From NCBI GenBank assembly GCA_036704125.1, contig DATNQI010000102.1, forward strand, positions 1-64,000: DNA of 64,000 nucleotides. Direction: 5' to 3'. Below are positions 1 to 64,000 of this stretch, in pieces. Each line of letters starts with the position of its first letter. Within the stretch, counting starts at the first letter, position 1. The notes under the pieces are model-generated. The model was given only the letters and a program-made list of their open reading frames with translations. It ran no database searches and was not told the origin of the DNA. The stretch comes from Pantanalinema sp. (GTDB taxonomy: Bacteria; Cyanobacteriota; Sericytochromatia; S15B-MN24; UBA4093). The translations under genes were made by a program, and so were the position numbers.

Positions 1-713
1 ACCAGCGCCTTGACGATGTCGCCCGAGTTGCGGATGCCGCCGTCGGCGATGAGGGTGGGGGCGTGAGTCACCCGGGGGCGGGCCTTGCGCTTCTCCACGT
101 CGTACCAGCGGTCCATGGCGGCCCTGCACTTGATGATGGCCGAGAGCTGGGGCACCCCGCAGCCCGTGACGATGCGGGTGGTGCAGACGGCACCCGGGCC
201 GACCCCCACCTTGATGGCGTGGGCGCCCGCCTCGAGCAGGTCCCAGGCGCCCTCGGGGGTCGCCACGTTGCCCGCGATCACCCAAAGACCGGGATGGCGC
301 TCGCGCACCGCCTGGATCGTCTCCATGACGCGATCGCTGTGACCGTGCGCCACGTCGATCAAGACGCCTGCGAGCCCCTCGACCAGGGGGATCTTCTCGA
401 GGTCGCTGTCCTTGACGCCGATGGCGAGCAGCCGGTGCCCGGGCGTCGCGGACACCATGCGGGCGTGCTCATGGGCATCGGGGATGAAGCGGTGGATGAC
501 CCCGAGGCCCCCCAGCGCGTGCATGGCGCAGGCCATGGAAAGCTCGGTGACCGTGTCCATGTTGGCGCTGATGATGGGCAGCTGGATCGTCAGGTCGCCG
601 ACCAGCCGCGTCTCGAGGGAGACCTCCTTGCGCGAGTACACCGACGAGCGCTTGGGGACGATGAGCACATCGTCGAAGGTGAGGCCGTGGTTCTCGAGTA
701 GCTTGACGCCCAT
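1..713 (-). CDS. IMP dehydrogenase/GMP reductase family protein, no CBS domains (3' end off window)
   Basis: This is a purine nucleotide enzyme of the IMPDH/GMPR TIM-barrel family, acting in the cytoplasm on IMP or GMP. The reading frame starts at an ATG preceded by AAAGGGG and runs off the left edge. Visible landmarks are the N-terminal [10 protein letters not shown] motif, the SANMDT strand, the catalytic-cysteine loop GPGAVCTTR, and the phosphate-binding [11 protein letters not shown]. The chain goes directly from GGLGVIHR to the next barrel strands, so the CBS pair usual in IMPDH is absent. That favours a GMP-reductase-like (guaC/guaB2) assignment. Substrate preference cannot be decided from the visible part. 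Confidence 0.8.
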
Positions 714-744
714 GGGTGCCCCTTTCGTTGAATGCGGGCAAGGG

Positions 745-791
745 AAAAACCCCCCTCCCCCGCATGATGGTACGGGAGGGAGGGGGGCTTC
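745..791 (-). terminator. Probable terminator after the EF-hand lipoprotein gene
   Basis: A C-rich arm (about 749-760) and a G-rich arm (about 774-788) form a strong imperfect hairpin. It lies just past the stop of the minus-strand EF-hand gene, and on that strand is followed by a short T-run (the + strand reads AAAAA just before the C-rich arm). Confidence 0.55.
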
Positions 792-817
792 GCAAGTCGA
801 AGGGGGCTTTTGGTCGG

Positions 818-1468
818 TTACTCTTCGATCGGGCTGACGCTCAGGCCCAGGACGCCCTCGAGCTGGGGCCGGGCGAAGAGGAGCAGGAAGGCGGGACCCT
901 CACCCTTGGCCGAGAGGAGCTTCTCGTCCTCGTTCAGGTCGATCTTGGCGAAGAGGCGCGAGACGAAGGGGAAGTCGCCCGTGAGCCCCAGGTCCTTGGT
1001 CAGGTACTCGCGCAGCTCCATGAAGTCGAAGTCCTTGTCGGCGGTGTAGGGCGCGATCGCCTTGCCCATGCGCTCCTCGAGCAGGTGATGGTAGGCCTCG
1101 ACGGCGCTGGTCCCCTGGAGGGCGGCGGCGTGCTCGGCGGGGGTGACCTTGCCGTCCTTGTTGCCGTCGAACTGGCTCATGAAGGTCGAGACCACGTCGG
1201 CGGGGCGGTTGGCTGCGTACTCGCCCTGGGCGATCGCGCCGTCGCGGTTGCCGTCCACGCTCGAAAGCAGCTGGCTCATCTGGCTCGAAAGGACGCCCTT
1301 CACGATGGCGTTGAGCTTGGCGTGGGTCACGTCGTGGTCGCTGTCCAGGGCCCTCGCCGACGAGGCAGTCCCGGTGGCGACGCGGGCGGTGCCCTGCGGG
1401 GCGAGGCCGCAGCCGACCAGCGAGAGCGCGAACGCGCCGAGAACCAGCCCCATGGACCACTTGCGCAT
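818..1468 (-). CDS. EF-hand calcium-binding lipoprotein (216 aa)
   Basis: A predicted lipoprotein carrying calcium-binding EF-hands. The start is the ATG at 1468, preceded by AAAGGG; a longer in-frame start further upstream lacks a signal peptide at its N terminus. Signal peptide residues 1-19 end in a lipobox (LVGC, Cys20). Two canonical EF-hand loops follow in the middle of the chain (DGNRDGAIAQGE and DGNKDGKVTPAE), and a third near the C terminus (DLNEDEK) is degenerate. It should be membrane anchored and may sense or buffer Ca2+ in the envelope. It is monocistronic. The exact role is unknown. Confidence 0.75.
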   Translation of the reverse strand: MRKWSMGLVLGAFALSLVGCGLAPQGTARVATGTASSARALDSDHDVTHAKLNAIVKGVLSSQMSQLLSSVDGNRDGAIAQGEYAANRPADVVSTFMSQFDGNKDGKVTPAEHAAALQGTSAVEAYHHLLEERMGKAIAPYTADKDFDFMELREYLTKDLGLTGDFPFVSRLFAKIDLNEDEKLLSAKGEGPAFLLLFARPQLEGVLGLSVSPIEE

Positions 1469-1552
1469 TTGATAACCCTTTCTTAAACGAGAATTAACTT
1501 TTTCATTGTAGCGAGCGCCTCCCGAGGCGTCAACGGGGAATCTCGCCCAAGC

Positions 1553-1588
1553 CAAAGCCCCCTCTGCGCGCCGCGCAGAGGGGGCTTT
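1553..1588 (-). terminator. Hairpin terminator
   Basis: A perfect inverted repeat, AAAGCCCCCTCTGCGCG against its complement, lies immediately downstream of the minus-strand gene ending at 1605. On the minus strand the stem is followed by a TT-containing stretch. Confidence 0.75.
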
Positions 1589-1604
1589 CGAACGCTCGGA
1601 GCGC

Positions 1605-1874
1605 CTAGGGCACGGCCGGCTTGCGCACCAGGGAGTTGAGGGGCGCGACGCGGGGTTCGGCGTCCTCGGTGTCCCACTCGACGGTGAAGAAGGACGTGGA
1701 TCCGGACTTGCTGCTGCGGCCGGTGGAGCGCTCGTAGGCCATCACGGCGCAGGCGCCCTCGATGCTGTCGACCATCGTGTATTCCGCCGCACCGGGGATC
1801 AGCCCGAGGTCCACCGCCTCGTTGACCTTCCGGCGCGCGGTAGCCGACCACTTGGCTCCCAGTAGCATCGCCAT
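1605..1874 (-). CDS. Hypothetical protein, 89 aa
   Basis: A small unrecognised protein. The gene looks real: the ATG is preceded by AGGAGGG at good spacing and it is followed by a perfect hairpin terminator. The sequence has no signal peptide or membrane segment. The N-terminal half looks helical, and the middle contains SIEGACAVMAYERSTGR and a stretch rich in Ser and Lys. I recognise no family, and the neighbours do not suggest a function. Confidence 0.55.
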   Translation of the reverse strand: MAMLLGAKWSATARRKVNEAVDLGLIPGAAEYTMVDSIEGACAVMAYERSTGRSSKSGSTSFFTVEWDTEDAEPRVAPLNSLVRKPAVP

Positions 1875-1966
1875 CGTACCCTCCTCTTCGCGAAGCGCCG
1901 GAACCGCCGGCGCCGTCGGTCCCGGGAACGCCGTGCCAGGGCACCCGGAAGACGCTCCCTTGAACG

Positions 1967-1980
1967 CTAAGCTAGCTTAG
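1967..1980. promoter_or_regulatory. Perfect 14-bp palindrome between divergent genes
   Basis: CTAAGCTAGCTTAG is a perfect palindrome in the 215-bp gap between the divergent 89-aa gene and malQ. Its position suits a dimeric-regulator operator, but no regulator is identified. The rest of the gap is AT-richer than its surroundings and probably holds promoters. Confidence 0.3.
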
Positions 1981-2089
1981 ACACGGGATTAAGAATTCCA
2001 TTATAGCATGCCTTCGGCGAACTACCGTTGGACGCTTTTATCCAGTACACTCGAAGGGCTCTCACCACGACTCGACGGGGGAGGATTCC

Positions 2090-3616
2090 TTGAAGTTTCC
2101 ACGTTCCAGCGGCGTCCTGCTGCACCCCACCTCGCTGCCCGGTCGCTTCGGCCTCGGCACCCTTGGCGACGAGGCGCACCGCTTCGTCGACTACCTCGCC
2201 GAGAGCGGCCAGCGCTACTGGCAGGTCCTGCCCCTCGGCCCCACCAGCTACGGCGACTCGCCCTACCAGGCCCTCTCGGCCTTCGCCGGCAACCCCATGC
2301 TGATCGACCTGGAGCGCCTGGTGCAGGAGGGGTGGCTCGCGGCCGACGACCTTTCCGACGCGCCGGCCTTCCCCGAGGAAAAGGTCGACTACGGCTGGGT
2401 GATCCCCTACAAGACCGAGAAGCTGCGCGCGGCCTTCGCCCGCTTCGAGGCGACTGCCGGCGCCGAGGACCGGCAGCGCTTCGAGGGCTTCTGCCACGGC
2501 AGCATGGCCTGGCTTGCCGACTTCGCCCTGTTCATGGCCCTCAAGGACCACTTCGACGGCGCCTCATGGTCGAGCTGGGATCAGCCGCTGCGCGATCGCC
2601 ACCCCGAGGCCGTCACCGCGTACCACCGCCGCCTGGAGCCCCAGGTGCGCTACCACGCCTTCCTCCAGTACCTCTTCTTCAGCCAGTACACCGACCTCAA
2701 GCGTCACGCCGAGGCGCGCTCGGTTGCGATCATCGGGGATCTGCCGATCTTCGTCGCCTACGACAGCGCGGACGCCTGGTCGCACCCCGAGCTGTTCCAC
2801 TTCGATTCCAAGGGCCACCCCACGGTGGTGGCGGGGGTCCCGCCCGACTACTTCAGCGAGACCGGCCAGCTCTGGGGCAACCCCCTTTACCGCTGGGATG
2901 CGCTCGCCAGGACCGGCTACGCCTGGTGGATCGAGCGCCTCAAGATGGCGCTGACCCTCTACGACGTGATCCGGGTCGATCACTTCCGGGGGTTCGAGGC
3001 CTACTGGGAGATCCCCGCCGGCGAGACGACGGCCGTCAAGGGACGCTGGGTCAAGGGGCCGGATCGCGCCTTCTTCGACGCCCTCAGGCGCGAGATGGGC
3101 GAGCTGCCCATCATCGCCGAGGACCTCGGCCTCATCACCCCCGAGGTCGAGGCGCTGCGCGATGGAGCCGGGTTGCCCGGCATGAAGATCCTGCAGTTCG
3201 CCTTCGGTTCGGACGCCCAGAACGCCTACCTGCCCCACAACTACCGCTCGTCCCACTGCGTCGTCTACACGGGCACCCACGACAACGACACGACCGAGGG
3301 CTTCTTCGCCCAGGCGGCCGAAGAGGAGCGCGCGTTCTTCCGGGCCTACGTCGGATCCGAGGCCGAGGGCGTCTCGCGGGCCCTGATCCGCATGGCGTTC
3401 GCCTCGGTGGCGGATCTCGCCGTGATCCCCATGCAGGACTGGCTCGGGCTGGGCTCCGAGGCCCGGATGAACGTGCCCGGCCAGGCCGCCGACAACTGGG
3501 CGTGGCGCATGACCTCCGCCGACGCCTCGTCCGCGCTGGGCGCGTCGATGCGCGAGCTCGCCGAGCTGTACGGGCGCTCCAAGGTCCGGGTGAGCGCCGA
3601 GCTGGCCGCCCGCTAG
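2090..3616 (+). CDS. malQ: 4-alpha-glucanotransferase (GH77)
   Basis: Cytoplasmic amylomaltase that transfers alpha-1,4-glucan segments in glycogen and maltodextrin metabolism. At 508 aa it has the usual bacterial length. The start is a TTG with GGGGGAGG eight bases upstream. Family landmarks are SSGVLLHPTSLPG at the N terminus, QVLPLGPT, SPYQALSAFAGNP, the nucleophile region IRVDHFRGFEAYW, the acid/base region IIAEDLG, and GTHDNDTTEGF. It stands alone, bounded by a large hairpin terminator, so no other glycogen gene is co-transcribed here. Confidence 0.96.
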   Translation: MKFPRSSGVLLHPTSLPGRFGLGTLGDEAHRFVDYLAESGQRYWQVLPLGPTSYGDSPYQALSAFAGNPMLIDLERLVQEGWLAADDLSDAPAFPEEKVDYGWVIPYKTEKLRAAFARFEATAGAEDRQRFEGFCHGSMAWLADFALFMALKDHFDGASWSSWDQPLRDRHPEAVTAYHRRLEPQVRYHAFLQYLFFSQYTDLKRHAEARSVAIIGDLPIFVAYDSADAWSHPELFHFDSKGHPTVVAGVPPDYFSETGQLWGNPLYRWDALARTGYAWWIERLKMALTLYDVIRVDHFRGFEAYWEIPAGETTAVKGRWVKGPDRAFFDALRREMGELPIIAEDLGLITPEVEALRDGAGLPGMKILQFAFGSDAQNAYLPHNYRSSHCVVYTGTHDNDTTEGFFAQAAEEERAFFRAYVGSEAEGVSRALIRMAFASVADLAVIPMQDWLGLGSEARMNVPGQAADNWAWRMTSADASSALGASMRELAELYGRSKVRVSAELAAR

Positions 3617-3677
3617 CCTTCCGAACGACGAACGGCCCGGCACCTCGAAGGCGCCGGGCCGTTCGTCGTTCGGAAGG
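3617..3677. terminator. Long perfect hairpin terminator of malQ
   Basis: An inverted repeat of about 25 bp per arm (CCTTCCGAACGACGAACGGC... and its complement) directly follows the malQ stop. It probably serves the convergent ywbE gene too. Confidence 0.85.
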
Positions 3678-3690
3678 GACCGATGCGCGC

Positions 3691-3876
3691 TCAGCCCCAG
3701 GAGGCGAGCACGGTGCGGACCCGGCCGATCTCGCCGCTTGTCAGGCGGACCTTGATCCCGCGCGGGTGGGTGGAGGACTTGGTGAGAACCTGGGCGACGA
3801 TCCCCTCGGAGCTTTGGCGATCGGCCGCGTAGGGCCGCGAGGCGATGAGGACGCGATCGCCGACTTTCGGGCGCAT
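3691..3876 (-). CDS. ywbE: YwbE family protein (DUF2196)
   Basis: A 61-residue protein matching the small YwbE family, known from Bacillus and many other bacteria with no firm function. Seen here: an N-terminal PKVGDRVLI, then the family-typical EGIVAQVLT, the hallmark STHPRGIKVRL, and the end GEIGRVRTV. These suggest a small beta-barrel fold. A consensus extended -10 element lies upstream on the same strand. It is monocistronic. Confidence 0.8.
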   Translation of the reverse strand: MRPKVGDRVLIASRPYAADRQSSEGIVAQVLTKSSTHPRGIKVRLTSGEIGRVRTVLASWG

Positions 3877-3955
3877 GGAGACCTCCTCTCGAGCTTGGAC
3901 GGGCGAAGAGAGATCGGGGCTGATGGCCGTCGGGTTATCGTGAAGTTCGTCCCCG

Positions 3956-3964
3956 ATTATAGCA
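3956..3964 (-). promoter_or_regulatory. Extended -10 promoter for ywbE
   Basis: The minus strand reads TGCTATAAT, a perfect extended -10 element, about 80 bases upstream of the ywbE start. No clear -35 is visible; that place is occupied by a terminator stem. Confidence 0.55.
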
Positions 3965-4017
3965 AAACGAGGGAACCCACCCGGCGCGATTCAGCCGGGT
4001 GGGTTCCCTCGTTTTTG
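3964..4017. terminator. Bidirectional hairpin terminator
   Basis: AAAACGAGGGAACCCACCCGG pairs with its complement around a short loop and is flanked by A-run and T-run. It lies just after the stop of the minus-strand gene at 4074. Confidence 0.85.
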
Positions 4018-4073
4018 CTCGCTCGGCGCTCGAGCCAAGCGCCCCTCGCGGCGTGCCCCGCCGGTCCGAAAGG

Positions 4074-4811
4074 TCAGCGCGCGGCGAGCGCCGCGCTCTC
4101 GGCCACGACCAGCACGTGGGCCATGCCGTCGGTCTCGTAGGGATCTCCCTCGCCGTTCTTTCCCTGGAAGGGGCGGCCGATGCCGGGGATCTCGTAGCGT
4201 TCCGTCACCAGCTGGGTCTCGAGGAGGGTCGTGGCGACGTAGGCGCGCTCCTCGTCGATCTTGGGGTCGATGACGTGAGTCGGGCCGTCGATGAGGCGAA
4301 CCTTGACGTCCTTGGTGGCCGCGATCGCCCAGGTCTGGCGGCCGCTGGGATCCAGGACGGGAGTCTTCCAGATGCGGAAGTGGTCGCGCTTGCGCACGTC
4401 GGCGCTGTTCTTCTGGTAGCCCACGTCCTGCTCGCGGTCGTAGAGGTGAAGCGGGCTCATGGGCGAGTTGGCGTAGGGGAGGTTGAAGGCGTAGGCGTTG
4501 GCCATCCGCAGCGAGGTCTGGAAGGTGATGGGCTCGGCCACGATCCAGCCGGCCTTGAGGATGGCGCCGTGGACGGCGGCTTCGCTGCCCACCATGACCA
4601 CGTTCACCGGGTCGCCGGGGGCGGTCTTCTTGCCGGCCAGCTTCTTGGTGAAGGGCTCGCTCGGGAGGCTCGCCAGGCGCGGCGTGGGGGTCGCGACCGG
4701 GGCCGGGGCGGGGCCGAAGGTGCCGGTGTCGCCGAGAGCGACGCCCATGGGGGCGCGGCCGCATCCCGCGGCGAGCATCGTCAGCAACAGCAGCAAGTGA
4801 AAGCGCTTCAT
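4074..4811 (-). CDS. Lipoprotein with LssY C-terminal-like domain
   Basis: A 245-aa predicted lipoprotein. The start is the ATG at 4811, preceded by GGAGGAGA; an earlier in-frame ATG lies within that site and is unlikely. The signal peptide ends in a lipobox (LAAGC, Cys17), followed by a short Pro/Thr linker. The body reads GDPVNVVMVGS, ILKAGWIVAEPI and a C-terminal half with AIAATKDVKVRLID, resembling the LssY_C domain also found fused to PAP2 phosphatases and DedA proteins. Here the domain is alone and anchored in the envelope. Function is unknown; the family call is by eye and moderate. Confidence 0.6.
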   Translation of the reverse strand: MKRFHLLLLLTMLAAGCGRAPMGVALGDTGTFGPAPAPVATPTPRLASLPSEPFTKKLAGKKTAPGDPVNVVMVGSEAAVHGAILKAGWIVAEPITFQTSLRMANAYAFNLPYANSPMSPLHLYDREQDVGYQKNSADVRKRDHFRIWKTPVLDPSGRQTWAIAATKDVKVRLIDGPTHVIDPKIDEERAYVATTLLETQLVTERYEIPGIGRPFQGKNGEGDPYETDGMAHVLVVAESAALAAR

Positions 4812-4977
4812 CCCCGTGTCTCCTCCGTTCAAGAGGTGTTATCGCCCCCGGTCGGGGCAGGGATGGTTCAGCTCAGGTTAAATTTCCATCAAGCCTCGAA
4901 AGGAAGGCCACGGGGCCCCGCGGGGCCGGGTATGATCCTGCTCGGAAGCGAGTCTTGCTTGCCTGATTGGAGGTCGC

Positions 4978-5787
4978 GTGCCGATTCTGCTCTGTCTTCT
5001 GGTCCTCTTGGCGCTGGCGGCGCCCGCCCAGGCCGCGCTCCTCGATTTCGACGGCCACCGGGTCCCTGCGGGGCCCTACCGTCGCATCGTGTCGCTCGCC
5101 CCCTCCAACACCGAGCTGCTCTACGCCATCGGCTGGGGCGATCGGGTGGTGGGGGTGACCGACGCCTGCGACTACCCCGCCCAGGCGCGGCGCAAGGCCC
5201 GGGTGGGGTCGGCCGAGAACCTGAGCGTGGAGCGGGTGCTCGCCCTTTCGCCGGACCTGGTGCTCGGGATTCCGAGCAAGGCGCCGGTCTACGCCCAGCT
5301 GGGGCGCATGCTCCGTGTCCCGTTCGTGCTCTTGCCGAGCGACGACCTCGAGTCGGTGGCCGTCAACGCCGAGGGCCTCGGCGAGATCGTCGGGCCCCAG
5401 GGCAAGCGCTTCGCCGAGAAGTACCGCCGGCAGCTCGCGGCAATCGCGCCCAGCCGGGCGCACCCCAAGGTCTTCTACATGGTGTGGGATCGCCCGCTCA
5501 TGTCCGCCGGGCCCAGGACCTTCCTGGACGACCTGGTGCGGCGCTCGGGGGGGCGCAACGTCGTGACGGCCCCCGGCTACGCGCCCTTCGCCCAAGAGGC
5601 CCTGATCGCGAGCGATCCGGACGTGATCGCCTTCCCTGACAACCTGCGGCCCGCCGCCGAGCGGCTGAGGGCCCGCCTCAAGCGAGCGCGCCTGGTCGCC
5701 CTGCCGGCCGACGACGTCTCGCGGCCCGGGCCGCGCGTCATCACGGCGATCCAGCAAGCAGCCAAGGCCTTCGACCGGAAGCCCTGA
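4978..5787 (+). CDS. BtuF-like periplasmic binding protein (cobalamin/siderophore type)
   Basis: Probable substrate-binding protein of a metal-chelate ABC importer, class III with two lobes. The start is a GTG with GGAGG upstream. A signal peptide (residues 1-19, ending APAQA) precedes RIVSLAPSNTELLYAIG, the standard BtuF opening, then VVGVTDACDYP and an ISxExxLAL-like segment (LSVERVLALSPDLVLG). The C-terminal lobe has FLDDLVRRSGGRNVV. Vitamin B12 is the best guess because the SLAPSNTE and CDYP motifs are typical of BtuF, but the permease and ATPase genes are not in the window, so specificity is open. Confidence 0.8.
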   Translation: MPILLCLLVLLALAAPAQAALLDFDGHRVPAGPYRRIVSLAPSNTELLYAIGWGDRVVGVTDACDYPAQARRKARVGSAENLSVERVLALSPDLVLGIPSKAPVYAQLGRMLRVPFVLLPSDDLESVAVNAEGLGEIVGPQGKRFAEKYRRQLAAIAPSRAHPKVFYMVWDRPLMSAGPRTFLDDLVRRSGGRNVVTAPGYAPFAQEALIASDPDVIAFPDNLRPAAERLRARLKRARLVALPADDVSRPGPRVITAIQQAAKAFDRKP

Positions 5788-5822
5788 TCTCGCGCTGCAT
5801 CGGGTCTTGCCGGGTCATGCCA

Positions 5823-5831
5823 TGGTAGAAT
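5823..5831 (+). promoter_or_regulatory. Putative extended -10 promoter
   Basis: TGGTAGAAT lies just upstream of the receiver gene. The same pattern, TG-n-TAGAAT, recurs before the NUDIX gene and nuoA. No -35 hexamer is evident. Confidence 0.35.
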
Positions 5832-5838
5832 CGAGGTC

Positions 5839-6213
5839 ATGCGTCCGATGAAAATACTCGTGGTCGACGATGAGCCGACCAACGCCGAGATCCTGAGCCT
5901 CCTGCTCACGCGGGAGGGGCACCAGGTGACCATCGCCTCGGATGGACCCTCGGGGGTCGAGGCGGCCCTGCGGCTCAACCCCGACATGGTCTTCATGGAC
6001 GTGCTGATGCCCGGCGACTTTGACGGTCTCGAGGCCATCCGCCGGATCAAGGCCGATCCCGCCTTCACGGGGATCGTCATCTGCCAGTCGGCGCGCGCGA
6101 GCGGCGCCGACCAGGAGGAGGGGCTCGTCTCCGGCGCCGACGGCTACCTCACCAAGCCCTTCAAGCGCCGCGACGTGCTGGAGCTCATCGCCCAGTTCGA
6201 GCCGGGCCTCTGA
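5839..6213 (+). CDS. Single-domain response regulator (CheY-like)
   Basis: A stand-alone receiver domain of 124 aa with no output domain. It has every residue needed for phosphorylation: the acidic pair at D10-D11, the phospho-acceptor Asp54 in FMDVLMP, Ser84 in place of the switch Thr, and Lys106 in LTKPF. It probably relays phosphate or acts by protein contact. No kinase gene lies next to it; the soluble histidine kinase at 54.2 kb and the chemoreceptor at 10.8 kb are possible but unproven partners. Confidence 0.9.
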   Translation: MRPMKILVVDDEPTNAEILSLLLTREGHQVTIASDGPSGVEAALRLNPDMVFMDVLMPGDFDGLEAIRRIKADPAFTGIVICQSARASGADQEEGLVSGADGYLTKPFKRRDVLELIAQFEPGL

Positions 6214-6232
6214 CCGGGATCCCGAAGCCTTC

Positions 6233-7030
6233 CTAGATCGACAGGTCCCGCCGGCGGAACGCGAGGACGGCCCCGGCGATCGCCACGAGCGTGACCCCCA
6301 GCAGCACCCCCAGGTGTGAAGGCACGAGCGCGCCGCCGCCGAGCAGGGCCTTGGGGTCGTAGTAGGCGAAGAGCGAGAGGAAGCGCACCGCCTTGGCGGG
6401 CGCCCACAGCTCCGCGACGTAGTTCAGCAAGAAGCCCCCGAGCATGATCCCCGTGCCGACGAGCACGGCCTTGCCCTTCTCGGAGGTCATGGCCGAGCAG
6501 CACAGGGTGATCGCGCCGATGGCCCCGTAGAGCGCGAAGGTCTCGAGGCCCGCGAGCAGGTAGGGCCGGATTCCCGCGTGCGCGATGCCGAGGGCCTCCG
6601 CGGCGCCCAGCAGCCCGGCGATGAAGGCGATCGAGAGCGCCATCGCGCCCGAGAGCAGCACGAGGGCCTTCGAGAGGACGAAGGCGGCGCGATCGAGCGG
6701 GTAGCTCAGGATCCATCCGAGCGTGCCGGCCTCGATCTCGCCGGCGATCGCCTGCGCGCCTCGGGCGATGGACCAGGCGGCGAACAGCGCCAGGAGCACC
6801 GGGTGGGTGAAGGCGATCCCGGCGAACCCCTCGAAGGTGTCGAGGCCTGCGCGCGAGCGCACCATGGGCTGCAGGAAGCTCGGCACCATGCGCAGCATGG
6901 CGGACATGGAGTCGTGCATGGCCGGGAAGACGGCGCTCATCAGCACGCCGAAGAGCAGCAGCCCCAGCGCGAGGATGAGGAGGAGGCGCCAGGCGCTCCC
7001 GGCTTCGTGGCGGATCAGGTCGAGGTTCAC
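6233..7030 (-). CDS. ABC-2 type transporter permease
   Basis: Integral membrane subunit of an ABC exporter, 265 aa with about six hydrophobic segments and a large extracytoplasmic stretch between the first two. The segment AIAGEIEAGTLGWILSYPLDR is typical of ABC-2 permeases (the EIExGTL signature). Its start overlaps the stop of the ATPase gene by four bases, so the two are translationally coupled. It is the last gene of a five-gene envelope operon. Substrate unknown. Confidence 0.85.
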   Translation of the reverse strand: MNLDLIRHEAGSAWRLLLILALGLLLFGVLMSAVFPAMHDSMSAMLRMVPSFLQPMVRSRAGLDTFEGFAGIAFTHPVLLALFAAWSIARGAQAIAGEIEAGTLGWILSYPLDRAAFVLSKALVLLSGAMALSIAFIAGLLGAAEALGIAHAGIRPYLLAGLETFALYGAIGAITLCCSAMTSEKGKAVLVGTGIMLGGFLLNYVAELWAPAKAVRFLSLFAYYDPKALLGGGALVPSHLGVLLGVTLVAIAGAVLAFRRRDLSI

Positions 7031-7917
7031 GGGCGGGGGTTCTCGTAGTAGCCGAGGAAGACCTCCTCAAGGCGGGCGGGTTCCAGGGTGAAGTCGGCGA
7101 CGGGCAGCGCCGCGAGCGCGACGAGCAGCTCGCGGGCCTCGCCGGCGTAGGCGAAGCTCGCGTGCCGCCCCTGCTGGGAGCGGAAGGTCGCGTTCGGCAG
7201 GCCCACCTCGCGCGCGTCGAGCGGCGCGTCGAACGTCAGGTTGAGCAGGCGGACTTTGCGGGCCTGGAGGTCGGCGACCCCCTCGACGGCGAGCAGCTTC
7301 CCGCCCCGGATGATGGCCACGCGATCGCAGAGCTGCTCGACCTCCGAGAGGATGTGCGACGAGAGGAGGACCGTCTTGCCCCGCTCGCGCGCCTCGCCGA
7401 GCAGGTGGTGGAACTCCTGCTGGATGAGGGGGTCGAAGCCGTCGGAGGGCTCGTCCAGGATCAGCAGGTCCGGGTCGTGCATCATCGCCTGGATGAGGGC
7501 TACTTTCTGCTTCATTCCCTTGGAGTAGTGGCGGATCCTGCCGTCGAGCTTGATGCCGAGGCGGCCGGCGAGCGCGCGGGCGCGCTCGAGGGATCCCGGC
7601 GGGCGGTAGCGGGAAAGATAGGCCAGCAGGTCGCTCCCGGTCATGTGCTCGTAGAGGTTGAACTCGGCCGGCAGGTAGCCGATGCGCCGCCGCAGCGCCA
7701 CCGCGTCGCGCCGGGAGTCGAGGCCGAAGACGCGGGCGCTTCCGGCGTCGGGCCTGAGGTAGGAGAGCAGCAGCCGGATGGTGGTGGTCTTGCCGGCCCC
7801 GTTGGGGCCGAGGAAGCCGAAGATCTGTCCCGGCGCCACGTGCAGGTCGAGGCCGAACACCCCGGCCGTCTCGCCGAAGCGCTTGGTCAGGCCTTCCAGG
7901 GCGATGGCGTCGGTCAT
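7027..7917 (-). CDS. ABC transporter ATP-binding protein
   Basis: Nucleotide-binding subunit for the adjoining ABC-2 permease, 296 aa. The start at 7917 has GGAGG upstream; a longer frame would run back into the preceding gene. Walker A GPNGAGKTT, signature-like YSKGMKQK, Walker B LLILDEPSDGFD and the switch His in LSSHIL are all present. The C-terminal about 80 residues form the extra domain common to CcmA/NatA-type exporters. The preceding DUF2993 stop and this start are one base apart. Confidence 0.92.
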   Translation of the reverse strand: MTDAIALEGLTKRFGETAGVFGLDLHVAPGQIFGFLGPNGAGKTTTIRLLLSYLRPDAGSARVFGLDSRRDAVALRRRIGYLPAEFNLYEHMTGSDLLAYLSRYRPPGSLERARALAGRLGIKLDGRIRHYSKGMKQKVALIQAMMHDPDLLILDEPSDGFDPLIQQEFHHLLGEARERGKTVLLSSHILSEVEQLCDRVAIIRGGKLLAVEGVADLQARKVRLLNLTFDAPLDAREVGLPNATFRSQQGRHASFAYAGEARELLVALAALPVADFTLEPARLEEVFLGYYENPRP

Positions 7918-7918
7918 G

Positions 7919-8701
7919 CTACTTGCCTCCAAGCTTGCTGATCCCGATCCGCGCGTCCACCCACAGCCTGCCGGGCACCACCCCGAGCCCCAGGAAGCGA
8001 TAGGTCGTGCCGGGAGCCTGGAAGCGCGCCAGGTCGATGGGGTGATTGGCCGCTTCTCCCAGCATGGTGGGGGGGATGGGGCTGCCGAACACGCTGGCCT
8101 GGATGTCGCCGAAGGCGAGCTGGCTGTCGCCCACCAGCTTCGGGATGGCGCTGAGGGCGAAGGGCACCCGTGCCCCGCCGCCCATGTCCACGGTGCCGTC
8201 CACCGAAAGCCGGCCCTGGGTCAGGCGCAGCCGGCCCGGCAGGATGTCCACGGTGCGGGTGACGGCCATGCCAGGGATGACGCTGAACTGGGTCTGGATG
8301 CCCTTGAGGCGGCTGGTGACCATGCTCGAGTTCAGGATCGCGTTGAGGCCGTCCTCGGTGAGGACGGCCGAGACGGTGGCCTCGAGGGGCTGGGCGAGGG
8401 TCGGCGTCTTGCCGAAGAGCGCGGCGCCGGCGTCCACGTGGAAGGGGTCGGTCTCGATGGTCGCCGTCGAGATGGGGACCCCCTCGACGGCGAAGCCCTC
8501 GGCTCGGATCCTCAGGGCGTCCACCTGGCCGCTCATCGCGCGGATGGGAGGGTCGGTGACGACCTGGACCTCGAGCTTCGAGAAGGGACCGTACTGCTTG
8601 CGGATCTGATCGGCGAGCATGTTGCCCGCGACGCCGGGGAACATGCTGCCCAGCGAGTAGAGGGCGAGGATGGCCCCCGTCAGGAGATAGACCAGCGGCA
8701 T
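7919..8701 (-). CDS. DUF2993 (LmeA-like) envelope protein
   Basis: A 260-aa protein of the DUF2993 family, frequent in cyanobacteria and actinobacteria; the mycobacterial member LmeA binds phospholipid and supports lipomannan elongation. Seen here: an N-terminal membrane anchor or uncleaved signal, then ADQIRKQYGPFSKLEVQV, the typical opening, and repeated beta-strand segments ending in FLGLGVVPGRLWVDARIG. It sits directly between an SLH-barrel gene and an ABC exporter in one operon, which suggests lipid or glycolipid handling at the envelope. The ligand is unknown. Confidence 0.75.
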   Translation of the reverse strand: MPLVYLLTGAILALYSLGSMFPGVAGNMLADQIRKQYGPFSKLEVQVVTDPPIRAMSGQVDALRIRAEGFAVEGVPISTATIETDPFHVDAGAALFGKTPTLAQPLEATVSAVLTEDGLNAILNSSMVTSRLKGIQTQFSVIPGMAVTRTVDILPGRLRLTQGRLSVDGTVDMGGGARVPFALSAIPKLVGDSQLAFGDIQASVFGSPIPPTMLGEAANHPIDLARFQAPGTTYRFLGLGVVPGRLWVDARIGISKLGGK

Positions 8702-10429
8702 CTAGAAGCTTCCTCCTGCTCCGATCGAGAGCATGTGCGCCGTCTGCATGCCGGCCGAGTCGAAGGTGGCGCCCAGGGTGCCGTGGTAGTAGGCGTGGGC
8801 CTTGAGCGTCCCGTCGCCCAGCCTCAGCAGGTCGTACTCGGCGCCGACTTGCCAGGCGCCGAGCACCCCGAGGGCGCTCGCCTCCTTGTAGGAGTGGAAC
8901 ATGAGCGGATAGAGCTGGACACCGCCGTGCACCCCCAGCGCGGGCATGGCGCGGTAGGCGATTCGGAGCGCGGGGCCGAGGCCCAGGGCCATGGTGTTGG
9001 CGTCGAACGAGGCGTTGGCCTGGCCATTGAGCATGCGCGTCATGACGCTCGCGCCCACGGCAGCTTGCCAGTCGTCCCCCCGGAAGGGCAGCTTGTAGTA
9101 GCCCTCGCCGTGCAGGTGGAAGTCGAAGTAGTCGCTCTGGGGGCTCGCGACGGGGATGGGGTAGATGGTCCCGAGCGCGAGCGCGCCTCCGAAGGCCTCG
9201 CGCCAGTACTCGGCCGAGGCGTCCAGGTTGAGGAAGCCCGGGAAGAGGGCCTGGAGACCGCTGCCCTGGTAGAACAGGACCGGGTCGAAGCCGAGCCGGG
9301 CCTTGGGCACCAGCAGCTCCTTGAGGGTCGACGCGGGGGCCGGGGCCGTGCCCGTCTTGAGGCCGCCGCTCGCGGGCCTGGCGCTCGGAGCAGGGGTGGG
9401 CTGGGGCGTCGGGGCCGGGGCGGTCGGTTCCGGGGCGGGCTGGGGCCGCGCCGTCGGCGCCGGGGTCGGCGCCTTGTACGCCGGATCCTCGCGCAGCCAG
9501 AAGGGCACCCGCGGCGTGGGCTCCGGCTCGGGGGAAGGGGAGACGACGCTCGGTGTCGGATCGGGCGCGGGCGTGAGCACCGGGGCCGGCGTGCGAGCCG
9601 GTGTGGGAGTCGAGACGGGCCGCGGGGTCGCCGCCGGGGTCGGGGTCGTGAGCGGGGCCGGGGTGCGCACGGGGGCTGGCGTCCACGCGGGAGCGGGCGT
9701 CCGGGTGGGGACGGGCGAGCGCGTCGGGTGCGGGGTCGGGACGGGCGTCGGCGACGGGGCGGGGGCGTCAGCGGCGAGGGCCGCCTTGATGGCCTCCTGC
9801 AGGGTCGGGTCCAGGAGCATGACCGCGCGCGCGAGCATGTCGAGCGCCTCGATGCGGGTGATGGGCTCGAACGGCCGGAAGCGCACGCGCCTGGGCGCGT
9901 CGACGAACTGCCAGAAGTTGGCGGCGCGGTCGAGCAGCTGCCCCGATTCGCCCGAAACCGGCACGTCCGAGAAGCTGCGGGCCGGGCCCTTGCGATGCGG
10001 CGGTGCCGTGACCGAGCGGTAGGAGAGCAGGCGATCGAGCGCCGCGGCGAACTCCAGGCGGTTGACGCGGCGCAGGCCGACGAAGCGCCCGCCCTCGCCA
10101 GCAAGAAGGCTGAGGCTCGTCACGCGGCTGACCGAGGGCATGGCCGGGTGGCCGGGCGGGATGTCGGACCACGCCACCACGTTGAAGGGCACGTCGCGCG
10201 GGTCCAGAAGGGCGTTGAGGATCGCCGCCAGCTCGTAGCGGGTGATGGGGGTCTCCCCGCCGAACTCGGTCTCGCCGATGCCGCTCAGGATGCCGCGATC
10301 CGAGAGCAGGGTCGCGAGGGTGGCGCGGGGGCTGCCTTCCGGCAGGTCCGTGAACGACGCGGCCCACGCGGGTGCGGCCGCGAGGCCGAGCGCGATCGCA
10401 AGCGCCCCGATCCGATTGCCGCGAATCAC
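8702..10429 (-). CDS. SLH-domain outer-membrane beta-barrel protein
   Basis: A 575-aa envelope protein in three parts. After a signal peptide (cleavage near AWAAS) come three SLH repeats, residues about 24-210, with landmarks FTDLPEGSPRATLATLLSDR, ITRYELAAILNALL and ITRIEALDML. A Pro/Thr/Ala linker follows, about residues 220-365. The C-terminal about 200 residues alternate like a beta-barrel and end in GAGGSF, a terminal-Phe outer-membrane signature. SLH domains bind pyruvylated cell-wall polysaccharide, so the protein should tether the outer membrane to the wall, as in cyanobacteria and Thermus. The start is a GTG preceded by AAGGAG. Confidence 0.8.
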   Translation of the reverse strand: MIRGNRIGALAIALGLAAAPAWAASFTDLPEGSPRATLATLLSDRGILSGIGETEFGGETPITRYELAAILNALLDPRDVPFNVVAWSDIPPGHPAMPSVSRVTSLSLLAGEGGRFVGLRRVNRLEFAAALDRLLSYRSVTAPPHRKGPARSFSDVPVSGESGQLLDRAANFWQFVDAPRRVRFRPFEPITRIEALDMLARAVMLLDPTLQEAIKAALAADAPAPSPTPVPTPHPTRSPVPTRTPAPAWTPAPVRTPAPLTTPTPAATPRPVSTPTPARTPAPVLTPAPDPTPSVVSPSPEPEPTPRVPFWLREDPAYKAPTPAPTARPQPAPEPTAPAPTPQPTPAPSARPASGGLKTGTAPAPASTLKELLVPKARLGFDPVLFYQGSGLQALFPGFLNLDASAEYWREAFGGALALGTIYPIPVASPQSDYFDFHLHGEGYYKLPFRGDDWQAAVGASVMTRMLNGQANASFDANTMALGLGPALRIAYRAMPALGVHGGVQLYPLMFHSYKEASALGVLGAWQVGAEYDLLRLGDGTLKAHAYYHGTLGATFDSAGMQTAHMLSIGAGGSF

Positions 10430-10431
10430 CG

Positions 10432-10770
10432 CTACTCCTTCATTTCCAAGCGATCGCCCACCTTGAGATCGAACTTCGCGATGGTCCCGGCGGGCAGTTC
10501 GAGGGTTTGATGCGCCTTCAACACCACCGGCGAGACGCGCCAGGGCTTAAGATCCGGTAAAAGGCGCTCCACGACCAGGTCTTTGGTCAAGAATACCACG
10601 TCGATGGGGTAGTTCATGAAGAACATGTGGACGGAGTTGCAGGGGGTGATGAGGAGCCCGTGCCCCTCGGGCAATTCCTTGCTGAATTGCAGCCCGAGAA
10701 AGCGGGTCCAGACGTTGTTCGCGATCCGAGCGTGCCTTACGATTTCGTCCTGGTTTCGTTCAATCCGCAT
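10432..10770 (-). CDS. DUF192 family protein
   Basis: A 112-aa member of DUF192 (the archaeal member structure is a small beta-barrel). Landmarks: VWTRFLGLQF, the core HGLLITPCNSVHMFFM and PIDVVFL, and the C-terminal LELPAGTIAKFDLKVGD. Many relatives have an export signal; none is seen here. It is the first gene of the envelope operon and its stop is two bases from the SLH-protein start. Function of the family is not established. Confidence 0.88.
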   Translation of the reverse strand: MRIERNQDEIVRHARIANNVWTRFLGLQFSKELPEGHGLLITPCNSVHMFFMNYPIDVVFLTKDLVVERLLPDLKPWRVSPVVLKAHQTLELPAGTIAKFDLKVGDRLEMKE

Positions 10771-10809
10771 ACCGCCCAGTTTAGCACGACCGACGCTTGC
10801 GGACGGCTC

Positions 10810-12336
10810 TCAGGCCGAGGGAAGGGCCTGCGCGAACCGCACCGTCGCGGCCTCCCCCTTGAAGCCGGCGATGGCCTCCATCAGCTGCTGCTCCTGGATC
10901 AGCAGGTCGGCGCCGGTCTTCTGGATGAGCGAGGTGGCCTGGGCCACGTCCACGGCCGAGAGGTGGATGCTGCCCATCTCCTTGGCGACGAGCTCGGCTC
11001 CCTGCCGCTGGCTGGCGGTCGCCGCCGAGACCTCGCGGCTGGTCTGCTGGATGATCCCCACCACCTGCACCATCCGGTCGGCTCCGAGCGACTGCTCGCG
11101 GGTCGCCGTGGAGACCTGCTGGGTCAGCATGTTCATGCTGCCGATCGCAGAGTGGATCTGGTCGGCGGCCCGGTTCTGCTCCTGGGTGGCCTGCGCGATC
11201 TGGCCCATCAGCCGGCAGACCTCGCCGACGGTCTCGACGATGGCCGCAAGCGAGTCGCCCGCGGTCTGCGCCAGGTGCGTGCCGTTCTCGATGGCCTTCG
11301 TCCCGGCCTGGCCGGATTGCACGGCCTGGGCGATCTCGCGCTGGATCCCCTGGATGAGCTGGGCGATCTCCTGGGTGGCCTTGCCGCTGCGCTCGGCCAG
11401 CTTGCGCACCTCGTCGGCCACCACCGCGAAGCCGCGGCCGGCATCGCCTGCGCGCGCGGCCTCGATGGCCGCGTTGAGGGCCAGCAGGTTGGTCTGGTCG
11501 GCGATGTCCTCGATCGTCTCGACGATGGCGCCGATCTCGGCCGAGCTCTTGCCCAGCCCAGCGATCGCCCCGCCCACCTCGGTCATCGCCCGGCTGATCT
11601 GCTTCATGCCGCCGATGGTCTGCGCGACCGCGGCCTTCCCCCCCTCGGCGGCGACGGCCGAGCGCTCGGCGATGCGATTGGCCTCGGTGGCATTGACGGC
11701 GACCTCGTGGACGCTCGCCGCCATCTCCTCGATGCTGGCCGAGGTCTGGTCCACGGCCGCCGCGAGCTCGCCGGCGCTGCCTGCGACCTGCTGGATCGAG
11801 CCCGCCATCTGCTCGATCGAGGAGCTGGCCTCCACCACCCGCTCGACCAGCGATTCGGCGCGATCGGCGACGCCCTCGATCGACTCCACCATCTCGGCGA
11901 TCTTGCGGGTCCCGGCCCCGACCGCCTGGATCTGGGCCTGGGAGAGGCCCGACATCCGCTGCGAGTCGCTCAGGATGTGGGTGGTGCCCTCGGCTACCGA
12001 GGAGGCGGCACCGTTCACCTGCCCGACGAGGCGCCGGAGGCTCAGCAACATCTCCTGCATGGTCCGTTGCATCTCGGCCGTCTCGCCCTGGCCCGTGACC
12101 TTGATCGTGATGGACAGATCCCCCGCGCTGATGGCCTTCATCTCGGTCATGGCCTGATTGATGTCCCGGCGGATGCCGAGGAGGGTCCAGAAGTCGCCCG
12201 CCAGATCGATGACGAGCAGGATCAGCAGGAACACGGCGGTGCCTGCGCTCATGTGGAAGCCGAAGGCCAGCTGGAACAGGACGACCAGCGTCACGACGGA
12301 GATGACATGGAAGGCGAGCTTTTGGATGGTGTTCAA
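10810..12336 (-). CDS. Methyl-accepting chemotaxis protein without a ligand-binding domain
   Basis: A 508-aa chemoreceptor. I place the start at the TTG at 12336, preceded by TTGGAG; the frame is open further upstream but that part is not protein-like. Two adjacent membrane helices (residues about 6-55) with only a short loop are followed by a HAMP-like segment ([12 protein letters not shown]) and a long coiled-coil signalling domain. The hairpin tip [18 protein letters not shown] that contacts CheA/CheW is intact. Lacking a periplasmic sensor domain, it probably senses a membrane or cytoplasmic cue. No che genes are nearby. Confidence 0.9.
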
Positions 12337-12612
12337 GGCATACTCCAAGGTTGCGAAATGGCGCGGATAGGCGGTTTCAAGGTCAAATAGCCCATTGACG
12401 GTTGGATTATGCCCGATTGCTATTGGAAATAACCGTGCGTTGCCCTGATGGGGCGGATCGGGGCGCGCCCCGATCCCGTGGTCGTGTTGCCTTTTCGTCG
12501 TCGGCGGGGCTTTCTTAGTGATAGCTTTGCCTGGCCTTGGTCTGGAAATAAGAAAGCCCGCGACTTTCTCCGCGACAACTGCTGGGGTACGGAGTTGCGA
12601 GGAGGGGGCCAC
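12337..12612. other. Intergenic region between chemoreceptor and papain-fold gene
   Basis: A 276-bp divergent gap. It holds an AT-rich patch near 12400-12430 suited to promoters and, at 12507-12517 and 12549-12559, inverted arms GGGCTTTCTTA / TAAGAAAGCCC around a 31-base loop. I tried to read it as a c-di-GMP riboswitch and could not. Confidence 0.35.
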
Positions 12613-13407
12613 ATGGCGAACAAGGTTTCAGGCGCGGGGCGCATCGAGCCGCCCGTTCAGCGAAAGGCCGCAGCCCAGGCGCCTCAGCCCACGGCGAAGG
12701 GGGCACTCAAGCCAGATTCCCTCGCGCTCAGCTCGAAGGCCGCCTCGCACACGCAAGAACCCGAGGGCTACGGCGATAAGTTCTGGTCAGGCCTGAACCA
12801 CGCGGCGACCAAGCCCGTGCAGTTCATGTTCAAGCACATGAACAACGTCGCGCCCGATACGACCGGCGAGGTCGCGCGTTTCGGAAAAGTCGAGCTCGAG
12901 GAGATTCTCGATCGCGCGAAGCCCGGCGATCTGATCCTCTGGGGGGATGCGACCAGCTTCGTCCACGCGAGCGTGTACCTCGGCGGCGGCGAAATCGTCC
13001 ATGCGCTGGCGGCGCGCGCGCCGCAGGGCCAGAAGAACGGCGTCGTCCAGGAAAAGATCGAGGCTTATCTCGAGCGAGTGGACCGGCAGCGGGTCGCGAT
13101 CCTGCGGCCCAAGAATCCCGACCCCGCGAACGCCCAGGCCGCCATCGACTTCGCCAAGGCGCAGGTCGGCAAGGATTACGACTACCTCTTCCGCACCGGC
13201 AAGGACGACGCCTTCTACTGCAGCGAGCTTGCCTTCTCCGCCATCAAGCAGGGGCCCCGTCCGCCGCAAGTCGAGGCGCACCGCGGCCTGTACGGCCTCA
13301 AGCCCATGGCGACGAACGACGACCTGCGCCGAAGCCCGGATCTCACGGAGGTCTGGAGCAAGAACGCGCCGCCCGTCGGCAAGCAGGAGCGCTTCACCCT
13401 CAGCTGA
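12613..13407 (+). CDS. YiiX/NlpC-P60-type permuted papain-fold hydrolase
   Basis: A 264-aa probable thiol hydrolase of the YiiX/YebB branch of the NlpC/P60 superfamily (amidase or lipid/peptidoglycan related). The start ATG follows GAGGAGGGGG. The first about 65 residues are low-complexity and polar with no clear signal peptide. The core has GDLILWGD, the catalytic-His strand [16 protein letters not shown], and the catalytic-Cys helix [11 protein letters not shown], in the circularly permuted His-before-Cys order. Substrate is unknown; the next gene is convergent and unrelated. Confidence 0.75.
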
Positions 13408-13415
13408 GCCGCTGG

Positions 13416-14507
13416 CTAGTAGCGCGGCCCGATGCCTTCGTTCACTAGCCCGCTCCAGAAGGGGCGGGCTTCGACCATGGCGGGCGTGCTCTTGTCGCCC
13501 GTCTTGACGACGACCCGGGTGCCGGGCGCGACGTATGCCCCCTTCACGAAGCCGAGCCCCAGCTCCGCGCATGCGCTCGTCACGACGCCGACCTTCTTGT
13601 CGTCCACGTGGATTTCGGCTCCCTGCTCCGGGAGGCGATCGCCCTCGAAGCGCAGGCCGACCAGGTAGCGCTGCACCTTGTCGTAGTTGGCGAGGCGAGC
13701 GATGACCTCCTGGCCCAGGTAGCAGCCCTTGGCCATGCTCACCGAGTCGGCGAGGCGGGCCTCCCACGGGTTGACGGCCTCGGTGATCTCGTGGCCGAAG
13801 GCGGGAATCCCTTGCTCGATCCGCAGCCGCTCCCAGGCCTCGGAGCCGATGGGCAGCATGCCCTTGGCGTCGGCCTCACGCACTAGCGCGTCGTAGACCG
13901 TCGTGGCGGCGTCGTTGGTCACCAGGACGTGGTACCCCTCTCCGAAGGCCCCCCAGGTCGAGGCGACGAGGGCCTCGGCGCCGCCGATGCGCACGGGGAC
14001 GGGCGCGTGCTGCGGCCAGGAGGGCTGAAGGCCGGTCGCCTTCGCCATCACCGGGCGCGAAAGCTGGCCAAAGACGTAGAGCAGCCCGTACCCCTCGGTG
14101 CGGTCCTCGAGGGTCACGTCCACCCCGAGCAGGTACTTCTCGAGGGCGTCCTTCACGGCCCGGCTCCGGCCGGGGTGGGTGAGGACCCACAGGCCGTCCT
14201 CGCGCCGCATGACGAAGACGTGGTCCACCATGGTGCCCTTCCAGGTGGTGACGGCGGTCTGGATCCCCTTGCCGGGGGCGAGGGCCTTGACGTCGTGGGT
14301 GGTGTAGTTGTGAAGGAAGTCGGCCGCATCCTTGCCCGCAAGCCACAGCTTGCCCCAGTCGGAGCGGTCCACGATGCCGCCGAGCGAGCGACCGCGGCCC
14401 ACCTCCTCGAGGACGGGCAAGAAGCGAACGGGCAGTTCCCAGTCGCCGCTCGCGCCGAAGGCGGCGCCGAGGCGGGTCTCGGAGGGCTTGAAGGGGGTTG
14501 CGGGCAT
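13416..14507 (-). CDS. ygfZ: YgfZ/GcvT-like folate-binding protein for Fe-S assembly
   Basis: A 363-aa member of the YgfZ/IBA57 branch of the GcvT fold, which uses folate to support maturation or repair of iron-sulfur proteins. The ATG at 14507 follows AGGAGA. The diagnostic KGCYLGQEV motif with its conserved Cys is present at about two-thirds of the chain. The N-terminal half carries the GcvT-like region (LAGKDAADFLHNYTTHDV). It is the last gene of the ISC operon, close behind the ferredoxin, which fits the role and argues against a glycine-cleavage T protein. Confidence 0.88.
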   Translation of the reverse strand: MPATPFKPSETRLGAAFGASGDWELPVRFLPVLEEVGRGRSLGGIVDRSDWGKLWLAGKDAADFLHNYTTHDVKALAPGKGIQTAVTTWKGTMVDHVFVMRREDGLWVLTHPGRSRAVKDALEKYLLGVDVTLEDRTEGYGLLYVFGQLSRPVMAKATGLQPSWPQHAPVPVRIGGAEALVASTWGAFGEGYHVLVTNDAATTVYDALVREADAKGMLPIGSEAWERLRIEQGIPAFGHEITEAVNPWEARLADSVSMAKGCYLGQEVIARLANYDKVQRYLVGLRFEGDRLPEQGAEIHVDDKKVGVVTSACAELGLGFVKGAYVAPGTRVVVKTGDKSTPAMVEARPFWSGLVNEGIGPRY

Positions 14508-14524
14508 GGTGAGCTCTCCTGGTT

Positions 14525-14827
14525 CTAGCCGAGCCCCTTCTGGGGCGGCAGTCGCACGACGATGTCGCCGAAGACCTTGGTCTGGCACGCGAGCCGGCTC
14601 TTGAGGCCGATGCCCTGGGCCATCTCCACCTGGTCGGCCTCGGCGTCCTCCTGCTCGGAGGTGTGATCCATCCCCGACTCCACGTGGATGTGGCAGCTTG
14701 AGCAGGCGCAGAAGCCGCCACAGGCGTGGTCCAGGTGGATGCCATGGTCGAGCGCGGCTTGCAGCACGTTCTGGCCGGGGGCCACCTCGACGGTGATGTT
14801 GTCAGGCAAGTAAGTGATCTTCGGCAC
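14525..14827 (-). CDS. fdx: ISC-type [2Fe-2S] ferredoxin
   Basis: A 100-aa adrenodoxin-type ferredoxin that supplies electrons for cluster assembly on IscU. The start is a GTG preceded by AGGTGATC. The ligands are visible in CGGFCACSSC (C-x5-C-x2-C spacing counting the outer Cys) and a fourth Cys in RLACQTKV near the C terminus. It lies between hscA and ygfZ, the standard position in an ISC operon. Confidence 0.92.
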   Translation of the reverse strand: MPKITYLPDNITVEVAPGQNVLQAALDHGIHLDHACGGFCACSSCHIHVESGMDHTSEQEDAEADQVEMAQGIGLKSRLACQTKVFGDIVVRLPPQKGLG

Positions 14828-14837
14828 TGTCGATCAC

Positions 14838-16676
14838 CTACTGCGAAATGGGCATTGTTGCGATGTTGTCGGTGGCGTCGCCCGCCGCGGCCCGCAGGGC
14901 CGTGCCCAGGATGAGCTCCGCGAGCCGGTGGGAGGCCTCGTTCAGGGCCTCGGCGGCGTCCTTGATGACCTGGGGCTGAACGCCGGAAAGCGCCGTGCGC
15001 AAGCCCGCGACCGCCGTCTCGAGGGCCTCGCGCTCGGCCGCGTCGAGGGCTTCGGCGGCCGGGTGGTGCCGGGCCTTGTCGGCGGCCTGGAGGATCCCCT
15101 CGCCCTCCACCCGCGCCTCGATCAGGGCGCGGGCCTCGGCGTCCTCGGCCGCGTGCAGGGCGGATTCGCGCAGGAGGTGCTCGATCTCGGCCTCGCCGAG
15201 GCCGAAGGTGGCGCTGATCGCGACCGACTGGGCCGCGCCGCTGCGCAGGTCCCTCGCCGTCACCTGCAGGACGCCGCTCGCGTCGACGGCGAACTTGACT
15301 TCGACGCGGGCCATCCCGGCAGGGCCCGGTTCGACGGCGACATGGAAGCGCGCGAGGCTGCGGCAGGCCTGCACCAGCTCCCGCTCGCCCTGCACCACGT
15401 GCACGATGACGGCGGTCTGGTTGTCCACCGAGGTGGTGTAGACCTCGAAGGACGACGCGGGCAGGGTGGCGTTGCGCTCGATGAGGCGGCTGACCGCCCC
15501 GCCGAGGGTCTCGATGCCCAGGGAGAGCGGGATCACGTCGAGGAGCAGGACGTCGTCGCGCTCGCCGGCGAGCACGTCCGCCTGAACCGCGGCCCCGAGA
15601 GCGACCACCTGGTCGGGGTCGAGGGCGTCGTTGGGCGTCCGGCCGAAGAACTCCGCGACCAGGCGCTTGACCAGCGGGATCCGGGTGGAGCCGCCGACCA
15701 GCACCACGTCGTCGATGGCCTCGGAAGAGAGGCCCGCGTCGGCGAGGGCTTGCCGGCAGATGGCGAGGGTGCGCGCCAGGAAGGGGGCGATGATCGCCTC
15801 GAACTGCTCGCGCGCGACCGGGATGGTGACGCTCGCGCCGATCGCGGGGTGCTCGATCGTCGCGAGGGTGGCCGGCTCGAAGGAGAGGGCGTGCTTCGTC
15901 GCCTCGGCCGCTCGGCGCAGGGCGGCCTGAAGGGTCGGGTCGGCCAGGGCGAGCGCGGGGCGCTCGGCCTTGATGCGCTCGGCGAGCCACGAGGCGAGCG
16001 CCGCGTCGCAGTCGTCGCCGCCGAGCCGGGTGTCGCCGCAGGTGGAGAGCACCTCGAAGACGCCGTCCTTGAGCGCGAGGATCGAGACGTCGAAGGTCCC
16101 GCCTCCCAGGTCGTAGACCGCCACGCGCCCCTGGCGCCGGCGGTCCAGGCCGTAGGCGAGGCAGGCGGCGGTGGGCTCGTTGACCAGCCGCAGCACCTCG
16201 AGCCCGGCGAGCTTGCCCGCCATCAGGGTGGCCTGGCGCTGGGCGTCGTTGAAGTAGGCGGGCACGGTGAGCACCGCCTGCTTGATGGGACCCTGGTCGT
16301 TGGCCTCGGCGATCGCCTTGAGCCTGCGCAGCACGAGGCTCGAGAGCTCCACCGGGGTGAAGCGCTTGCCGCCGAGCGTCAGGCGGATGATCGCGTCGCT
16401 GCTGCCCGAGGCGTCGTAAGCAAGCAGGCTGGTGTCCTCGGCGAGGTCGGCGAGGCCCCGGCCCATCAGGCGCTTGAACGAGGTGGCCGCGCGCAGGGGA
16501 TCGGCGATCGCCCTGGCCTCGCGGCCTACCAGCAGGCGGCCGCTCTCGGCGACTGCGACGGCAGAGGGAATGAGCAAGTGCCCGTCCGAGTCCGGCAGCA
16601 CCACGGGCTGCCCTTCGCGGACGACGGCCACGAGGCTGTTGGTGGTGCCGAGGTCGATGCCGATGATCTTGCTCAT
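14838..16676 (-). CDS. hscA: Fe-S assembly Hsp70 chaperone HscA
   Basis: A 612-aa specialised DnaK that, with HscB, releases the nascent cluster from IscU. The ATG at 16676 follows AGGAGA. Seen here: the phosphate-1 motif GIDLGTTNS, the phosphate-2 motif [11 protein letters not shown], the adenosine motif [12 protein letters not shown], and a substrate-binding domain opening with [14 protein letters not shown]. It lacks the Gly/Met-rich tail of true DnaK, as HscA does. A GC-rich repeat separates it from hscB. Confidence 0.93.
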
Positions 16677-16707
16677 TTGCTCTCCTGCCCGCTGGCGGAC
16701 GGGGTGC

Positions 16708-16744
16708 TTCTCCCCGCCCTGCTGGGGCGGGGGTGGGGGATCTA
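16708..16744 (-). repeat. GC-rich palindromic intergenic repeat, copy A
   Basis: Read on the minus strand: TAGATCCCCCACCCCCGCCCC, a short loop, then GGGCGGGGAGAA. It shares this layout with copies near 17329 and 30823, in inverted orientation relative to them and one 5-base unit shorter. It overlaps the hscB stop. Confidence 0.6.
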
Positions 16745-17293
16745 GCTGAGGTTGCTTAGCTTGCCATCGATGTCGCGCAGCATCGACAGCAGGTAGGTGT
16801 GCCGGTCGAGGGTGAGGGCTAGCGCTTCGAGCGTCTCCGGCCGGGGAGCGGCGTCCCAATCGGCGCCGAGCGCCGTCATGCGAGAAGCCGCCTCCTCAAC
16901 GCTCGTCTTGATCCTGTCGCGCAGGACGCGCGCCGAACCCGACAGCTCCGAGCGGGCCTGGCCCGTCGCGGTCGCCGGGTCGCCGAAGGTCTCTTGGAGC
17001 TCGAAGTAGGCCTCGGCCACCTCGACGGGCACGCCTTGGCGGATGTCGGCCTTGACCCCGTGCCGCGCGAGCACGTAACGCAGGCGCTCGATCGGGTCGC
17101 GCAGGGTGCGGTAGGCCGCGTTGACCCGCTCCATCTGGTCGCTGGCGTCGTCGCGCTCGGCTTGGCTCCGGGCCATGAAGCGATCCGGGTGGAAGCGGCG
17201 AGCAAGCGCATGATAGCGCGCCTCGAGGTCGGCGCCGTCGAGAACGAGGCGCTCGGGGAGGTCGAAGACGGCGTAGTGGGCTTGGGTGGTCAT
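16742..17293 (-). CDS. hscB: Fe-S assembly co-chaperone HscB
   Basis: A J-domain co-chaperone of 183 aa that delivers IscU to HscA and stimulates its ATPase. The start is set at the ATG at 17293 from protein alignment with the family (MTTQAHYAVFDLP); the ribosome site is weak. The HPD motif is in FHPDRF at about residue 35, followed by the family-typical MERVNAAYRTLRDP. The C-terminal three-helix bundle that binds IscU follows (AYFELQETFGDP). Confidence 0.88.
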   Translation of the reverse strand: MTTQAHYAVFDLPERLVLDGADLEARYHALARRFHPDRFMARSQAERDDASDQMERVNAAYRTLRDPIERLRYVLARHGVKADIRQGVPVEVAEAYFELQETFGDPATATGQARSELSGSARVLRDRIKTSVEEAASRMTALGADWDAAPRPETLEALALTLDRHTYLLSMLRDIDGKLSNLS

Positions 17294-17328
17294 GTGTGGT
17301 GTGCCTGGGGCCAGGGACTCGGAACGGT

Positions 17329-17373
17329 GAGATCCCCCCACCCCCGACCCCGCCCCACCGGGGGGCGGGGGGA
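17329..17373 (+). repeat. GC-rich palindromic intergenic repeat, copy B
   Basis: GAGATCCCCCCACCCCCGACC continues into CCGCCCC, ACC and GGGGGGCGGGG. It lies in the iscA-hscB gap and is nearly identical to copy C at 30823. It may fold as a hairpin in the ISC transcript. Confidence 0.65.
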
Positions 17374-17387
17374 AAGAGAGGGGGGAA

Positions 17388-17741
17388 TCAGACGCCGAAG
17401 GAGTTGCCGCAGCCGCAGGTGTGGACGGCGTTGGGGTTTCGGAAGGTGAAGCCCGCGTTCATGAGGTCGTCGTTGTAGTCGAGCTCGAGGCCGCTCAGGA
17501 ACAGGGAGCTCTTGGGGTCCATGACGACCTTGAGGCCGTCGAACTCCATCACCCGGTCGTCGGTGTCGGGCGCATCGGCCATGTCGAGCTTGTAGCTCAG
17601 GCCCGAGCAGCCGCCGCCGGTGGCCCCGACGCGCAGGTAGCCGTCGGGCTTGCCCTGACGATCGAGCAGGCTCTTGACGTGGGCGATCGCCTTGGGGGTC
17701 AGGGTGATCAGGGTGGCCTGGGGGGTGGTCTCGGTCGTCAT
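17388..17741 (-). CDS. iscA: A-type Fe-S carrier protein (IscA/ErpA)
   Basis: A 117-aa A-type carrier that receives clusters and passes them to apoproteins. The ATG at 17741 follows GGAGG. The three ligand cysteines are present: one in GGGCSGL and two in the C-terminal HTCGCGNSF. Located between iscU and hscB in the ISC operon, which favours iscA over erpA, though sequence alone does not separate them well. Confidence 0.92.
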   Translation of the reverse strand: MTTETTPQATLITLTPKAIAHVKSLLDRQGKPDGYLRVGATGGGCSGLSYKLDMADAPDTDDRVMEFDGLKVVMDPKSSLFLSGLELDYNDDLMNAGFTFRNPNAVHTCGCGNSFGV

Positions 17742-17743
17742 CT

Positions 17744-18148
17744 CTAAGCCTCCGTGCTCGAAGCGGCGCGCCGCTTCTGGTGGTAGTCGCTGATCGCCAT
17801 GCGGATCGCGTCCTCGGCGAGAACCGAGCAATGAATCTTGACGGGGGGCAGCGCCAGCTCCTCGACGATCGCCGTGTTCTTGATGGTCAGCGCCTCGTCC
17901 AGGGTCTTCCCCTTGAGCCACTCGGTGGCCAGCGACGAGCTCGCGATGGCCGAGCCGCAGCCGAAGGTCTTGAACTTGGCGTCCTCGATCACGTTCGTCT
18001 GGTCGTTGACCTTGATCTGGAGCTTCATCACGTCGCCGCACTCGGGCGCACCGACGATCCCCGTGCCGACGCCCGCTTCGTCCTTGGCAAAGGAGCCCAC
18101 GTTGCTGGGGTTCTCGTAGTGGCGCATGAGGTTGTCGCTGTAGGTCAT
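17744..18148 (-). CDS. iscU: Iron-sulfur cluster scaffold IscU
   Basis: A 134-aa scaffold on which [2Fe-2S] and [4Fe-4S] clusters are built with sulfur from IscS. The N-terminal YSDNLMRHYENPSNVG is diagnostic. The three cluster cysteines are in APECGDVMKL, FGCGSAIASS and KIHCSVLAEDA, and the chaperone-recognition region LPPVKIHC (LPPVK box for HscA) is intact. It lies two bases upstream of iscA. Confidence 0.97.
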   Translation of the reverse strand: MTYSDNLMRHYENPSNVGSFAKDEAGVGTGIVGAPECGDVMKLQIKVNDQTNVIEDAKFKTFGCGSAIASSSLATEWLKGKTLDEALTIKNTAIVEELALPPVKIHCSVLAEDAIRMAISDYHQKRRAASSTEA

Positions 18149-18161
18149 GGGGCTTCTCCTG

Positions 18162-19388
18162 CTAGTGCGCCTGCCACTGGACCTGCTTGAGGTCCACGCC
18201 TTCCTTGTACATCTCGTAGAGCGGCGAGAGCTCCCGCAGGCGCCGGACCTGGTTGATGACGATCTCGGCGGTCCGGCGGATCTCGTCCTCGGTGGTGAAG
18301 CGGCCGAGCCCGAAGCGCAGCGAGGTGTGCGCCAGGTCGCTCGTGACCCCGATGGCCCGAAGGACGTGCGACGGCTCGAGCGACGCCGAGGTGCAGGCCG
18401 AGCCCGACGAGACGGCGATCCCCTTCATTCCCATCATGAGGCTCTCGCCCTCGACGAAGGCGAAGCTGAGGTTGAGGTTGCCGGGCAGGCGCATGGTCGG
18501 ATGGCCGTTGAGGAAGACCTGGTCGAGGGCCTCGGTGATGGTGCCCTGGAGCAGGTCGCGCAGCTCGGCCACCCTGAGGCTCTCCTCGGCCCGCTCGAGG
18601 CGAGCGAGCTCGCAGGCCTTGCCGAGGCCGACGATCCCGGGCACGTTGAGGGTGCCCGAGCGCATGCCGCGCTCGTGGCCGCCGCCGTGGGTCTGGGCGC
18701 TGAGGCGAACGCGCGGCCCCTTGCGGCGGACGTAGAGGGCGCCGACCCCCTTGGGGCCGTAGAGCTTGTGGCCCGACAGAGAGAGGAGATCGACCTTCAT
18801 GGCGTTGACGTCCACGGGGACCTTGCCCGCGCTCTGGGCGGCGTCCACGTGCAGGAGCACCCCCTTGGCGCGGGTGATTTCGCCGAGGGCCGCGAGGTCC
18901 TGGACGGTGCCGATCTCGTTGTTGGCGTGAAGGAGACTGACGAGGATGGTGTCGGGCCGGATGGCCGCCTCGAGCGCGGCCGGGTCGACCAGGCCGAAGC
19001 GATCGACCTCGAGATAGGTGACCTCGTACCCCTGGCGCACCAGGTACTCGCAGGTGTCGAGGGTCGCCTTGTGCTCGACTCGGGTGGTGATCAGGTGCTT
19101 GCCCTTCTCGGCGTACATCTCGGCGACGCCCTTGATGGCGAGGTTGATCGACTCGGTGGCCCCGGAGGTCAGGACGATCTCCTTGCCGCTGGCATGGCCC
19201 CGGTCGTCCAGGGCGCCGATCAGCAGGGCGATCTGCTCGCGGGCCTTCTCGACGGCCTGCTCAGCGGCCCAGCCGAAGGGGTGGTTGCGGCTCGCGGCAT
19301 TGCCGTAGTGCTCGGTGAAGTAGGGCAGCATGGCCGCGAGGACCCGGGGGTCCATGGGGGTGGTGGCGTGGTTGTCCAGGTAGATCAT
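18162..19388 (-). CDS. iscS: Cysteine desulfurase IscS
   Basis: A PLP enzyme of 408 aa that converts cysteine to alanine and gives persulfide sulfur to IscU and other acceptors. Landmarks: [12 protein letters not shown] at the N terminus, the PLP-Lys in [22 protein letters not shown], and the catalytic Cys in [17 protein letters not shown]. The catalytic loop has the IscS/NifS group I length. It is the second gene of the ISC operon. Confidence 0.96.
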
Positions 19389-19400
19389 GCCCGTGGCTTC

Positions 19401-19850
19401 CTATGGGGTCGGGGTCAGGTCGAAATCGAACGAGGCGTGCCGGATGCCGTCCCTGCGCGCCAGCCCCTCGAGGGTGTAGGCCTCGAGGGCCGCCATGAAC
19501 TGCTGCTGGGCGGCGAGAAGGGCGGCCTGGACGGCGCAGCTGGTGCGGAAGCAGTCGTGAGGGGTCGAGGCGGTGCAGTCGTTGACCGCGATCTCGCCCT
19601 CGGTGGCTTCGACGACCTGGCGCAGGGTGATGGTGTCGGCCGGTCGCCCCAGGGCGATCCCCCCGTGGGAGCCGCGGTGCGATCGCACCAGGCCCGCCTT
19701 GACGAGCAGGGGGACCAGCTTGCCCAGAAAGGAGGAGGGGATGCGCTCGACTTCGGCGATGCGCGCGGTGTCGCTGAGCTGCCCTTCAGGCTGCTTGGCC
19801 AGGTAGAGCAGGGTCAGGATTCCGTATTCGGTCGCTTTGGTCAGTTTCAT
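19401..19850 (-). CDS. iscR: Rrf2-family regulator IscR
   Basis: A 149-aa winged-helix repressor that probably holds a [2Fe-2S] cluster and regulates its own operon. The N terminus MKLTKATEYGILTLLYLA is typical of Rrf2 proteins; the recognition helix region reads RIPSSFLGKLVPLL. Three cysteines with C-x7-C-x4-C spacing sit in NDCTASTPHDCFRTSC, the position used in IscR. An upstream in-frame ATG seven codons earlier is possible. A dyad between the promoter and the start is a candidate operator. Confidence 0.9.
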   Translation of the reverse strand: MKLTKATEYGILTLLYLAKQPEGQLSDTARIAEVERIPSSFLGKLVPLLVKAGLVRSHRGSHGGIALGRPADTITLRQVVEATEGEIAVNDCTASTPHDCFRTSCAVQAALLAAQQQFMAALEAYTLEGLARRDGIRHASFDFDLTPTP

Positions 19851-19900
19851 CGCGGTGCCAAACCTTCGCATGACGCAGTGGGGCGCGGGGCCCGGGTAAA

Positions 19901-19919
19901 TCGGACAAAAAAGGTCTGA
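19901..19919 (-). promoter_or_regulatory. Candidate IscR operator (dyad)
   Basis: TCGGAC-N7-GTCTGA has five of six symmetric pairs and lies between the iscR promoter and its start codon, where autoregulation would be expected. Assignment to IscR is inference. Confidence 0.4.
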
Positions 19920-19932
19920 TTTGCCTCTTGTG

Positions 19933-19961
19933 ACTGTACGCCATGGCAAGGGGCTTGTCAA
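19933..19961 (-). promoter_or_regulatory. Sigma-70-type promoter of the ISC operon
   Basis: On the minus strand TTGACA is followed, after exactly 17 bases, by TACAGT. It is the best -35/-10 pair near iscR. It overlaps the 3' end of the upstream 45-codon gene. Confidence 0.65.
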
Positions 19962-20095
19962 CGCGAAGCGCCGTGCAGCGGCGCGATCCCGGGGGGCGGG
20001 GCCCCCCCGAGCCCGGAGCGGGCCTTGCCGAGGCCCGCTCCCATGAGCCCGGCCACGATGCAGAGCGCCAGGATGATCAGGTCGGTTCGCTTCAT
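19958..20095 (-). CDS. Small membrane protein, 45 aa
   Basis: A short gene with a strong site, GGAGGCGACG, directly before the ATG at 20095. The product begins MKRTDLIILALCIVAGLMGAG, one membrane helix, followed by a short Gly/Pro-rich tail. No family recognised. It lies immediately upstream of iscR on the same strand and its last codons carry the iscR promoter. Confidence 0.5.
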   Translation of the reverse strand: MKRTDLIILALCIVAGLMGAGLGKARSGLGGAPPPGIAPLHGASR

Positions 20096-20248
20096 CGTCG
20101 CCTCCTTTGCCGGGGCCGATCCTAGCGGGGATCGCGCGGCGCGGCGACGTTCATCTGGCCAACGCCGCTCGTGCCTCTTTTGGAATTCCTCGATTCCAGC
20201 TACCATGGGCCTCTTCGGGCGAAGCGAGGCACAAGGGGGGCACGAGCG

Positions 20249-22126
20249 ATGCAGTGGGACGTGATCGTCATCGGCGGCGGCCATGCGGGCTGCGAGGCCG
20301 CCATCGCCGCGGCCAGGCTCGGCTGTCGCACGCTGATGGCGACGTCCAGCCGCGACACCATCGCCACCATGCCGTGCAACCCCGCCATCGGCGGCCCCGC
20401 CAAGGGCAACCTGGTCCGCGAGATCGACGCGCTGGGCGGCGAGATGGCCCGCGTCACCGACCGAACCGCCATGCAGATCAAGGTCCTCAACGCCTCAAAG
20501 GGGCCGGCCGTCCAGGCCCTGCGCGCCCAGTCGGACAAGAAGCGCTACGCCGAGGCCATGCAGGAGGTCGTCCTCTCGACCCCCAACCTCACGGTCCTCG
20601 AGGGGCTGATCGCGGAGCTTGTCCCCACCCCGGACGGGGGCGTGGAGCTCGTGAGCGAAGAGGGCGAGCGCCTCCTGGCTCGCGCGGTGGTGCTGACCAC
20701 GGGCACCTTCCTGCGTGGCAAGCTCTTCACCGGCCTCTCGAGCGATCCGGGCGGCCGCGCCGGCGAGGCCCCCGCCAACGCCCTGACCGCGAGCCTTCAC
20801 GCCCTGGGCCTGCGCACCGGCCGCCTCAAGACCGGCACCCCGCCCAGGGTGGACGGCCGGACCCTCTCGTTCGAGCGCATGGCCCTCGCGCCGGGGGGGA
20901 CGCCCGATCTTCACTTCTCCTTCGTGCCCCCCGAAGAGCCCACCCCCCAGCACCCCTGCTACCTGACCCACACCATCCCCGCCACCCACGCGGTGATCAC
21001 GGCCGCGCTCGACCAGTCGCCCATGTTCACCGGGATGATCGAGGGGGTGGGGCCTCGCTACTGCCCGAGCATCGAGGACAAGGTCGTCCGCTTCCCCGAC
21101 AAGGAGACCCATCCGGTCTTCCTCGAGCCCGAAGGGGCCGACACCGTCCAGTGGTACGTGCAGGGCATGTCGACGAGCCTGCCCGCCGAGGTCCAGCTCG
21201 CGATGCTGCGCACCATGCCCGGCCTCGAGGCGGTCGAGATGCTCAAGCCGGGCTACGCGGTCGAGTACGACTACATCCCCGCCGTCCAGCTGCACCCGAC
21301 CCTCCAGTGCAAGCTTTCGCCGGGCCTCTTCACCGCGGGCCAGATCAACGGCACCTCGGGCTACGAGGAGGCCGCGGCCCAGGGCCTGGTGGCGGGCATC
21401 AACGCCGCCCGCTACGCCCAGGGCAAGGAGCTCGTGGTCTTCCCCCGCTCGGAGTCCTACATCGGGACCCTGGTGGATGACCTGGTGACCAAGGAGATCA
21501 ACGACCCCTACCGCATGCTGACGAGCCGATCCGAGTACCGGCTCACCCTCAGGCAGGACAACGCCGACGAGCGCCTCACCCCGCTGGGCCGCGAGCTGGG
21601 TCTGGTGGACGAGAGGCGCTGGGCCGTCTTCACCGCCAAGCAGGAGGCGATCGCGCGCGAGCGCGCCTGGCTGCGCCAGACCCGGCTCTTGCCCACCGAG
21701 GACCTCAACGTGCGCTTGATGGCGGCCTGCGGGGAGCGCCTGGAGCGCAGCGTCACCCTCGAGGAGCTCCTCCGCAGGCCGCCGGTGCCGGCGGGGCTGG
21801 TCTGGGAGATCGCGGGGCGTGCGAGCGAGGAGGTGCCCCGCGAGGTCGTCGAGCAGCTGGGTATCCAGACCAAGTACGCGGGCTACATCGAGCGCCAGAT
21901 CGCGCAGATCGCGAAGCTCAAGCGCCTCGAGGACCGGGCCCTGCCCGCGGATCTCGACTACCTGGCCATCATCGGCCTGTCGCGCGAGGCCCAGGACAAG
22001 CTCTCGCGGGTCCAGCCCCGCACCCTGGCTCAGGCCTCGCGCGTGGGGGGGGTGACTCCCGCGGACGTGACCCTGCTCATGGTGCACCTGGAGGCGCGCC
22101 AGCGCCTGGTGGGGCGACCCTCGTAG
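20249..22126 (+). CDS. mnmG: tRNA U34 carboxymethylaminomethyl modification enzyme MnmG (GidA)
   Basis: FAD-dependent enzyme of 625 aa which, with MnmE, modifies wobble uridine in certain tRNAs. The ATG at 20249 follows AAGGGGGG. Landmarks: dinucleotide-binding [11 protein letters not shown], the [14 protein letters not shown] motif, [22 protein letters not shown], the second motif [20 protein letters not shown], and the C-terminal [17 protein letters not shown]. Full length with no defect. mnmE is not in the window. Confidence 0.97.
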
Positions 22127-22233
22127 CCCCGCACCGATCCCCCCAAACCATTCTCCGTTGCGGACGAAGTGCCGGGCGCGAGCCTTCCCTATCCTGGAAT
22201 CGGAGCGGGGCGACGCAGCGGGAGGGTTGGGCC

Positions 22234-22956
22234 ATGCGGCTGTCGGGTCACGACATCATTTGCCTGTCGGCGGTCGACTGGGACGATCCACGGGCGGCCG
22301 AACGGGCACCGCTCGTGGGCCTTCTGGCCGAGATGAACCGGGTGCTCTTCATCGACGGCCCGTGCTCGCTCTTGCAGGCCTGCGCGCGCCTCGGCGACGC
22401 CCGCTACCGGGCCAAGTGGGTGGCGCGCTGGACCAGCGGCGGCCGTCCCAGGCGCCTGGCGAGCCACCTCTACTGCTGGACCCCGCCCTTTCGCGCGCCG
22501 GCGCCTCGCGGCCTCTCGGGCTGGCGCCTGCGCCGCGGGGTCCAGGCGATCGCCCGGACCCTCGACTTCAAGACCCCCATCCTCTGGCTCGACCCCGCTC
22601 ACCCGGACGCCGCCTCCTTGATCGGGGCGTGCGACGAGGCGCTGGTCGTGGCCCACTGCCCGGACGCCGAGGCTCGCCTGACGCGCGGCGAGCGCGCCGT
22701 GCTCGCGGCAGCCGACCTCGCCCTGGTCTCGAGCAAGGCGCACCTGCGCGCCCTGCGCACCGAGGTGCCTCATGTCCGGCTCGCCCCGCGCGGCAGCGAC
22801 TTCGACCGCCGCCAGGAGGCCCAGGTGAGCCGCTGGGACGCGCGCTGCCGCGAGGTCGAGGGCGCGGTGCTCGACCTCCTGGCCGCCCGGGCCAAGCCCA
22901 GCTCCATCCCGCTTTTTGCCGAGCGCGTCATCCGCCAGCAGCACGTCAACCTGTGA
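22234..22956 (+). CDS. Glycosyltransferase-like protein, N-terminal domain only
   Basis: A 240-aa protein matching the N-terminal Rossmann half of GT-B glycosyltransferases: HDIICLSAVDWDDP, the helix PLVGLLAEMNRVLFIDGP, PILWLDPAHPDAA, then VVAHCPDAEARLTRGERAVLAAADLALVSS (in the full enzymes this is the ADxVxxxS segment before the nucleotide-sugar domain). After a short tail the protein stops, so the donor-binding half is missing. I see no frameshift continuation downstream, since moeA converges within 20 bases. It may be a remnant or a non-catalytic protein. Confidence 0.55.
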   Translation: MRLSGHDIICLSAVDWDDPRAAERAPLVGLLAEMNRVLFIDGPCSLLQACARLGDARYRAKWVARWTSGGRPRRLASHLYCWTPPFRAPAPRGLSGWRLRRGVQAIARTLDFKTPILWLDPAHPDAASLIGACDEALVVAHCPDAEARLTRGERAVLAAADLALVSSKAHLRALRTEVPHVRLAPRGSDFDRRQEAQVSRWDARCREVEGAVLDLLAARAKPSSIPLFAERVIRQQHVNL

Positions 22957-22974
22957 CGGTTCCTCGTGGGGTTT

Positions 22975-24180
22975 TCAGTCGCCCAGCAGCAGGGTCTCGA
23001 ACGCTTCGCCCGCCTCGGCCGCCGCGCTTTCCGCGGGGATGACCAGCAGGGCGTTGGCCGCGGCCATGGAGGTCATGCGGCCCGAGCCCTGGGGGCCGGT
23101 CAGGGTGGCCCGGTAACCGTCGGCCTCGCGCCGGACGACGGCCCGCAGGAAGGCGGTCCTGCCCGGCGACTTGGAGCAGCGCTCGGTCAGCACCGAGCGC
23201 ACCGTGGGGCGGTCCGGGCGGGGGTGAGCCATCATCCTGAGCAGGGCGGGGCGGACGTAGTACTCGAAGGCGACCATGGCCGAGACGGGGTTGCCGGGCA
23301 GCCCGAAGGCGGGCTTCCCCGCGAGGGTGGCGTAGGTGAAGGGCTTCCCGGGTTGCTGGGCGACCCGGTCGAAGTGGACCGAACCGAGGCGCGAAAAGGT
23401 CTCGCCCACGTGGTCGAAGGCCCCCACGGAGACGCCCCCCGAGGTGATCACCACGTCGCACGACAGGGCCCGCTCGACGAGCTCCAGCGTCGCCTGCCGG
23501 TCGTCCCGGGCGATTCCCATGAGGACGGGGACGGCCCCGGCCTCGAGGACCATTCCGGCCAGGGCGTAGGCGTTGCTGCCGTAGATCTGGCCCGGGGCGA
23601 GCTCGGAGCCGGGCTCCACCAGCTCGTCGCCGGTGGCGACGATGGCGACCCGCACGGCGGGGTGGACCTCCACGTGGGATCGCCCCACCCCCGCGAGCAG
23701 GCCGATCCGGGCCGCGTTCAGGAGGGTGCCCGGCTCCAGCACGCGCGCCCCGGCCGTGAGGTCCTCGCCCCGGAGGCGCACGTTCTGGCCGACGCGGGCG
23801 CCGCGCGCGAAGGTGACGTGGCCGTCCGATTCCCGGGTCTCCTCGACCTTGACCACGGCGTCGGCCCCGCTCGGCATGATCGCGCCGGTCATGATCCGGC
23901 AGGCCGTGACGGGGGCGAGCTCCGGGGGCTCGGTCCAGCCGGCCGCGACCTCGGAGCGCACGCTGAGCCGCACCGGGGCGTGGGGCGAGGCGAGCGCCAG
24001 GTCCTCGGCGCGAACGGCGTAGCCGTCCATGGCGGAGTTGTCGAAGGGGGGGTGCGCGTGGGGAGAGTCGACCGGCTCGGCCAGCACCCGGCCGAGCGCC
24101 TGGAGCAGGGGCGTTCGGACGCCCGGCATGGGGGAAACGGTGCTCAGGATGAGGCGGCGAGCCTCTTCGACCGGGATCAC
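22975..24180 (-). CDS. moeA: Molybdopterin molybdenumtransferase MoeA
   Basis: A 401-aa enzyme that inserts molybdate into adenylated molybdopterin. The start is a GTG at 24180 preceded by a perfect AGGAGGTCCT; an earlier in-frame start has no site. Landmarks: PPFDNSAMDGYAVRA, RIMTGAIMPSGADAVV, ATGDELVEPG, TSGGVSVGAFDHV, QQPGKPF and GLPGNPVSAMV. It diverges from the nitrate reductase operon across a shared promoter region, linking cofactor supply to the enzyme that needs it. Confidence 0.95.
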   Translation of the reverse strand: MIPVEEARRLILSTVSPMPGVRTPLLQALGRVLAEPVDSPHAHPPFDNSAMDGYAVRAEDLALASPHAPVRLSVRSEVAAGWTEPPELAPVTACRIMTGAIMPSGADAVVKVEETRESDGHVTFARGARVGQNVRLRGEDLTAGARVLEPGTLLNAARIGLLAGVGRSHVEVHPAVRVAIVATGDELVEPGSELAPGQIYGSNAYALAGMVLEAGAVPVLMGIARDDRQATLELVERALSCDVVITSGGVSVGAFDHVGETFSRLGSVHFDRVAQQPGKPFTYATLAGKPAFGLPGNPVSAMVAFEYYVRPALLRMMAHPRPDRPTVRSVLTERCSKSPGRTAFLRAVVRREADGYRATLTGPQGSGRMTSMAAANALLVIPAESAAAEAGEAFETLLLGD

Positions 24181-24269
24181 AGGACCTCCTCTGCGCGTCG
24201 CGCGGAAATGATGCCGCCACGATCGGCATGGATGGGAGTTGGATGATTTCATGTCCGTAGCGTACACGG

Positions 24270-24308
24270 TTGACGTCATGCTTGCTTGTTGCTAGTTTTA
24301 CGTCATGT
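24270..24308 (+). promoter_or_regulatory. Promoter of the nitrate reductase-like operon with flanking direct repeats
   Basis: TTGACG (24270) and TAGTTT (24293) are separated by 17 bases. The octamer ACGTCATG occurs twice, once overlapping the -35 and once just after the -10, with a weaker third copy (GCGTCATA) near 24333. These may be operator half-sites; the regulator is unknown. Confidence 0.5.
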
Positions 24309-24351
24309 ACACATCGTAGTCATTTCCGAATCGCGTCATACCGGAGGGGTC

Positions 24352-25446
24352 ATGTCCGAGCGAAACCCAGCTTCCGCCGGGGCCATCCCCGTTCCCTTCA
24401 TGAGCGCGACCCTGGATGGACGCGGAGTCCTGGCGGGCCTCGTCTTCTCCGCGGTCCTGAGCGCCCTGGTCTACCTCGGCTCCCAGGGGCTCCGGGGTTT
24501 CGACGGCGCGCTTGCGGGCTACCTCTTCAGCACCCTCTTCGCCCTCTTCGGGATCGTCTACCGGTACGTGGTCTGGCTCCAGCGCCCCCCCACCCGGCTC
24601 TACTGGGTGCGGGGCTGGCAGCTCTTCTGGGCCCCCGGCAAGCGCCTGCGCAACATGGGCCTCTTCGTCCGGCTGACCTTCGACAAGCTCGTCGCTCAGA
24701 CCTTCATCCGCCGCCGATCCCACCAGCGCTGGCTCGCGCACCAGCTGATCTTCTGGGGGTGCGTGCTTGCGATCCTGGTGACCTTCCCGCTCACCTTCGG
24801 CTGGCTCCGCTTCGAGAGCGCCGTGTCGGACCCCAGCGTCTACATGCCGGTCCTGTTCGGCGCGCGCATGCCCCTCTTCGGCTTCGCGGCCCGATCGCTC
24901 GTCGGCTGGGTGATCTTCCACCTTCTCGACATCGCCGCGGTGCTCGTGCTCGCGGGGATCGCGATCGCCCTGCCGCGCCACCTCAAGGACGAGGCCGAGC
25001 TCTCGACCCAGCGCCTCGACAACGACTTCATCCCCCTGGTGCTGCTCTTCGCCGTGAGCGTGACGGGGCTGATGCTGACCGTCTCCAACATGGGGATGGC
25101 CGGCAAGTTCTACTACTGGATCACCACCACCCACGCGGTGACGGTCATGCTGTGGCTGCTGTTCTTGCCCTTCGGCAAGTTCTTCCACATCTTCCAGCGC
25201 ATCGCCAACCTCGGCGTCTGGTTCTACAAGGCGGCGGGGGCCGAGGGCGAGCAGGCGCGCTGCGCGCGCTGCCGGGAGCCCTACCTCTCGGTGATGCAGC
25301 GCGACGACCTCAAGCGCCTCCTGCCCGAGCTGGGCTTCGACTACGCCGAGGAGGGCGGCGGCAACTGGCAGGACGTTTGCCCGTCCTGCCGGCGCAAGCT
25401 CGTGACCCTCAACCAGTTCCAGACCGTCGGAAAGCGATTCGTGTGA
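24352..25446 (+). CDS. NarI-like membrane cytochrome b subunit with C-terminal zinc ribbon
   Basis: A 364-aa integral membrane protein; the ATG at 24352 follows GGAGGGG. About six or seven helices are visible. Histidines that could bind heme b lie in helices, as in NarI/DsrM/HdrE-type cytochromes: [28 protein letters not shown] and FGKFFHIF. The last about 70 residues are cytoplasmic-like and carry two Cys-x2-Cys pairs (CARC and CPSC), a probable zinc ribbon or Fe-S site. It opens the operon and likely exchanges electrons between quinone and the molybdoenzyme. The family call is from layout, so moderate. Confidence 0.6.
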
Positions 25447-25459
25447 GGGAGTAAACGCC

Positions 25460-27775
25460 ATGGCTCAGTTGCCCCAGGACCCGGAGCGCCTGAAGGATCG
25501 CTTTGGCCCCACCCTCAAGTACTCCCCGCCGGGGGGCTTCAGGACCGACGCGGTCCCCGACAAGCTGGTCGATACCCACTGCTGCTTCTGCGGGCAGCAG
25601 TGCGGGATCACCCTCAAGGTCCTGGACAACCAGGTCGTCGGCTTCGAGCCCCGGGACTTCCCGTTCAACGAGGGCAAGCTCTGCCCGAAGGGGATCAAGC
25701 GATACCTCCAGGGCTCCCACCCGGATCGCCTGCTCACTCCCATGAAGCGCACGCCGGAAGGGTTCGCGCGCATCTCGTGGGACGAGGCCCTCTGCGAGAC
25801 CGTCGCCAAGATCAAGGAGATCCAGGAGCGCCACGGCAAGGACGCCTTCGCCATGCTCTCGGGGGTGAGCCTCAACAACGAGAAGAGCTACCTGGTGGGC
25901 AAGTTTGCTCGCTTGGCCCTCCAGACCGCCAACCTCGACTACAACGGCCGCCTGTGCATGGTCTCGGCCGGGGCGGGCAACAAGAAGGCCTACGGGATCG
26001 ACCGTGCGAGCAACTCCTGGGCGGACATCCCCAAGGCCAAGGCGATCTTCGTGATAGGCTCCAACGTCGCCGAGTGCGCCCCCATCACCACCCGCTACAT
26101 CTGGAGCGCCCGCGACGCCGGCGCCAAGCTGATCGTCGCGGACCCCCGGATGGTGCCGGGGGCCCGCACCGCGGACCTCTACCTGCCCCTGCGCCCGGGA
26201 TCCGACAGCGCGCTCTTGATGGCCATGCTGCACGTGGTGATCCGGGACGGCCTCACCGACCCGGCCTTCATCCGGGACCACACCTCGGGCTTCGAGGCGG
26301 TCGCCGAGAGCGTGAAGGACGCCACCCCCGAGTGGGCGGCCGAGCTTTGCGGGGTCCCCGCCGCCAAGATCGAGCAGGCCGCCCACTGGTACGCCGAGGC
26401 CGAGACGGCCATGATCCTTCACGCGCGCGGGCTAGAGCACCAGAGCAAGGGCGTCGACAACGTCCTGGCCTGCGCCAACCTGGCGCTCGCCACCGGCAAG
26501 ATCGGGCGCGAGGGCTGCGGCCACAGCACCATCACGGGCCAGGGCAACGGCCAGGGCGGCCGCGAGCACGGCCACAAGTGCGACCAGCTCCCCGGCAACC
26601 GCGACATCACCAACCCCGAGCACCGGGCCTACGTGGCCGGGGTCTGGGGGGTGGACGAGGCGGAGATCCCGGGCAAGGGCCTCTCCGCCCAGGAGATCAT
26701 GGAGGCCATCCACCGGGGCGAGATCAAGGGGCTGCTCAGCATCTGCTTCAACCCCCTGGTGAGCCTGCCGGACGCGACCTTCACCCGCGAGGCCCTCGAT
26801 CGCCTCGAGCACTACACGGTCATCGACTTCTTCCTGTCCGAGACGGCCCAGCACGCCGACGTGGTCCTCCCCGGCAGCCTCCACGAGGAGGACGAGGGCA
26901 CCGCGACCTCGGCCGAGGGGCGGGTGATCAAGATCAACGCCGCCGTGACCCCGCCGGGGGAGGCCCGGCGCGACTGGGAGATCCTCCTGGACATCGCCGA
27001 GCGCCTCGGCCGGGGGAGGTACTTCCGCTACGAGAACGCCGAGCAGATCTTCAACGAGCTGCGGCTGGCCTCGCGCGGGGGCACCGCCGACTACTCGGGC
27101 ATCACCTGGGCCAAGGTGGTCGAGAACCAGGGCATCTTCTGGCCCTGCCCCCAGACCACCGAGGAGGGCGAGCGGACCCCGGACTGGAGGGCGCTGGACA
27201 CGGCGCACCCGGGCACCCCCCGGCTCTACGAGGGGGGGCGCTTCTACCACCCCGACGGCCGGGCCCGCTTCAACGTCGTGAACTGGCGAGCGCCCGCCGA
27301 GGTCGTGGATGACGCCTACCCCCTCTGGCTCACGACGGGCCGGGTCATCAGCCAGTACCTCTCGGGCACCCAGACCCGGCGCATCGGGCCCTTGGTCGAC
27401 CAGTACCCCTTCCCGCGCCTGGAGCTCCACCCGCGCCTGGCCGAGGCCCTGGGGATCCAGGACGGCCAGTGGGTGACGACGTTGACCCGCCGCGGCCGCC
27501 TCACCCTGCGGGCCCAGGTGGTCAAGACCATCCGACCCGACACGGTCTTCATCCCCTACCACTGGGCCGGCGACCTCTCGGCAAATGTTCTGACCAACCG
27601 CGCCCTCGATCCCGTCTCCAAGATCCCCGAGTACAAGGTCTCGGCCTGCCGCGTTCAGCCCGCGACGCCCGAGGAGGTCGCGCGGGGTGAGCGCGCCGAG
27701 GCCGACGCCTACCGCCAGGAGCCGATCCAGCTCGAGCTCGGCCTGGCCGATCGCCGCAAGGAGGCGTCGCGCTGA
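25460..27775 (+). CDS. Molybdopterin oxidoreductase, probable nitrate reductase catalytic subunit (Nas/NarB type)
   Basis: A 771-aa bis-MGD enzyme. The N-terminal [4Fe-4S] ligands are Cys41, Cys44, Cys48 and Cys75 (HCCFCGQQC and LCPKG). The probable molybdenum ligand is Cys166 in GRLCMVSA, as in Nas/Nap enzymes, not the Asp of Nar[17 protein letters not shown] and [16 protein letters not shown] are typical of assimilatory-type reductases. There is no Tat signal, so it should be cytoplasmic. NarK downstream supports nitrate as substrate; a formate dehydrogenase is the main alternative. Its stop overlaps the next start. Confidence 0.8.
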
Positions 27776-28425
27776 TGGAGCTCCAGTTCTTCGTCGACCC
27801 CATCCGCTGCATCGGCTGCAAGGCGTGCCTCCAGGGGTGCTCCGAGTGCGCCACCCACCGGGGCCGGTCCATGATCCACCTGGAGTACATGGATCGCGGC
27901 ACCTCGACCCAGACGGTGCCCATGGTGTGCATGCACTGCGAGAACCCGACATGCGCCCAGGTCTGCCCCGCCGACGCCATCAAGCGGACCGAGGACGGGG
28001 TGGTCCAGTCGAGCCTCAAGGAGCGCTGCATCGGCTGCGCCAACTGCGTCAACGCCTGCCCCTTCGGGGTCCCGCGCTACTACCCCGAGTTCGACCAGAT
28101 GCTGAAGTGCGACATGTGCTACGACCGCACGTCGGTGGGCCTCAAGCCCATGTGCGCGACCGTCTGCCCATCGGACGCCCTGTTCTTCGGCACCCGCGAG
28201 GAGTTCGAGACCCGGCGCTCGGGGCGTCCGGTGAACGAGTTCCGCTTCGGAGCCCAGATTGTTCGCACCCGGGTCTTCATGGTGCTCGACGAGGCCCACG
28301 ATCGCCTGGACGTCCAAGACGTCGCCCTCGCGGACACCCCGGATCCGCGCTTCGAACCCGACACCTACGATTCCGTCGACCCCTTCTCCCACGTGGAGCC
28401 ACCGAGCAACGGAGGCCCGGCATGA
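27775..28425 (+). CDS. Four-cluster ferredoxin-type electron transfer subunit
   Basis: A 216-aa polyferredoxin of the DmsB/NrfC/FdhB type that passes electrons between the membrane part and the molybdoenzyme. Four cysteine groups are visible, enough for four [4Fe-4S] clusters: [40 protein letters not shown] and CDMC with CATVCP. There is no signal peptide or membrane anchor, so it should be cytoplasmic with the catalytic subunit. Its start overlaps the preceding stop (TGATG) and its stop overlaps the Rieske start (ATGA). Confidence 0.9.
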
Positions 28426-28922
28426 CCCGCAAGCCCGAGGATCCCCACTGGAAGACCGACTTCAGCGTGGACTGGAGCCGGACCTCCTACCTCTCGCGCC
28501 GCGAGTTCACGCGCTACCTGGCGCTGGGCAGCGTCACCATGGCCGCGGGAAGCACCTTCATGGCGCTGCGCGCGGGGATCGGACGCCCCCACGCCGCCCC
28601 GCCACGGCGCGCGATCGCCGCCATCGACGCCGTTCCCCCCAAGAGCAGCCTGGCTTTCGAGTACCCGGCCAAGGGGCATTACGCCCTCTTGATCCGCCAT
28701 GAGGACGGGACCTTCGACGCCTTCTCCCAGAAGTGCACCCACCTCGGCTGCAGCGTCTTCTACGCCGCACACGGCGACAAGCTGGAGTGCCCCTGCCACG
28801 AGGGCTTCTTCGACGTCCGCAGCGGCGACGTGCTCGCGGGGCCGCCGCAGCGGCCGCTGCCGCGGATCCAGCTCGAGGTCGCGAACGGCAAGGTGTACGC
28901 CGTGGGCGGAGGCGAGGCATGA
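28422..28922 (+). CDS. Tat-exported Rieske [2Fe-2S] protein
   Basis: A 166-aa Rieske protein. The N terminus has a twin-arginine motif, SRREFTRYL (Arg26-Arg27), followed by a hydrophobic helix, so the cluster domain should sit on the outer face, probably still anchored. Rieske box 1 is CTHLGC and box 2 is CPCHEGFFD, including the extra cysteines that form the disulfide of high-potential, quinol-oxidising Rieske proteins. It is coupled by ATGA overlaps to the genes on both sides. Its likely partner is the cytochrome b at 24352. Confidence 0.9.
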
Positions 28923-29116
28923 GCGCCCCGCGTACCTGGCTGGTCGACGGGATCTTCCTGTTCGTCCTGTTGCTGTGGATCATCCAGCTCTTCCTCGTGA
29001 TCACGGGGATCGACGCCTACCTCGGCGGCCAGGCCGGTATCCTCTGGCCTGCCGCCATCACCTCGGCCGTTCTCGCCCTCATCAACCTGAAGCTGGTGAG
29101 CTACATCCAGGACTAG
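28919..29116 (+). CDS. Small two-helix membrane protein of the nitrate reductase operon
   Basis: A 65-aa protein with two membrane helices (about residues 8-28 and 37-58) and a short C-terminal tail. The start overlaps the Rieske stop by four bases. I do not recognise the family. Size and placement suggest a structural subunit that stabilises the membrane part of the complex. Confidence 0.65.
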   Translation: MSAPRTWLVDGIFLFVLLLWIIQLFLVITGIDAYLGGQAGILWPAAITSAVLALINLKLVSYIQD

Positions 29117-29124
29117 GAGCCCCC

Positions 29125-30291
29125 ATGTCGAACCGGAACATCCAGCTCTTCCTCGCCACCGTGGCCTTCGCCGTGAGCTTCGCGGTCTGGGGCATGCTCG
29201 GGGCCCTCGCCCCCCTGCTGCGCACCGCGTTCGGGCTCAGCCAGTCCCAGGTGGCCCTGATGGTGGCGATCCCGGTGCTGCTGGGGGCGATCGGGCGTCT
29301 GCCGATGGGGATCGCCGCCGATCGCTTCGGGGGGCGCCCGGTGATGGCCGCGCTGCTCGTCTTCACGCTGATCCCCGCGGCGGGCCTCGCCCTGAGCGCC
29401 TCCTATCCGGCCCTGCTCCTGTGGGGCTTCTTCCTCGGGATGGCGGGCACCACCTTCGCGGTGGGGGTCGCCTTCACCAGCAAGTGGTTCGCCCCCGAGC
29501 AGCAGGGCACGGCCCTCGGGATCTTCGGGGCGGGCAACGTCGGCCAGAGCGTGGCGGTCTTCTTCGCCCCGCGCCTGGCCGAGGCGCTCGGCTCCTGGCG
29601 GTCGGTGCTCTGGCTCTTCGGGGGGCTGAGCCTCGCCTGGGGGATCGTCTTCTGGGGCTTCGCCCGCGACGCGCGCCCGGGGGTGCCGCGCTCCTTGGCC
29701 GAGATCCTGGCGATCCTGGGACGCTCGCCGATGGCCTGGCTGCTCAGCCTGTTCTACTTCGTGACCTTCGGCGGCTTCGTCGCCCTGGGGGTCTACCTTC
29801 CCACCCTCCTGACGTCCCGCTACGGCCTCGCGCTGCCCGACGCGGGCATGCGGGCGGCGGGCTTCGTGCTGCTGGCGACCCTTTGCCGACCGATCGGAGG
29901 CTACCTCGCGGACCGGCTGGGGGGCGCGCGCATCCTTGCCGGGGTCTACGCGGTGAGCGTGCTCTCGGGCTTCCTGCTCGTTCCCTCGGGCATGGTCAGC
30001 TTCACGGTGGGGGCCCTCTCCTTCGCGTGCGCGGCGGGGCTCGGCAACGGGGCAGTCTTCAAGCTGGTGCCCCAGTACTTTCCCGTCGAGACCGGCGCCG
30101 TCACCGGCCTGGTCGGCGCCTTCGGCGGGCTCGGGGGCTTCTTCCCGCCTTTGGTGCTCGGGCTCCTGCTCGAGCTGACGGGCCACTACACCCTGGGCTT
30201 CCTGGCCCTGGCCGCGACCTCCGCGCTCTGCCTCGCGCTCAGCCTGCGCCTGGCGCATCGCTCGCCTCCTCTCGTGCCCGGGCGAGGGTGA
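29125..30291 (+). CDS. narK: Nitrate/nitrite transporter, MFS family (NarK/NasA type)
   Basis: A 388-aa major facilitator with twelve predicted helices. Nitrate-porter signatures are present: FLGMAGTTFAVGVAFTSKWF in the first half and the Gly-rich GLGNGAVFKLVPQYF ... TGLVGAFGGLGGFFPP in the second, matching the NNP family nitrate signature. It brings nitrate in or exchanges nitrite. It closes the operon and is the main evidence that the linked molybdoenzyme acts on nitrate. Confidence 0.92.
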   Translation: MSNRNIQLFLATVAFAVSFAVWGMLGALAPLLRTAFGLSQSQVALMVAIPVLLGAIGRLPMGIAADRFGGRPVMAALLVFTLIPAAGLALSASYPALLLWGFFLGMAGTTFAVGVAFTSKWFAPEQQGTALGIFGAGNVGQSVAVFFAPRLAEALGSWRSVLWLFGGLSLAWGIVFWGFARDARPGVPRSLAEILAILGRSPMAWLLSLFYFVTFGGFVALGVYLPTLLTSRYGLALPDAGMRAAGFVLLATLCRPIGGYLADRLGGARILAGVYAVSVLSGFLLVPSGMVSFTVGALSFACAAGLGNGAVFKLVPQYFPVETGAVTGLVGAFGGLGGFFPPLVLGLLLELTGHYTLGFLALAATSALCLALSLRLAHRSPPLVPGRG

Positions 30292-30360
30292 GGCCCGGGG
30301 ACCCATCGGCCTTGGCGAGCAGCCACCCTTGGGGCGCGCCGAGACTTGGAGGAGTGAGAG

Positions 30361-30824
30361 ATTGAAGGACTGACCCGCTTTGACGCCAAGGGTAGGGCGA
30401 GGATGGTGAACGTGCTCGGCGTGGCCCGCCGATCCGGCCTGCGCCCTGTGCGGAGAGTGCCCCAGCATCACGACGCTGGTCGAGGACGGCGCGATCGCCT
30501 GCGATCCCCGTCGATGACGAGATCTCGGCGCGGGAGCTTCACGAGGCCCTCGAGGACGTCGTCGTGATCGCCGTGAGGGAGAGCCTCACGGCGGTTCCGG
30601 CTTTGAAGGGCGCCTTCCATGTGCCGCATGCGCGGCTGAGCGCGGCGCTGCCCGGGATTCCGCCCGACCGCAAGGTGGTCGTCTGCTGCCTGCGCGGTGA
30701 GCTCGGCCTTCAGGCGGTCGCGCTGCTGCGCGCGGCCGGATGCGAGCAGGCCATGAGTCTCTCGGGTGGCTTGCTCGCGTATTTCCGGGAATTCGACCCG
30801 ATCAAACGAGACTTGGAGCGATGA
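30361..30824 (+). pseudogene. Broken gene: moaC 5' end fused to moeZ (MoeB-rhodanese) 3' end
   Basis: A GGAGG site at 30349 precedes an ATT where the start codon should be. The next codons read LTRFDAKGRARMVNV, the conserved MoaC N terminus. About 20 bases later, in another frame, comes DPACALCGECPSITTLVEDG, the zinc-motif region near the end of MoeB/MoeZ, stopping at 30516. In the third frame from 30513 a rhodanese domain runs to 30824 (SARELHEALEDVVVIAVRE ... VVVCCLRGELGLQA ... LSGGLLAYFRE); its active-site loop is CLRGEL, so a thiol is still present. The simplest reading is a deletion between moaC and moeZ followed by frameshifts. Confidence 0.75.
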
Positions 30825-30867
30825 GATCCCCCCGCCCCCGCCCCCGCCCCACCGGGGGGCGGGGAGA
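30823..30867 (+). repeat. GC-rich palindromic intergenic repeat, copy C
   Basis: GAGATCCCCCCGCCCCCGCCC continues into CCGCCCC, ACC and GGGGGGCGGGGAGA. It overlaps the stop of the rhodanese remnant and lies in the gap before the convergent moaE. Confidence 0.65.
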
Positions 30868-30912
30868 GGCGGTGATGGCGCTATGGGCGCATGGAAGGGG
30901 GGTCGAGGGCGG

Positions 30913-31332
30913 CTAGTCCTGGTGGCAGCAGCCCTCTACCCAGGTCTCCCCCCCCACGAAGTACTCCTTCTTCCAGATGGGGACGTCCCGCTTGATGGTG
31001 TCGATCCCATGACGGCATGCCTCGAACGCCGCGCCGCGGTGAGGGGCGCTGACGCCCACGAGCACCGCGACCTCGCCGATCGCGAGCCGGCCGACCCGGT
31101 GGATCAGCACCACGCGCTTGGCATCCCATCGCTCGAGGATCTCTCGGCCGATGCCCTCGAGCTGTGCCTGGGCCATCTCGGCGTAGGCCTCGTAGGCGAG
31201 GTGCAGGACCTCACGCCCTTCGTTGTGGTCGCGCACGACCCCGCAGAAGGTGACGATGGCCCCCGCCCTCGGGTCGGCGAGCAAGGCCTCGGCCTGATGG
31301 ACGTCGATGGGATCCGAGGTGACGAGGTACAT
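30913..31332 (-). CDS. moaE: Molybdopterin synthase catalytic subunit MoaE
   Basis: A 139-aa catalytic subunit of molybdopterin synthase, which adds the dithiolene sulfurs to precursor Z. Landmarks: TFCGVVRDHNEGREV, YEAYAEMA, VLIHRVGRLAIGEVAVLVGVSAPHR, and the C-terminal IKRDVPIWKKEYF with the active-site lysines. It follows moaD with two bases between them, so they are co-transcribed. Confidence 0.95.
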   Translation of the reverse strand: MYLVTSDPIDVHQAEALLADPRAGAIVTFCGVVRDHNEGREVLHLAYEAYAEMAQAQLEGIGREILERWDAKRVVLIHRVGRLAIGEVAVLVGVSAPHRGAAFEACRHGIDTIKRDVPIWKKEYFVGGETWVEGCCHQD

Positions 31333-31333
31333 G

Positions 31334-31579
31334 TTAGCCTCCGCTCACGGGGGGGATGAGGGCGAGCGGCTCGCTCTCGCCGATGACGTGGTGATCGGGA
31401 GCGAAGCGCAAAGCGGAGGCCACGCGCGCGCTGGGAAGGTAGGCGGCGAGCGACGGAAACTCCCGGGCGACGGCCGCCTTGAGATCCCCGACGGTGCTGC
31501 CGGCAGGAAGGTCGAGCGAGATGCGCTCGGCCCTCTGGGCCTCCTTTAGGACGGCGAAAAGCATGATGTCGAGCCGCAT
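31334..31579 (-). CDS. moaD: Molybdopterin synthase sulfur carrier MoaD
   Basis: An 81-aa ubiquitin-fold sulfur carrier. It ends in the required Gly-Gly (PPVSGG), which is adenylated and thiocarboxylated by a MoeB/MoeZ-type enzyme. The body has [15 protein letters not shown] and [15 protein letters not shown]. The activating enzyme expected nearby is represented only by the remnant at 30361-30824, so an intact moeB must lie elsewhere if the pathway works. Confidence 0.93.
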
Positions 31580-31821
31580 GTGATTCTCCTTGCGTAAATT
31601 ACGATTTTACCTCGGGGCGGGGCCGGATGGGAGCTGTCGTTGTCATGGATGGTCGAGCGCTACCCGCCCGATCCGGATCCGGTCCTGGTCGAGGGATCCA
31701 ACCGCGTCACCTGGCCGCCGGGTGGCGACGCAGCAGACCCGTGAGCCCCAGGATCCCCCGGGGCGGGTTTTTCCCCGACCGGAGCCTGGCGCAAGGGGCG
31801 CGTCGACTGTATGATGGGGGC
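31580..31821. other. Intergenic region between moaD and uvrA
   Basis: A 242-bp divergent gap. CCCCCGGGGCGGGTTTTT near 31755-31775 looks like a factor-independent terminator, and TATGAT at 31810 may be a -10 for uvrA. No protein-like ORF. Confidence 0.35.
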
Positions 31822-34749
<2,928 letters not shown>

Positions 34750-34912
34750 CGTCCATTCAAGGGCCATATAAGTATTATTAACAAACCGAACGGCCCTTCT
34801 GGCCGCGGGTTAAGATAGCTTGCGACGCCCCGCGCCCGCGGGGGGCCTGTTTCGGGCCCTGCAGGGCGGCGTCGCGGCGCTCGTACCAACCCTCATCACC
34901 AGGAGTGAAGCG
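34750..34912. other. AT-rich gap between uvrA and endonuclease V
   Basis: Arms AAGGGCC (34759) and GGCCCTT (34792) around an AT-rich 26-base loop could form a weak hairpin after uvrA. TTAAGAT near 34810 is a possible -10 for the next gene. Confidence 0.3.
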
Positions 34913-35599
34913 TTGTCCGTCGAACTACACCAGTCGCACCGCTGGGATCTGCCGCCCTACGAGGCGCAGCAGCTGCAGCACGCCCTCAGCCAGGTGGTGG
35001 TGGTCCACGACGACTGCGCCGAGCTGACGCTCATCGCGGGGGTCGAGGTCGCGCACAGCCGCTTCAACGACACCCTCACCGTCGGCGTCGCCCTGCTCAC
35101 CTACCCGGACCTCCAGGTGGTGGAGAAGCGGACGATCGAGTACCAGACCAAGTTCCCCTTCATCGCCGAGCTGCTCTCCTTCCGCGAGGCGCCCGCCGTC
35201 GTGGCGGCGCTCGAGACCCTCTCGCGCCGGCCCGATCTGGTCATGATCGAGGGGCCGGGCATCGCCCACGCCAAGGGCCTGGGGGTCGCCTCGCACGTGG
35301 GAGTGGTGACGGGCTTGCCGACCGTGGGCTGCGCCAAGGCGACCTCGGTGGGCTCCTTCGTGGAGCCCGAGGTCAGTGCCGGCTCCGCCTCGTCGCTGGT
35401 CTGGCAGGGCGAGATCATCGGGACGGTCTACCGCTCCAAGAACCGGGTCGCTCCGCTGTTCGTCTCGGCCGGGAACCGGATCAGCCGGGAGAGCGCCGTG
35501 CGCCTGGTGCGCGAGTGCTGCCAGGGCTACCGCATGCCGGAGCCCATCCGCCACGCGGGCAACGCCCTCTCGGAGAACAAGCGCGCCGCCGTAAGCTAG
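34913..35599 (+). CDS. nfi: Endonuclease V family protein with altered metal ligands
   Basis: A 228-aa protein of the endonuclease V (deoxyinosine 3' endonuclease) family. The TTG start follows AGGAG at good spacing. Family segments: LIAGVEVAHS, FIAELLSFREAPAVVAALE, IEGPGIAHAKGLGVASHVGV, GCAKATSVGSF, VYRSKNRVAPLFVSAGNRIS, and the end GYRMPEPIRHA. Compared with E. coli Nfi, Asp35 is Glu45 and Asp110 is Glu113, while Glu89 is kept as Glu92. The His of DGHGI is Pro115. The fold is clear; activity on inosine is uncertain. Confidence 0.8.
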   Translation: MSVELHQSHRWDLPPYEAQQLQHALSQVVVVHDDCAELTLIAGVEVAHSRFNDTLTVGVALLTYPDLQVVEKRTIEYQTKFPFIAELLSFREAPAVVAALETLSRRPDLVMIEGPGIAHAKGLGVASHVGVVTGLPTVGCAKATSVGSFVEPEVSAGSASSLVWQGEIIGTVYRSKNRVAPLFVSAGNRISRESAVRLVRECCQGYRMPEPIRHAGNALSENKRAAVS

Positions 35600-35726
35600 C
35601 CCAGAGCGTTGCCCCCATGGCGGCGATCCGGTAAAATGTTCGGGATCCGCTCGGATGGACGGTCATGCGCGATCGCTTCCGAGGCTTCCTCCCCTCACCA
35701 CGACGCCGCGCTTTGGAGGCTATTCG

Positions 35727-37379
35727 ATGGGACCTTTCCGCTGGCTCCCCCTGCTCTTGGCCGGGACGCTCCTCGTCTCGGCCTGCTCCGGCAGCAACCC
35801 CGCGAGCCCGGGTTCGACCAACCCGGGGATCCCCGCGGCCACCGGGGCGACGACCGCCTCGCGGCCCGAGGCCGGCAGCGAGAAGGTCACCGTCAAGGGC
35901 GCCATCGAGGATGCGCGCACCGGCGATTCGGTCCCCAAGGCCGTGGTGGTCATCCAGGCCCTGACCACCGATAGCCTTCCTTCGCCGGTGGCGAGCGGCT
36001 CGGCGACGGGCTCCGCGACCCCCGAGCCCACCCCCAGCCCCGTCCCCACGGCGACCCCGCAGGCGCCCACCAACGCCGGCCGCCAGGGCGCCACCGCCCC
36101 CAAGCGCCCCGCCCCCAAGCCCGGCGATCCCAGGGCCCCCAGGAAGGTCTCGGTGGACGACAAGGGCCAGTTCGAGATCAAGGACGTGGCCCCCGGGACC
36201 TACGCGGTCACGGCCTACGCGCCCGGTTACCAGGCGCTCACCATCGTCGGCAACCGGCCCACCCAGCTCAACATGAAGCTGACCCCCCACAAGCTGAGCG
36301 CCGGCCACGAGGTCGCAGGCTCGGTCAAGACCGCGGCCGAGAAGCCCGCCGAGGGGGCGCACGTGGTGGCGGGGGTGATCCCCGGCCTGACCATCGGCGA
36401 CTCGACCGAGGCCAAGTCCGACGGCTCCTTCGTGCTCAAGGACCTGCGCGCCGGCCGCACCCCCGTCGCGGCCTACCTGGGCGACGCCGGCGAGATCAAG
36501 GCCTGGGCCCTCCAGGCCGAGGTGCCCGTCGCCATCGGCAAGGACAAGAAGACCCCCGCGCCCCAGCTCGTCCTGCGCGCCGTGAGCAACCCCGTGATCC
36601 TCTCGGGCAAGGTGACCTCGAGCGTCAAGGAGCTCAAGCCCCGCCAGGTGTCGGTGCAGCTGGTGACCGACACCGGCGCGCTGCCCCTCTTGACCCGCAC
36701 CCCCGACAAGGAAGGGTACTTCCGCTTCTCGCTGCCCGCCCTCGGCGAGGGGCAGACCTACCAGCTGATCGCTAGCGGCGCGGATGCCGAGGGCGACGTG
36801 GTCTACACCCACAAGCACAAGCTGAACGCCAGCGACCTCAAGCTCGAGATCGCCCTTCCCAAGGCGCCGATCGCTCCCAAGCTGGATGCGTTCGAGGAGC
36901 CCGCCGGCCTCGTCTCCTGGGATGCGGTCGACGACGTCTCGGTCTACCGCCTGCGCGTCGAGACCGCGGGCGACGAGCCCGAGACCGTCTGGGAGAGCTT
37001 CTCGACCGGCACCCGGGTCGCCCTGCCCGATCCCGACGTGATCCCCCTGCTCAAGAAGGGCGAGAAGTACCGCCTGACGCTCACCTCCATCAAGGTGGCG
37101 GACGGCACCGGCTACGACCTGGCCGGGGTCTCGGGCGAGCCCTGGGCCTTCGCCGCGAGCCACGCGCCGGTGGACTTCGTCTTCGGCGAGCAGCCAGCCG
37201 TGAGCCCTCGGGCGCAGGCCGCTCCGGGCTCGGAGGCGGGCCTCTCGACGGCGCCCGTGGCCCCGCCCGCGCTTTCGCCCGTCACCCCGAGCGCGGCCAA
37301 GCCCGGCGCGATCGCCAAGCCGCAGCCAAAGCCCAAGGCGACCCCGAAGCCGAAGGCAAAGGGGACGACCAAGGTTTGA
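35727..37379 (+). CDS. Lipoprotein with carboxypeptidase regulatory-like domains
   Basis: A 550-aa predicted lipoprotein. The ATG at 35727 follows TTGGAGG; the signal peptide ends LVSAC (Cys20). It carries repeated carboxypeptidase-regulatory-like beta-sandwiches: VKGAIEDARTGDSVPKAVVVI with GQFEIKDVAPGTYAVTAYAPGY, then EVAGSVKTAAEKPAEGAHVVA with GSFVLKDLRAG, then ILSGKVTSSV. A Pro/Thr linker interrupts the first. A later segment (about 395-490) looks like a fibronectin III-type domain. The tail is Pro/Lys-rich and positively charged. Probably an adhesive or structural surface protein; function unknown. Confidence 0.7.
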   Translation: MGPFRWLPLLLAGTLLVSACSGSNPASPGSTNPGIPAATGATTASRPEAGSEKVTVKGAIEDARTGDSVPKAVVVIQALTTDSLPSPVASGSATGSATPEPTPSPVPTATPQAPTNAGRQGATAPKRPAPKPGDPRAPRKVSVDDKGQFEIKDVAPGTYAVTAYAPGYQALTIVGNRPTQLNMKLTPHKLSAGHEVAGSVKTAAEKPAEGAHVVAGVIPGLTIGDSTEAKSDGSFVLKDLRAGRTPVAAYLGDAGEIKAWALQAEVPVAIGKDKKTPAPQLVLRAVSNPVILSGKVTSSVKELKPRQVSVQLVTDTGALPLLTRTPDKEGYFRFSLPALGEGQTYQLIASGADAEGDVVYTHKHKLNASDLKLEIALPKAPIAPKLDAFEEPAGLVSWDAVDDVSVYRLRVETAGDEPETVWESFSTGTRVALPDPDVIPLLKKGEKYRLTLTSIKVADGTGYDLAGVSGEPWAFAASHAPVDFVFGEQPAVSPRAQAAPGSEAGLSTAPVAPPALSPVTPSAAKPGAIAKPQPKPKATPKPKAKGTTKV

Positions 37380-38317
37380 TGCGGCCCGGCACCTTCGTCG
37401 TCGTCGACCTGGAGACGACCGGCCTCGACTACAAGCTGGACCGCATCCTCGAGATCGGGGCGGTCCGCTTGCAGGACGGCGTGGTCACCGGCGAGTTCCA
37501 GGCCCTGGTGGACCCCGAGGTCCCGCTGCGGGAGGCCAACGTCGCCATTCACGGCATCTCGGCCGAGCTCGTCGCCGGAGCCCCGCGGCTCGCCCAGGTG
37601 CTGCCGGCTTTCCTGGAGTTCCTGGGCGCCGCGCCGGTGGTCGCCCACAACGCGCAGTTCGACATGAACTTCCTGCGCCACCACGCGGCCGAGACGCTGG
37701 GCCTCCCTTTCGAGAACCCGGCGGTGGACACGCTTTCGATGGCGCGCGAGGTCTTCCCGCGCGAGAAGGCCCTTAGCCTCGAGCGCCTGCTCGAGCTCTT
37801 CGGCGAGCCGCCCCGGCCCCTGCACCGGGCCCTCGAGGACGCGCGGGCGCTGGCCTCGGTCTTCTACCGCCTGGCCGACTTGCAGGACCAGCGGCGGGAC
37901 TACCAGCGCGGCCAGTTCGGCCGCATCGACCAGGTGGCCCTGCGCTACCGCGACCTGGGGCACCTGATCGACCTCATGCAGGCCGAGTTCAAGGAGCTGC
38001 GGCGCACCCTCGAGGTCTACTTCGAGGAGACCCAGGGCGACGCGATCGCCCTGCCGGGCGGCGACGTGCTGCGCCACCTGCGCCACGAGAACCACGAGTT
38101 CCACCCCGAGGAGACCCGCGCCGTCCTCGAGACGCTCGGGATCCTCGAGCGGGTCCAGCGGATCGACCGCGAGAAGCTCGATCGCTGGATCAAGGGCGAT
38201 CGCCTGAGCGATGAGCAGAAGGCCCATGTCCTCTCGGCGCGCCGCTTTCTGGGGTATCGATCCGTCATGAGCTGGGAGCGACCTGCCTCGAGGATGTCTT
38301 CCTCCCTCGAAGCGTGA
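37379..38317 (+). CDS. DnaQ/PolC-type 3'-5' exonuclease
   Basis: A 312-aa DEDDh exonuclease. The ATG shares a base with the upstream stop (TGATG). The N-terminal 170 residues are the exonuclease fold: VVDLETTG (Asp10, Glu12), AHNAQFDMNFL, and HRALEDARALA with the His-x4-Asp pair. The last about 130 residues are helical and unrecognised (LGHLIDLMQAEFKELRRTLE). It could be a proofreading epsilon subunit or a separate repair/RNA-processing nuclease; the C-terminal extension does not match the clamp-binding tail I know. Confidence 0.8.
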   Translation: MRPGTFVVVDLETTGLDYKLDRILEIGAVRLQDGVVTGEFQALVDPEVPLREANVAIHGISAELVAGAPRLAQVLPAFLEFLGAAPVVAHNAQFDMNFLRHHAAETLGLPFENPAVDTLSMAREVFPREKALSLERLLELFGEPPRPLHRALEDARALASVFYRLADLQDQRRDYQRGQFGRIDQVALRYRDLGHLIDLMQAEFKELRRTLEVYFEETQGDAIALPGGDVLRHLRHENHEFHPEETRAVLETLGILERVQRIDREKLDRWIKGDRLSDEQKAHVLSARRFLGYRSVMSWERPASRMSSSLEA

Positions 38318-38339
38318 GGCCCGGCGCGCCTTTGCGGCA

Positions 38340-38348
38340 TGCTAGAAT
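38340..38348 (+). promoter_or_regulatory. Putative extended -10 promoter for the NUDIX gene
   Basis: TGCTAGAAT, 40 bases before the GTG start. Same pattern as at 5823 and 40177. Confidence 0.4.
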
Positions 38349-38387
38349 AGCTCCGGCGCCATCCTTTCACCCAACGGAGAATCCACC

Positions 38388-38924
38388 GTGGCAAATGAAT
38401 TCCAACACCTGGTCGAGCGTGGCCTGACGCAGGAGAGCGTCTACCGCGGAAACCTCCTGAACATCCGGGTCGATACCGTTGCCCTGCCCGACGGGGCGAT
38501 CGCCAACCGCGAGATCGTGGTGCACCCGGGGGCGGTCGCGGTGGTGCCCCTGACCGACGACGGCCGGGTGGTGCTGGTGCGGCAGTTCCGCTACCCGATC
38601 AACCGGATCACCCTCGAGATCCCCGCCGGCAAGCTCGAGTTCGGCGAGGAGCCCGAGGCCACCTGCCGCCGGGAGCTGGCCGAGGAGACGGGGCTTTCGG
38701 CCGGCCAGATCGAGAAGCTGGCCGAGATCGTCGTGGCGCCCGGCTACAGCAGCGAGCGCATCACCCTCTACAAGGCGACCGGCCTGAGCGCCTCGGGTGC
38801 CCAGCCCGACGACGACGAGTTCATCGAGACCGTCACCTTGCCGGTGGACGAGGTCCACGCCATGATCAGGCGCGGCGAGATCGACGACGCGAAGACGATC
38901 ATCGCGCTCGGCTGGCTGCGCTAG
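38388..38924 (+). CDS. NUDIX hydrolase, ADP-ribose pyrophosphatase type
   Basis: A 178-aa hydrolase that probably splits ADP-ribose into AMP and ribose-5-phosphate. The GTG start follows GGAGAATCCACC. The Nudix box GKLEFGEEPEATCRRELAEE (then TGL) fits G-x5-E-x7-REUxEExGU. VRQFRYPINRITLEIPAG before it and a Pro-Gly-Tyr (VAPGYSSERI) after it are marks of ADP-ribose specificity (the proline-glycine region about 15 residues past the box). It is followed four bases later by the MidA gene. Confidence 0.93.
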   Translation: MANEFQHLVERGLTQESVYRGNLLNIRVDTVALPDGAIANREIVVHPGAVAVVPLTDDGRVVLVRQFRYPINRITLEIPAGKLEFGEEPEATCRRELAEETGLSAGQIEKLAEIVVAPGYSSERITLYKATGLSASGAQPDDDEFIETVTLPVDEVHAMIRRGEIDDAKTIIALGWLR

Positions 38925-38928
38925 GGCC

Positions 38929-40104
38929 ATGACGCGCCGAGAGGCCCTCGAGGCGGCCCTCGAAGCCGCTGCGGCGGACGGGGTCATGACCTTCCGGACC
39001 TTCATGGAGCTTGCGCTCTACCACCCGGAAGGGGGCTACTACACCCGGCCAGAGATGAGGGTCGGGGCGGGGGGCGACTTCCACACCAGCCCCACCATCC
39101 ACCCGGCGTTCGGCCAGTGCCTGGCGCGCCAGCTCCGGCAGCTGTGGGAGCGCCTCGGCAGGCCCGATGACCTCTGCCTGCTGGAGATGGGGGCGGGCAG
39201 CGGCCAGCTGGCCGACCAGATCCTCGAGGCCCTCGCCGGCGTGCGCGGCGGCTGGAAGCGCGTCCGCTACGCCATCCTCGAGCGCAGCCCCGCCCTGCGC
39301 GAGCGCCAGCAGGAGCTGCTCTCGCCTCACAAAGAGGCGCTCACCTGGGTCGACTCGCTGGAGGCCCTGTCGCCCGCGGGCCAGTGGACCGGGATCGTCT
39401 TCAGCAACGAGCTCTTCGATGCCTTCCCCGTCCACCGCGTGATCGGCCTTGCGCAGGGCTTCGCCGAGATCGGCGTGATGCGCGGCAAGAACGGGCGCTG
39501 GCGTCAGGTCGGGATCGAGCCGACGACCCCGCGCCTCGCCGAGACCCTTTCGCGCCTGGGGGTGACGCTTCAAGAAGGCCAGCAGGCCGAGGTCAACCTC
39601 GATGCCCAGGACTGGATGAACGAGCTCGGCGCCTGGCTGGGGCGCGGCTTCCTCGTCACGGTCGACTACGGCAGCGAGGCCGAGAGGGTCTATGCCCCCC
39701 ACCGCAAGAAGGGGACGATCCGCGGCTTCTTCAAGCAGATGGCGAGCGAGGATCCCCTCGCCCATCCGGGCGAGCAGGACCTCACCAGCGACGTCGACTT
39801 CACCTCCTTGATCGCCGCGGGCGAAGGGGCGGGGCTCAGGACCCTGGGGGTCGTCCCGCAGGGGGTCTTCCTCACCCACCTCGGCATCCGGGAGATCGAG
39901 AAACAGATCCTCAAGGGCGTCAAGACGACCCTCGGCGCCGACTTCGCCGCCTTCGAGATCCGCAAGCTGTACCAGAGCGAGGCCATGGGCGATCGCTTCC
40001 TGGTCCTGGTCCAGGCCAAGGGGGTCGATGCCGGCCCGAAGGACGTGATCGGGCTTTCGGGTACGCCCGCGAGATCGGGTTGGAAGGTTATCTTTGGTCA
40101 GTGA
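38929..40104 (+). CDS. MidA/NDUFAF7-family SAM-dependent methyltransferase
   Basis: A 391-aa class I methyltransferase of the MidA/NDUFAF7 (DUF185) family. The mitochondrial member dimethylates an arginine of the complex I 49-kDa subunit, the NuoD homologue, and is needed for complex I assembly. Seen here: FMELALYHPEGGYYT, GGDFHTSP with HPAFGQCLARQL, the SAM loop LEMGAGSGQLADQIL, the family mark SNELFDAFPVHRV, and VTVDYGSEAE. It lies directly before the nuo operon, which supports the same role here. Confidence 0.9.
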   Translation: MTRREALEAALEAAAADGVMTFRTFMELALYHPEGGYYTRPEMRVGAGGDFHTSPTIHPAFGQCLARQLRQLWERLGRPDDLCLLEMGAGSGQLADQILEALAGVRGGWKRVRYAILERSPALRERQQELLSPHKEALTWVDSLEALSPAGQWTGIVFSNELFDAFPVHRVIGLAQGFAEIGVMRGKNGRWRQVGIEPTTPRLAETLSRLGVTLQEGQQAEVNLDAQDWMNELGAWLGRGFLVTVDYGSEAERVYAPHRKKGTIRGFFKQMASEDPLAHPGEQDLTSDVDFTSLIAAGEGAGLRTLGVVPQGVFLTHLGIREIEKQILKGVKTTLGADFAAFEIRKLYQSEAMGDRFLVLVQAKGVDAGPKDVIGLSGTPARSGWKVIFGQ

Positions 40105-40185
40105 TTGACATAATAAAGTCATAAGGATAACTTTTCCAACTTTTTACCTTGCTTGGTCGGGCCGATCTGGGATCTATGCTAGAAT
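40105..40185 (+). promoter_or_regulatory. Promoters of the nuo operon
   Basis: TTGACA (40105-40110) and TAACTT (40128-40133) are spaced by 17 bases, and a second element, TGCTAGAAT, lies at 40177-40185. Either or both may drive nuoA-N from the 160-bp AT-richer leader. Confidence 0.5.
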
Positions 40186-40264
40186 GGGCCGCAGCTCAAA
40201 GCGTGGACTCCCCATGGATTCACGCGCCTGCACACTTTGCCGCCTCCCGAAGGACTGGAAACTT

Positions 40265-40629
40265 ATGCTGGACTTCAACGTTACATTCGCGATCGCCGTC
40301 GTGCTCGCGCTGGCCATCATCGTGCCGGTTGCGATGCTCGCGATCCACGCGCTGCTCGGTCGTGCGCGCGTCACGACAGTCGCCAAGGGCGAGACCTACG
40401 AGGCGGGCATCGCGCCCAAGTCGGTGATCGGCACGCCCCGCTCGCGATTCTCGGTCAAGTTCTACCTGATCGCCATCCTCTTCATCATCTTCGATGTGGA
40501 AGCGGTCTTCCTCTATCCCTGGGCGGTCAACTTCCAGAAGCTGGGCCTGTTCGGCTTCGTGGAGATGCTGATCTTCCTGTCCGTGCTGTTCACGGGCTTC
40601 GTTTACATCCTGAAGAGAGGAGCACTCAA

Positions 40630-40642
<13 letters not shown>
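40265..40642 (+). CDS. nuoA: NADH-quinone oxidoreductase subunit A
   Basis: Membrane subunit of complex I, 125 aa with three helices. The ATG at 40265 gives MLDFNVTF; family marks are [29 protein letters not shown] with the conserved acidic residues, and FLYPWAV. The stop lies inside the start of nuoB. Confidence 0.95.
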
Positions 40643-41133
<491 letters not shown>

Positions 41134-41149
41134 GAAAGGGATTTAGACG

Positions 41150-41704
41150 ATGGAACAGACCCTCTCGATCACCCTCAGCAAGCTCCAGGAGAAGTTCAAG
41201 AAAGAGATCGTCGCCGTCTCCTCGTGGCGCGCAGACGACTGCGTCGTCATCCGCAAGGAGGCCCTGGTGGCCGTCGCCGCCTTCCTGCGCGACGATCCCG
41301 AGCTCGACTACAACATGCTGGTGGACATCGGCGCGGTGGACTACCTCAACCACCCCAAGCCCCAGCCCGAGCGCTTCGCGGTCGCCTACCACTTCCTCTC
41401 GCTGAAGTTCAAGCACCGGGTCCGGGTCAAGGTCTTCGCGGGTCTCAAGGACCCCGAGATCGACACCCTGTGCGGCATGTGGAAGGCCGCCAACTGGATG
41501 GAGCGCGAGGTCTTCGACCAGTACGGCCTCAAGTTCAAGGGCCACCCCAACCTCAAGCGCATCCTCAACCACGCCGAGTTCGTCGGGCACCCGCTGCGCA
41601 AGGACTACCCGATCCGCAAGCGCCAGGTGCTGACCGAGAGCGATACCCTCATGGACGAGATGCAGAAGCGTCTCGAAGCCAAGGGTCTCACGACAGGACG
41701 GTAA
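41150..41704 (+). CDS. nuoC: NADH-quinone oxidoreductase subunit C
   Basis: A 184-aa peripheral-arm subunit of complex I, separate from nuoD here (they are fused in E. coli). Landmarks: LDYNMLVDIGAVDYL and the signature WMEREVFDQYGLKFKGHPNL followed by LRKDYPI. Confidence 0.96.
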   Translation: MEQTLSITLSKLQEKFKKEIVAVSSWRADDCVVIRKEALVAVAAFLRDDPELDYNMLVDIGAVDYLNHPKPQPERFAVAYHFLSLKFKHRVRVKVFAGLKDPEIDTLCGMWKAANWMEREVFDQYGLKFKGHPNLKRILNHAEFVGHPLRKDYPIRKRQVLTESDTLMDEMQKRLEAKGLTTGR

Positions 41705-41710
41705 GAAGAC

Positions 41711-42952
41711 ATGTCCATTCCCTCCTCCAAGATCCTCGAGACCCCGCTCGACCTCCAGAGCGAGCAGGAGTTCTACAAGGAGCTCCACACCGAGCTGATG
41801 TTCCTCAACCTCGGTCCCTCGCACCCGGCGGCGCACGGCACCCTGCGCACCTTCGTGGCCCTGGACGGTGAGACCATCAAGGCGGCCGTCGCCGAGATCG
41901 GCTACCTGCACCGCGGCTTCGAGAAGACCGTCGAGCAGCGCACCTGGAACCAGGTCATCCCCTACACCGACCGCCTGAACTACTGCTCGGCCGCGCTCAA
42001 CAACTTCGCCTTCTGCAAGGTGGCCGAGCGCATGCTCGACATCGAGATCACCCCGCGCGCCGCGGCGCTTCGGGTCATCGTCGGCGAGCTGATGCGCATC
42101 ATCGACCACCTGATCGCGATCGGCACCAACATCCTCGACATGGGGGCGCTGACCAACTTCTGGTACACCTTCAACCAGCGCGAGAAGGTGTACGACATCA
42201 TGGACAAGCTGTGCGGCGCGCGCCTGACCAACTCCTACGGCCGGATCGGCGGCCTCTACCGCGACGCCTACCACGGCTTCGAGGAGGACGTGCTCGCGGT
42301 CCTGAAGGACTGCGAGGACGGCGTCAACCAGGTCGGCAAGCTGGTGCGCAAGAACAAGATCTTCATCGACCGCACCAAGGACGTCTGCATCGTCAGCCCC
42401 GAGATGGCGATCTCCTACGGCTTCACCGGCCCAACCCTTCGCGCCTCGGGCGTCGACTGGGACCTGCGCCGGGACACCCCCTACTGGGGCTACGACCAGT
42501 ACGACTTCGAGGTCCCCGTCGGCACCACCGGCGACACCTGGGACCGCGTGCTCGTGCGCTTCTACGAGGTCGAGCAGAGCGCCAGGATCATCCGCCAGGC
42601 GATCAAGACCCTTCCCAAGGGCCCGATCACCGTGGACGACAAGCGGATCGCCCTGCCCGGCAAGTCGGACACCTACCAGAACATCGAAGGCCTGATCAAC
42701 CACTTCAAGCTGATCTTCGAGGGGGTCCGGGTGCCCGAGGGCGAGGTCTACGACGCCATCGAGGCCGCCAACGGCGAGCTGGGCTTCTACATCACCTCGG
42801 ACGGCTCGGGCTTCCCCTACCGCGTCCGGGTGCGTCCGCCCTGCTTCATGAACTTCGCGGCCTTCCCCGAGATGATCGAGGGGTCCATGATCGCGGATGC
42901 CATGGCCACCCTCGGCTCCATCAACATCATCGCCGGCGAGCTCGATCGCTAG
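41711..42952 (+). CDS. nuoD: NADH-quinone oxidoreductase subunit D
   Basis: The 49-kDa homologue, 413 aa, which forms the quinone pocket with NuoB. Landmarks: LNLGPSHPAAHGTLR with the quinone-binding His, EIGYLHRGFEK, and GELDR at the C terminus. The arginine next to LHRGFEK is in the region methylated by NDUFAF7 in mitochondria, and a MidA gene lies upstream. Confidence 0.97.
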   Translation: MSIPSSKILETPLDLQSEQEFYKELHTELMFLNLGPSHPAAHGTLRTFVALDGETIKAAVAEIGYLHRGFEKTVEQRTWNQVIPYTDRLNYCSAALNNFAFCKVAERMLDIEITPRAAALRVIVGELMRIIDHLIAIGTNILDMGALTNFWYTFNQREKVYDIMDKLCGARLTNSYGRIGGLYRDAYHGFEEDVLAVLKDCEDGVNQVGKLVRKNKIFIDRTKDVCIVSPEMAISYGFTGPTLRASGVDWDLRRDTPYWGYDQYDFEVPVGTTGDTWDRVLVRFYEVEQSARIIRQAIKTLPKGPITVDDKRIALPGKSDTYQNIEGLINHFKLIFEGVRVPEGEVYDAIEAANGELGFYITSDGSGFPYRVRVRPPCFMNFAAFPEMIEGSMIADAMATLGSINIIAGELDR

Positions 42953-42973
42953 TCGCGCCATAAGGAAGATCAC

Positions 42974-43516
42974 ATGTTTGCGTTCACCGAAGAAAACGAG
43001 CGGAAGTTCGAGGAGATCCTCTCCCGCTTCCCCGCCGAGAACCGGATGGCCGCCACCCTGCCGACCCTGTGGCTCGCCCAGGAGCAGCACGGCTGGTTGC
43101 CGCCCGAGGTCCTCAAGTACGTCGCCGAGCGCGTGGGCGTGACCCCCGCGCACGTGCTGGGCGTGGCGACCTTCTACACCATGTACCTGACCAAGAAGCC
43201 CGGCGAGCACCTGCTCGAGGTCTGCACGTCGGTCTCGTGCTGCCTCACGGGCGGCCGCGAGACCCTCAAGCTGCTCTGCGACAAGCTCGAGGTCCTGCCC
43301 GGCGAGACCACCTCGGACGGCAAGTTCACGGTGCGCGCGGCCGAGTGCCTCGGCTCGTGCGACACCAGCCCCATGATGCAGGTCGACAACGACGTCTTCG
43401 TCGAGAACCTGACCCCCGAGAAGCTCGACGCCCTGATCGACGAGCTCAAGGGCCAGCCCTGGGGCACCCGCACCAAGCTTGCGAGCTTCTGCGCCGCCGG
43501 CAACAGGAGGAGCTAG
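42974..43516 (+). CDS. nuoE: NADH-quinone oxidoreductase subunit E
   Basis: The 24-kDa homologue of the NADH-input module, 180 aa, with a [2Fe-2S] cluster. Ligands are in EVCTSVSCC and AECLGSCDTSP. ATFYTMY is the usual family segment. The next gene follows after three bases. Confidence 0.95.
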   Translation: MFAFTEENERKFEEILSRFPAENRMAATLPTLWLAQEQHGWLPPEVLKYVAERVGVTPAHVLGVATFYTMYLTKKPGEHLLEVCTSVSCCLTGGRETLKLLCDKLEVLPGETTSDGKFTVRAAECLGSCDTSPMMQVDNDVFVENLTPEKLDALIDELKGQPWGTRTKLASFCAAGNRRS

Positions 43517-43519
43517 TCA

Positions 43520-44803
<1,284 letters not shown>

Positions 44804-44815
44804 GAAGAGAGCATC

Positions 44816-46387
44816 ATGGCGACGATTACGCTGAACGGCCGTCAGGTCGAGGTCCCGGATGGCCTCAACCTGATCCAGGCCGCCGAACACGTCGGGGTCA
44901 CCATCCCCCACTACTGCTATCACCCCGGCCTGCCCATCGACGGCAACTGCCGCATGTGCCTGGTCGAGATCGAGGGGGCCCGCGGCCCCCAGATCTCCTG
45001 CAACACCTTCGTCAAGGACGGGATGGTCGTCAAGACCGACACCCCCGCCGTCGAGAAGATGCGCAAGGGCGTGCAGGAGTTCCTGCTGCTCAACCATCCC
45101 ATCGACTGCCCCATCTGCGACCAGGCGGGCGAGTGCCGGCTCCAGGACTACTACATGGAGTACGGCCAGTACGAGAACCGCTCCATGGTCCCCAAGGTCG
45201 AGAAGAACAAGGTCGTCGACCTGGGGCCCCTGGTCGTGCTCGACCAGGAGCGCTGCATCCTGTGCTCGCGCTGCGTCCGCTTCTGCGAGTCGGTCACCGA
45301 GACCGGCGAGCTGGTCATCGCGGGCCGCGGCGACAAGAGCCGCATCGAGACCTTCCCCGGCATGCAGCTCGACAACCCCTACTCGGGTAACGTCGTGGAC
45401 CTGTGCCCGGTGGGTGCCCTGACCTCCAAGGACTTCCGCTTCAAGCAGCGGGTGTGGTTCCTCAACACCGCCAAGTCGGTCTGCGTGGGCTGCTCCAACG
45501 GCTGCTCGGTCAACATCGACCACCGCGCCGGCATGACCTACCGCTACAAGCCCCGCCACAACGCCCAGGTCAACGAGTACTGGATGTGCGACGCGGGCCG
45601 CCTGAGCTACAAGGCCCTCAACGACAACCGCCTCTACGCCGCCCTGGTGGACGGCGAGGAGGTGCCCGTCGGCATCGCGCTCGACGCGGTCATCGCCAAG
45701 CTCAAGGCCGCGGTGGCCGAGCACGGCGCCGACTCGGTCGCGCTGGTGGGCTCGGCTCACGCCACCCTCGAGGCCAACTTCGTCCTCAAGCGCCTGGCCG
45801 CCGAGGTCCTCAAGACCTCGAAGCTGTTCGGCGCGACCCTCACCCCCGACGGCGAGGCCGACGACTTCCTGATCAAGGCCGACAAGACCCCCAACCGCAA
45901 GGGCCTGGACTTCCTGGGCTACGATCAGAGCGCCGAGGCCCTCAAGGCCGCGGTCGCCTCGGGTTCGATCAAGGTCCTGGTCGCGATGGACAACGACCTG
46001 GTCGGCGAGGGCGGTCCCGAGTGGGCCCAGCTCTTCAAGAGCGTTCCTTTCACCGTCTACATGACCAAGCACCACACCCCCTGGGCCGAGATGGCGTCAG
46101 TCACCCTGCCCATCGCCTCGCACGCCGAGCAGTTCGGCTCCTTCGTGCAGGCCAAGGGTGTGCTCCAGAAGGTCATGAAGGCTTACGACGCCCAGGGCGA
46201 CGCGGCCCCCAGCTGGGAGGTCGTCTCCTCGCTGGCGCGCGCGCTCGGCACCGACTTCGGCTACGACGACGTGGAGCAGATCTGGACCGACATGAGCGCG
46301 GCCTACGAGGCGCTCAACGGCATGTCCTTCTACGGCATCCCGGAGACCGGGCACCAGCTGCCCGTCGCCGAGATGGTTGGAAAGTAG
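44816..46387 (+). CDS. nuoG: NADH-quinone oxidoreductase subunit G
   Basis: The 75-kDa homologue, 523 aa. It has an N-terminal ferredoxin domain (CYHPGLPIDGNCRMC), the His-ligated cluster region (HPIDCPICDQAGECRLQD), two further cysteine groups (CILCSRCVRFC and CVGCSNGC), and a shortened molybdopterin-oxidoreductase-like C-terminal domain with no cofactor. It is shorter than the E. coli protein but the ferredoxin part is complete, so I read it as functional. Confidence 0.94.
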   Translation: MATITLNGRQVEVPDGLNLIQAAEHVGVTIPHYCYHPGLPIDGNCRMCLVEIEGARGPQISCNTFVKDGMVVKTDTPAVEKMRKGVQEFLLLNHPIDCPICDQAGECRLQDYYMEYGQYENRSMVPKVEKNKVVDLGPLVVLDQERCILCSRCVRFCESVTETGELVIAGRGDKSRIETFPGMQLDNPYSGNVVDLCPVGALTSKDFRFKQRVWFLNTAKSVCVGCSNGCSVNIDHRAGMTYRYKPRHNAQVNEYWMCDAGRLSYKALNDNRLYAALVDGEEVPVGIALDAVIAKLKAAVAEHGADSVALVGSAHATLEANFVLKRLAAEVLKTSKLFGATLTPDGEADDFLIKADKTPNRKGLDFLGYDQSAEALKAAVASGSIKVLVAMDNDLVGEGGPEWAQLFKSVPFTVYMTKHHTPWAEMASVTLPIASHAEQFGSFVQAKGVLQKVMKAYDAQGDAAPSWEVVSSLARALGTDFGYDDVEQIWTDMSAAYEALNGMSFYGIPETGHQLPVAEMVGK

Positions 46388-46399
46388 GCGCAACTCACC

Positions 46400-47764
46400 A
46401 TGACTTCGAACCTGCTACTCGACTTCGTCATCGTCGCCCTCAAGGCGGTGTTCCTGCTCCTGGTCCTCCTGGTGATGGCTCCGGTCCTGATCGTGCTCGA
46501 GCGCAAGATCTCGGCCTGGATCCAGGACCGCCCCGGCCCCAACCGGGCCGACATCGGCGGCTTCCGCCTGGCCGGCTTCGTCTACATCGTGGCCGACGCG
46601 ATCAAGCTCTTCACCAAGGAGAACTTCACCCCGACCAACGCCAACCGCTTCTATTACTACCTGGCGCCCGCCATCTCGGTGGCGGTCGCCCTCTCCACCG
46701 GAGCGGTCCTGCCCTTCGCCGACACCCTCGTCTTCGGCGACGTCTCGGTCCCCATGCAGCTGCTGCCCATCAATGCCGGCTTGCTGTGGTTCTTCGGCGT
46801 GGCCTCGCTCGGCGTCTACGGGATCATCCTGGCGGGCTGGGCCTCGAACAACAAGTACTCGCTGCTGGGCGCCCTGCGCGGCAGCGCGCAGATCATCAGC
46901 TACGAGATCCCCATGGGCCTCTCGGTCGTCGGCCTCCTGATGGCCTACCAGACCCTGGAGCTGAACAAGATCGTCCTGGCGCAGGGCGGTCCCCTGAGCT
47001 TCTTCGGCCTGTTCGACCTCGGCTTCCACGTCGGCCCGGCCTGGATCGGCATCCCCAACTGGGGCGTGTTCATCCAGCCCCTCGCCTTCATCATCTTCCT
47101 GGTCGCCTCGTACGCGGAGACCAACCGCACCCCCTTCGACCTGGTCGAGTCCGAGGCCGAGATCGTCGCGGGCTTCCACGTCGAGTACAGCGCCATGAAG
47201 TTCGGTATGTTCTTCTTCGCCGAGTACATGGCGATGGTCGTCGCCTCTAGCATCATGACCACGCTGTTCTTCGGCGGGTGGCAAGTCCCCTTCTTCAGCA
47301 CCCAGGCGCTGCAGCAGCTTTCGCTGCCCATGATTCGCGTCGGCCTGATCGGCACCATCGCGGTGCTGGCGCTGATGGCGGTGGGCCTGTTCAAGCTCTA
47401 CCAGGCCAACAAGGGCCGCTTCGGCGACGCGCGCGACAACGAGGGCAAGATCCTCGGCGTGCTCGTCAGCGCCCTGGCGGTGCTCATCGCCGCAGTCCTC
47501 GTCGCGACCCTCTCGATCAGCGCCCTTCCCGTCTGGGGCGGGGTGGCCTTCGCCGCGGTCGCGCAGTTCGCCTCGTTCTTCGTGAAGATGTTCCTGATCG
47601 CCAGCACCTTCGTCTGGGTCCGCTGGACCGTGCCCCGGTTCCGCTATGACCAGCTGATGAGCCTCGGCTGGAAGACCCTCCTGCCCCTGGCGCTCGCCAA
47701 CATCTTCGTCACCGGCGTGGTGATTCTCCTGATGAATCACTTCAAGCTTGGAGGTGGGATCTAA
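46400..47764 (+). CDS. nuoH: NADH-quinone oxidoreductase subunit H, with an inserted segment
   Basis: Membrane subunit at the quinone entry, 454 aa against a usual 330-360. Core landmarks are normal: ERKISAWIQDRPGPNR, GSAQIISYEIPMG, SYAETNRTPFDLVE(SE), and the C-terminal FVWVRWTVPRFRYDQLM with LGWK. The extra length lies at about residues 300-385: two additional hydrophobic segments around a charged loop (KGRFGDARDNEGK), inserted just before the last core helices. Its stop overlaps the nuoI start. Confidence 0.94.
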   Translation: MTSNLLLDFVIVALKAVFLLLVLLVMAPVLIVLERKISAWIQDRPGPNRADIGGFRLAGFVYIVADAIKLFTKENFTPTNANRFYYYLAPAISVAVALSTGAVLPFADTLVFGDVSVPMQLLPINAGLLWFFGVASLGVYGIILAGWASNNKYSLLGALRGSAQIISYEIPMGLSVVGLLMAYQTLELNKIVLAQGGPLSFFGLFDLGFHVGPAWIGIPNWGVFIQPLAFIIFLVASYAETNRTPFDLVESEAEIVAGFHVEYSAMKFGMFFFAEYMAMVVASSIMTTLFFGGWQVPFFSTQALQQLSLPMIRVGLIGTIAVLALMAVGLFKLYQANKGRFGDARDNEGKILGVLVSALAVLIAAVLVATLSISALPVWGGVAFAAVAQFASFFVKMFLIASTFVWVRWTVPRFRYDQLMSLGWKTLLPLALANIFVTGVVILLMNHFKLGGGI

Positions 47765-48258
47765 TGTCGCTCAAGGTCGAACGCCCGACGTCGGACATCA
47801 AGGAGGAGATCTACCTCCTGGCCATCGTCAAGGGCATGGGTCTCACGCTCAAGCACCTGGTGTCGAGCCTCTTCAACCCTCGGAAGCTCCCCATCGTGGA
47901 GTACCCCGAGCAGCAGAAGCAGTTCCCCGCGGGCTACCGCGGCAAGCACCGCCTGACCAAGCGCGAGGACGGCTCGGTCCGCTGCGTGGCGTGCTACATG
48001 TGCGCCACGGCATGCCCTGCCGAGTGCATCCACATCGTGGCCGAGGAGTCCGAGGACCCCACGGTCGAGAAGCGCCCCGCGCGCTTCGACATCGACCTGC
48101 TGGAGTGCGTCTTCTGCGGGATGTGCGTCGAGGCGTGCCCGGTGGATGCCATCCGCATGGATTCGGGCATCTACTCGTTCACCGACTTCAATCGCAAGGA
48201 CTTCGTCATCACCAAAGAAGAGCTGATGGCCGTCAAGCCGCAAGGCATGCCGGACTAG
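47764..48258 (+). CDS. nuoI: NADH-quinone oxidoreductase subunit I
   Basis: A 164-aa subunit with two [4Fe-4S] clusters (N6a, N6b) linking NuoG to NuoB. Motifs: CVACYMCATACPAEC and CVFCGMCVEACPVDA. The N-terminal amphipathic part (LKHLVSSLF) lies along the membrane. Confidence 0.96.
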   Translation: MSLKVERPTSDIKEEIYLLAIVKGMGLTLKHLVSSLFNPRKLPIVEYPEQQKQFPAGYRGKHRLTKREDGSVRCVACYMCATACPAECIHIVAEESEDPTVEKRPARFDIDLLECVFCGMCVEACPVDAIRMDSGIYSFTDFNRKDFVITKEELMAVKPQGMPD

Positions 48259-48286
48259 CCGCACCGAAGTAGGAGCCCCCCCTTCC

Positions 48287-48790
48287 ATGCTATCCACCAT
48301 CCTGTTCTATCTCCTGGCCACGGTGATGGTCCTCGGCGGTTTCGTCACCATCACCCGGCGCCACCCCCTCCCCGCGGCCCTCTCGATGGTCGTCTCGTTC
48401 ATGGCCCTCTCGGGGCTCTACGCCCTCTTGTCGGCGCAGCTCATCGCGATCCTGCAGATCCTGGTCTACGCCGGGGCCATCGTCGCGCTGATCGTCTTCG
48501 TCATCATGCTGCTCAACGTCCGCGAGGAGAACCTCGACTACCACGAGGCCTTCTTCCCGCAGCTGGGCCTGGCCGTGGCGGGCCTGGTGCCGGTGGTCGG
48601 GCTCGTGCTGGCGGCCATCAACAAGCTGCCGAAGGATGCCTTCCCCCCGCTCAACGATCCGGCTTACGGATCCATCGAGCTGGTCGGCATGTTCCTTTAC
48701 CAGAACTACGTCTTCGTCTTCGAGATGGTCTCGATCCTGCTCACGGTCGCCATGGTCGGCGTCGTGCTCTTGGCGAAACGCCGGATTTAG
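48287..48790 (+). CDS. nuoJ: NADH-quinone oxidoreductase subunit J
   Basis: A 167-aa membrane subunit with five helices. LQILVYAGAIVALIVFVIML is the conserved TM3 with the pi-bulge region that couples redox to proton pumping. RBS AGGAG precedes the ATG. Confidence 0.93.
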   Translation: MLSTILFYLLATVMVLGGFVTITRRHPLPAALSMVVSFMALSGLYALLSAQLIAILQILVYAGAIVALIVFVIMLLNVREENLDYHEAFFPQLGLAVAGLVPVVGLVLAAINKLPKDAFPPLNDPAYGSIELVGMFLYQNYVFVFEMVSILLTVAMVGVVLLAKRRI

Positions 48791-48798
48791 GAGCCCCC

Positions 48799-49101
48799 AT
48801 GCTTACGCTGCAACACTTCCTGATCGCCAGCGTCCTGATGTTCGCCACCGGCGTCGCGGGCGTGGTCGGCCGCAAGAACCTGTTCATCGTCTTCATGTCG
48901 ATCGAGCTGATGCTGAACGCGGTCAACCTGAGCTTCGTCGCCTTCGCCCGGTTCATGAACCAGCTCGACGGCCACGTCTTCGTCTTCCTCGTCATGGCCG
49001 TGGCCGCTGCCGAAGCCGCGATCGGGCTTGCGATCGTCATTTTGCTCTTCAAGAACAAGGAGTCGTTGAACGTCGACGACTTCTCCGTCATGAAGCGGTA
49101 G
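48799..49101 (+). CDS. nuoK: NADH-quinone oxidoreductase subunit K
   Basis: A 100-aa, three-helix membrane subunit. The conserved glutamates are in FMSIELMLNAVNL and AAAEAAIGLAIVI. Begins nine bases after nuoJ. Confidence 0.95.
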   Translation: MLTLQHFLIASVLMFATGVAGVVGRKNLFIVFMSIELMLNAVNLSFVAFARFMNQLDGHVFVFLVMAVAAAEAAIGLAIVILLFKNKESLNVDDFSVMKR

Positions 49102-49111
49102 AGGTTTCCCG

Positions 49112-51079
49112 ATGGAATCACACACCACCAACTTGCTACTCTGGGTGCCGCTGCTGCCGCTCCTCGGCGCGATCTTCAACGGCCTGTTGACCCTCTTCTA
49201 CGCCAAGTCCGAGCACGGCGCCCCCAGGGGGCTCGTCTCGGCGGTCGCCGTCGGCGCCCCGCTCTTGGCCTTCTTCGTCGCCCTCAAGCTCTTCTTCGAG
49301 CTCAAGGGCATGGGCGAGGAGTCCCGCCTCATGATCCAGCACGTGGCCACCTGGATGCAGGCCGGTCAGCTGGACGTGGGCATCGACTTCATGCTCGACC
49401 CGCTCTCGGCGGTCATGATCCTGACGGTCACCTTCATCGGGACCCTCATCCACCTGTACTCGGTGGGCTACATGAGCCACGACCGCGGCTTCTCGCGCTA
49501 CTTCACCTACCTGAACCTCTTCACCTTCTCGATGCTGGTGCTGGTGCTCGGCAAGAACCTGCCGATCATGTTCGTGGGCTGGGAGGGCGTGGGCGTCTGC
49601 TCGTACCTCCTGATCGGCTTCTGGTTCTCGGACATCAAGAAGGCGAACGCCGGCAACAAGGCGTTCATCACCAACCGCGTGGGCGACTTCGGCTTCCTGC
49701 TCGGTATCTTCTTCCTGTTCGTCTACACCATGAACCACGGCGGGGCGACCCTCGACTTCGTGGGCCTCAAGGCCTTCTTCGAGGCGCTGCCCAAGGGCGA
49801 GGCGCTGACCGTCACGGTGGCGACCACCGCGGCGCTGCTGCTGTTCATCGGCGCCATGGGCAAGAGCGCCCAGGTGCCCCTGCACGTGTGGCTCGCTGAC
49901 GCGATGGCCGGCCCCACCCCGGTCTCGGCCCTGATCCACGCCGCGACGATGGTCACGGCGGGCGTCTACATGGTCGCGCGCTGCAACTTCATCTTCAGCC
50001 TGAGCCCGCTGGCCCAGACGGTCGTGGCCTCGATCGGCGCCCTCACGGCGCTGTTCGCGGCCACCATCGCCCTGACCCAGTCCGACATCAAGCGCGTGCT
50101 CGCCTACTCGACGGTCTCGCAGCTCGGCTACATGTTCGTCGGCGTGGGCATCGGCGCCTACGGCGCCGGCATGTTCCACGTGTTCACCCACGCCTTCTTC
50201 AAGGCACTGCTGTTCCTCGGCGCGGGCTCGGTCATCCACGCCATGCACGAGGAGCAGGACCTCTGGAAGATGGGCGGCCTTCGTTCCAAGATGCCCATCA
50301 CCTTCGCGACCATGGGCATCGCGACGCTCGCCATCGCGGGCATCCCGCCCCTGGCCGGGTTCTTCTCGAAGGACGAGATCCTCTGGCACGCCTTCGGCCA
50401 CCATCACTACGTCATCTATGGCGTGCTGCTGCTGACCGCGGGGATCACCGCCTACTACATGTTCCGCATGCTGTTCCTGGCGTTCTTCGGAACGCCCCGC
50501 GACAAGCACCGCGTGGAGCATGCCCACGAGAGCCCCTGGGTCATGGCCCTGCCGCTGGTGGTGCTGTGCATCGGCACCGTGGTGGTCGGCTTCCTCGGGG
50601 TTCCCCACGTCCTGGGCGGTCACAACCTGTTCGGCGAGTGGCTCGCGCCGGTCGTCGGGCATGCCGAGATCGAAGGTTTCTCGGCCGGCTTCGAGCTCGG
50701 CATGATGGCCCTCTCGGTCCTGGTCGCCGCCATCGGCATCGGCGTCGCCTATGCCCGCTACGGCAAGGCCGTCCCCGCCACCGAGCCCACCCGCACCGCC
50801 TGGTGGGACGTTCTCAAGAACAAGTACTTCATCGACGAGCTCATCGAGGCCGTCCTCATCAAGCCCCTGCGCTTCATTGCGTCGGTGCTGCTCTACAAGG
50901 GCGCCGAGGAGAACGGCATCGACAAGGCGGTCAACGAGACGCCGCGGCTCTACGCGGGGATCTCGGGCGCGGTCCGGACGTTGCAGAACGGCCTGATCCG
51001 CTCCTACGCCCTGATGATGCTCGTCGGGGCGGCCCTCATCGCCGTGTACTACCTCTTGAAGTTCGACACGCTGCATTAA
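49112..51079 (+). CDS. nuoL: NADH-quinone oxidoreductase subunit L
   Basis: The terminal antiporter-like proton-pumping subunit, 655 aa, with the long lateral helix at its C terminus. Landmarks: FVGWEGVGVCSYLLIGFW with the key glutamate, LADAMAGPTPVSALIHAATM with the conserved Lys/His region upstream, and SDIKRVLAYSTVSQLGYM. Confidence 0.96.
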   Translation: MESHTTNLLLWVPLLPLLGAIFNGLLTLFYAKSEHGAPRGLVSAVAVGAPLLAFFVALKLFFELKGMGEESRLMIQHVATWMQAGQLDVGIDFMLDPLSAVMILTVTFIGTLIHLYSVGYMSHDRGFSRYFTYLNLFTFSMLVLVLGKNLPIMFVGWEGVGVCSYLLIGFWFSDIKKANAGNKAFITNRVGDFGFLLGIFFLFVYTMNHGGATLDFVGLKAFFEALPKGEALTVTVATTAALLLFIGAMGKSAQVPLHVWLADAMAGPTPVSALIHAATMVTAGVYMVARCNFIFSLSPLAQTVVASIGALTALFAATIALTQSDIKRVLAYSTVSQLGYMFVGVGIGAYGAGMFHVFTHAFFKALLFLGAGSVIHAMHEEQDLWKMGGLRSKMPITFATMGIATLAIAGIPPLAGFFSKDEILWHAFGHHHYVIYGVLLLTAGITAYYMFRMLFLAFFGTPRDKHRVEHAHESPWVMALPLVVLCIGTVVVGFLGVPHVLGGHNLFGEWLAPVVGHAEIEGFSAGFELGMMALSVLVAAIGIGVAYARYGKAVPATEPTRTAWWDVLKNKYFIDELIEAVLIKPLRFIASVLLYKGAEENGIDKAVNETPRLYAGISGAVRTLQNGLIRSYALMMLVGAALIAVYYLLKFDTLH

Positions 51080-51089
51080 GGATTGATCA

Positions 51090-52628
51090 ATGGACCAGAA
51101 CGTATTGTCGATCCTGATCTTCCTGCCGGTCGTCGCGGCGCTGGGCCTCATGCTCATGCCTTCGTCGTCGGAAAAGGGGATCAAGGGATTCGCGATGGTG
51201 GCCGCGCTCATTAACGCGGCCCTGGCGCTCTCGCTCCTGGGCACCTTCGACCCGGCCAAGGCCGGCTACCAGTTCGAAGTCAACGCGCCCTGGCTGCCGA
51301 GCGCCGGCATCTCCTACCACCTCGGCATCGACGGCATCAGCCTGGTGCTGGTCGTCCTGACGGCCGTGCTCACCCCGGTGGCGCTGCTGGCCTCCTGGAA
51401 CCTGATCAAGGACCGGGTGAGGGGCTACTATGCCTGGATGCTGCTCTTCTCGGCGGGCATGATCGGCGCGGTCACCGCGCTCGACATGTTCCTCTTCTAC
51501 GTCTTCTTCGAGCTGATGCTCATCCCGGCGTTCTTCCTCATCGGCCTCTGGGGCGGTGAGGGCCGGGTCAAGGCGACGGTCAAGTTCGTCGTCTACACCT
51601 TAGTCGGTTCGCTTTTCCTGTTCGTGGCCATCCTCTACCTCGCGGTCCGGCACCAGGCGACGACCGGCACCTGGAGCTTCCAGCTCGCCGATCTGATGGC
51701 CACCCCGCTGGCGGGGTCTGCCATGGTCTGGGCGTTCCTGGCCTTCGCCCTCGCCTTCGCGATCAAGAGCGGCCTCTTCCCGTTCCACACCTGGGCCCCC
51801 GACACCTACGTGGCGGCGCCCGCTCCGGTCACCTTCCTGGTGAGCGGCATCATGGGCAAGATCGGCGTCTACGGCTTCATCCGCTTCGCGGTGCCCCTCT
51901 TCCCCGAGGCCGCCAGGAGCGCCCAGCCCTACCTGATGGGCCTCGCGCTCATCGGTCTGATCTACGCGGCCTGGATCGCGCTGGCCCAGACCGACATCAA
52001 GCGCCTGCTCGCCTACAGCTCGGTCTCGCACATGGCGGTGATCCTGCTCGGCGTCTTCGCCCTGGACCAGCACGCCTGGACCGGCGCGGTGTTCATGTTC
52101 ATGGCCCACGCGCTGGCGACCGGCGGCCTGTTCCTGCTGGTCGGCATGCTCGCCGAGCGCAAGGGCACCTCGATCGCCGACTTCGGCGGGATCGCCAAGG
52201 CGATGCCCTTCTTGACCACCGTCTTCGTCCTCGTGACGATGGCCTCGGTCGGCCTGCCGGGCCTCAACGGCTTCATCGGCGAGTTCATGATCCTGCTGGG
52301 CACCTACGCCAGCCACAACGTGATCGGCGTGGTCGCGACCACCTCGGTCATCTGGGGCGCCTGCTACATGCTGTGGATGGTCTCTCGGACCTTCTTCGGC
52401 GAGGAGCCGAAGCAAGCCAAGCCGCTCGCGGACCTCTCGCTGCGCGAGGCCCTCGTCATCGTTCCCATCGCGCTCGTCATCGTCTACACGGGCTTCGTGC
52501 CCCAGCCGGTGCTCTCGCGAATCGACGCCTCGGTCCAGGCCGTGCTGGGTCCCGTCAACGCGACCGTCAAGGCCGCCACGGCGGAGCCTGCGGCGACCGA
52601 AGGCGATCACCACGCCGGAGGGCACTAA
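51090..52628 (+). CDS. nuoM: NADH-quinone oxidoreductase subunit M
   Basis: Antiporter-like proton-pumping subunit, 512 aa. Landmarks: YVFFELMLIPAFFLIG with the key glutamate, SGLFPFHTWAPDTYVAAPAP, and TDIKRLLAYSSVSHMA. A His-containing tail (EGDHHAGGH) ends the protein. Confidence 0.96.
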   Translation: MDQNVLSILIFLPVVAALGLMLMPSSSEKGIKGFAMVAALINAALALSLLGTFDPAKAGYQFEVNAPWLPSAGISYHLGIDGISLVLVVLTAVLTPVALLASWNLIKDRVRGYYAWMLLFSAGMIGAVTALDMFLFYVFFELMLIPAFFLIGLWGGEGRVKATVKFVVYTLVGSLFLFVAILYLAVRHQATTGTWSFQLADLMATPLAGSAMVWAFLAFALAFAIKSGLFPFHTWAPDTYVAAPAPVTFLVSGIMGKIGVYGFIRFAVPLFPEAARSAQPYLMGLALIGLIYAAWIALAQTDIKRLLAYSSVSHMAVILLGVFALDQHAWTGAVFMFMAHALATGGLFLLVGMLAERKGTSIADFGGIAKAMPFLTTVFVLVTMASVGLPGLNGFIGEFMILLGTYASHNVIGVVATTSVIWGACYMLWMVSRTFFGEEPKQAKPLADLSLREALVIVPIALVIVYTGFVPQPVLSRIDASVQAVLGPVNATVKAATAEPAATEGDHHAGGH

Positions 52629-52631
52629 GGC

Positions 52632-54119
52632 ATGATGAACATGGAAATCCACTGGCTCTCGATCCTGCCCATCATCATCGTCATGGTGACGGGCCTGGGC
52701 CTCACCTTCCTGCGGACCCCCGCGCTGCTGGGCGGGCTTTCCCTCTCGGCCCTGGCGCTCGCCGCCATGGTCTCGGGCGTGGACCTGGTCCAGAGCCCGG
52801 CGGGCTTCAAGCGCGTCCTCTTCCACGGGGTCGTGACCTTCGACGCCTACAGCCACTTCTTCACCCTGCTGCTGATCGGCTGTGCCGCGCTCACCCTGGT
52901 GGCGGCGTGGGCCTACTTCCCTCGCGAGAAGATGGCCCAGAGCGAGGTCTACTCCCTGCTCATGCTCAGCCTGAGCGGGATGCTGATCCTGCCGGCGGCG
53001 ACCCACCTGATCGCGGTCTTCATCGCGATCGAGATCATGTCGATCGCCATCTATGCCCTCGTCGGCGCCCGCCGCATGGACATGAAGAGCAACGAGTCGT
53101 CGCTCAAGTACTTCCTGCTGGGCTCCTTCGCCTCGGGCATCATCCTCTACGGCATCGCCTTGACCTACGGTGCGGCGGGCTCGATCCAGTTCGACGCCCT
53201 GCGCGACTTCGCGGCCAGCCCCGATCCCGCCAGGCTGCCGCTCTTCATCGCGGGCATCGCGATGCTCGTCATCGGCTTCGGCTTCAAGGTCGCGGCGGCT
53301 CCGTTCCACGCCTGGACCCCCGACGTGTACGAGGGCGCTCCGGCGCCGATCACCGGCTTCATGGCGACCGCGGTCAAGGCGGCCTCGTTCGCCTTCATCC
53401 TCCGCACCATGGCGGTCGCCTTCCTGCCCGTCAAGGCCGAGTGGGTGGAGGTGGTGGCGGCCCTGGCCGTGGTCACCATGTTCACCGGCAACATCCTGGC
53501 CTTCGTCCAGGGCAACATCAAGCGCATGCTGGCCTACTCCAGCATCGCTCACACCGGCTACATGATGATGGGCCTCACCGCCCTGTCGAACCAGGAGGGC
53601 GCCTACGCCGGTGCCGCGATCCTCTACTACCTGGTCGCCTACTGCCTGACGAATATCGCCCTCTTCGCGGCGATCGGCTTCGTCAGCAAGCAGGGCGAGA
53701 AGCTGGTCGAGATCGAGGACCTCGCGGGCCTCGGCGCCAAGTTCCCCGGCCTCTCGCTGGTGATCGCCATCTGCATGGCGAGCCTGATCGGGATCCCGCC
53801 CACGGCGGGCTTCTTCGGGAAGTACTTCCTGTTCAGCGCCGTCATCCAGCAGGGCTACGCCTGGCTCGCCGTGATCGGCATCATCAACTCGATCCTCTCG
53901 GTCTACTACTACCTGCGGGTGGTCGTGGTGATGTACTTCAAGGAGCCCCGGGCGGACTGGTCCGACATGACCGGCCTGGTGCCCGTCCGGATCGTGGGCG
54001 TCTTCTGCGCCGTGATGATCGTGTGGGCCGGCGTCGGCGCCACCAGCCTCCTGTACCTGGTCCCGGGGGCGCAGCCCCTGATGGCCTGGGCCAAGACCTC
54101 GGTCGCCAGCCTCTTCTAG
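52632..54119 (+). CDS. nuoN: NADH-quinone oxidoreductase subunit N
   Basis: Antiporter-like proton-pumping subunit, 495 aa, and the last gene of the operon. Landmarks: FIAIEIMSIAIYAL with the key glutamate, AAPFHAWTPDVYEGAPAPIT, and GNIKRMLAYSSIAHTGYMM. A strong terminator follows within 15 bases. Confidence 0.96.
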   Translation: MMNMEIHWLSILPIIIVMVTGLGLTFLRTPALLGGLSLSALALAAMVSGVDLVQSPAGFKRVLFHGVVTFDAYSHFFTLLLIGCAALTLVAAWAYFPREKMAQSEVYSLLMLSLSGMLILPAATHLIAVFIAIEIMSIAIYALVGARRMDMKSNESSLKYFLLGSFASGIILYGIALTYGAAGSIQFDALRDFAASPDPARLPLFIAGIAMLVIGFGFKVAAAPFHAWTPDVYEGAPAPITGFMATAVKAASFAFILRTMAVAFLPVKAEWVEVVAALAVVTMFTGNILAFVQGNIKRMLAYSSIAHTGYMMMGLTALSNQEGAYAGAAILYYLVAYCLTNIALFAAIGFVSKQGEKLVEIEDLAGLGAKFPGLSLVIAICMASLIGIPPTAGFFGKYFLFSAVIQQGYAWLAVIGIINSILSVYYYLRVVVVMYFKEPRADWSDMTGLVPVRIVGVFCAVMIVWAGVGATSLLYLVPGAQPLMAWAKTSVASLF

Positions 54120-54132
54120 AGGAAGGCCCGAA

Positions 54133-54175
54133 AGCCCGAAGGGACCGGCAGTACTGCCGGTCCCTTCGGGCTTTT
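54133..54175 (+). terminator. Terminator of the nuo operon
   Basis: GCCCGAAGGGACCGGCAG pairs perfectly with its complement and is followed by CTTTT. It separates nuoN from the convergent histidine kinase gene. Confidence 0.9.
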
Positions 54176-54186
54176 CGTCGTGAGGG

Positions 54187-54912
54187 CTACGAGCGCGGGA
54201 GGGTGAAGCTGAAGACGCTGCCCGCCCCAAGCCGGCTCTCGACCGAGAGGGTGCCCCCGTGAAGGTCCAGAATGGCCTTGCAGACGTTGAGGCCGATCCC
54301 CAGGCGATCGCCGCATTCCTCCCTGCCCAGGTAGAAGGGCTCGAAGAGGGTCTCGAGCGCGTCGGGCGCGATGCCGCAGCCGGTGTCCTCGACCCGGCAG
54401 CGCAGCCACGGCCCGTCCGGGGCCGTGCTGACCCTCACGTGGCCGCCGCTCGGCGTGAAGCGCACCGCGTTGGCCAGAAGGTTGCGCAGCAGGTGGGTGA
54501 TGCGGGCGGCGTCCCCCATGCACCCGGAGGGCCCGGTGCTCGGGGCGTGCCTCACCTCGACGCCCCGGGCCGAAGCCTGGGGCCGGATGCTCGCGATCGC
54601 CTCGGCGGCGCAGGCGTCGAGGTCGAGGGGCCTCACGTGAAGGACGACGCGCCGGGCGTGGTGGAGGCTGAGCTCGAGCAGGTCGCTCACCCGGTCGTGC
54701 ATGTCCAGCGAGCTGGTGCGGATGCGCTCGACGTGGCGCCGCTGGGCATCGGTGAGGCTGCCCGTCGCCTCGAGCGAGAGCAGCTGGGCGGCGACGTTGA
54801 TCGCCATGAGGGGCGAGCGCAGGCCGTGCGAGACCGTGTTCAGGAAGCGGTCCGGAGTCGTGCCGGGCTCGGTCGCCGGGAGGTGGAACGCGCTGGGATC
54901 GTTGCTCGGCAT
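54187..54912 (-). CDS. Soluble sensor histidine kinase
   Basis: A 241-aa kinase with only a dimerisation domain and an ATPase domain; no membrane helix or sensor domain. The H-box is FLNTVSHGLRSPL with His29. N-box HLLRNLLANAVRFTP, G1 DTGCGI, F-box FEPFY and G2 GIGLNVCKAI are intact. It presumably receives signals through another protein. The response regulator gene lies upstream on the same strand 119 bases away, the likely partner. Confidence 0.88.
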   Translation of the reverse strand: MPSNDPSAFHLPATEPGTTPDRFLNTVSHGLRSPLMAINVAAQLLSLEATGSLTDAQRRHVERIRTSSLDMHDRVSDLLELSLHHARRVVLHVRPLDLDACAAEAIASIRPQASARGVEVRHAPSTGPSGCMGDAARITHLLRNLLANAVRFTPSGGHVRVSTAPDGPWLRCRVEDTGCGIAPDALETLFEPFYLGREECGDRLGIGLNVCKAILDLHGGTLSVESRLGAGSVFSFTLPRS

Positions 54913-55031
54913 CTCTTACCCGCCTGCCATGTCCGGAGCTTCGGGGTGCTCCTGACGGTCCGAGGGAAGTCTAGCGCAGCGCAATCGGAAAAGGCCAGGG
55001 ACGAAAGTCCCGGCTGCCTCGGCGCGCGGGC

Positions 55032-55655
55032 TTACCCGATCACGCCGAGCTGCTGGCAGAGGAGGACCGCCTGGGTACGGTTGTTCACTTCCAGCTTGTC
55101 GTAGATGCGCGAGAGGTGGTTCTTGATGGTCTTGTCGCTGAGGCAGAGGCGCTCGGCGATCGCGCGGTTTTCGAGCCCGCGGGCGAGCAAGGTGACGATC
55201 TCGCGCTCGCGCTCGGTAAGCGCCTCGAGCACGATCGGGGCCGGCAGGGTCGGTGCCTTGCGCCGGCGGCGCGCCAGGGCCTGCTCGATGACCTCGTTGA
55301 GCTTGTGCAGGTCCCGCAGGGGCTTCTGCAGGAAGTCGAAGGCGCGCCCGCCGCGCAGGGCCAGAATGGCGTCGTCCATGGTGCCTTGGCCTGTCAGGAA
55401 GATCACCTCGATGCCGGCGTCGAGCTCCTTGAGCAGCGAGAGCAGCTGCAAGCCGTCGAGCCCGGGCATCTTGAGGTCGGTCACGACGACGTCGAACGCC
55501 TCCTGCTTGAAGAGGCTCACGGCCTCGTGGGTGCTTGCGGCGGTCTTGGCCTGGTAGCCGAAATGGGTCAGCCACTCGTGGAGCATCGCGAGCAGCTCGC
55601 GTTCGTCGTCCACGAGCAGGATTCGCGCGCCTGAAGAAGGTGAGGATTCGTGCAT
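55032..55655 (-). CDS. NarL/FixJ-type response regulator
   Basis: A 207-aa two-domain regulator. Receiver domain: LLVDDE acidic pair, phospho-acceptor Asp in VVVTDLKMPG, Thr in FLTGQG and Lys in LQKPL. A helical linker with an Arg-rich patch follows, then a LuxR-type helix-turn-helix (LTEREREIVTLLARGLENRA, KTIKNHLSRIYDKL). I set the start at 55655 from the receiver domain boundary. Upstream of the histidine kinase gene on the same strand, so a probable two-component pair. Targets unknown. Confidence 0.88.
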   Translation of the reverse strand: MHESSPSSGARILLVDDERELLAMLHEWLTHFGYQAKTAASTHEAVSLFKQEAFDVVVTDLKMPGLDGLQLLSLLKELDAGIEVIFLTGQGTMDDAILALRGGRAFDFLQKPLRDLHKLNEVIEQALARRRRKAPTLPAPIVLEALTEREREIVTLLARGLENRAIAERLCLSDKTIKNHLSRIYDKLEVNNRTQAVLLCQQLGVIG

Positions 55656-55928
55656 GATGCGGACGGCCTGCCTGAATAGAGGGAAGGGAGATGATGCAAA
55701 ATACGTTAGCACGTTTCGCGGCGGGGGGGGAGGCCCGGTCGTGCTTGGTGCATCGCGGGGAATTGACGCGCGCCGACTCGTAACCGATGCGAAAGAGGTA
55801 AGATTCCGCCTCGCTTAGCGATATCCTCACGCAACGGCCGGCTAATTTCGCACGTTGAAGGGTAACATGGGGTAGAAGCGTGCAAGCGCCCCTTCGTCCC
55901 CCCCGGCGAGCGAAAGTGACCAACCGCG
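55656..55928. other. Divergent intergenic region
   Basis: A 273-bp gap between the response regulator gene and the next lipoprotein gene. It is less GC-rich than its surroundings and must hold two promoters, but I see no clear -35/-10 pair, no repeat and no convincing ORF. Confidence 0.3.
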
Positions 55929-56834
55929 ATGAAACACGTCTCGAAGATCCTGGGCATCGCTGCGATCGCCCTGACCCTTTCCGGCTGCGACGCCCTCAAG
56001 AACCTCACGCCGGGCGACCTCAACGCCATGCTCGCCGAGGCGGGCCTCGAGCTCAGGCTGACCGATGCCGCGGGCAACGCCAGAAGCCTCAAGCGAGACG
56101 AGATCAAGGCGGTGTACCTGGACGGCAAGCAACTGACACCCGACCAGTACGACGTCGTTGACGGCAAGATCAAGTTCCGCAACGTGCCGCGCGACAAGCA
56201 GCAGAAGGTCAAGATCGAGCTCAACGACGACCTGGGTACCCTCGATGGCCTTGACCTGGACACCCGCGAGGGCCACGAGTTCAGCAACCGGGAAGTCTTC
56301 GTGCCCGGGGCCGACGGCCGCTTCCACGAGGGCGAGCCCGGCCTCGAACCCGAAGAGGCCTTCCAGCGTCAGCACGCCGAGGATCTGATGCACCGGATCA
56401 CCCTCGACCTGAACCTTTCGGGCCTCAAGCCCGGCAACGTCAGGTTCTTCGGCGGGGCGCACACCAGGGAGCTGGCCGAGCGCGTCCACGGCCTCGCGCC
56501 CATGGCCTTCGACGCACCCGCCGAGGGCGACCTCCGGATGGACGTCCAGGTGCTCAACCTGACCGGCCCCAGCGCGTCGGACGTCCTGGACGTGACCTGG
56601 TTCGTGGCCTTTTCGCTCGAAGGGGAGTCCGTCAAGGTCCAGCGCTTCAAGATCAAGAAGGCCGATCTCAAGCGCCAGGATCCCGCTTCCGGCGAGCTGC
56701 CGCCCGCCCAGCTGCTCTCGGCTGCTGACATCGAGCTGGTCGGAGCCGAGACCTTCGACACCTTCGAGCAGGCCCGGTCGCAGTACCACTTCGAGGTGCC
56801 CATGGCGCCGCTCGCGCCCGGGGCTGGGCAGTAG
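55929..56834 (+). CDS. Hypothetical lipoprotein, 301 aa
   Basis: A predicted lipoprotein with a lipobox LSGC (Cys20) followed by Asp, which in E. coli would retain it in the inner membrane; whether that rule holds here is unknown. The mature part contains YLDGKQLTPDQYDVVDGKIKF and FRNVPRDKQQKVKIELND, beta-rich, then a charged, acidic middle. I do not recognise a family. It is followed by a hairpin terminator. Confidence 0.6.
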   Translation: MKHVSKILGIAAIALTLSGCDALKNLTPGDLNAMLAEAGLELRLTDAAGNARSLKRDEIKAVYLDGKQLTPDQYDVVDGKIKFRNVPRDKQQKVKIELNDDLGTLDGLDLDTREGHEFSNREVFVPGADGRFHEGEPGLEPEEAFQRQHAEDLMHRITLDLNLSGLKPGNVRFFGGAHTRELAERVHGLAPMAFDAPAEGDLRMDVQVLNLTGPSASDVLDVTWFVAFSLEGESVKVQRFKIKKADLKRQDPASGELPPAQLLSAADIELVGAETFDTFEQARSQYHFEVPMAPLAPGAGQ

Positions 56835-56857
56835 ATCGGCGCCGACGCCCAAGGTCG

Positions 56858-56896
56858 CGGGGGGCCCCGGGTCACTCCAGACCCGGGGCCCCCTCG
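56858..56896 (+). terminator. Hairpin terminator
   Basis: GGGGGGCCCCGGGTC pairs with GACCCGGGGCCCCC. It lies after the hypothetical lipoprotein gene. Confidence 0.75.
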
Positions 56897-56912
56897 TCAC
56901 TTCTTGTTCTTA

Positions 56913-56941
56913 TTGACAATCCCTCGCAAGAGGGCTTACTC
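56913..56941 (+). promoter_or_regulatory. Promoter of the porin-flavoprotein operon
   Basis: TTGACA followed after 17 bases by TTACTC. The Fur box lies 12 bases downstream, where a bound repressor would block transcription start or clearance. Confidence 0.55.
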
Positions 56942-56952
56942 TGGTGGCTGTT

Positions 56953-56972
56953 GATAATGAGAATGATTCTCA
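56953..56972 (+). promoter_or_regulatory. Fur box
   Basis: GATAATGAGAATGATTCTCA contains the perfect 7-1-7 palindrome TGAGAAT-G-ATTCTCA and closely follows the Fur consensus GATAATGATAATCATTATC. It predicts iron repression of the four genes that follow. Confidence 0.85.
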
Positions 56973-57015
56973 AAGTCATTGGCTTCGCCCTTCCACCCGC
57001 ACGAGGAAGTCTTCA

Positions 57016-58209
57016 ATGAAACATGCCATGCCCGTTCTCGCCGCCCTCAGCGTCCTGGTTGCCGCCCCCGCCTGGGCGCAGGCCCCCGCGCCCGAAAAGG
57101 CCCCGAGCATCACCTCCAACCAGGGCCCCGGCGGCCGCGCGATCACCTCCTTCGACCGACGCGCCCAGTCGCGGGTCGGGGGTTACTTCGACAACGAGTT
57201 CAGCCTGCCCCTCGACGGCAAGGACAGCACCTTCCGGCAGCACCGCCTGATCCTCCAGGCGTCCAGCTACCTGCACGAGAACCTCTTCTTCAACACCGAG
57301 ATCGAGTACGAGTACGGCGGCCAGATCAACGCCAACACCAAGGACGGCGAGCTCAAGATCGAGCAGGCCTGGGCCGACTACCGCATCAACGACGCCCTCT
57401 CCCTGCGCGGCGGCGTGGTCCTCGTCCCCTTCGGCATCGTCAACGTCCTCCACGACTCGGACGTGCGCGAGACGACCAACCGTCCCCTGATGGCCGACAA
57501 GGTCGTGCCCAGCACCTGGATGGACACCGGCGCCGGCTTCCACGGCTTCGTCTATCCCACCGAGGACATGCAGGTCTCGTACGAGGCCTACGTGACCAAC
57601 GGCCTCAGCGACAAGATCAGCGCCGACAAGGGTCTCAAGGACGCCCGCCCCAGCTTCAAGAAGGACAACAACGGCAACAAGGCCGTGTCGGGCCGCCTCT
57701 CCGTCAGCCCCTGGCTCGGTCTCGATCTCGGCCTGAGCGGTTACCGCGGGGTGTACGACGCCAACCGCAACCTGAGCATGCTGGGCGCCGACACCACCCT
57801 CTCGCTCGGCCCCGTCGAGATCCTCGGCGAGTACGCCAACGTCCAGAGCGAGGGCGGCACCTTCGCCGCCGACGCCACCCAGCCCACCGTCCTCACGTCC
57901 ATCCCGGGCACCATGGAGGGCTACTACGTCGAGGGCCGCTATCGCTTCTTCCCCGAGATCCTGCACGGCACCTTCATGGGGCGCGAGGGCGGCTTCCCGC
58001 AGGCCAGCATGGCCCTGGTGGGGCGCTATGGCCAGGCGAGCACCGACAAGGCGAACCCCGGCACGAAGAACGACCAGACCGAGTACCTGGTGGGCCTCAA
58101 CTACCGCCCCATCCAGACCTTCGTGACCAAGCTCGAGTACCAGCGCCTGGCCGATCCGATCGGCGGCAACAAGGACGCCATCTGGAGCTCGATCGCGGTC
58201 GGCTTCTAG
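57016..58209 (+). CDS. Outer-membrane porin, iron-regulated
   Basis: A 397-aa protein with a cleavable signal peptide (APAWAQ), alternating beta-strands throughout, and a terminal Phe (IWSSIAVGF), the usual outer-membrane barrel ending. The start ATG follows ACGAGGAAG. Segments such as HRLILQASSYLHENLFFNTEIE and RGGVVLVPFGIVN resemble OprO/OprP-type porins, but I cannot place the family firmly. It is the first gene behind a Fur box and probably lets small iron chelates or flavin in. Confidence 0.75.
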   Translation: MKHAMPVLAALSVLVAAPAWAQAPAPEKAPSITSNQGPGGRAITSFDRRAQSRVGGYFDNEFSLPLDGKDSTFRQHRLILQASSYLHENLFFNTEIEYEYGGQINANTKDGELKIEQAWADYRINDALSLRGGVVLVPFGIVNVLHDSDVRETTNRPLMADKVVPSTWMDTGAGFHGFVYPTEDMQVSYEAYVTNGLSDKISADKGLKDARPSFKKDNNGNKAVSGRLSVSPWLGLDLGLSGYRGVYDANRNLSMLGADTTLSLGPVEILGEYANVQSEGGTFAADATQPTVLTSIPGTMEGYYVEGRYRFFPEILHGTFMGREGGFPQASMALVGRYGQASTDKANPGTKNDQTEYLVGLNYRPIQTFVTKLEYQRLADPIGGNKDAIWSSIAVGF

Positions 58210-58219
58210 GGAGGACGCC

Positions 58220-58786
58220 ATGAGGATTGCATTGCCGCTCGTCGCGTTCGCGGCGATCGCGACGGCCCTGCCGGCCTTCGCGGAAGAAGAGGTCCCCCAG
58301 CTCTACGAGCAGGTCTACCTGACCAAGGAGCAGGCCCTCAAGATCGCCTTGCCCCAGGGTGACCCGGTGGTGAAGCGGGAGTACGCCCCTCGCCCCGAGG
58401 AGCGCAAGCGGATCGAGCGCCGCCTGGGCCGCAAGGTCACCGAGGACTCGTTCGCGGTCTACCAGAGCACGAGCGGCGGCAAGCCCTCCGGTTACGCCAT
58501 GATCCTGGACGAGCAGGGGAAGTACTACCCCATGACCTTCGTGGTCGGTCTCAAGCCGGACGGCAGCGTCCGCGACGTGGCCATCATGGTGTACCGGGAG
58601 CGGCGCGGCGACGACGTCAAGCGTCGCCGCTTCCTCAACCAGTTCCAGGGCAAGACGGCCGAGGACCCGCTGATGGTCAACCGGGACATCATCCACCTGA
58701 CGGGCGCGACGGTCTCGTCCTGGTCGGTCGCAGCCGGGGTCAAGAAGGCCGTCGTGATCGTCGACGAGCTGACGCATGCGCACTAA
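58220..58786 (+). CDS. Exported FMN-binding flavoprotein
   Basis: A 188-aa protein with a signal peptide (ATALPAFA) and a single FMN-binding domain of the RnfG/NqrC type. The flavinylation motif TGATVSS lies at residues 161-167; the fourth residue (Thr164) is the expected site of the covalent FMN. The region YPMTFVVGLKPDGSVRDVAIM is the usual core. The enzyme that attaches FMN, ApbE, is encoded two genes downstream. It should carry electrons in the periplasm. Confidence 0.85.
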   Translation: MRIALPLVAFAAIATALPAFAEEEVPQLYEQVYLTKEQALKIALPQGDPVVKREYAPRPEERKRIERRLGRKVTEDSFAVYQSTSGGKPSGYAMILDEQGKYYPMTFVVGLKPDGSVRDVAIMVYRERRGDDVKRRRFLNQFQGKTAEDPLMVNRDIIHLTGATVSSWSVAAGVKKAVVIVDELTHAH

Positions 58787-58795
58787 GAGGACGCC

Positions 58796-59566
58796 ATGAC
58801 CCGCACCATGCTGACCCTGCACCGCTGGCTCGGCCTCGTGGCCGGGGTGATGATCCTGATCGCCGCTTTCACGGCGATCGGCCTCAACCACCAGGACGCT
58901 TGGCGTCGAACGCCCCAGGCGGCTGCGGCCAGCTCGCCCTTCCAGAAGTACGTCCTCTCGACCGCCGTGGATCCGTCGGATTCGCGGCGCGTCCTGGTCG
59001 GCACCGCAGATGGCCTGTTTCGCTCGCTGGACGGGGGCTCGACCTGGGAGGAGGCCGTGCTGCCCGTCCCCGCCGAGCAGGTGGGGACCATCCTCTTCGA
59101 TCCCGGCCGAGCGGGGGTGGTCTACCTGGCGCTTCGCTCCATCGGGGTCTTCCGCTCCGAGGACCACGGCGACATCTGGGAGGAGCTGATCCTTCCCTTC
59201 TACCCCCCGGAGGGCACCCAGGTGGCGGGGCTCTCCCTCGATGGCGAGGGGCGCCTTTCGATCGCGAGCACCGACGGCCTCTACCGCCAGGCTTCCCCCG
59301 CCGGGGTGTGGGAGCGCGTGGGCAAGGCCGCCGCGCGTCCCGAGGACGGCAAGGGCTTCACGCAGCTGGTTTACGACCTGCACGACGGCCGCTTCTGGGG
59401 GACCTACGGGGTGCCCGTCACCGACGCGGTCTCGGTCGCCTTGATCGGGCTGGTGCTTAGCGGGTACCTGCTCTACTTCGGGCGCCTCGTCCGGGTGCGC
59501 CTGGGACGCCTGCGGGCCGCGCGCCTAGCCCGCGACAAGGCCCGCGAGCCGCTGGTCTCGCCATGA
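58796..59566 (+). CDS. PepSY-type membrane protein with inserted BNR/Asp-box repeats
   Basis: A 256-aa protein. The first helix, TLHRWLGLVAGVMILIAAFTA, and the last, FTQLVYDLHDGRFWG followed by VSVALIGLVLSGYLLYF, match the ends of PepSY-associated transmembrane proteins. The loop between, about 150 residues, holds Asp-box repeats: SLDGGSTW and SEDHGDIW, plus a weaker SPAGVW. These fit part of a beta-propeller facing the periplasm. It overlaps apbE by four bases. A transmembrane electron carrier is plausible; heme-ligand histidines are few (one in LHRW, one in DLHDG). Confidence 0.7.
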   Translation: MTRTMLTLHRWLGLVAGVMILIAAFTAIGLNHQDAWRRTPQAAAASSPFQKYVLSTAVDPSDSRRVLVGTADGLFRSLDGGSTWEEAVLPVPAEQVGTILFDPGRAGVVYLALRSIGVFRSEDHGDIWEELILPFYPPEGTQVAGLSLDGEGRLSIASTDGLYRQASPAGVWERVGKAAARPEDGKGFTQLVYDLHDGRFWGTYGVPVTDAVSVALIGLVLSGYLLYFGRLVRVRLGRLRAARLARDKAREPLVSP

Positions 59567-60585
59567 GGAGCCGCGCCTCGCGGGCCCTCGGGCTTGTCCT
59601 CTTCGGCCTGTCGCTCGTGGTCCCAGGCCTGCCCGCTGCGGCGCAGGAGGACGGCTTCCGCACGCAGGTCCGCTACGCCATGGGCACCCTCTGGACCATC
59701 GAGGCGCGCGGCCCCGGGGTGGATGAAGCGATGGAGCGGGCCTTTACCGAGGTGAAGCGCCTGGACGGGTGTCTCAGCACCTACCGGCCGGAAAGCGAGC
59801 TCTCGCGGGTCAACCGCGGGGCGGCGCGCGGCTGGGTGGGCGTCAGCGCCGAGACACTCGCCCTCTTGCGGCGCTCGCTCTCCTACGCCGAGCAGAGCGG
59901 CGGTGCCTTCGATCCCACGGTCGCTCCGCTGGTCCGGGCGTGGGGCTTCAAGTACCTGGACTACCGCATGCCTGATGAGGCCGCCATCGCCCGGGCCCGC
60001 GCCAAGGTGGGCTACCGGGGCGTCCGGCTCGATCCGAGGCGCGGGGTTCGCTTCGAGCGGCCCGGCATGGAGCTCGATCTCGGGGCGATCGCGAAGGGCT
60101 ACGCCGTGGACCGGGCCCTGGCGGTGCTCCGGGCGAACGGGGCGATCGCCGCCCGGGTGGACGCGGGGGGCAACCAGGGCGTCTGGGGGCCGCCGGAGGT
60201 GGGCGAGGCGTGGTCCTTCGGGATCAAGCACCCCCGCGAGGAGGGCGAGGTGCTCGGGGTCGTGCCGCTGAAGGCGGGGGGCGTCTCCACCTCGGGGGAT
60301 GCGGAGCGCGGCTTCTGGAAGGACGGGGTGCGCTACGGCCACGTGGTGGATCCCGCCACGGGGAGGCCGGTGCAGGGCCGGCTGAGCGTCACGGTCGTCG
60401 CCCCCACCGCCGAGGAGGCCGACGCCCTGTCCACGACCCTGTACGTCCTGGGCCCCGAGCGGGGCAGGGCGTATCTGGCGAATCACCCCGGGGCCGCGGC
60501 GCTCTACGTCCTGCCCCGGAGCCAGCAGGGAGCCTTTGCGATCGAGAAGGACGCGCGCTTCCCCTGGTTGTCATGGGGCGACTGA
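59563..60585 (+). CDS. apbE: FAD:protein FMN transferase ApbE
   Basis: A 340-aa exported flavin transferase that attaches FMN to a Thr or Ser of FMN-binding domains. Signal peptide ends AAAQ. Landmarks: YAMGTLWTIEA, GAFDPTVAPLVRAWGF, MELDLGAIAKGYAVD, RVDAGGNQGVWG, GGVSTSGDAERGF, and HVVDPATGRPV with the metal ligands. Its substrate is almost surely the FMN-binding protein encoded two genes upstream. Confidence 0.95.
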   Translation: MRSRASRALGLVLFGLSLVVPGLPAAAQEDGFRTQVRYAMGTLWTIEARGPGVDEAMERAFTEVKRLDGCLSTYRPESELSRVNRGAARGWVGVSAETLALLRRSLSYAEQSGGAFDPTVAPLVRAWGFKYLDYRMPDEAAIARARAKVGYRGVRLDPRRGVRFERPGMELDLGAIAKGYAVDRALAVLRANGAIAARVDAGGNQGVWGPPEVGEAWSFGIKHPREEGEVLGVVPLKAGGVSTSGDAERGFWKDGVRYGHVVDPATGRPVQGRLSVTVVAPTAEEADALSTTLYVLGPERGRAYLANHPGAAALYVLPRSQQGAFAIEKDARFPWLSWGD

Positions 60586-60701
60586 AGCAAGGCGCGACCT
60601 CCCGCTTGTTTGACGGCCGCTCGCCTGGGTATGCTGCCTACGCGTGCTGTGCGCCGCTCGAAATGGCGTGCCGAGTTTTGCAAGCGGTGGTAGTTGTGAG
60701 G

Positions 60702-61934
60702 ATGCTCGTGGGGCCTCAATTTCGCTCGCTGGTCTTCCTGTTGGTGCTGTTCTGGAGCCTTTCTTCGGTGACCGGCTGCGCCCCCGGCGACGAGGAGGGC
60801 CCCCCCGTGGTCGGCGTGCCGCAGGCCACCCCCACCCCCTCGGGGGAGGTCGGGGGCGCGATCGGAACGGGGGACGGAGGCACCTCGCCGACTCCGGCTC
60901 CGGCCCCTGCGATCACCCTCTGGCTGAAGGTCACGACCGACAGCCTCTTCGTACCGCCGGTGGACGGCGGCACTCCGCTCTACCCGAGCGCCTTCCTGTT
61001 CGTCGCGGAGGCGAGCAGCCCCTCGCTGCCCATCACCTGGCAGTCCTCGGACACGCGCCTCGCCACCGTGGACCCGGAGGGTCGGGTGCGCGCCGTACGC
61101 CCCGGGACCGTGGTCATCACCGCCCGCTGCCAGGACGCCCGGGCCACGGCCAGCGTCACGGTGGCGGAAAAGGCGCGCTTGTCTATCTCCACGCAGGGTG
61201 CGCCCGGGCAGACCAGCCGCGTCGAGTTGAGCGTGCGCGATGACCAAGGGCAACTGGTGGCGAGTCAGGCGACTTCCGACCTCACGCGCCTCGGCAACCT
61301 CACGGTCGAGGCCATCGCCCGCGACGCGGGCGGCCGGGCGCTCGCGGCGGGCCGCGCCGAGGGCGTGAGCCTCTTTCCCAACCAGCTGAGGTCCCTTGCG
61401 ATCCCGCTGAACGTCCCGCACCTCGACGCCGTCGCGAGCGCCGGCCCCCGGGCCGTGGCGACCCTGACGGGCAGCGGCTTCTCGCAGTGGATCAAGCTGC
61501 AGGGCGGCCAGCAACTGAGCTACGCTCCGAGCGTGTCCGCCGACTTCGACGGGGTCCCCGCGACGCTCACGGTGGTGAGCGACGCGGCCGCCCGGGTCAC
61601 GGTCCCGGCCACCCTCGCCGGGGCTTCCGCCCGGCCCTTCACCCTCAGCGTCGGAGGCTGCCCGGTGAGTTCGACCTTCAGGCTGGTGGGGGCGATCCGG
61701 ATCGACCCCTTCCCGGACACCATGGCGAACCTGAGCAAGCGCCGCTACACCGCGATCGCCTACGACACGGCGGGCCAACCCCTGAGCGACGCCGAGCTCG
61801 CCTGGGAGGCGAGCGACAAGGGGGGCGGCACCATGACCACCGACGGCAACTTCATGGCCACCACGCCCGGTACTTCGTTCATCACCGTCCGGTCCGGCGC
61901 GGTGACCGCGACCACCTCGGTCACCGTGCAGTAA
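60702..61934 (+). CDS. Lipoprotein with Big2 and TIG-like domains
   Basis: A 410-aa predicted lipoprotein. The ATG at 60702 is my choice; a GTG two codons earlier has a slightly better ribosome site. The lipobox is VTGC (Cys26), then a Pro/Thr linker. Bacterial Ig-like (Big2) domains are visible at about 85-150 (ITWQSSDTRLATVDPEG, GTVVITARCQD) and at the C terminus (ELAWEASDKGGG, GTSFITVRSG). The middle (ATLTGSGFSQWIKLQGG) resembles a TIG/IPT fold. A probable promoter (TTGTTT, 18 bases, TATGCT) lies at 60606-60635, so it need not be co-transcribed with apbE. Function unknown, probably surface adhesion. Confidence 0.65.
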   Translation: MLVGPQFRSLVFLLVLFWSLSSVTGCAPGDEEGPPVVGVPQATPTPSGEVGGAIGTGDGGTSPTPAPAPAITLWLKVTTDSLFVPPVDGGTPLYPSAFLFVAEASSPSLPITWQSSDTRLATVDPEGRVRAVRPGTVVITARCQDARATASVTVAEKARLSISTQGAPGQTSRVELSVRDDQGQLVASQATSDLTRLGNLTVEAIARDAGGRALAAGRAEGVSLFPNQLRSLAIPLNVPHLDAVASAGPRAVATLTGSGFSQWIKLQGGQQLSYAPSVSADFDGVPATLTVVSDAAARVTVPATLAGASARPFTLSVGGCPVSSTFRLVGAIRIDPFPDTMANLSKRRYTAIAYDTAGQPLSDAELAWEASDKGGGTMTTDGNFMATTPGTSFITVRSGAVTATTSVTVQ

Positions 61935-61943
61935 GGAGGAGCC

Positions 61944-63239
61944 GTGAGAAGCGCACCCTTCACCCTGGCCCTGATCCTCGGCGTCGCCGGCTGCGCCCTG
62001 GTGGCCCCCGGCGCCAGGCCTCCCCTCTCTGCCCAGGCCCTTCCCGCCGTGCAGGGGAGCCTCGAGCCCGGGGTACTGAACCGGCTCCGGACGGTGCAGG
62101 CCGATCTGGTCAACGACGTGGCCAAGGGGGCCACCGTCTCCTTCATCCAGCCGGGTGCCTCGCCCCTGACGGTGGCGACCACCGTCACGGACGCCCAGGG
62201 CGGCTTCGTGCTGAGGCTGGGCAGTTCCTTTCGCCCCGACGCGGGGGCCGTCTACTACCTGGAGGCGGTCAAGGGCCTCGGCTCCAATCATGCCGGCAAC
62301 AGCGCCGCTCGCGTCAGGACCCTGATCCGCTGGAGCGCCGGCGGCTGGGAGAGCCTCACCGGCTCGGGCATCACCCTGAGCCTCGCCACCACCGCGATCG
62401 CCGCCGCCGCCCAGATCAACACCGCGCAAGGGGCCACCGTGGCCCTCGACGGCCTCATGAGCAAGTTGCAGGCGGGTGTTTCGGACGGCGTCACCCCGAG
62501 CACCTTCACGCCGGTGCCGAACCTCTCGGTCGCCGACTACCGGGGGGCCTACGCGGTGGTCAGCGCGGCCCTCGGCGGCGACCTGGATCCCCTGGCGAGC
62601 ATCGACAAGGCACCGGGAGGCTTCTTTCTCAAGCCGACCGGCGGGATCGGGATCCTGCCCGGCCTCGGCGCCGACGTGGGGGACACGGTGACCCTGTCGG
62701 GGATCCCCTTCGAGGCCCAGGCCGCCGACAACCACGTCCGCTTCAACGGCGTGCCCGCGACCGTGACCGGGGTCGCGGGGGACCGCCGCTCCATCCAGGT
62801 GACGGTGCCCGACGGGGCGGCACGAGGGCCGGTGACGGTCGAGCTGCCTTCCAGGACCACCGCGGTGGCGGACTATCCCATCCTGGGGACCCTCCGCCTC
62901 GCCCTTTCCGGCATCCCGGGGGCCACGGCGACGGCGAGCGTCGTCCTCACGCCCGCGAGCGGGCCGGCGGTCTCGGCGACGATCGCAAGCCCCGGCGCCA
63001 CGGCCTCGCTCGTCTTCAAGGGCCTCGCGCCGGGCGACGGCTGGACCCTGAGCGCCCAAGCCGTGAACGCCGCCAACCAGGTCTGGGCGAGCACGACCCG
63101 GATCGACGGCCCCCCCGACGCGATGACCCTCGTGCCCCTGCCGGTGCCCGGCCCCTTCACCCTCAAGTCGGGGCTGAACGCGTGGACGGCCGGCCTGCGG
63201 ATCGCGCCCGTCTCGGTGACGGCGAGCGCGAGTTACTAG
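61944..63239 (+). CDS. TIG-domain lipoprotein, first of two tandem paralogues
   Basis: A 431-aa predicted lipoprotein starting at GTG after AAGGAGGAGCC. Lipobox VAGC (Cys17). The N-terminal about 170 residues (VTDAQGGFVLRLG, LIRWSAGGWESLTG) are shared with the next gene. The C-terminal part has a TIG/IPT-like domain (VGDTVTLSGIPF, VRFNGVPATVTGV, GPVTVELPS) and a further beta-sandwich. Nine bases after the preceding gene, so probably one operon. Function unknown. Confidence 0.65.
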   Translation: MRSAPFTLALILGVAGCALVAPGARPPLSAQALPAVQGSLEPGVLNRLRTVQADLVNDVAKGATVSFIQPGASPLTVATTVTDAQGGFVLRLGSSFRPDAGAVYYLEAVKGLGSNHAGNSAARVRTLIRWSAGGWESLTGSGITLSLATTAIAAAAQINTAQGATVALDGLMSKLQAGVSDGVTPSTFTPVPNLSVADYRGAYAVVSAALGGDLDPLASIDKAPGGFFLKPTGGIGILPGLGADVGDTVTLSGIPFEAQAADNHVRFNGVPATVTGVAGDRRSIQVTVPDGAARGPVTVELPSRTTAVADYPILGTLRLALSGIPGATATASVVLTPASGPAVSATIASPGATASLVFKGLAPGDGWTLSAQAVNAANQVWASTTRIDGPPDAMTLVPLPVPGPFTLKSGLNAWTAGLRIAPVSVTASASY

Positions 63240-63259
63240 CCATGCGCGCGGAGGTGACA

Positions 63260-64000
63260 ATGCAAAAGCGGAGCTTGAGCCGGGCGGCGCTGGCGCTGGG
63301 GGCGACCCTGCTTGCCGCCTGCCAGGCGATGGGGCCCGGGCGGCCGGACCTCGTGCCGGGTGCCGGCCAGGCGGCACAGGCGCTGACCACGGTCGTGCGA
63401 GGCAAGGGGGTCTTTCCCGCTCGCGCGATCGCAGCGACGGCCACCGACGTGACGGCCTACGCCACCGCGACCCTGCTCGAGTCCGCCACGGGCCGGGCGA
63501 TCGCAACCGGCCTCACCAACGCGCAGGGGGCCTTCACCCTCGCGCCCGGGGCGGCCTTCTCCCCGGCCCTCGATGCCTGTTACGACCTGCAGGTGACCAA
63601 GCGCGTCGGCGGGGCGGTCACGGGCAACAACCAGCTCTCCCTGCTCACGGTGCTCAAGTGGACCAGCGGTGGCTGGGCCAGCATCACCAACGCGGCGGGC
63701 GGCGCGGGCAGCATCGTGGTCAACCCGACGACCACCGCCGTGGCGCTCATCGACCGAGAGGACCCCGCCACGGCCTACGCGGACGTGATCGGCAAGGTCT
63801 CGGGGGCGAACCTGGATGGGGTGAGCGTCTTCACCACGCACACGGTCCCCGAGATCGCGGCCCGGGTCGCCGCGGTCACCGCCCAGCTCCAGCAGGACGT
63901 GGACCCGGTGGGCGATCGCCCCGCATCGTCGGGGGTCATGGCCCCCGACGACCCAGGGGATGCGACCCTGCACCACGATTACCAGGTGACCAAGGCCGGG
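63260..64000 (+). CDS. Lipoprotein, second tandem paralogue (3' end off window)
   Basis: An open frame from an ATG preceded by GGAGG to the window end (247 codons). Lipobox LAAC (Cys21). The N-terminal domain matches the previous protein: LTNAQGAFTLAPG and VLKWTSGGWASIT align with VTDAQGGFVLRLG and LIRWSAGGWESLT. The rest is Thr/Val-rich and beta-like. Complete length and C-terminal domains cannot be seen. Confidence 0.6.
   Translation, partial: MQKRSLSRAALALGATLLAACQAMGPGRPDLVPGAGQAAQALTTVVRGKGVFPARAIAATATDVTAYATATLLESATGRAIATGLTNAQGAFTLAPGAAFSPALDACYDLQVTKRVGGAVTGNNQLSLLTVLKWTSGGWASITNAAGGAGSIVVNPTTTAVALIDREDPATAYADVIGKVSGANLDGVSVFTTHTVPEIAARVAAVTAQLQQDVDPVGDRPASSGVMAPDDPGDATLHHDYQVTKAG

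What the first reader, a model, noticed from the sequence alone, without database searches (positions are those of the whole stretch)
24352..30291. Nitrate reductase-like complex that mixes a Nas-type catalytic subunit with a cytochrome b and a Rieske protein
One operon with overlapping starts and stops encodes a NarI-like cytochrome b, a Nas/NarB-type molybdoenzyme, a four-cluster ferredoxin, a Rieske protein, a two-helix subunit and NarK. Nas enzymes are normally soluble and take electrons from ferredoxin or NAD(P)H; here the neighbours look respiratory and quinol-linked. This may be a membrane-coupled reductase distinct from Nar, Nap and classical Nas.
Basis: partly seen in the sequence, partly recalled or inferred. 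Interest (0 to 1): 0.75.

Follow-up and report, generated by a model that had tools for sequence, protein, structure and literature searches.

The report
Membrane nitrate reductase with Rieske subunit
A nitrate-reducing enzyme of a type thought to be soluble and used only for nitrogen nutrition is encoded here, and in bacteria of at least eleven phyla, together with the membrane electron-carrying parts of a respiratory enzyme, which suggests an overlooked way of breathing with nitrate.

Summary
Window 24352-30291 encodes, head to tail, a NarI/EtfD-fold dihaem cytochrome b, a NasC-type molybdoenzyme, a 4x[4Fe-4S] protein, a Tat-anchored Rieske protein, a two-helix protein (DUF6755) and NarK, in a non-photosynthetic cyanobacterium (Sericytochromatia). 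It is not a local oddity. All 80 nearest catalytic-subunit loci, from 11 named phyla, carry the cytochrome b; 76 carry all four core genes (the other four lie on short contigs), 75 in the same order. In a sample of Acidobacteriota searched for DUF6755 alone, 20 of 20 hits lay beside the Rieske and ferredoxin genes. The catalytic subunits form one clade (support 100) inside the NasC branch, outside formate dehydrogenases, NarB/Klebsiella-type NasA, NapA and Nar. The host genome (96% complete) has no siroheme nitrite reductase, NrfA, NarG or other nitrate reductase, so nitrate assimilation looks unlikely there. Best reading: a membrane-bound quinol:nitrate oxidoreductase with its active site in the cytoplasm, exchanged between phyla as a unit. 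Quinol linkage, sidedness and the Rieske's role are inferred. Ten searches of an open-access library found no description, and DUF6755 has no papers there. New variant of a known kind.

The parts
24352..25446 (+). Cytochrome b, 364 aa, NarI/EtfD fold, six transmembrane segments; likely haem ligands H130 (24739-24741), H190 (24919-24921), H261 (25132-25134), H279 (25186-25188); cytoplasmic C-terminal rubredoxin-like CxxC...CxxC domain (C304-C346, 25261-25389)
   Evidence: H130/H261/H279 invariant in 85 homologues, H190 in 78; AlphaFold2 model pLDDT 91.8; Foldseek NarI/EtfD; charge distribution of loops
25460..27775 (+). Catalytic subunit, NasC-type Mo-bisMGD nitrate reductase, 771 aa; N-terminal [4Fe-4S] Cys C41,C44,C48,C75; Mo ligand Cys166 in YNGRLCM (25955-25957)
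   Evidence: NasC model 797 bits, motif comparison, tree; no RRx[FLMIV] Tat-like motif and no hydrophobic segment
27775..28425 (+). Ferredoxin-type subunit with 16 invariant cysteines in four groups: four [4Fe-4S] clusters expected
   Evidence: nearest solved relative FdnH
28422..28922 (+). Rieske [2Fe-2S] protein with an N-terminal Tat-type RR anchor (R26,R27; 28497-28502) and CTHxxC...CPCHxGxF ligand loops (28734-28799)
   Evidence: RR and all six ligand-loop Cys/His present in 82 of 82 homologues; Gly at 128 in 81/82 and Phe at 130 in 80/82; model pLDDT 92.5, Foldseek AioB / C. tepidum Rieske
28919..29116 (+). Two-helix membrane protein, 65 aa, DUF6755 (PF20540)
   Evidence: hydrophobic segments 3-37 and 39-57; 20 of 20 DUF6755 hits in a sample of Acidobacteriota lie beside Rieske and ferredoxin genes of this type
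29125..30291 (+). NarK-family nitrate/nitrite transporter
   Evidence: TIGR00886 232 bits, below its 311.7 cut-off; NarK, SLAC1 or HPP transporter genes recur beside the operon elsewhere
22975..24279 (-). moeA, molybdenum insertion (flanking, divergent)
30564..30824 (+). Rhodanese-like protein, weakly like the MoeZ C-terminus (flanking)
30913..31332 (-). moaE, molybdopterin synthase large subunit (flanking)
31334..31579 (-). moaD, molybdopterin synthase small subunit (flanking)

Best explanation
The operon encodes a membrane-bound quinol:nitrate oxidoreductase built on a NasC-type catalytic subunit. Proposed path: (menaqui)nol is oxidised on the outer side by the NarI-like cytochrome b together with the exported Rieske protein and DUF6755; protons are released outside; electrons cross the membrane through two b haems (outer H190/H261, inner H130/H279) to the four-cluster protein, then to the [4Fe-4S] cluster and molybdenum of the catalytic subunit in the cytoplasm, where nitrate brought in by NarK is reduced to nitrite. 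It would conserve energy as NarGHI does, with an unrelated catalytic branch and an added Rieske centre. Shown here: gene set, conservation, clade, cofactor ligands, predicted folds, genome context. Inferred: nitrate as substrate, quinol as donor, physical complex, topology, role of the Rieske. In this organism nitrite is probably exported or passed to a NirK-like enzyme; in lineages with nirBD or nrfA it would feed ammonium formation.
For: Catalytic branch: NasC best family model, YNGRLCM motif like Paenibacillus-type NasC, FDHs differ (RxCH); 63-member clade, SH-aLRT 100, inside the NasC branch. Gene set: cytochrome b in 80/80 loci, ferredoxin 78, Rieske 76; 75/76 in the same order; distance matrices of the four core proteins correlate (r 0.49-0.85; Mo-Rieske 0.76 against a permuted maximum of 0.09). 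Independent test: 20/20 DUF6755 hits beside the Rieske and ferredoxin genes. Transmembrane electron wire: NarI/EtfD fold and two His pairs at opposite membrane faces, H261-H279 spacing 18. Exported Rieske: RR in 82/82. Nitrate: NarK in 30, SLAC1 in 13, HPP in 9, NirB in 8 of 80 loci, Mo-cofactor genes on both sides here. Respiratory rather than nutritional here: no NIR_SIR, NrfA or NarG and no other molybdopterin oxidoreductase than NuoG, two NirK-like proteins, a qcrABC complex. Elsewhere only 9/52 operon-bearing genomes have narG; five Acidobacteriota genomes lacking NIR_SIR have NrfA; nine Streptomyces-type loci have pyruvate formate-lyase next door.
Against: No biochemistry. The outer haem ligand H190 is Asn in 6 and Lys in 1 of 85 proteins, so two haems may not be universal. 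37 of 52 operon-bearing genomes have a siroheme nitrite/sulfite reductase and some loci adjoin nirB/nirD, so assimilation is possible in part of the family. No NarJ-type chaperone was found in the window operon. Foldseek E-values for the cytochrome b are weak (0.02-0.15) although probabilities are near 1. Absence calls rest on a 96% complete MAG.
Confidence: 0.72

Rival explanations
1. Membrane-tethered assimilatory nitrate reductase: the same complex takes electrons from quinol (or another carrier) but serves nitrogen nutrition, with the nitrite passed to NirBD or NirA.
For: Catalytic subunit is in the assimilatory NasC branch; nirB/nirD adjoin the operon in Pelagicoccus and several Planctomycetota, most of which lack a detected DUF6755; 37/52 genomes have a NIR_SIR protein.
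Against: 15 of the 52 genomes, among them the window genome and its Sericytochromatia relative, have no NIR_SIR protein; neighbours in Streptomyces (PFL) and some Acidobacteriota (NnrS) suggest hypoxic use; a transmembrane haem wire and exported Rieske are not needed for assimilation.
Confidence: 0.2
2. Periplasmic enzyme: the Rieske Tat signal carries the Mo and ferredoxin subunits across the membrane as hitchhikers, as AioB does for AioA (own knowledge), and nitrate is reduced outside.
For: Only the Rieske has a Tat-type motif, present in all 82; its fold is AioB-like.
Against: Recurrent NarK/SLAC1/HPP transporters and adjacent nirB imply nitrate or nitrite in the cytoplasm; the most positively charged loop of the cytochrome b and its C-terminal domain put its inner haem and expected docking face inside; the Rieske keeps an uncleaved-looking anchor as in QcrA.
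Confidence: 0.12
3. Electron port to cytochrome c: the Rieske exchanges electrons with a periplasmic cytochrome c or the bc/b6f complex, making a cytochrome c:nitrate oxidoreductase, or in reverse a nitrite oxidase.
For: AioB-like Rieske fold; AioB docks cytochrome c552 (PMC10071563, abstract); a qcrABC complex and a cytochrome c-like gene exist in this genome.
Against: Every Rieske of the family lacks the Ser, and nearly every one the Tyr, that raise the potential (PMC12954380), which fits a partner nearer menaquinol; no c-type cytochrome was seen in the window operon; nitrite oxidation does not explain nirB neighbours.
Confidence: 0.1
4. Another oxyanion or an unknown substrate is reduced; the nitrate label comes only from homology.
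For: No assay; NasC model score below its curated cut-off (797 against 1100).
Against: NarK/SLAC1/HPP and nirB neighbours; nitrate reductase active-site motif; nesting in the NasC branch.
Confidence: 0.07

Closest known systems
NasC-type assimilatory nitrate reductase (Paenibacillus/Bacillus NasC, actinobacterial NasC, Deinococcus grandis NasA)
   Same: Same catalytic branch and YNGR(x)CM motif; cytoplasmic; nitrate transporters nearby
   Different: Those annotated loci have nirB next door and no cytochrome b, four-cluster protein, anchored Rieske or DUF6755; here the partners are membrane and electron-transfer proteins
Respiratory nitrate reductase NarGHI
   Same: Architecture: cytoplasmic Mo subunit, four-cluster subunit, NarI-fold dihaem cytochrome b, NarK
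   Different: Catalytic subunit is not NarG (66 against cut-off 1084 bits), Cys rather than Asp Mo ligand, all-Cys clusters, no narJ, added Rieske and DUF6755
Arsenite oxidase AioAB
   Same: Small Rieske subunit of similar fold with a Tat signal, partner of a molybdoenzyme
   Different: AioA has no protein ligand to Mo (PMC3758308) and is periplasmic; here Cys166 is present and a cytochrome b and four-cluster protein are added
Rieske/cytochrome b (bc1, b6f) complexes, including haloarchaeal nitrate-linked ones
   Same: Exported Rieske plus a dihaem cytochrome b; haloarchaeal Rieske/cyt b genes lie with nitrate reductase genes (PMC4683180)
   Different: Cytochrome b is of NarI/EtfD fold, not bc1 fold; the host keeps a separate qcrABC set; catalytic subunit is NasC, not archaeal NarG
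Bacillus bataviensis nasC linked to hcp and a Rieske-type protein (PMC3475470)
   Same: NasC with a Rieske-type gene in one locus
   Different: No cytochrome b or four-cluster protein reported there

Membership tests
Assimilatory Nas (NasC branch) | Catalytic subunit in the NasC/Nas clade with a Cys-Met Mo motif | tested here: met
Assimilatory Nas (NasC branch) | Soluble enzyme served by ferredoxin or an NAD(P)H partner such as NasB | tested here: not met
   Gene partners are cytochrome b, four-cluster protein, Rieske and usually DUF6755 in the complete loci; solubility itself not assayed
Assimilatory Nas (NasC branch) | Nitrite reductase for assimilation in the genome | tested here: not met
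   No PF01077 in the window genome; met in 37 of the 52 operon-bearing genomes searched
NarGHI | NarG catalytic subunit with Asp Mo ligand | tested here: not met
   TIGR01580 66 of 1084 bits; Cys ligand
NarGHI | NarI-type dihaem membrane cytochrome b | tested here: met
   Foldseek prob 0.95-1.00 (TM about 0.5, weak E-values); two His pairs
NarGHI | narJ chaperone in the operon | tested here: not met
NapAB | Tat-exported NapA with napD/napB | tested here: not met
   No Tat-like motif in the Mo subunit, NapA outside the clade, no napD/B in the operon
Formate dehydrogenase | Sec/Cys-His active-site motif and FDH clade | tested here: not met
   CM not CH; outside FDHs
bc1/b6f complex | Rieske with cytochrome b of the bc1 fold | tested here: not met
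   Rieske present; cytochrome b is of NarI/EtfD fold
Arsenite oxidase | AioA without amino-acid Mo ligand | tested here: not met
   Cys166 conserved; AioA model 151 bits of 359
Quinol:nitrate oxidoreductase (function) | Quinol-dependent nitrate reduction by membranes | not testable with these tools
   needs enzyme assay

The most novel reading that the evidence does not exclude
A third bioenergetic type of cytoplasmic nitrate reductase: the Rieske and the NarI-like cytochrome b form a new quinol-oxidising site in which the first electron of quinol goes through a low-potential Rieske (Ser to Gly and Tyr to Phe in nearly the whole family) before crossing the membrane to a NasC-type enzyme, so that nitrate respiration runs without Nar, Nap or a bc1-type cytochrome b, in lineages where NasC genes are now read as assimilatory.
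Probability: 0.3. Interest if true: 0.85.

Novelty: new variant of a known kind. Interest (0 to 1): 0.66.

Why it matters
NasC/NasA genes are counted as markers of nitrate assimilation; a recent survey of the superfamily states that they function exclusively in assimilation (PMC10100899). A lineage of NasC that is always linked to a membrane haem wire and a Rieske protein, in Streptomyces, Deinococcus, Acidobacteriota, Chloroflexota and others, would mean that part of those counts are mis-assigned and that nitrate respiration is wider than narG/napA surveys show: 43 of the 52 operon-bearing genomes searched had no NarG match. It also gives DUF6755 a likely role, and offers a natural test of how a Rieske centre can work with a NarI-type instead of a bc1-type cytochrome b.

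Tried and rejected
Formate dehydrogenase, NapA, NarG and arsenite oxidase identities for the Mo subunit: rejected by motif and tree. Contig chimera or contaminant as the source of the operon: the flanking UvrA is 75% identical to the Sericytochromatia relative and lower in Deinococcales, so horizontal transfer is preferred. Rubredoxin-like domain as an essential electron carrier: three of its four Cys are lost in six homologues, so it is probably structural. All-against-all clustering of flanking ORFs was slow and mostly picked up antisense frames; replaced by seeded searches. Literature searches for the operon, for DUF6755 and for Sericytochromatia nitrate reductase gave no description; the library is open-access only. 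Sigma70-type promoter scan: nothing.
Full report
Check of the observation. The six genes are present on the + strand between 24352 and 30291 with the overlaps described. Scans name them: the 771-aa protein is a molybdopterin oxidoreductase whose best curated family is NasC (797 bits; cut-off 1100), next Fdh-alpha (593 of 666); the 216-aa protein is a four-cluster ferredoxin; the 166-aa protein a Rieske protein; the 65-aa protein DUF6755; the last a NarK-subfamily transporter. The cytochrome b had no Pfam hit and no sequence match in the PDB. MoeA and MoaE/MoaD flank the operon.

Host. The window lies in a 3.5-Mb, 96% complete MAG of the Cyanobacteriota; the operon-bearing relative in the same family is titled Candidatus Sericytochromatia (G038; L084 in G428, which looks like the same genome). 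In 386 genomes of the phylum only the window genome and G038 have a close relative of the catalytic subunit (55% identity); photosynthetic cyanobacteria have NarB at 40% identity or less. The G038 locus has the same cytochrome b, Mo, ferredoxin and Rieske order.

The operon is conserved and widespread. A scan of species genomes with an alignment of the two Mo subunits gave 222 relatives; the best 80 were kept (roughly 50-75% identity), from Deinococcota, Actinomycetota (many Streptomyces and Kitasatospora), Acidobacteriota, Planctomycetota, Chloroflexota, Verrucomicrobiota, Bacteroidota, Armatimonadota, Myxococcota, Binatota and Sericytochromatia (tree labels). With profiles made from the window proteins, cytochrome b was found in 80/80 loci, ferredoxin in 78, Rieske in 76, DUF6755 in 69; the four loci without Rieske lie on short contigs. 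75 of 76 loci with all four core genes have the same order. Distances among the four core proteins correlate across 60 loci (Pearson 0.49-0.85; Mo against Rieske 0.76, permuted maximum 0.09). In an independent search by DUF6755 alone in 149 Acidobacteriota genomes (which included one genome already known to hold the operon), all 20 hits sat beside a Rieske gene of this type, 19 of them with the ferredoxin gene in the short stretch held and one (L145) cut off before it. Annotated Deinococcus plasmids show the same order, the cytochrome b being mislabelled 'MFS transporter'.

Catalytic branch. The Mo-ligand motif is YNGRLCM here; Paenibacillus NasC, actinobacterial NasC and D. grandis NasA have YNGR(F/Y)CM; NarB, Klebsiella NasA and NapA have other R-x-CM forms; FDHs have RxCH. 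In a maximum-likelihood tree of 90 rows (quick PMSF search, SH-aLRT support) the 63 operon Mo subunits form one clade (100), inside a NasC branch (100) with the Paenibacillus, actinobacterial and D. grandis enzymes; NarB, Klebsiella-type NasA and NapA form another branch (99) and FDHs lie outside. Several reference branches are long, so the exact order among them is unsure. The window protein sits with Deinococcota (78% to D. wulumuqiensis) while the other Sericytochromatia protein sits among Chloroflexota; the flanking UvrA follows the host lineage (75% to G038). The operon was thus probably acquired by horizontal transfer, separately in the two.

Anatomy of the membrane part. In 85 cytochrome b homologues H130, H261 and H279 are invariant and H190 is present in 78. 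The model (pLDDT 91.8) has six transmembrane helices and matches EtfD and NarI with Foldseek probability 0.95-1.00, but with weak E-values. The loop 77-123 is strongly positive (mean 9.1 K+R), loop 149-182 is not (1.8), which puts the first of these and the C-terminal domain inside. H190/H261 then lie near the outer face and H130/H279 near the inner face: a two-haem wire. The spacing H261-H279 of 18 equals that of the second His pair of NarI (own knowledge). The C-terminal CxxC...CxxC domain loses three of its four Cys in six homologues and is probably structural.

Rieske. The RR of a Tat-type anchor and the six Cys/His of the ligand loops are in 82 of 82 proteins. The position that holds a hydrogen-bonding Ser in bc1 Rieske proteins is Gly in 81/82 (Ala in one) and the Tyr position is Phe in 80/82; in yeast, loss of these lowers the potential by about 130 and 65 mV (PMC12954380). 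The host's own QcrA keeps Ser and Tyr (CPCHGSIY). The nearest PDB sequence, the Thermus Rieske protein, has Gly but keeps Tyr. I infer a Rieske of lower potential than a bc1 one, nearer menaquinol. Its model resembles AioB and the C. tepidum Rieske. The Mo and ferredoxin proteins show no Tat-like motif or hydrophobic segment.

Function from context. Genes beside the operon elsewhere: NarK in 30 loci, SLAC1 channel in 13, HPP in 9 (HPP members are nitrite transporters, own knowledge), NirB in 8, NirD in 6, NnrS in 4, pyruvate formate-lyase in 9 and its activase in 12 Streptomyces-type loci; a GAF-BTAD regulator follows in D. wulumuqiensis. D. grandis has instead a classical nasA with nirB and nirD. 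The window genome has no NIR_SIR protein, no NrfA, no NarG and no other molybdopterin oxidoreductase besides NuoG, but two NirK-like proteins below the curated cut-off and a qcrABC set; G038 has a NirK above the cut-off. So nitrite made here is unlikely to be assimilated through siroheme enzymes. Across 52 operon-bearing genomes (two of them probably the same genome) 37 have NIR_SIR, 9 NarG, and 10 strong NrfA matches; five Acidobacteriota genomes without NIR_SIR have strong NrfA matches. The complex probably serves respiration in some lineages and may serve assimilation in others, for example where nirB/nirD adjoin it.

Mechanism. Most likely a quinol:nitrate oxidoreductase with a cytoplasmic active site, working like NarGHI but not a member of Nar: quinol, then outer haem (with the Rieske assisting the first electron transfer or stabilising the site), inner haem, four clusters, Mo, nitrate. 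The Rieske's exact role is the weakest step. Rivals are listed with their tests.

Novelty. Ten searches of an open-access library found no description of this gene set; DUF6755 had no paper. A superfamily survey treats NasC/NasA as exclusively assimilatory (PMC10100899). Work in subscription journals could not be checked. I file it as a new variant of a known kind: nitrate reductase, with a new combination of modules.

Noticed in passing
L087 and other Streptomyces/Kitasatospora loci (L086, L088, L091, L097, L100, L104, L105, L111): Pyruvate formate-lyase and its radical-SAM activase lie beside the operon (directly upstream in L087) in nine Streptomyces-type loci, a gene pair for anaerobic metabolism in a genus usually called strictly aerobic.
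   Followed up: partly
L044, L045, L055, L058, L059, L062: Six Verrucomicrobiota/Planctomycetota loci have nirB/nirD beside the operon, and five of these six lack a detected DUF6755, suggesting an assimilatory variant.
   Followed up: partly
L122 (G000:C4): The host genome has a Bacillus-like qcrABC (b6f/bc type) set with a canonical high-potential Rieske loop and a small cytochrome c-like gene upstream.
   Followed up: partly
L164:1312-2370 and G000:C54:11749-12543: Two NirK-like multicopper proteins below the curated NirK cut-off in the window genome; G038 has one above it.
   Followed up: partly
L112:10763-12463: GAF-BTAD regulator follows the operon in D. wulumuqiensis; GAF-domain genes follow in two other Deinococcus plasmids. 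It may be a nitrate or oxygen-responsive activator.
   Followed up: no
window 24260-24345: The short stretch between moeA and the cytochrome b gene holds CGTCATG repeatedly; possible regulator site, not tested.
   Followed up: no
window 40184-54262: Complex I genes (NuoA and NuoJ identified, NuoG at about 45434-46309) lie about 10 kb downstream of the operon.
   Followed up: no
public annotation of L112, L140, L141: The cytochrome b of this operon is annotated as 'MFS transporter' in Deinococcus records.
   Followed up: yes
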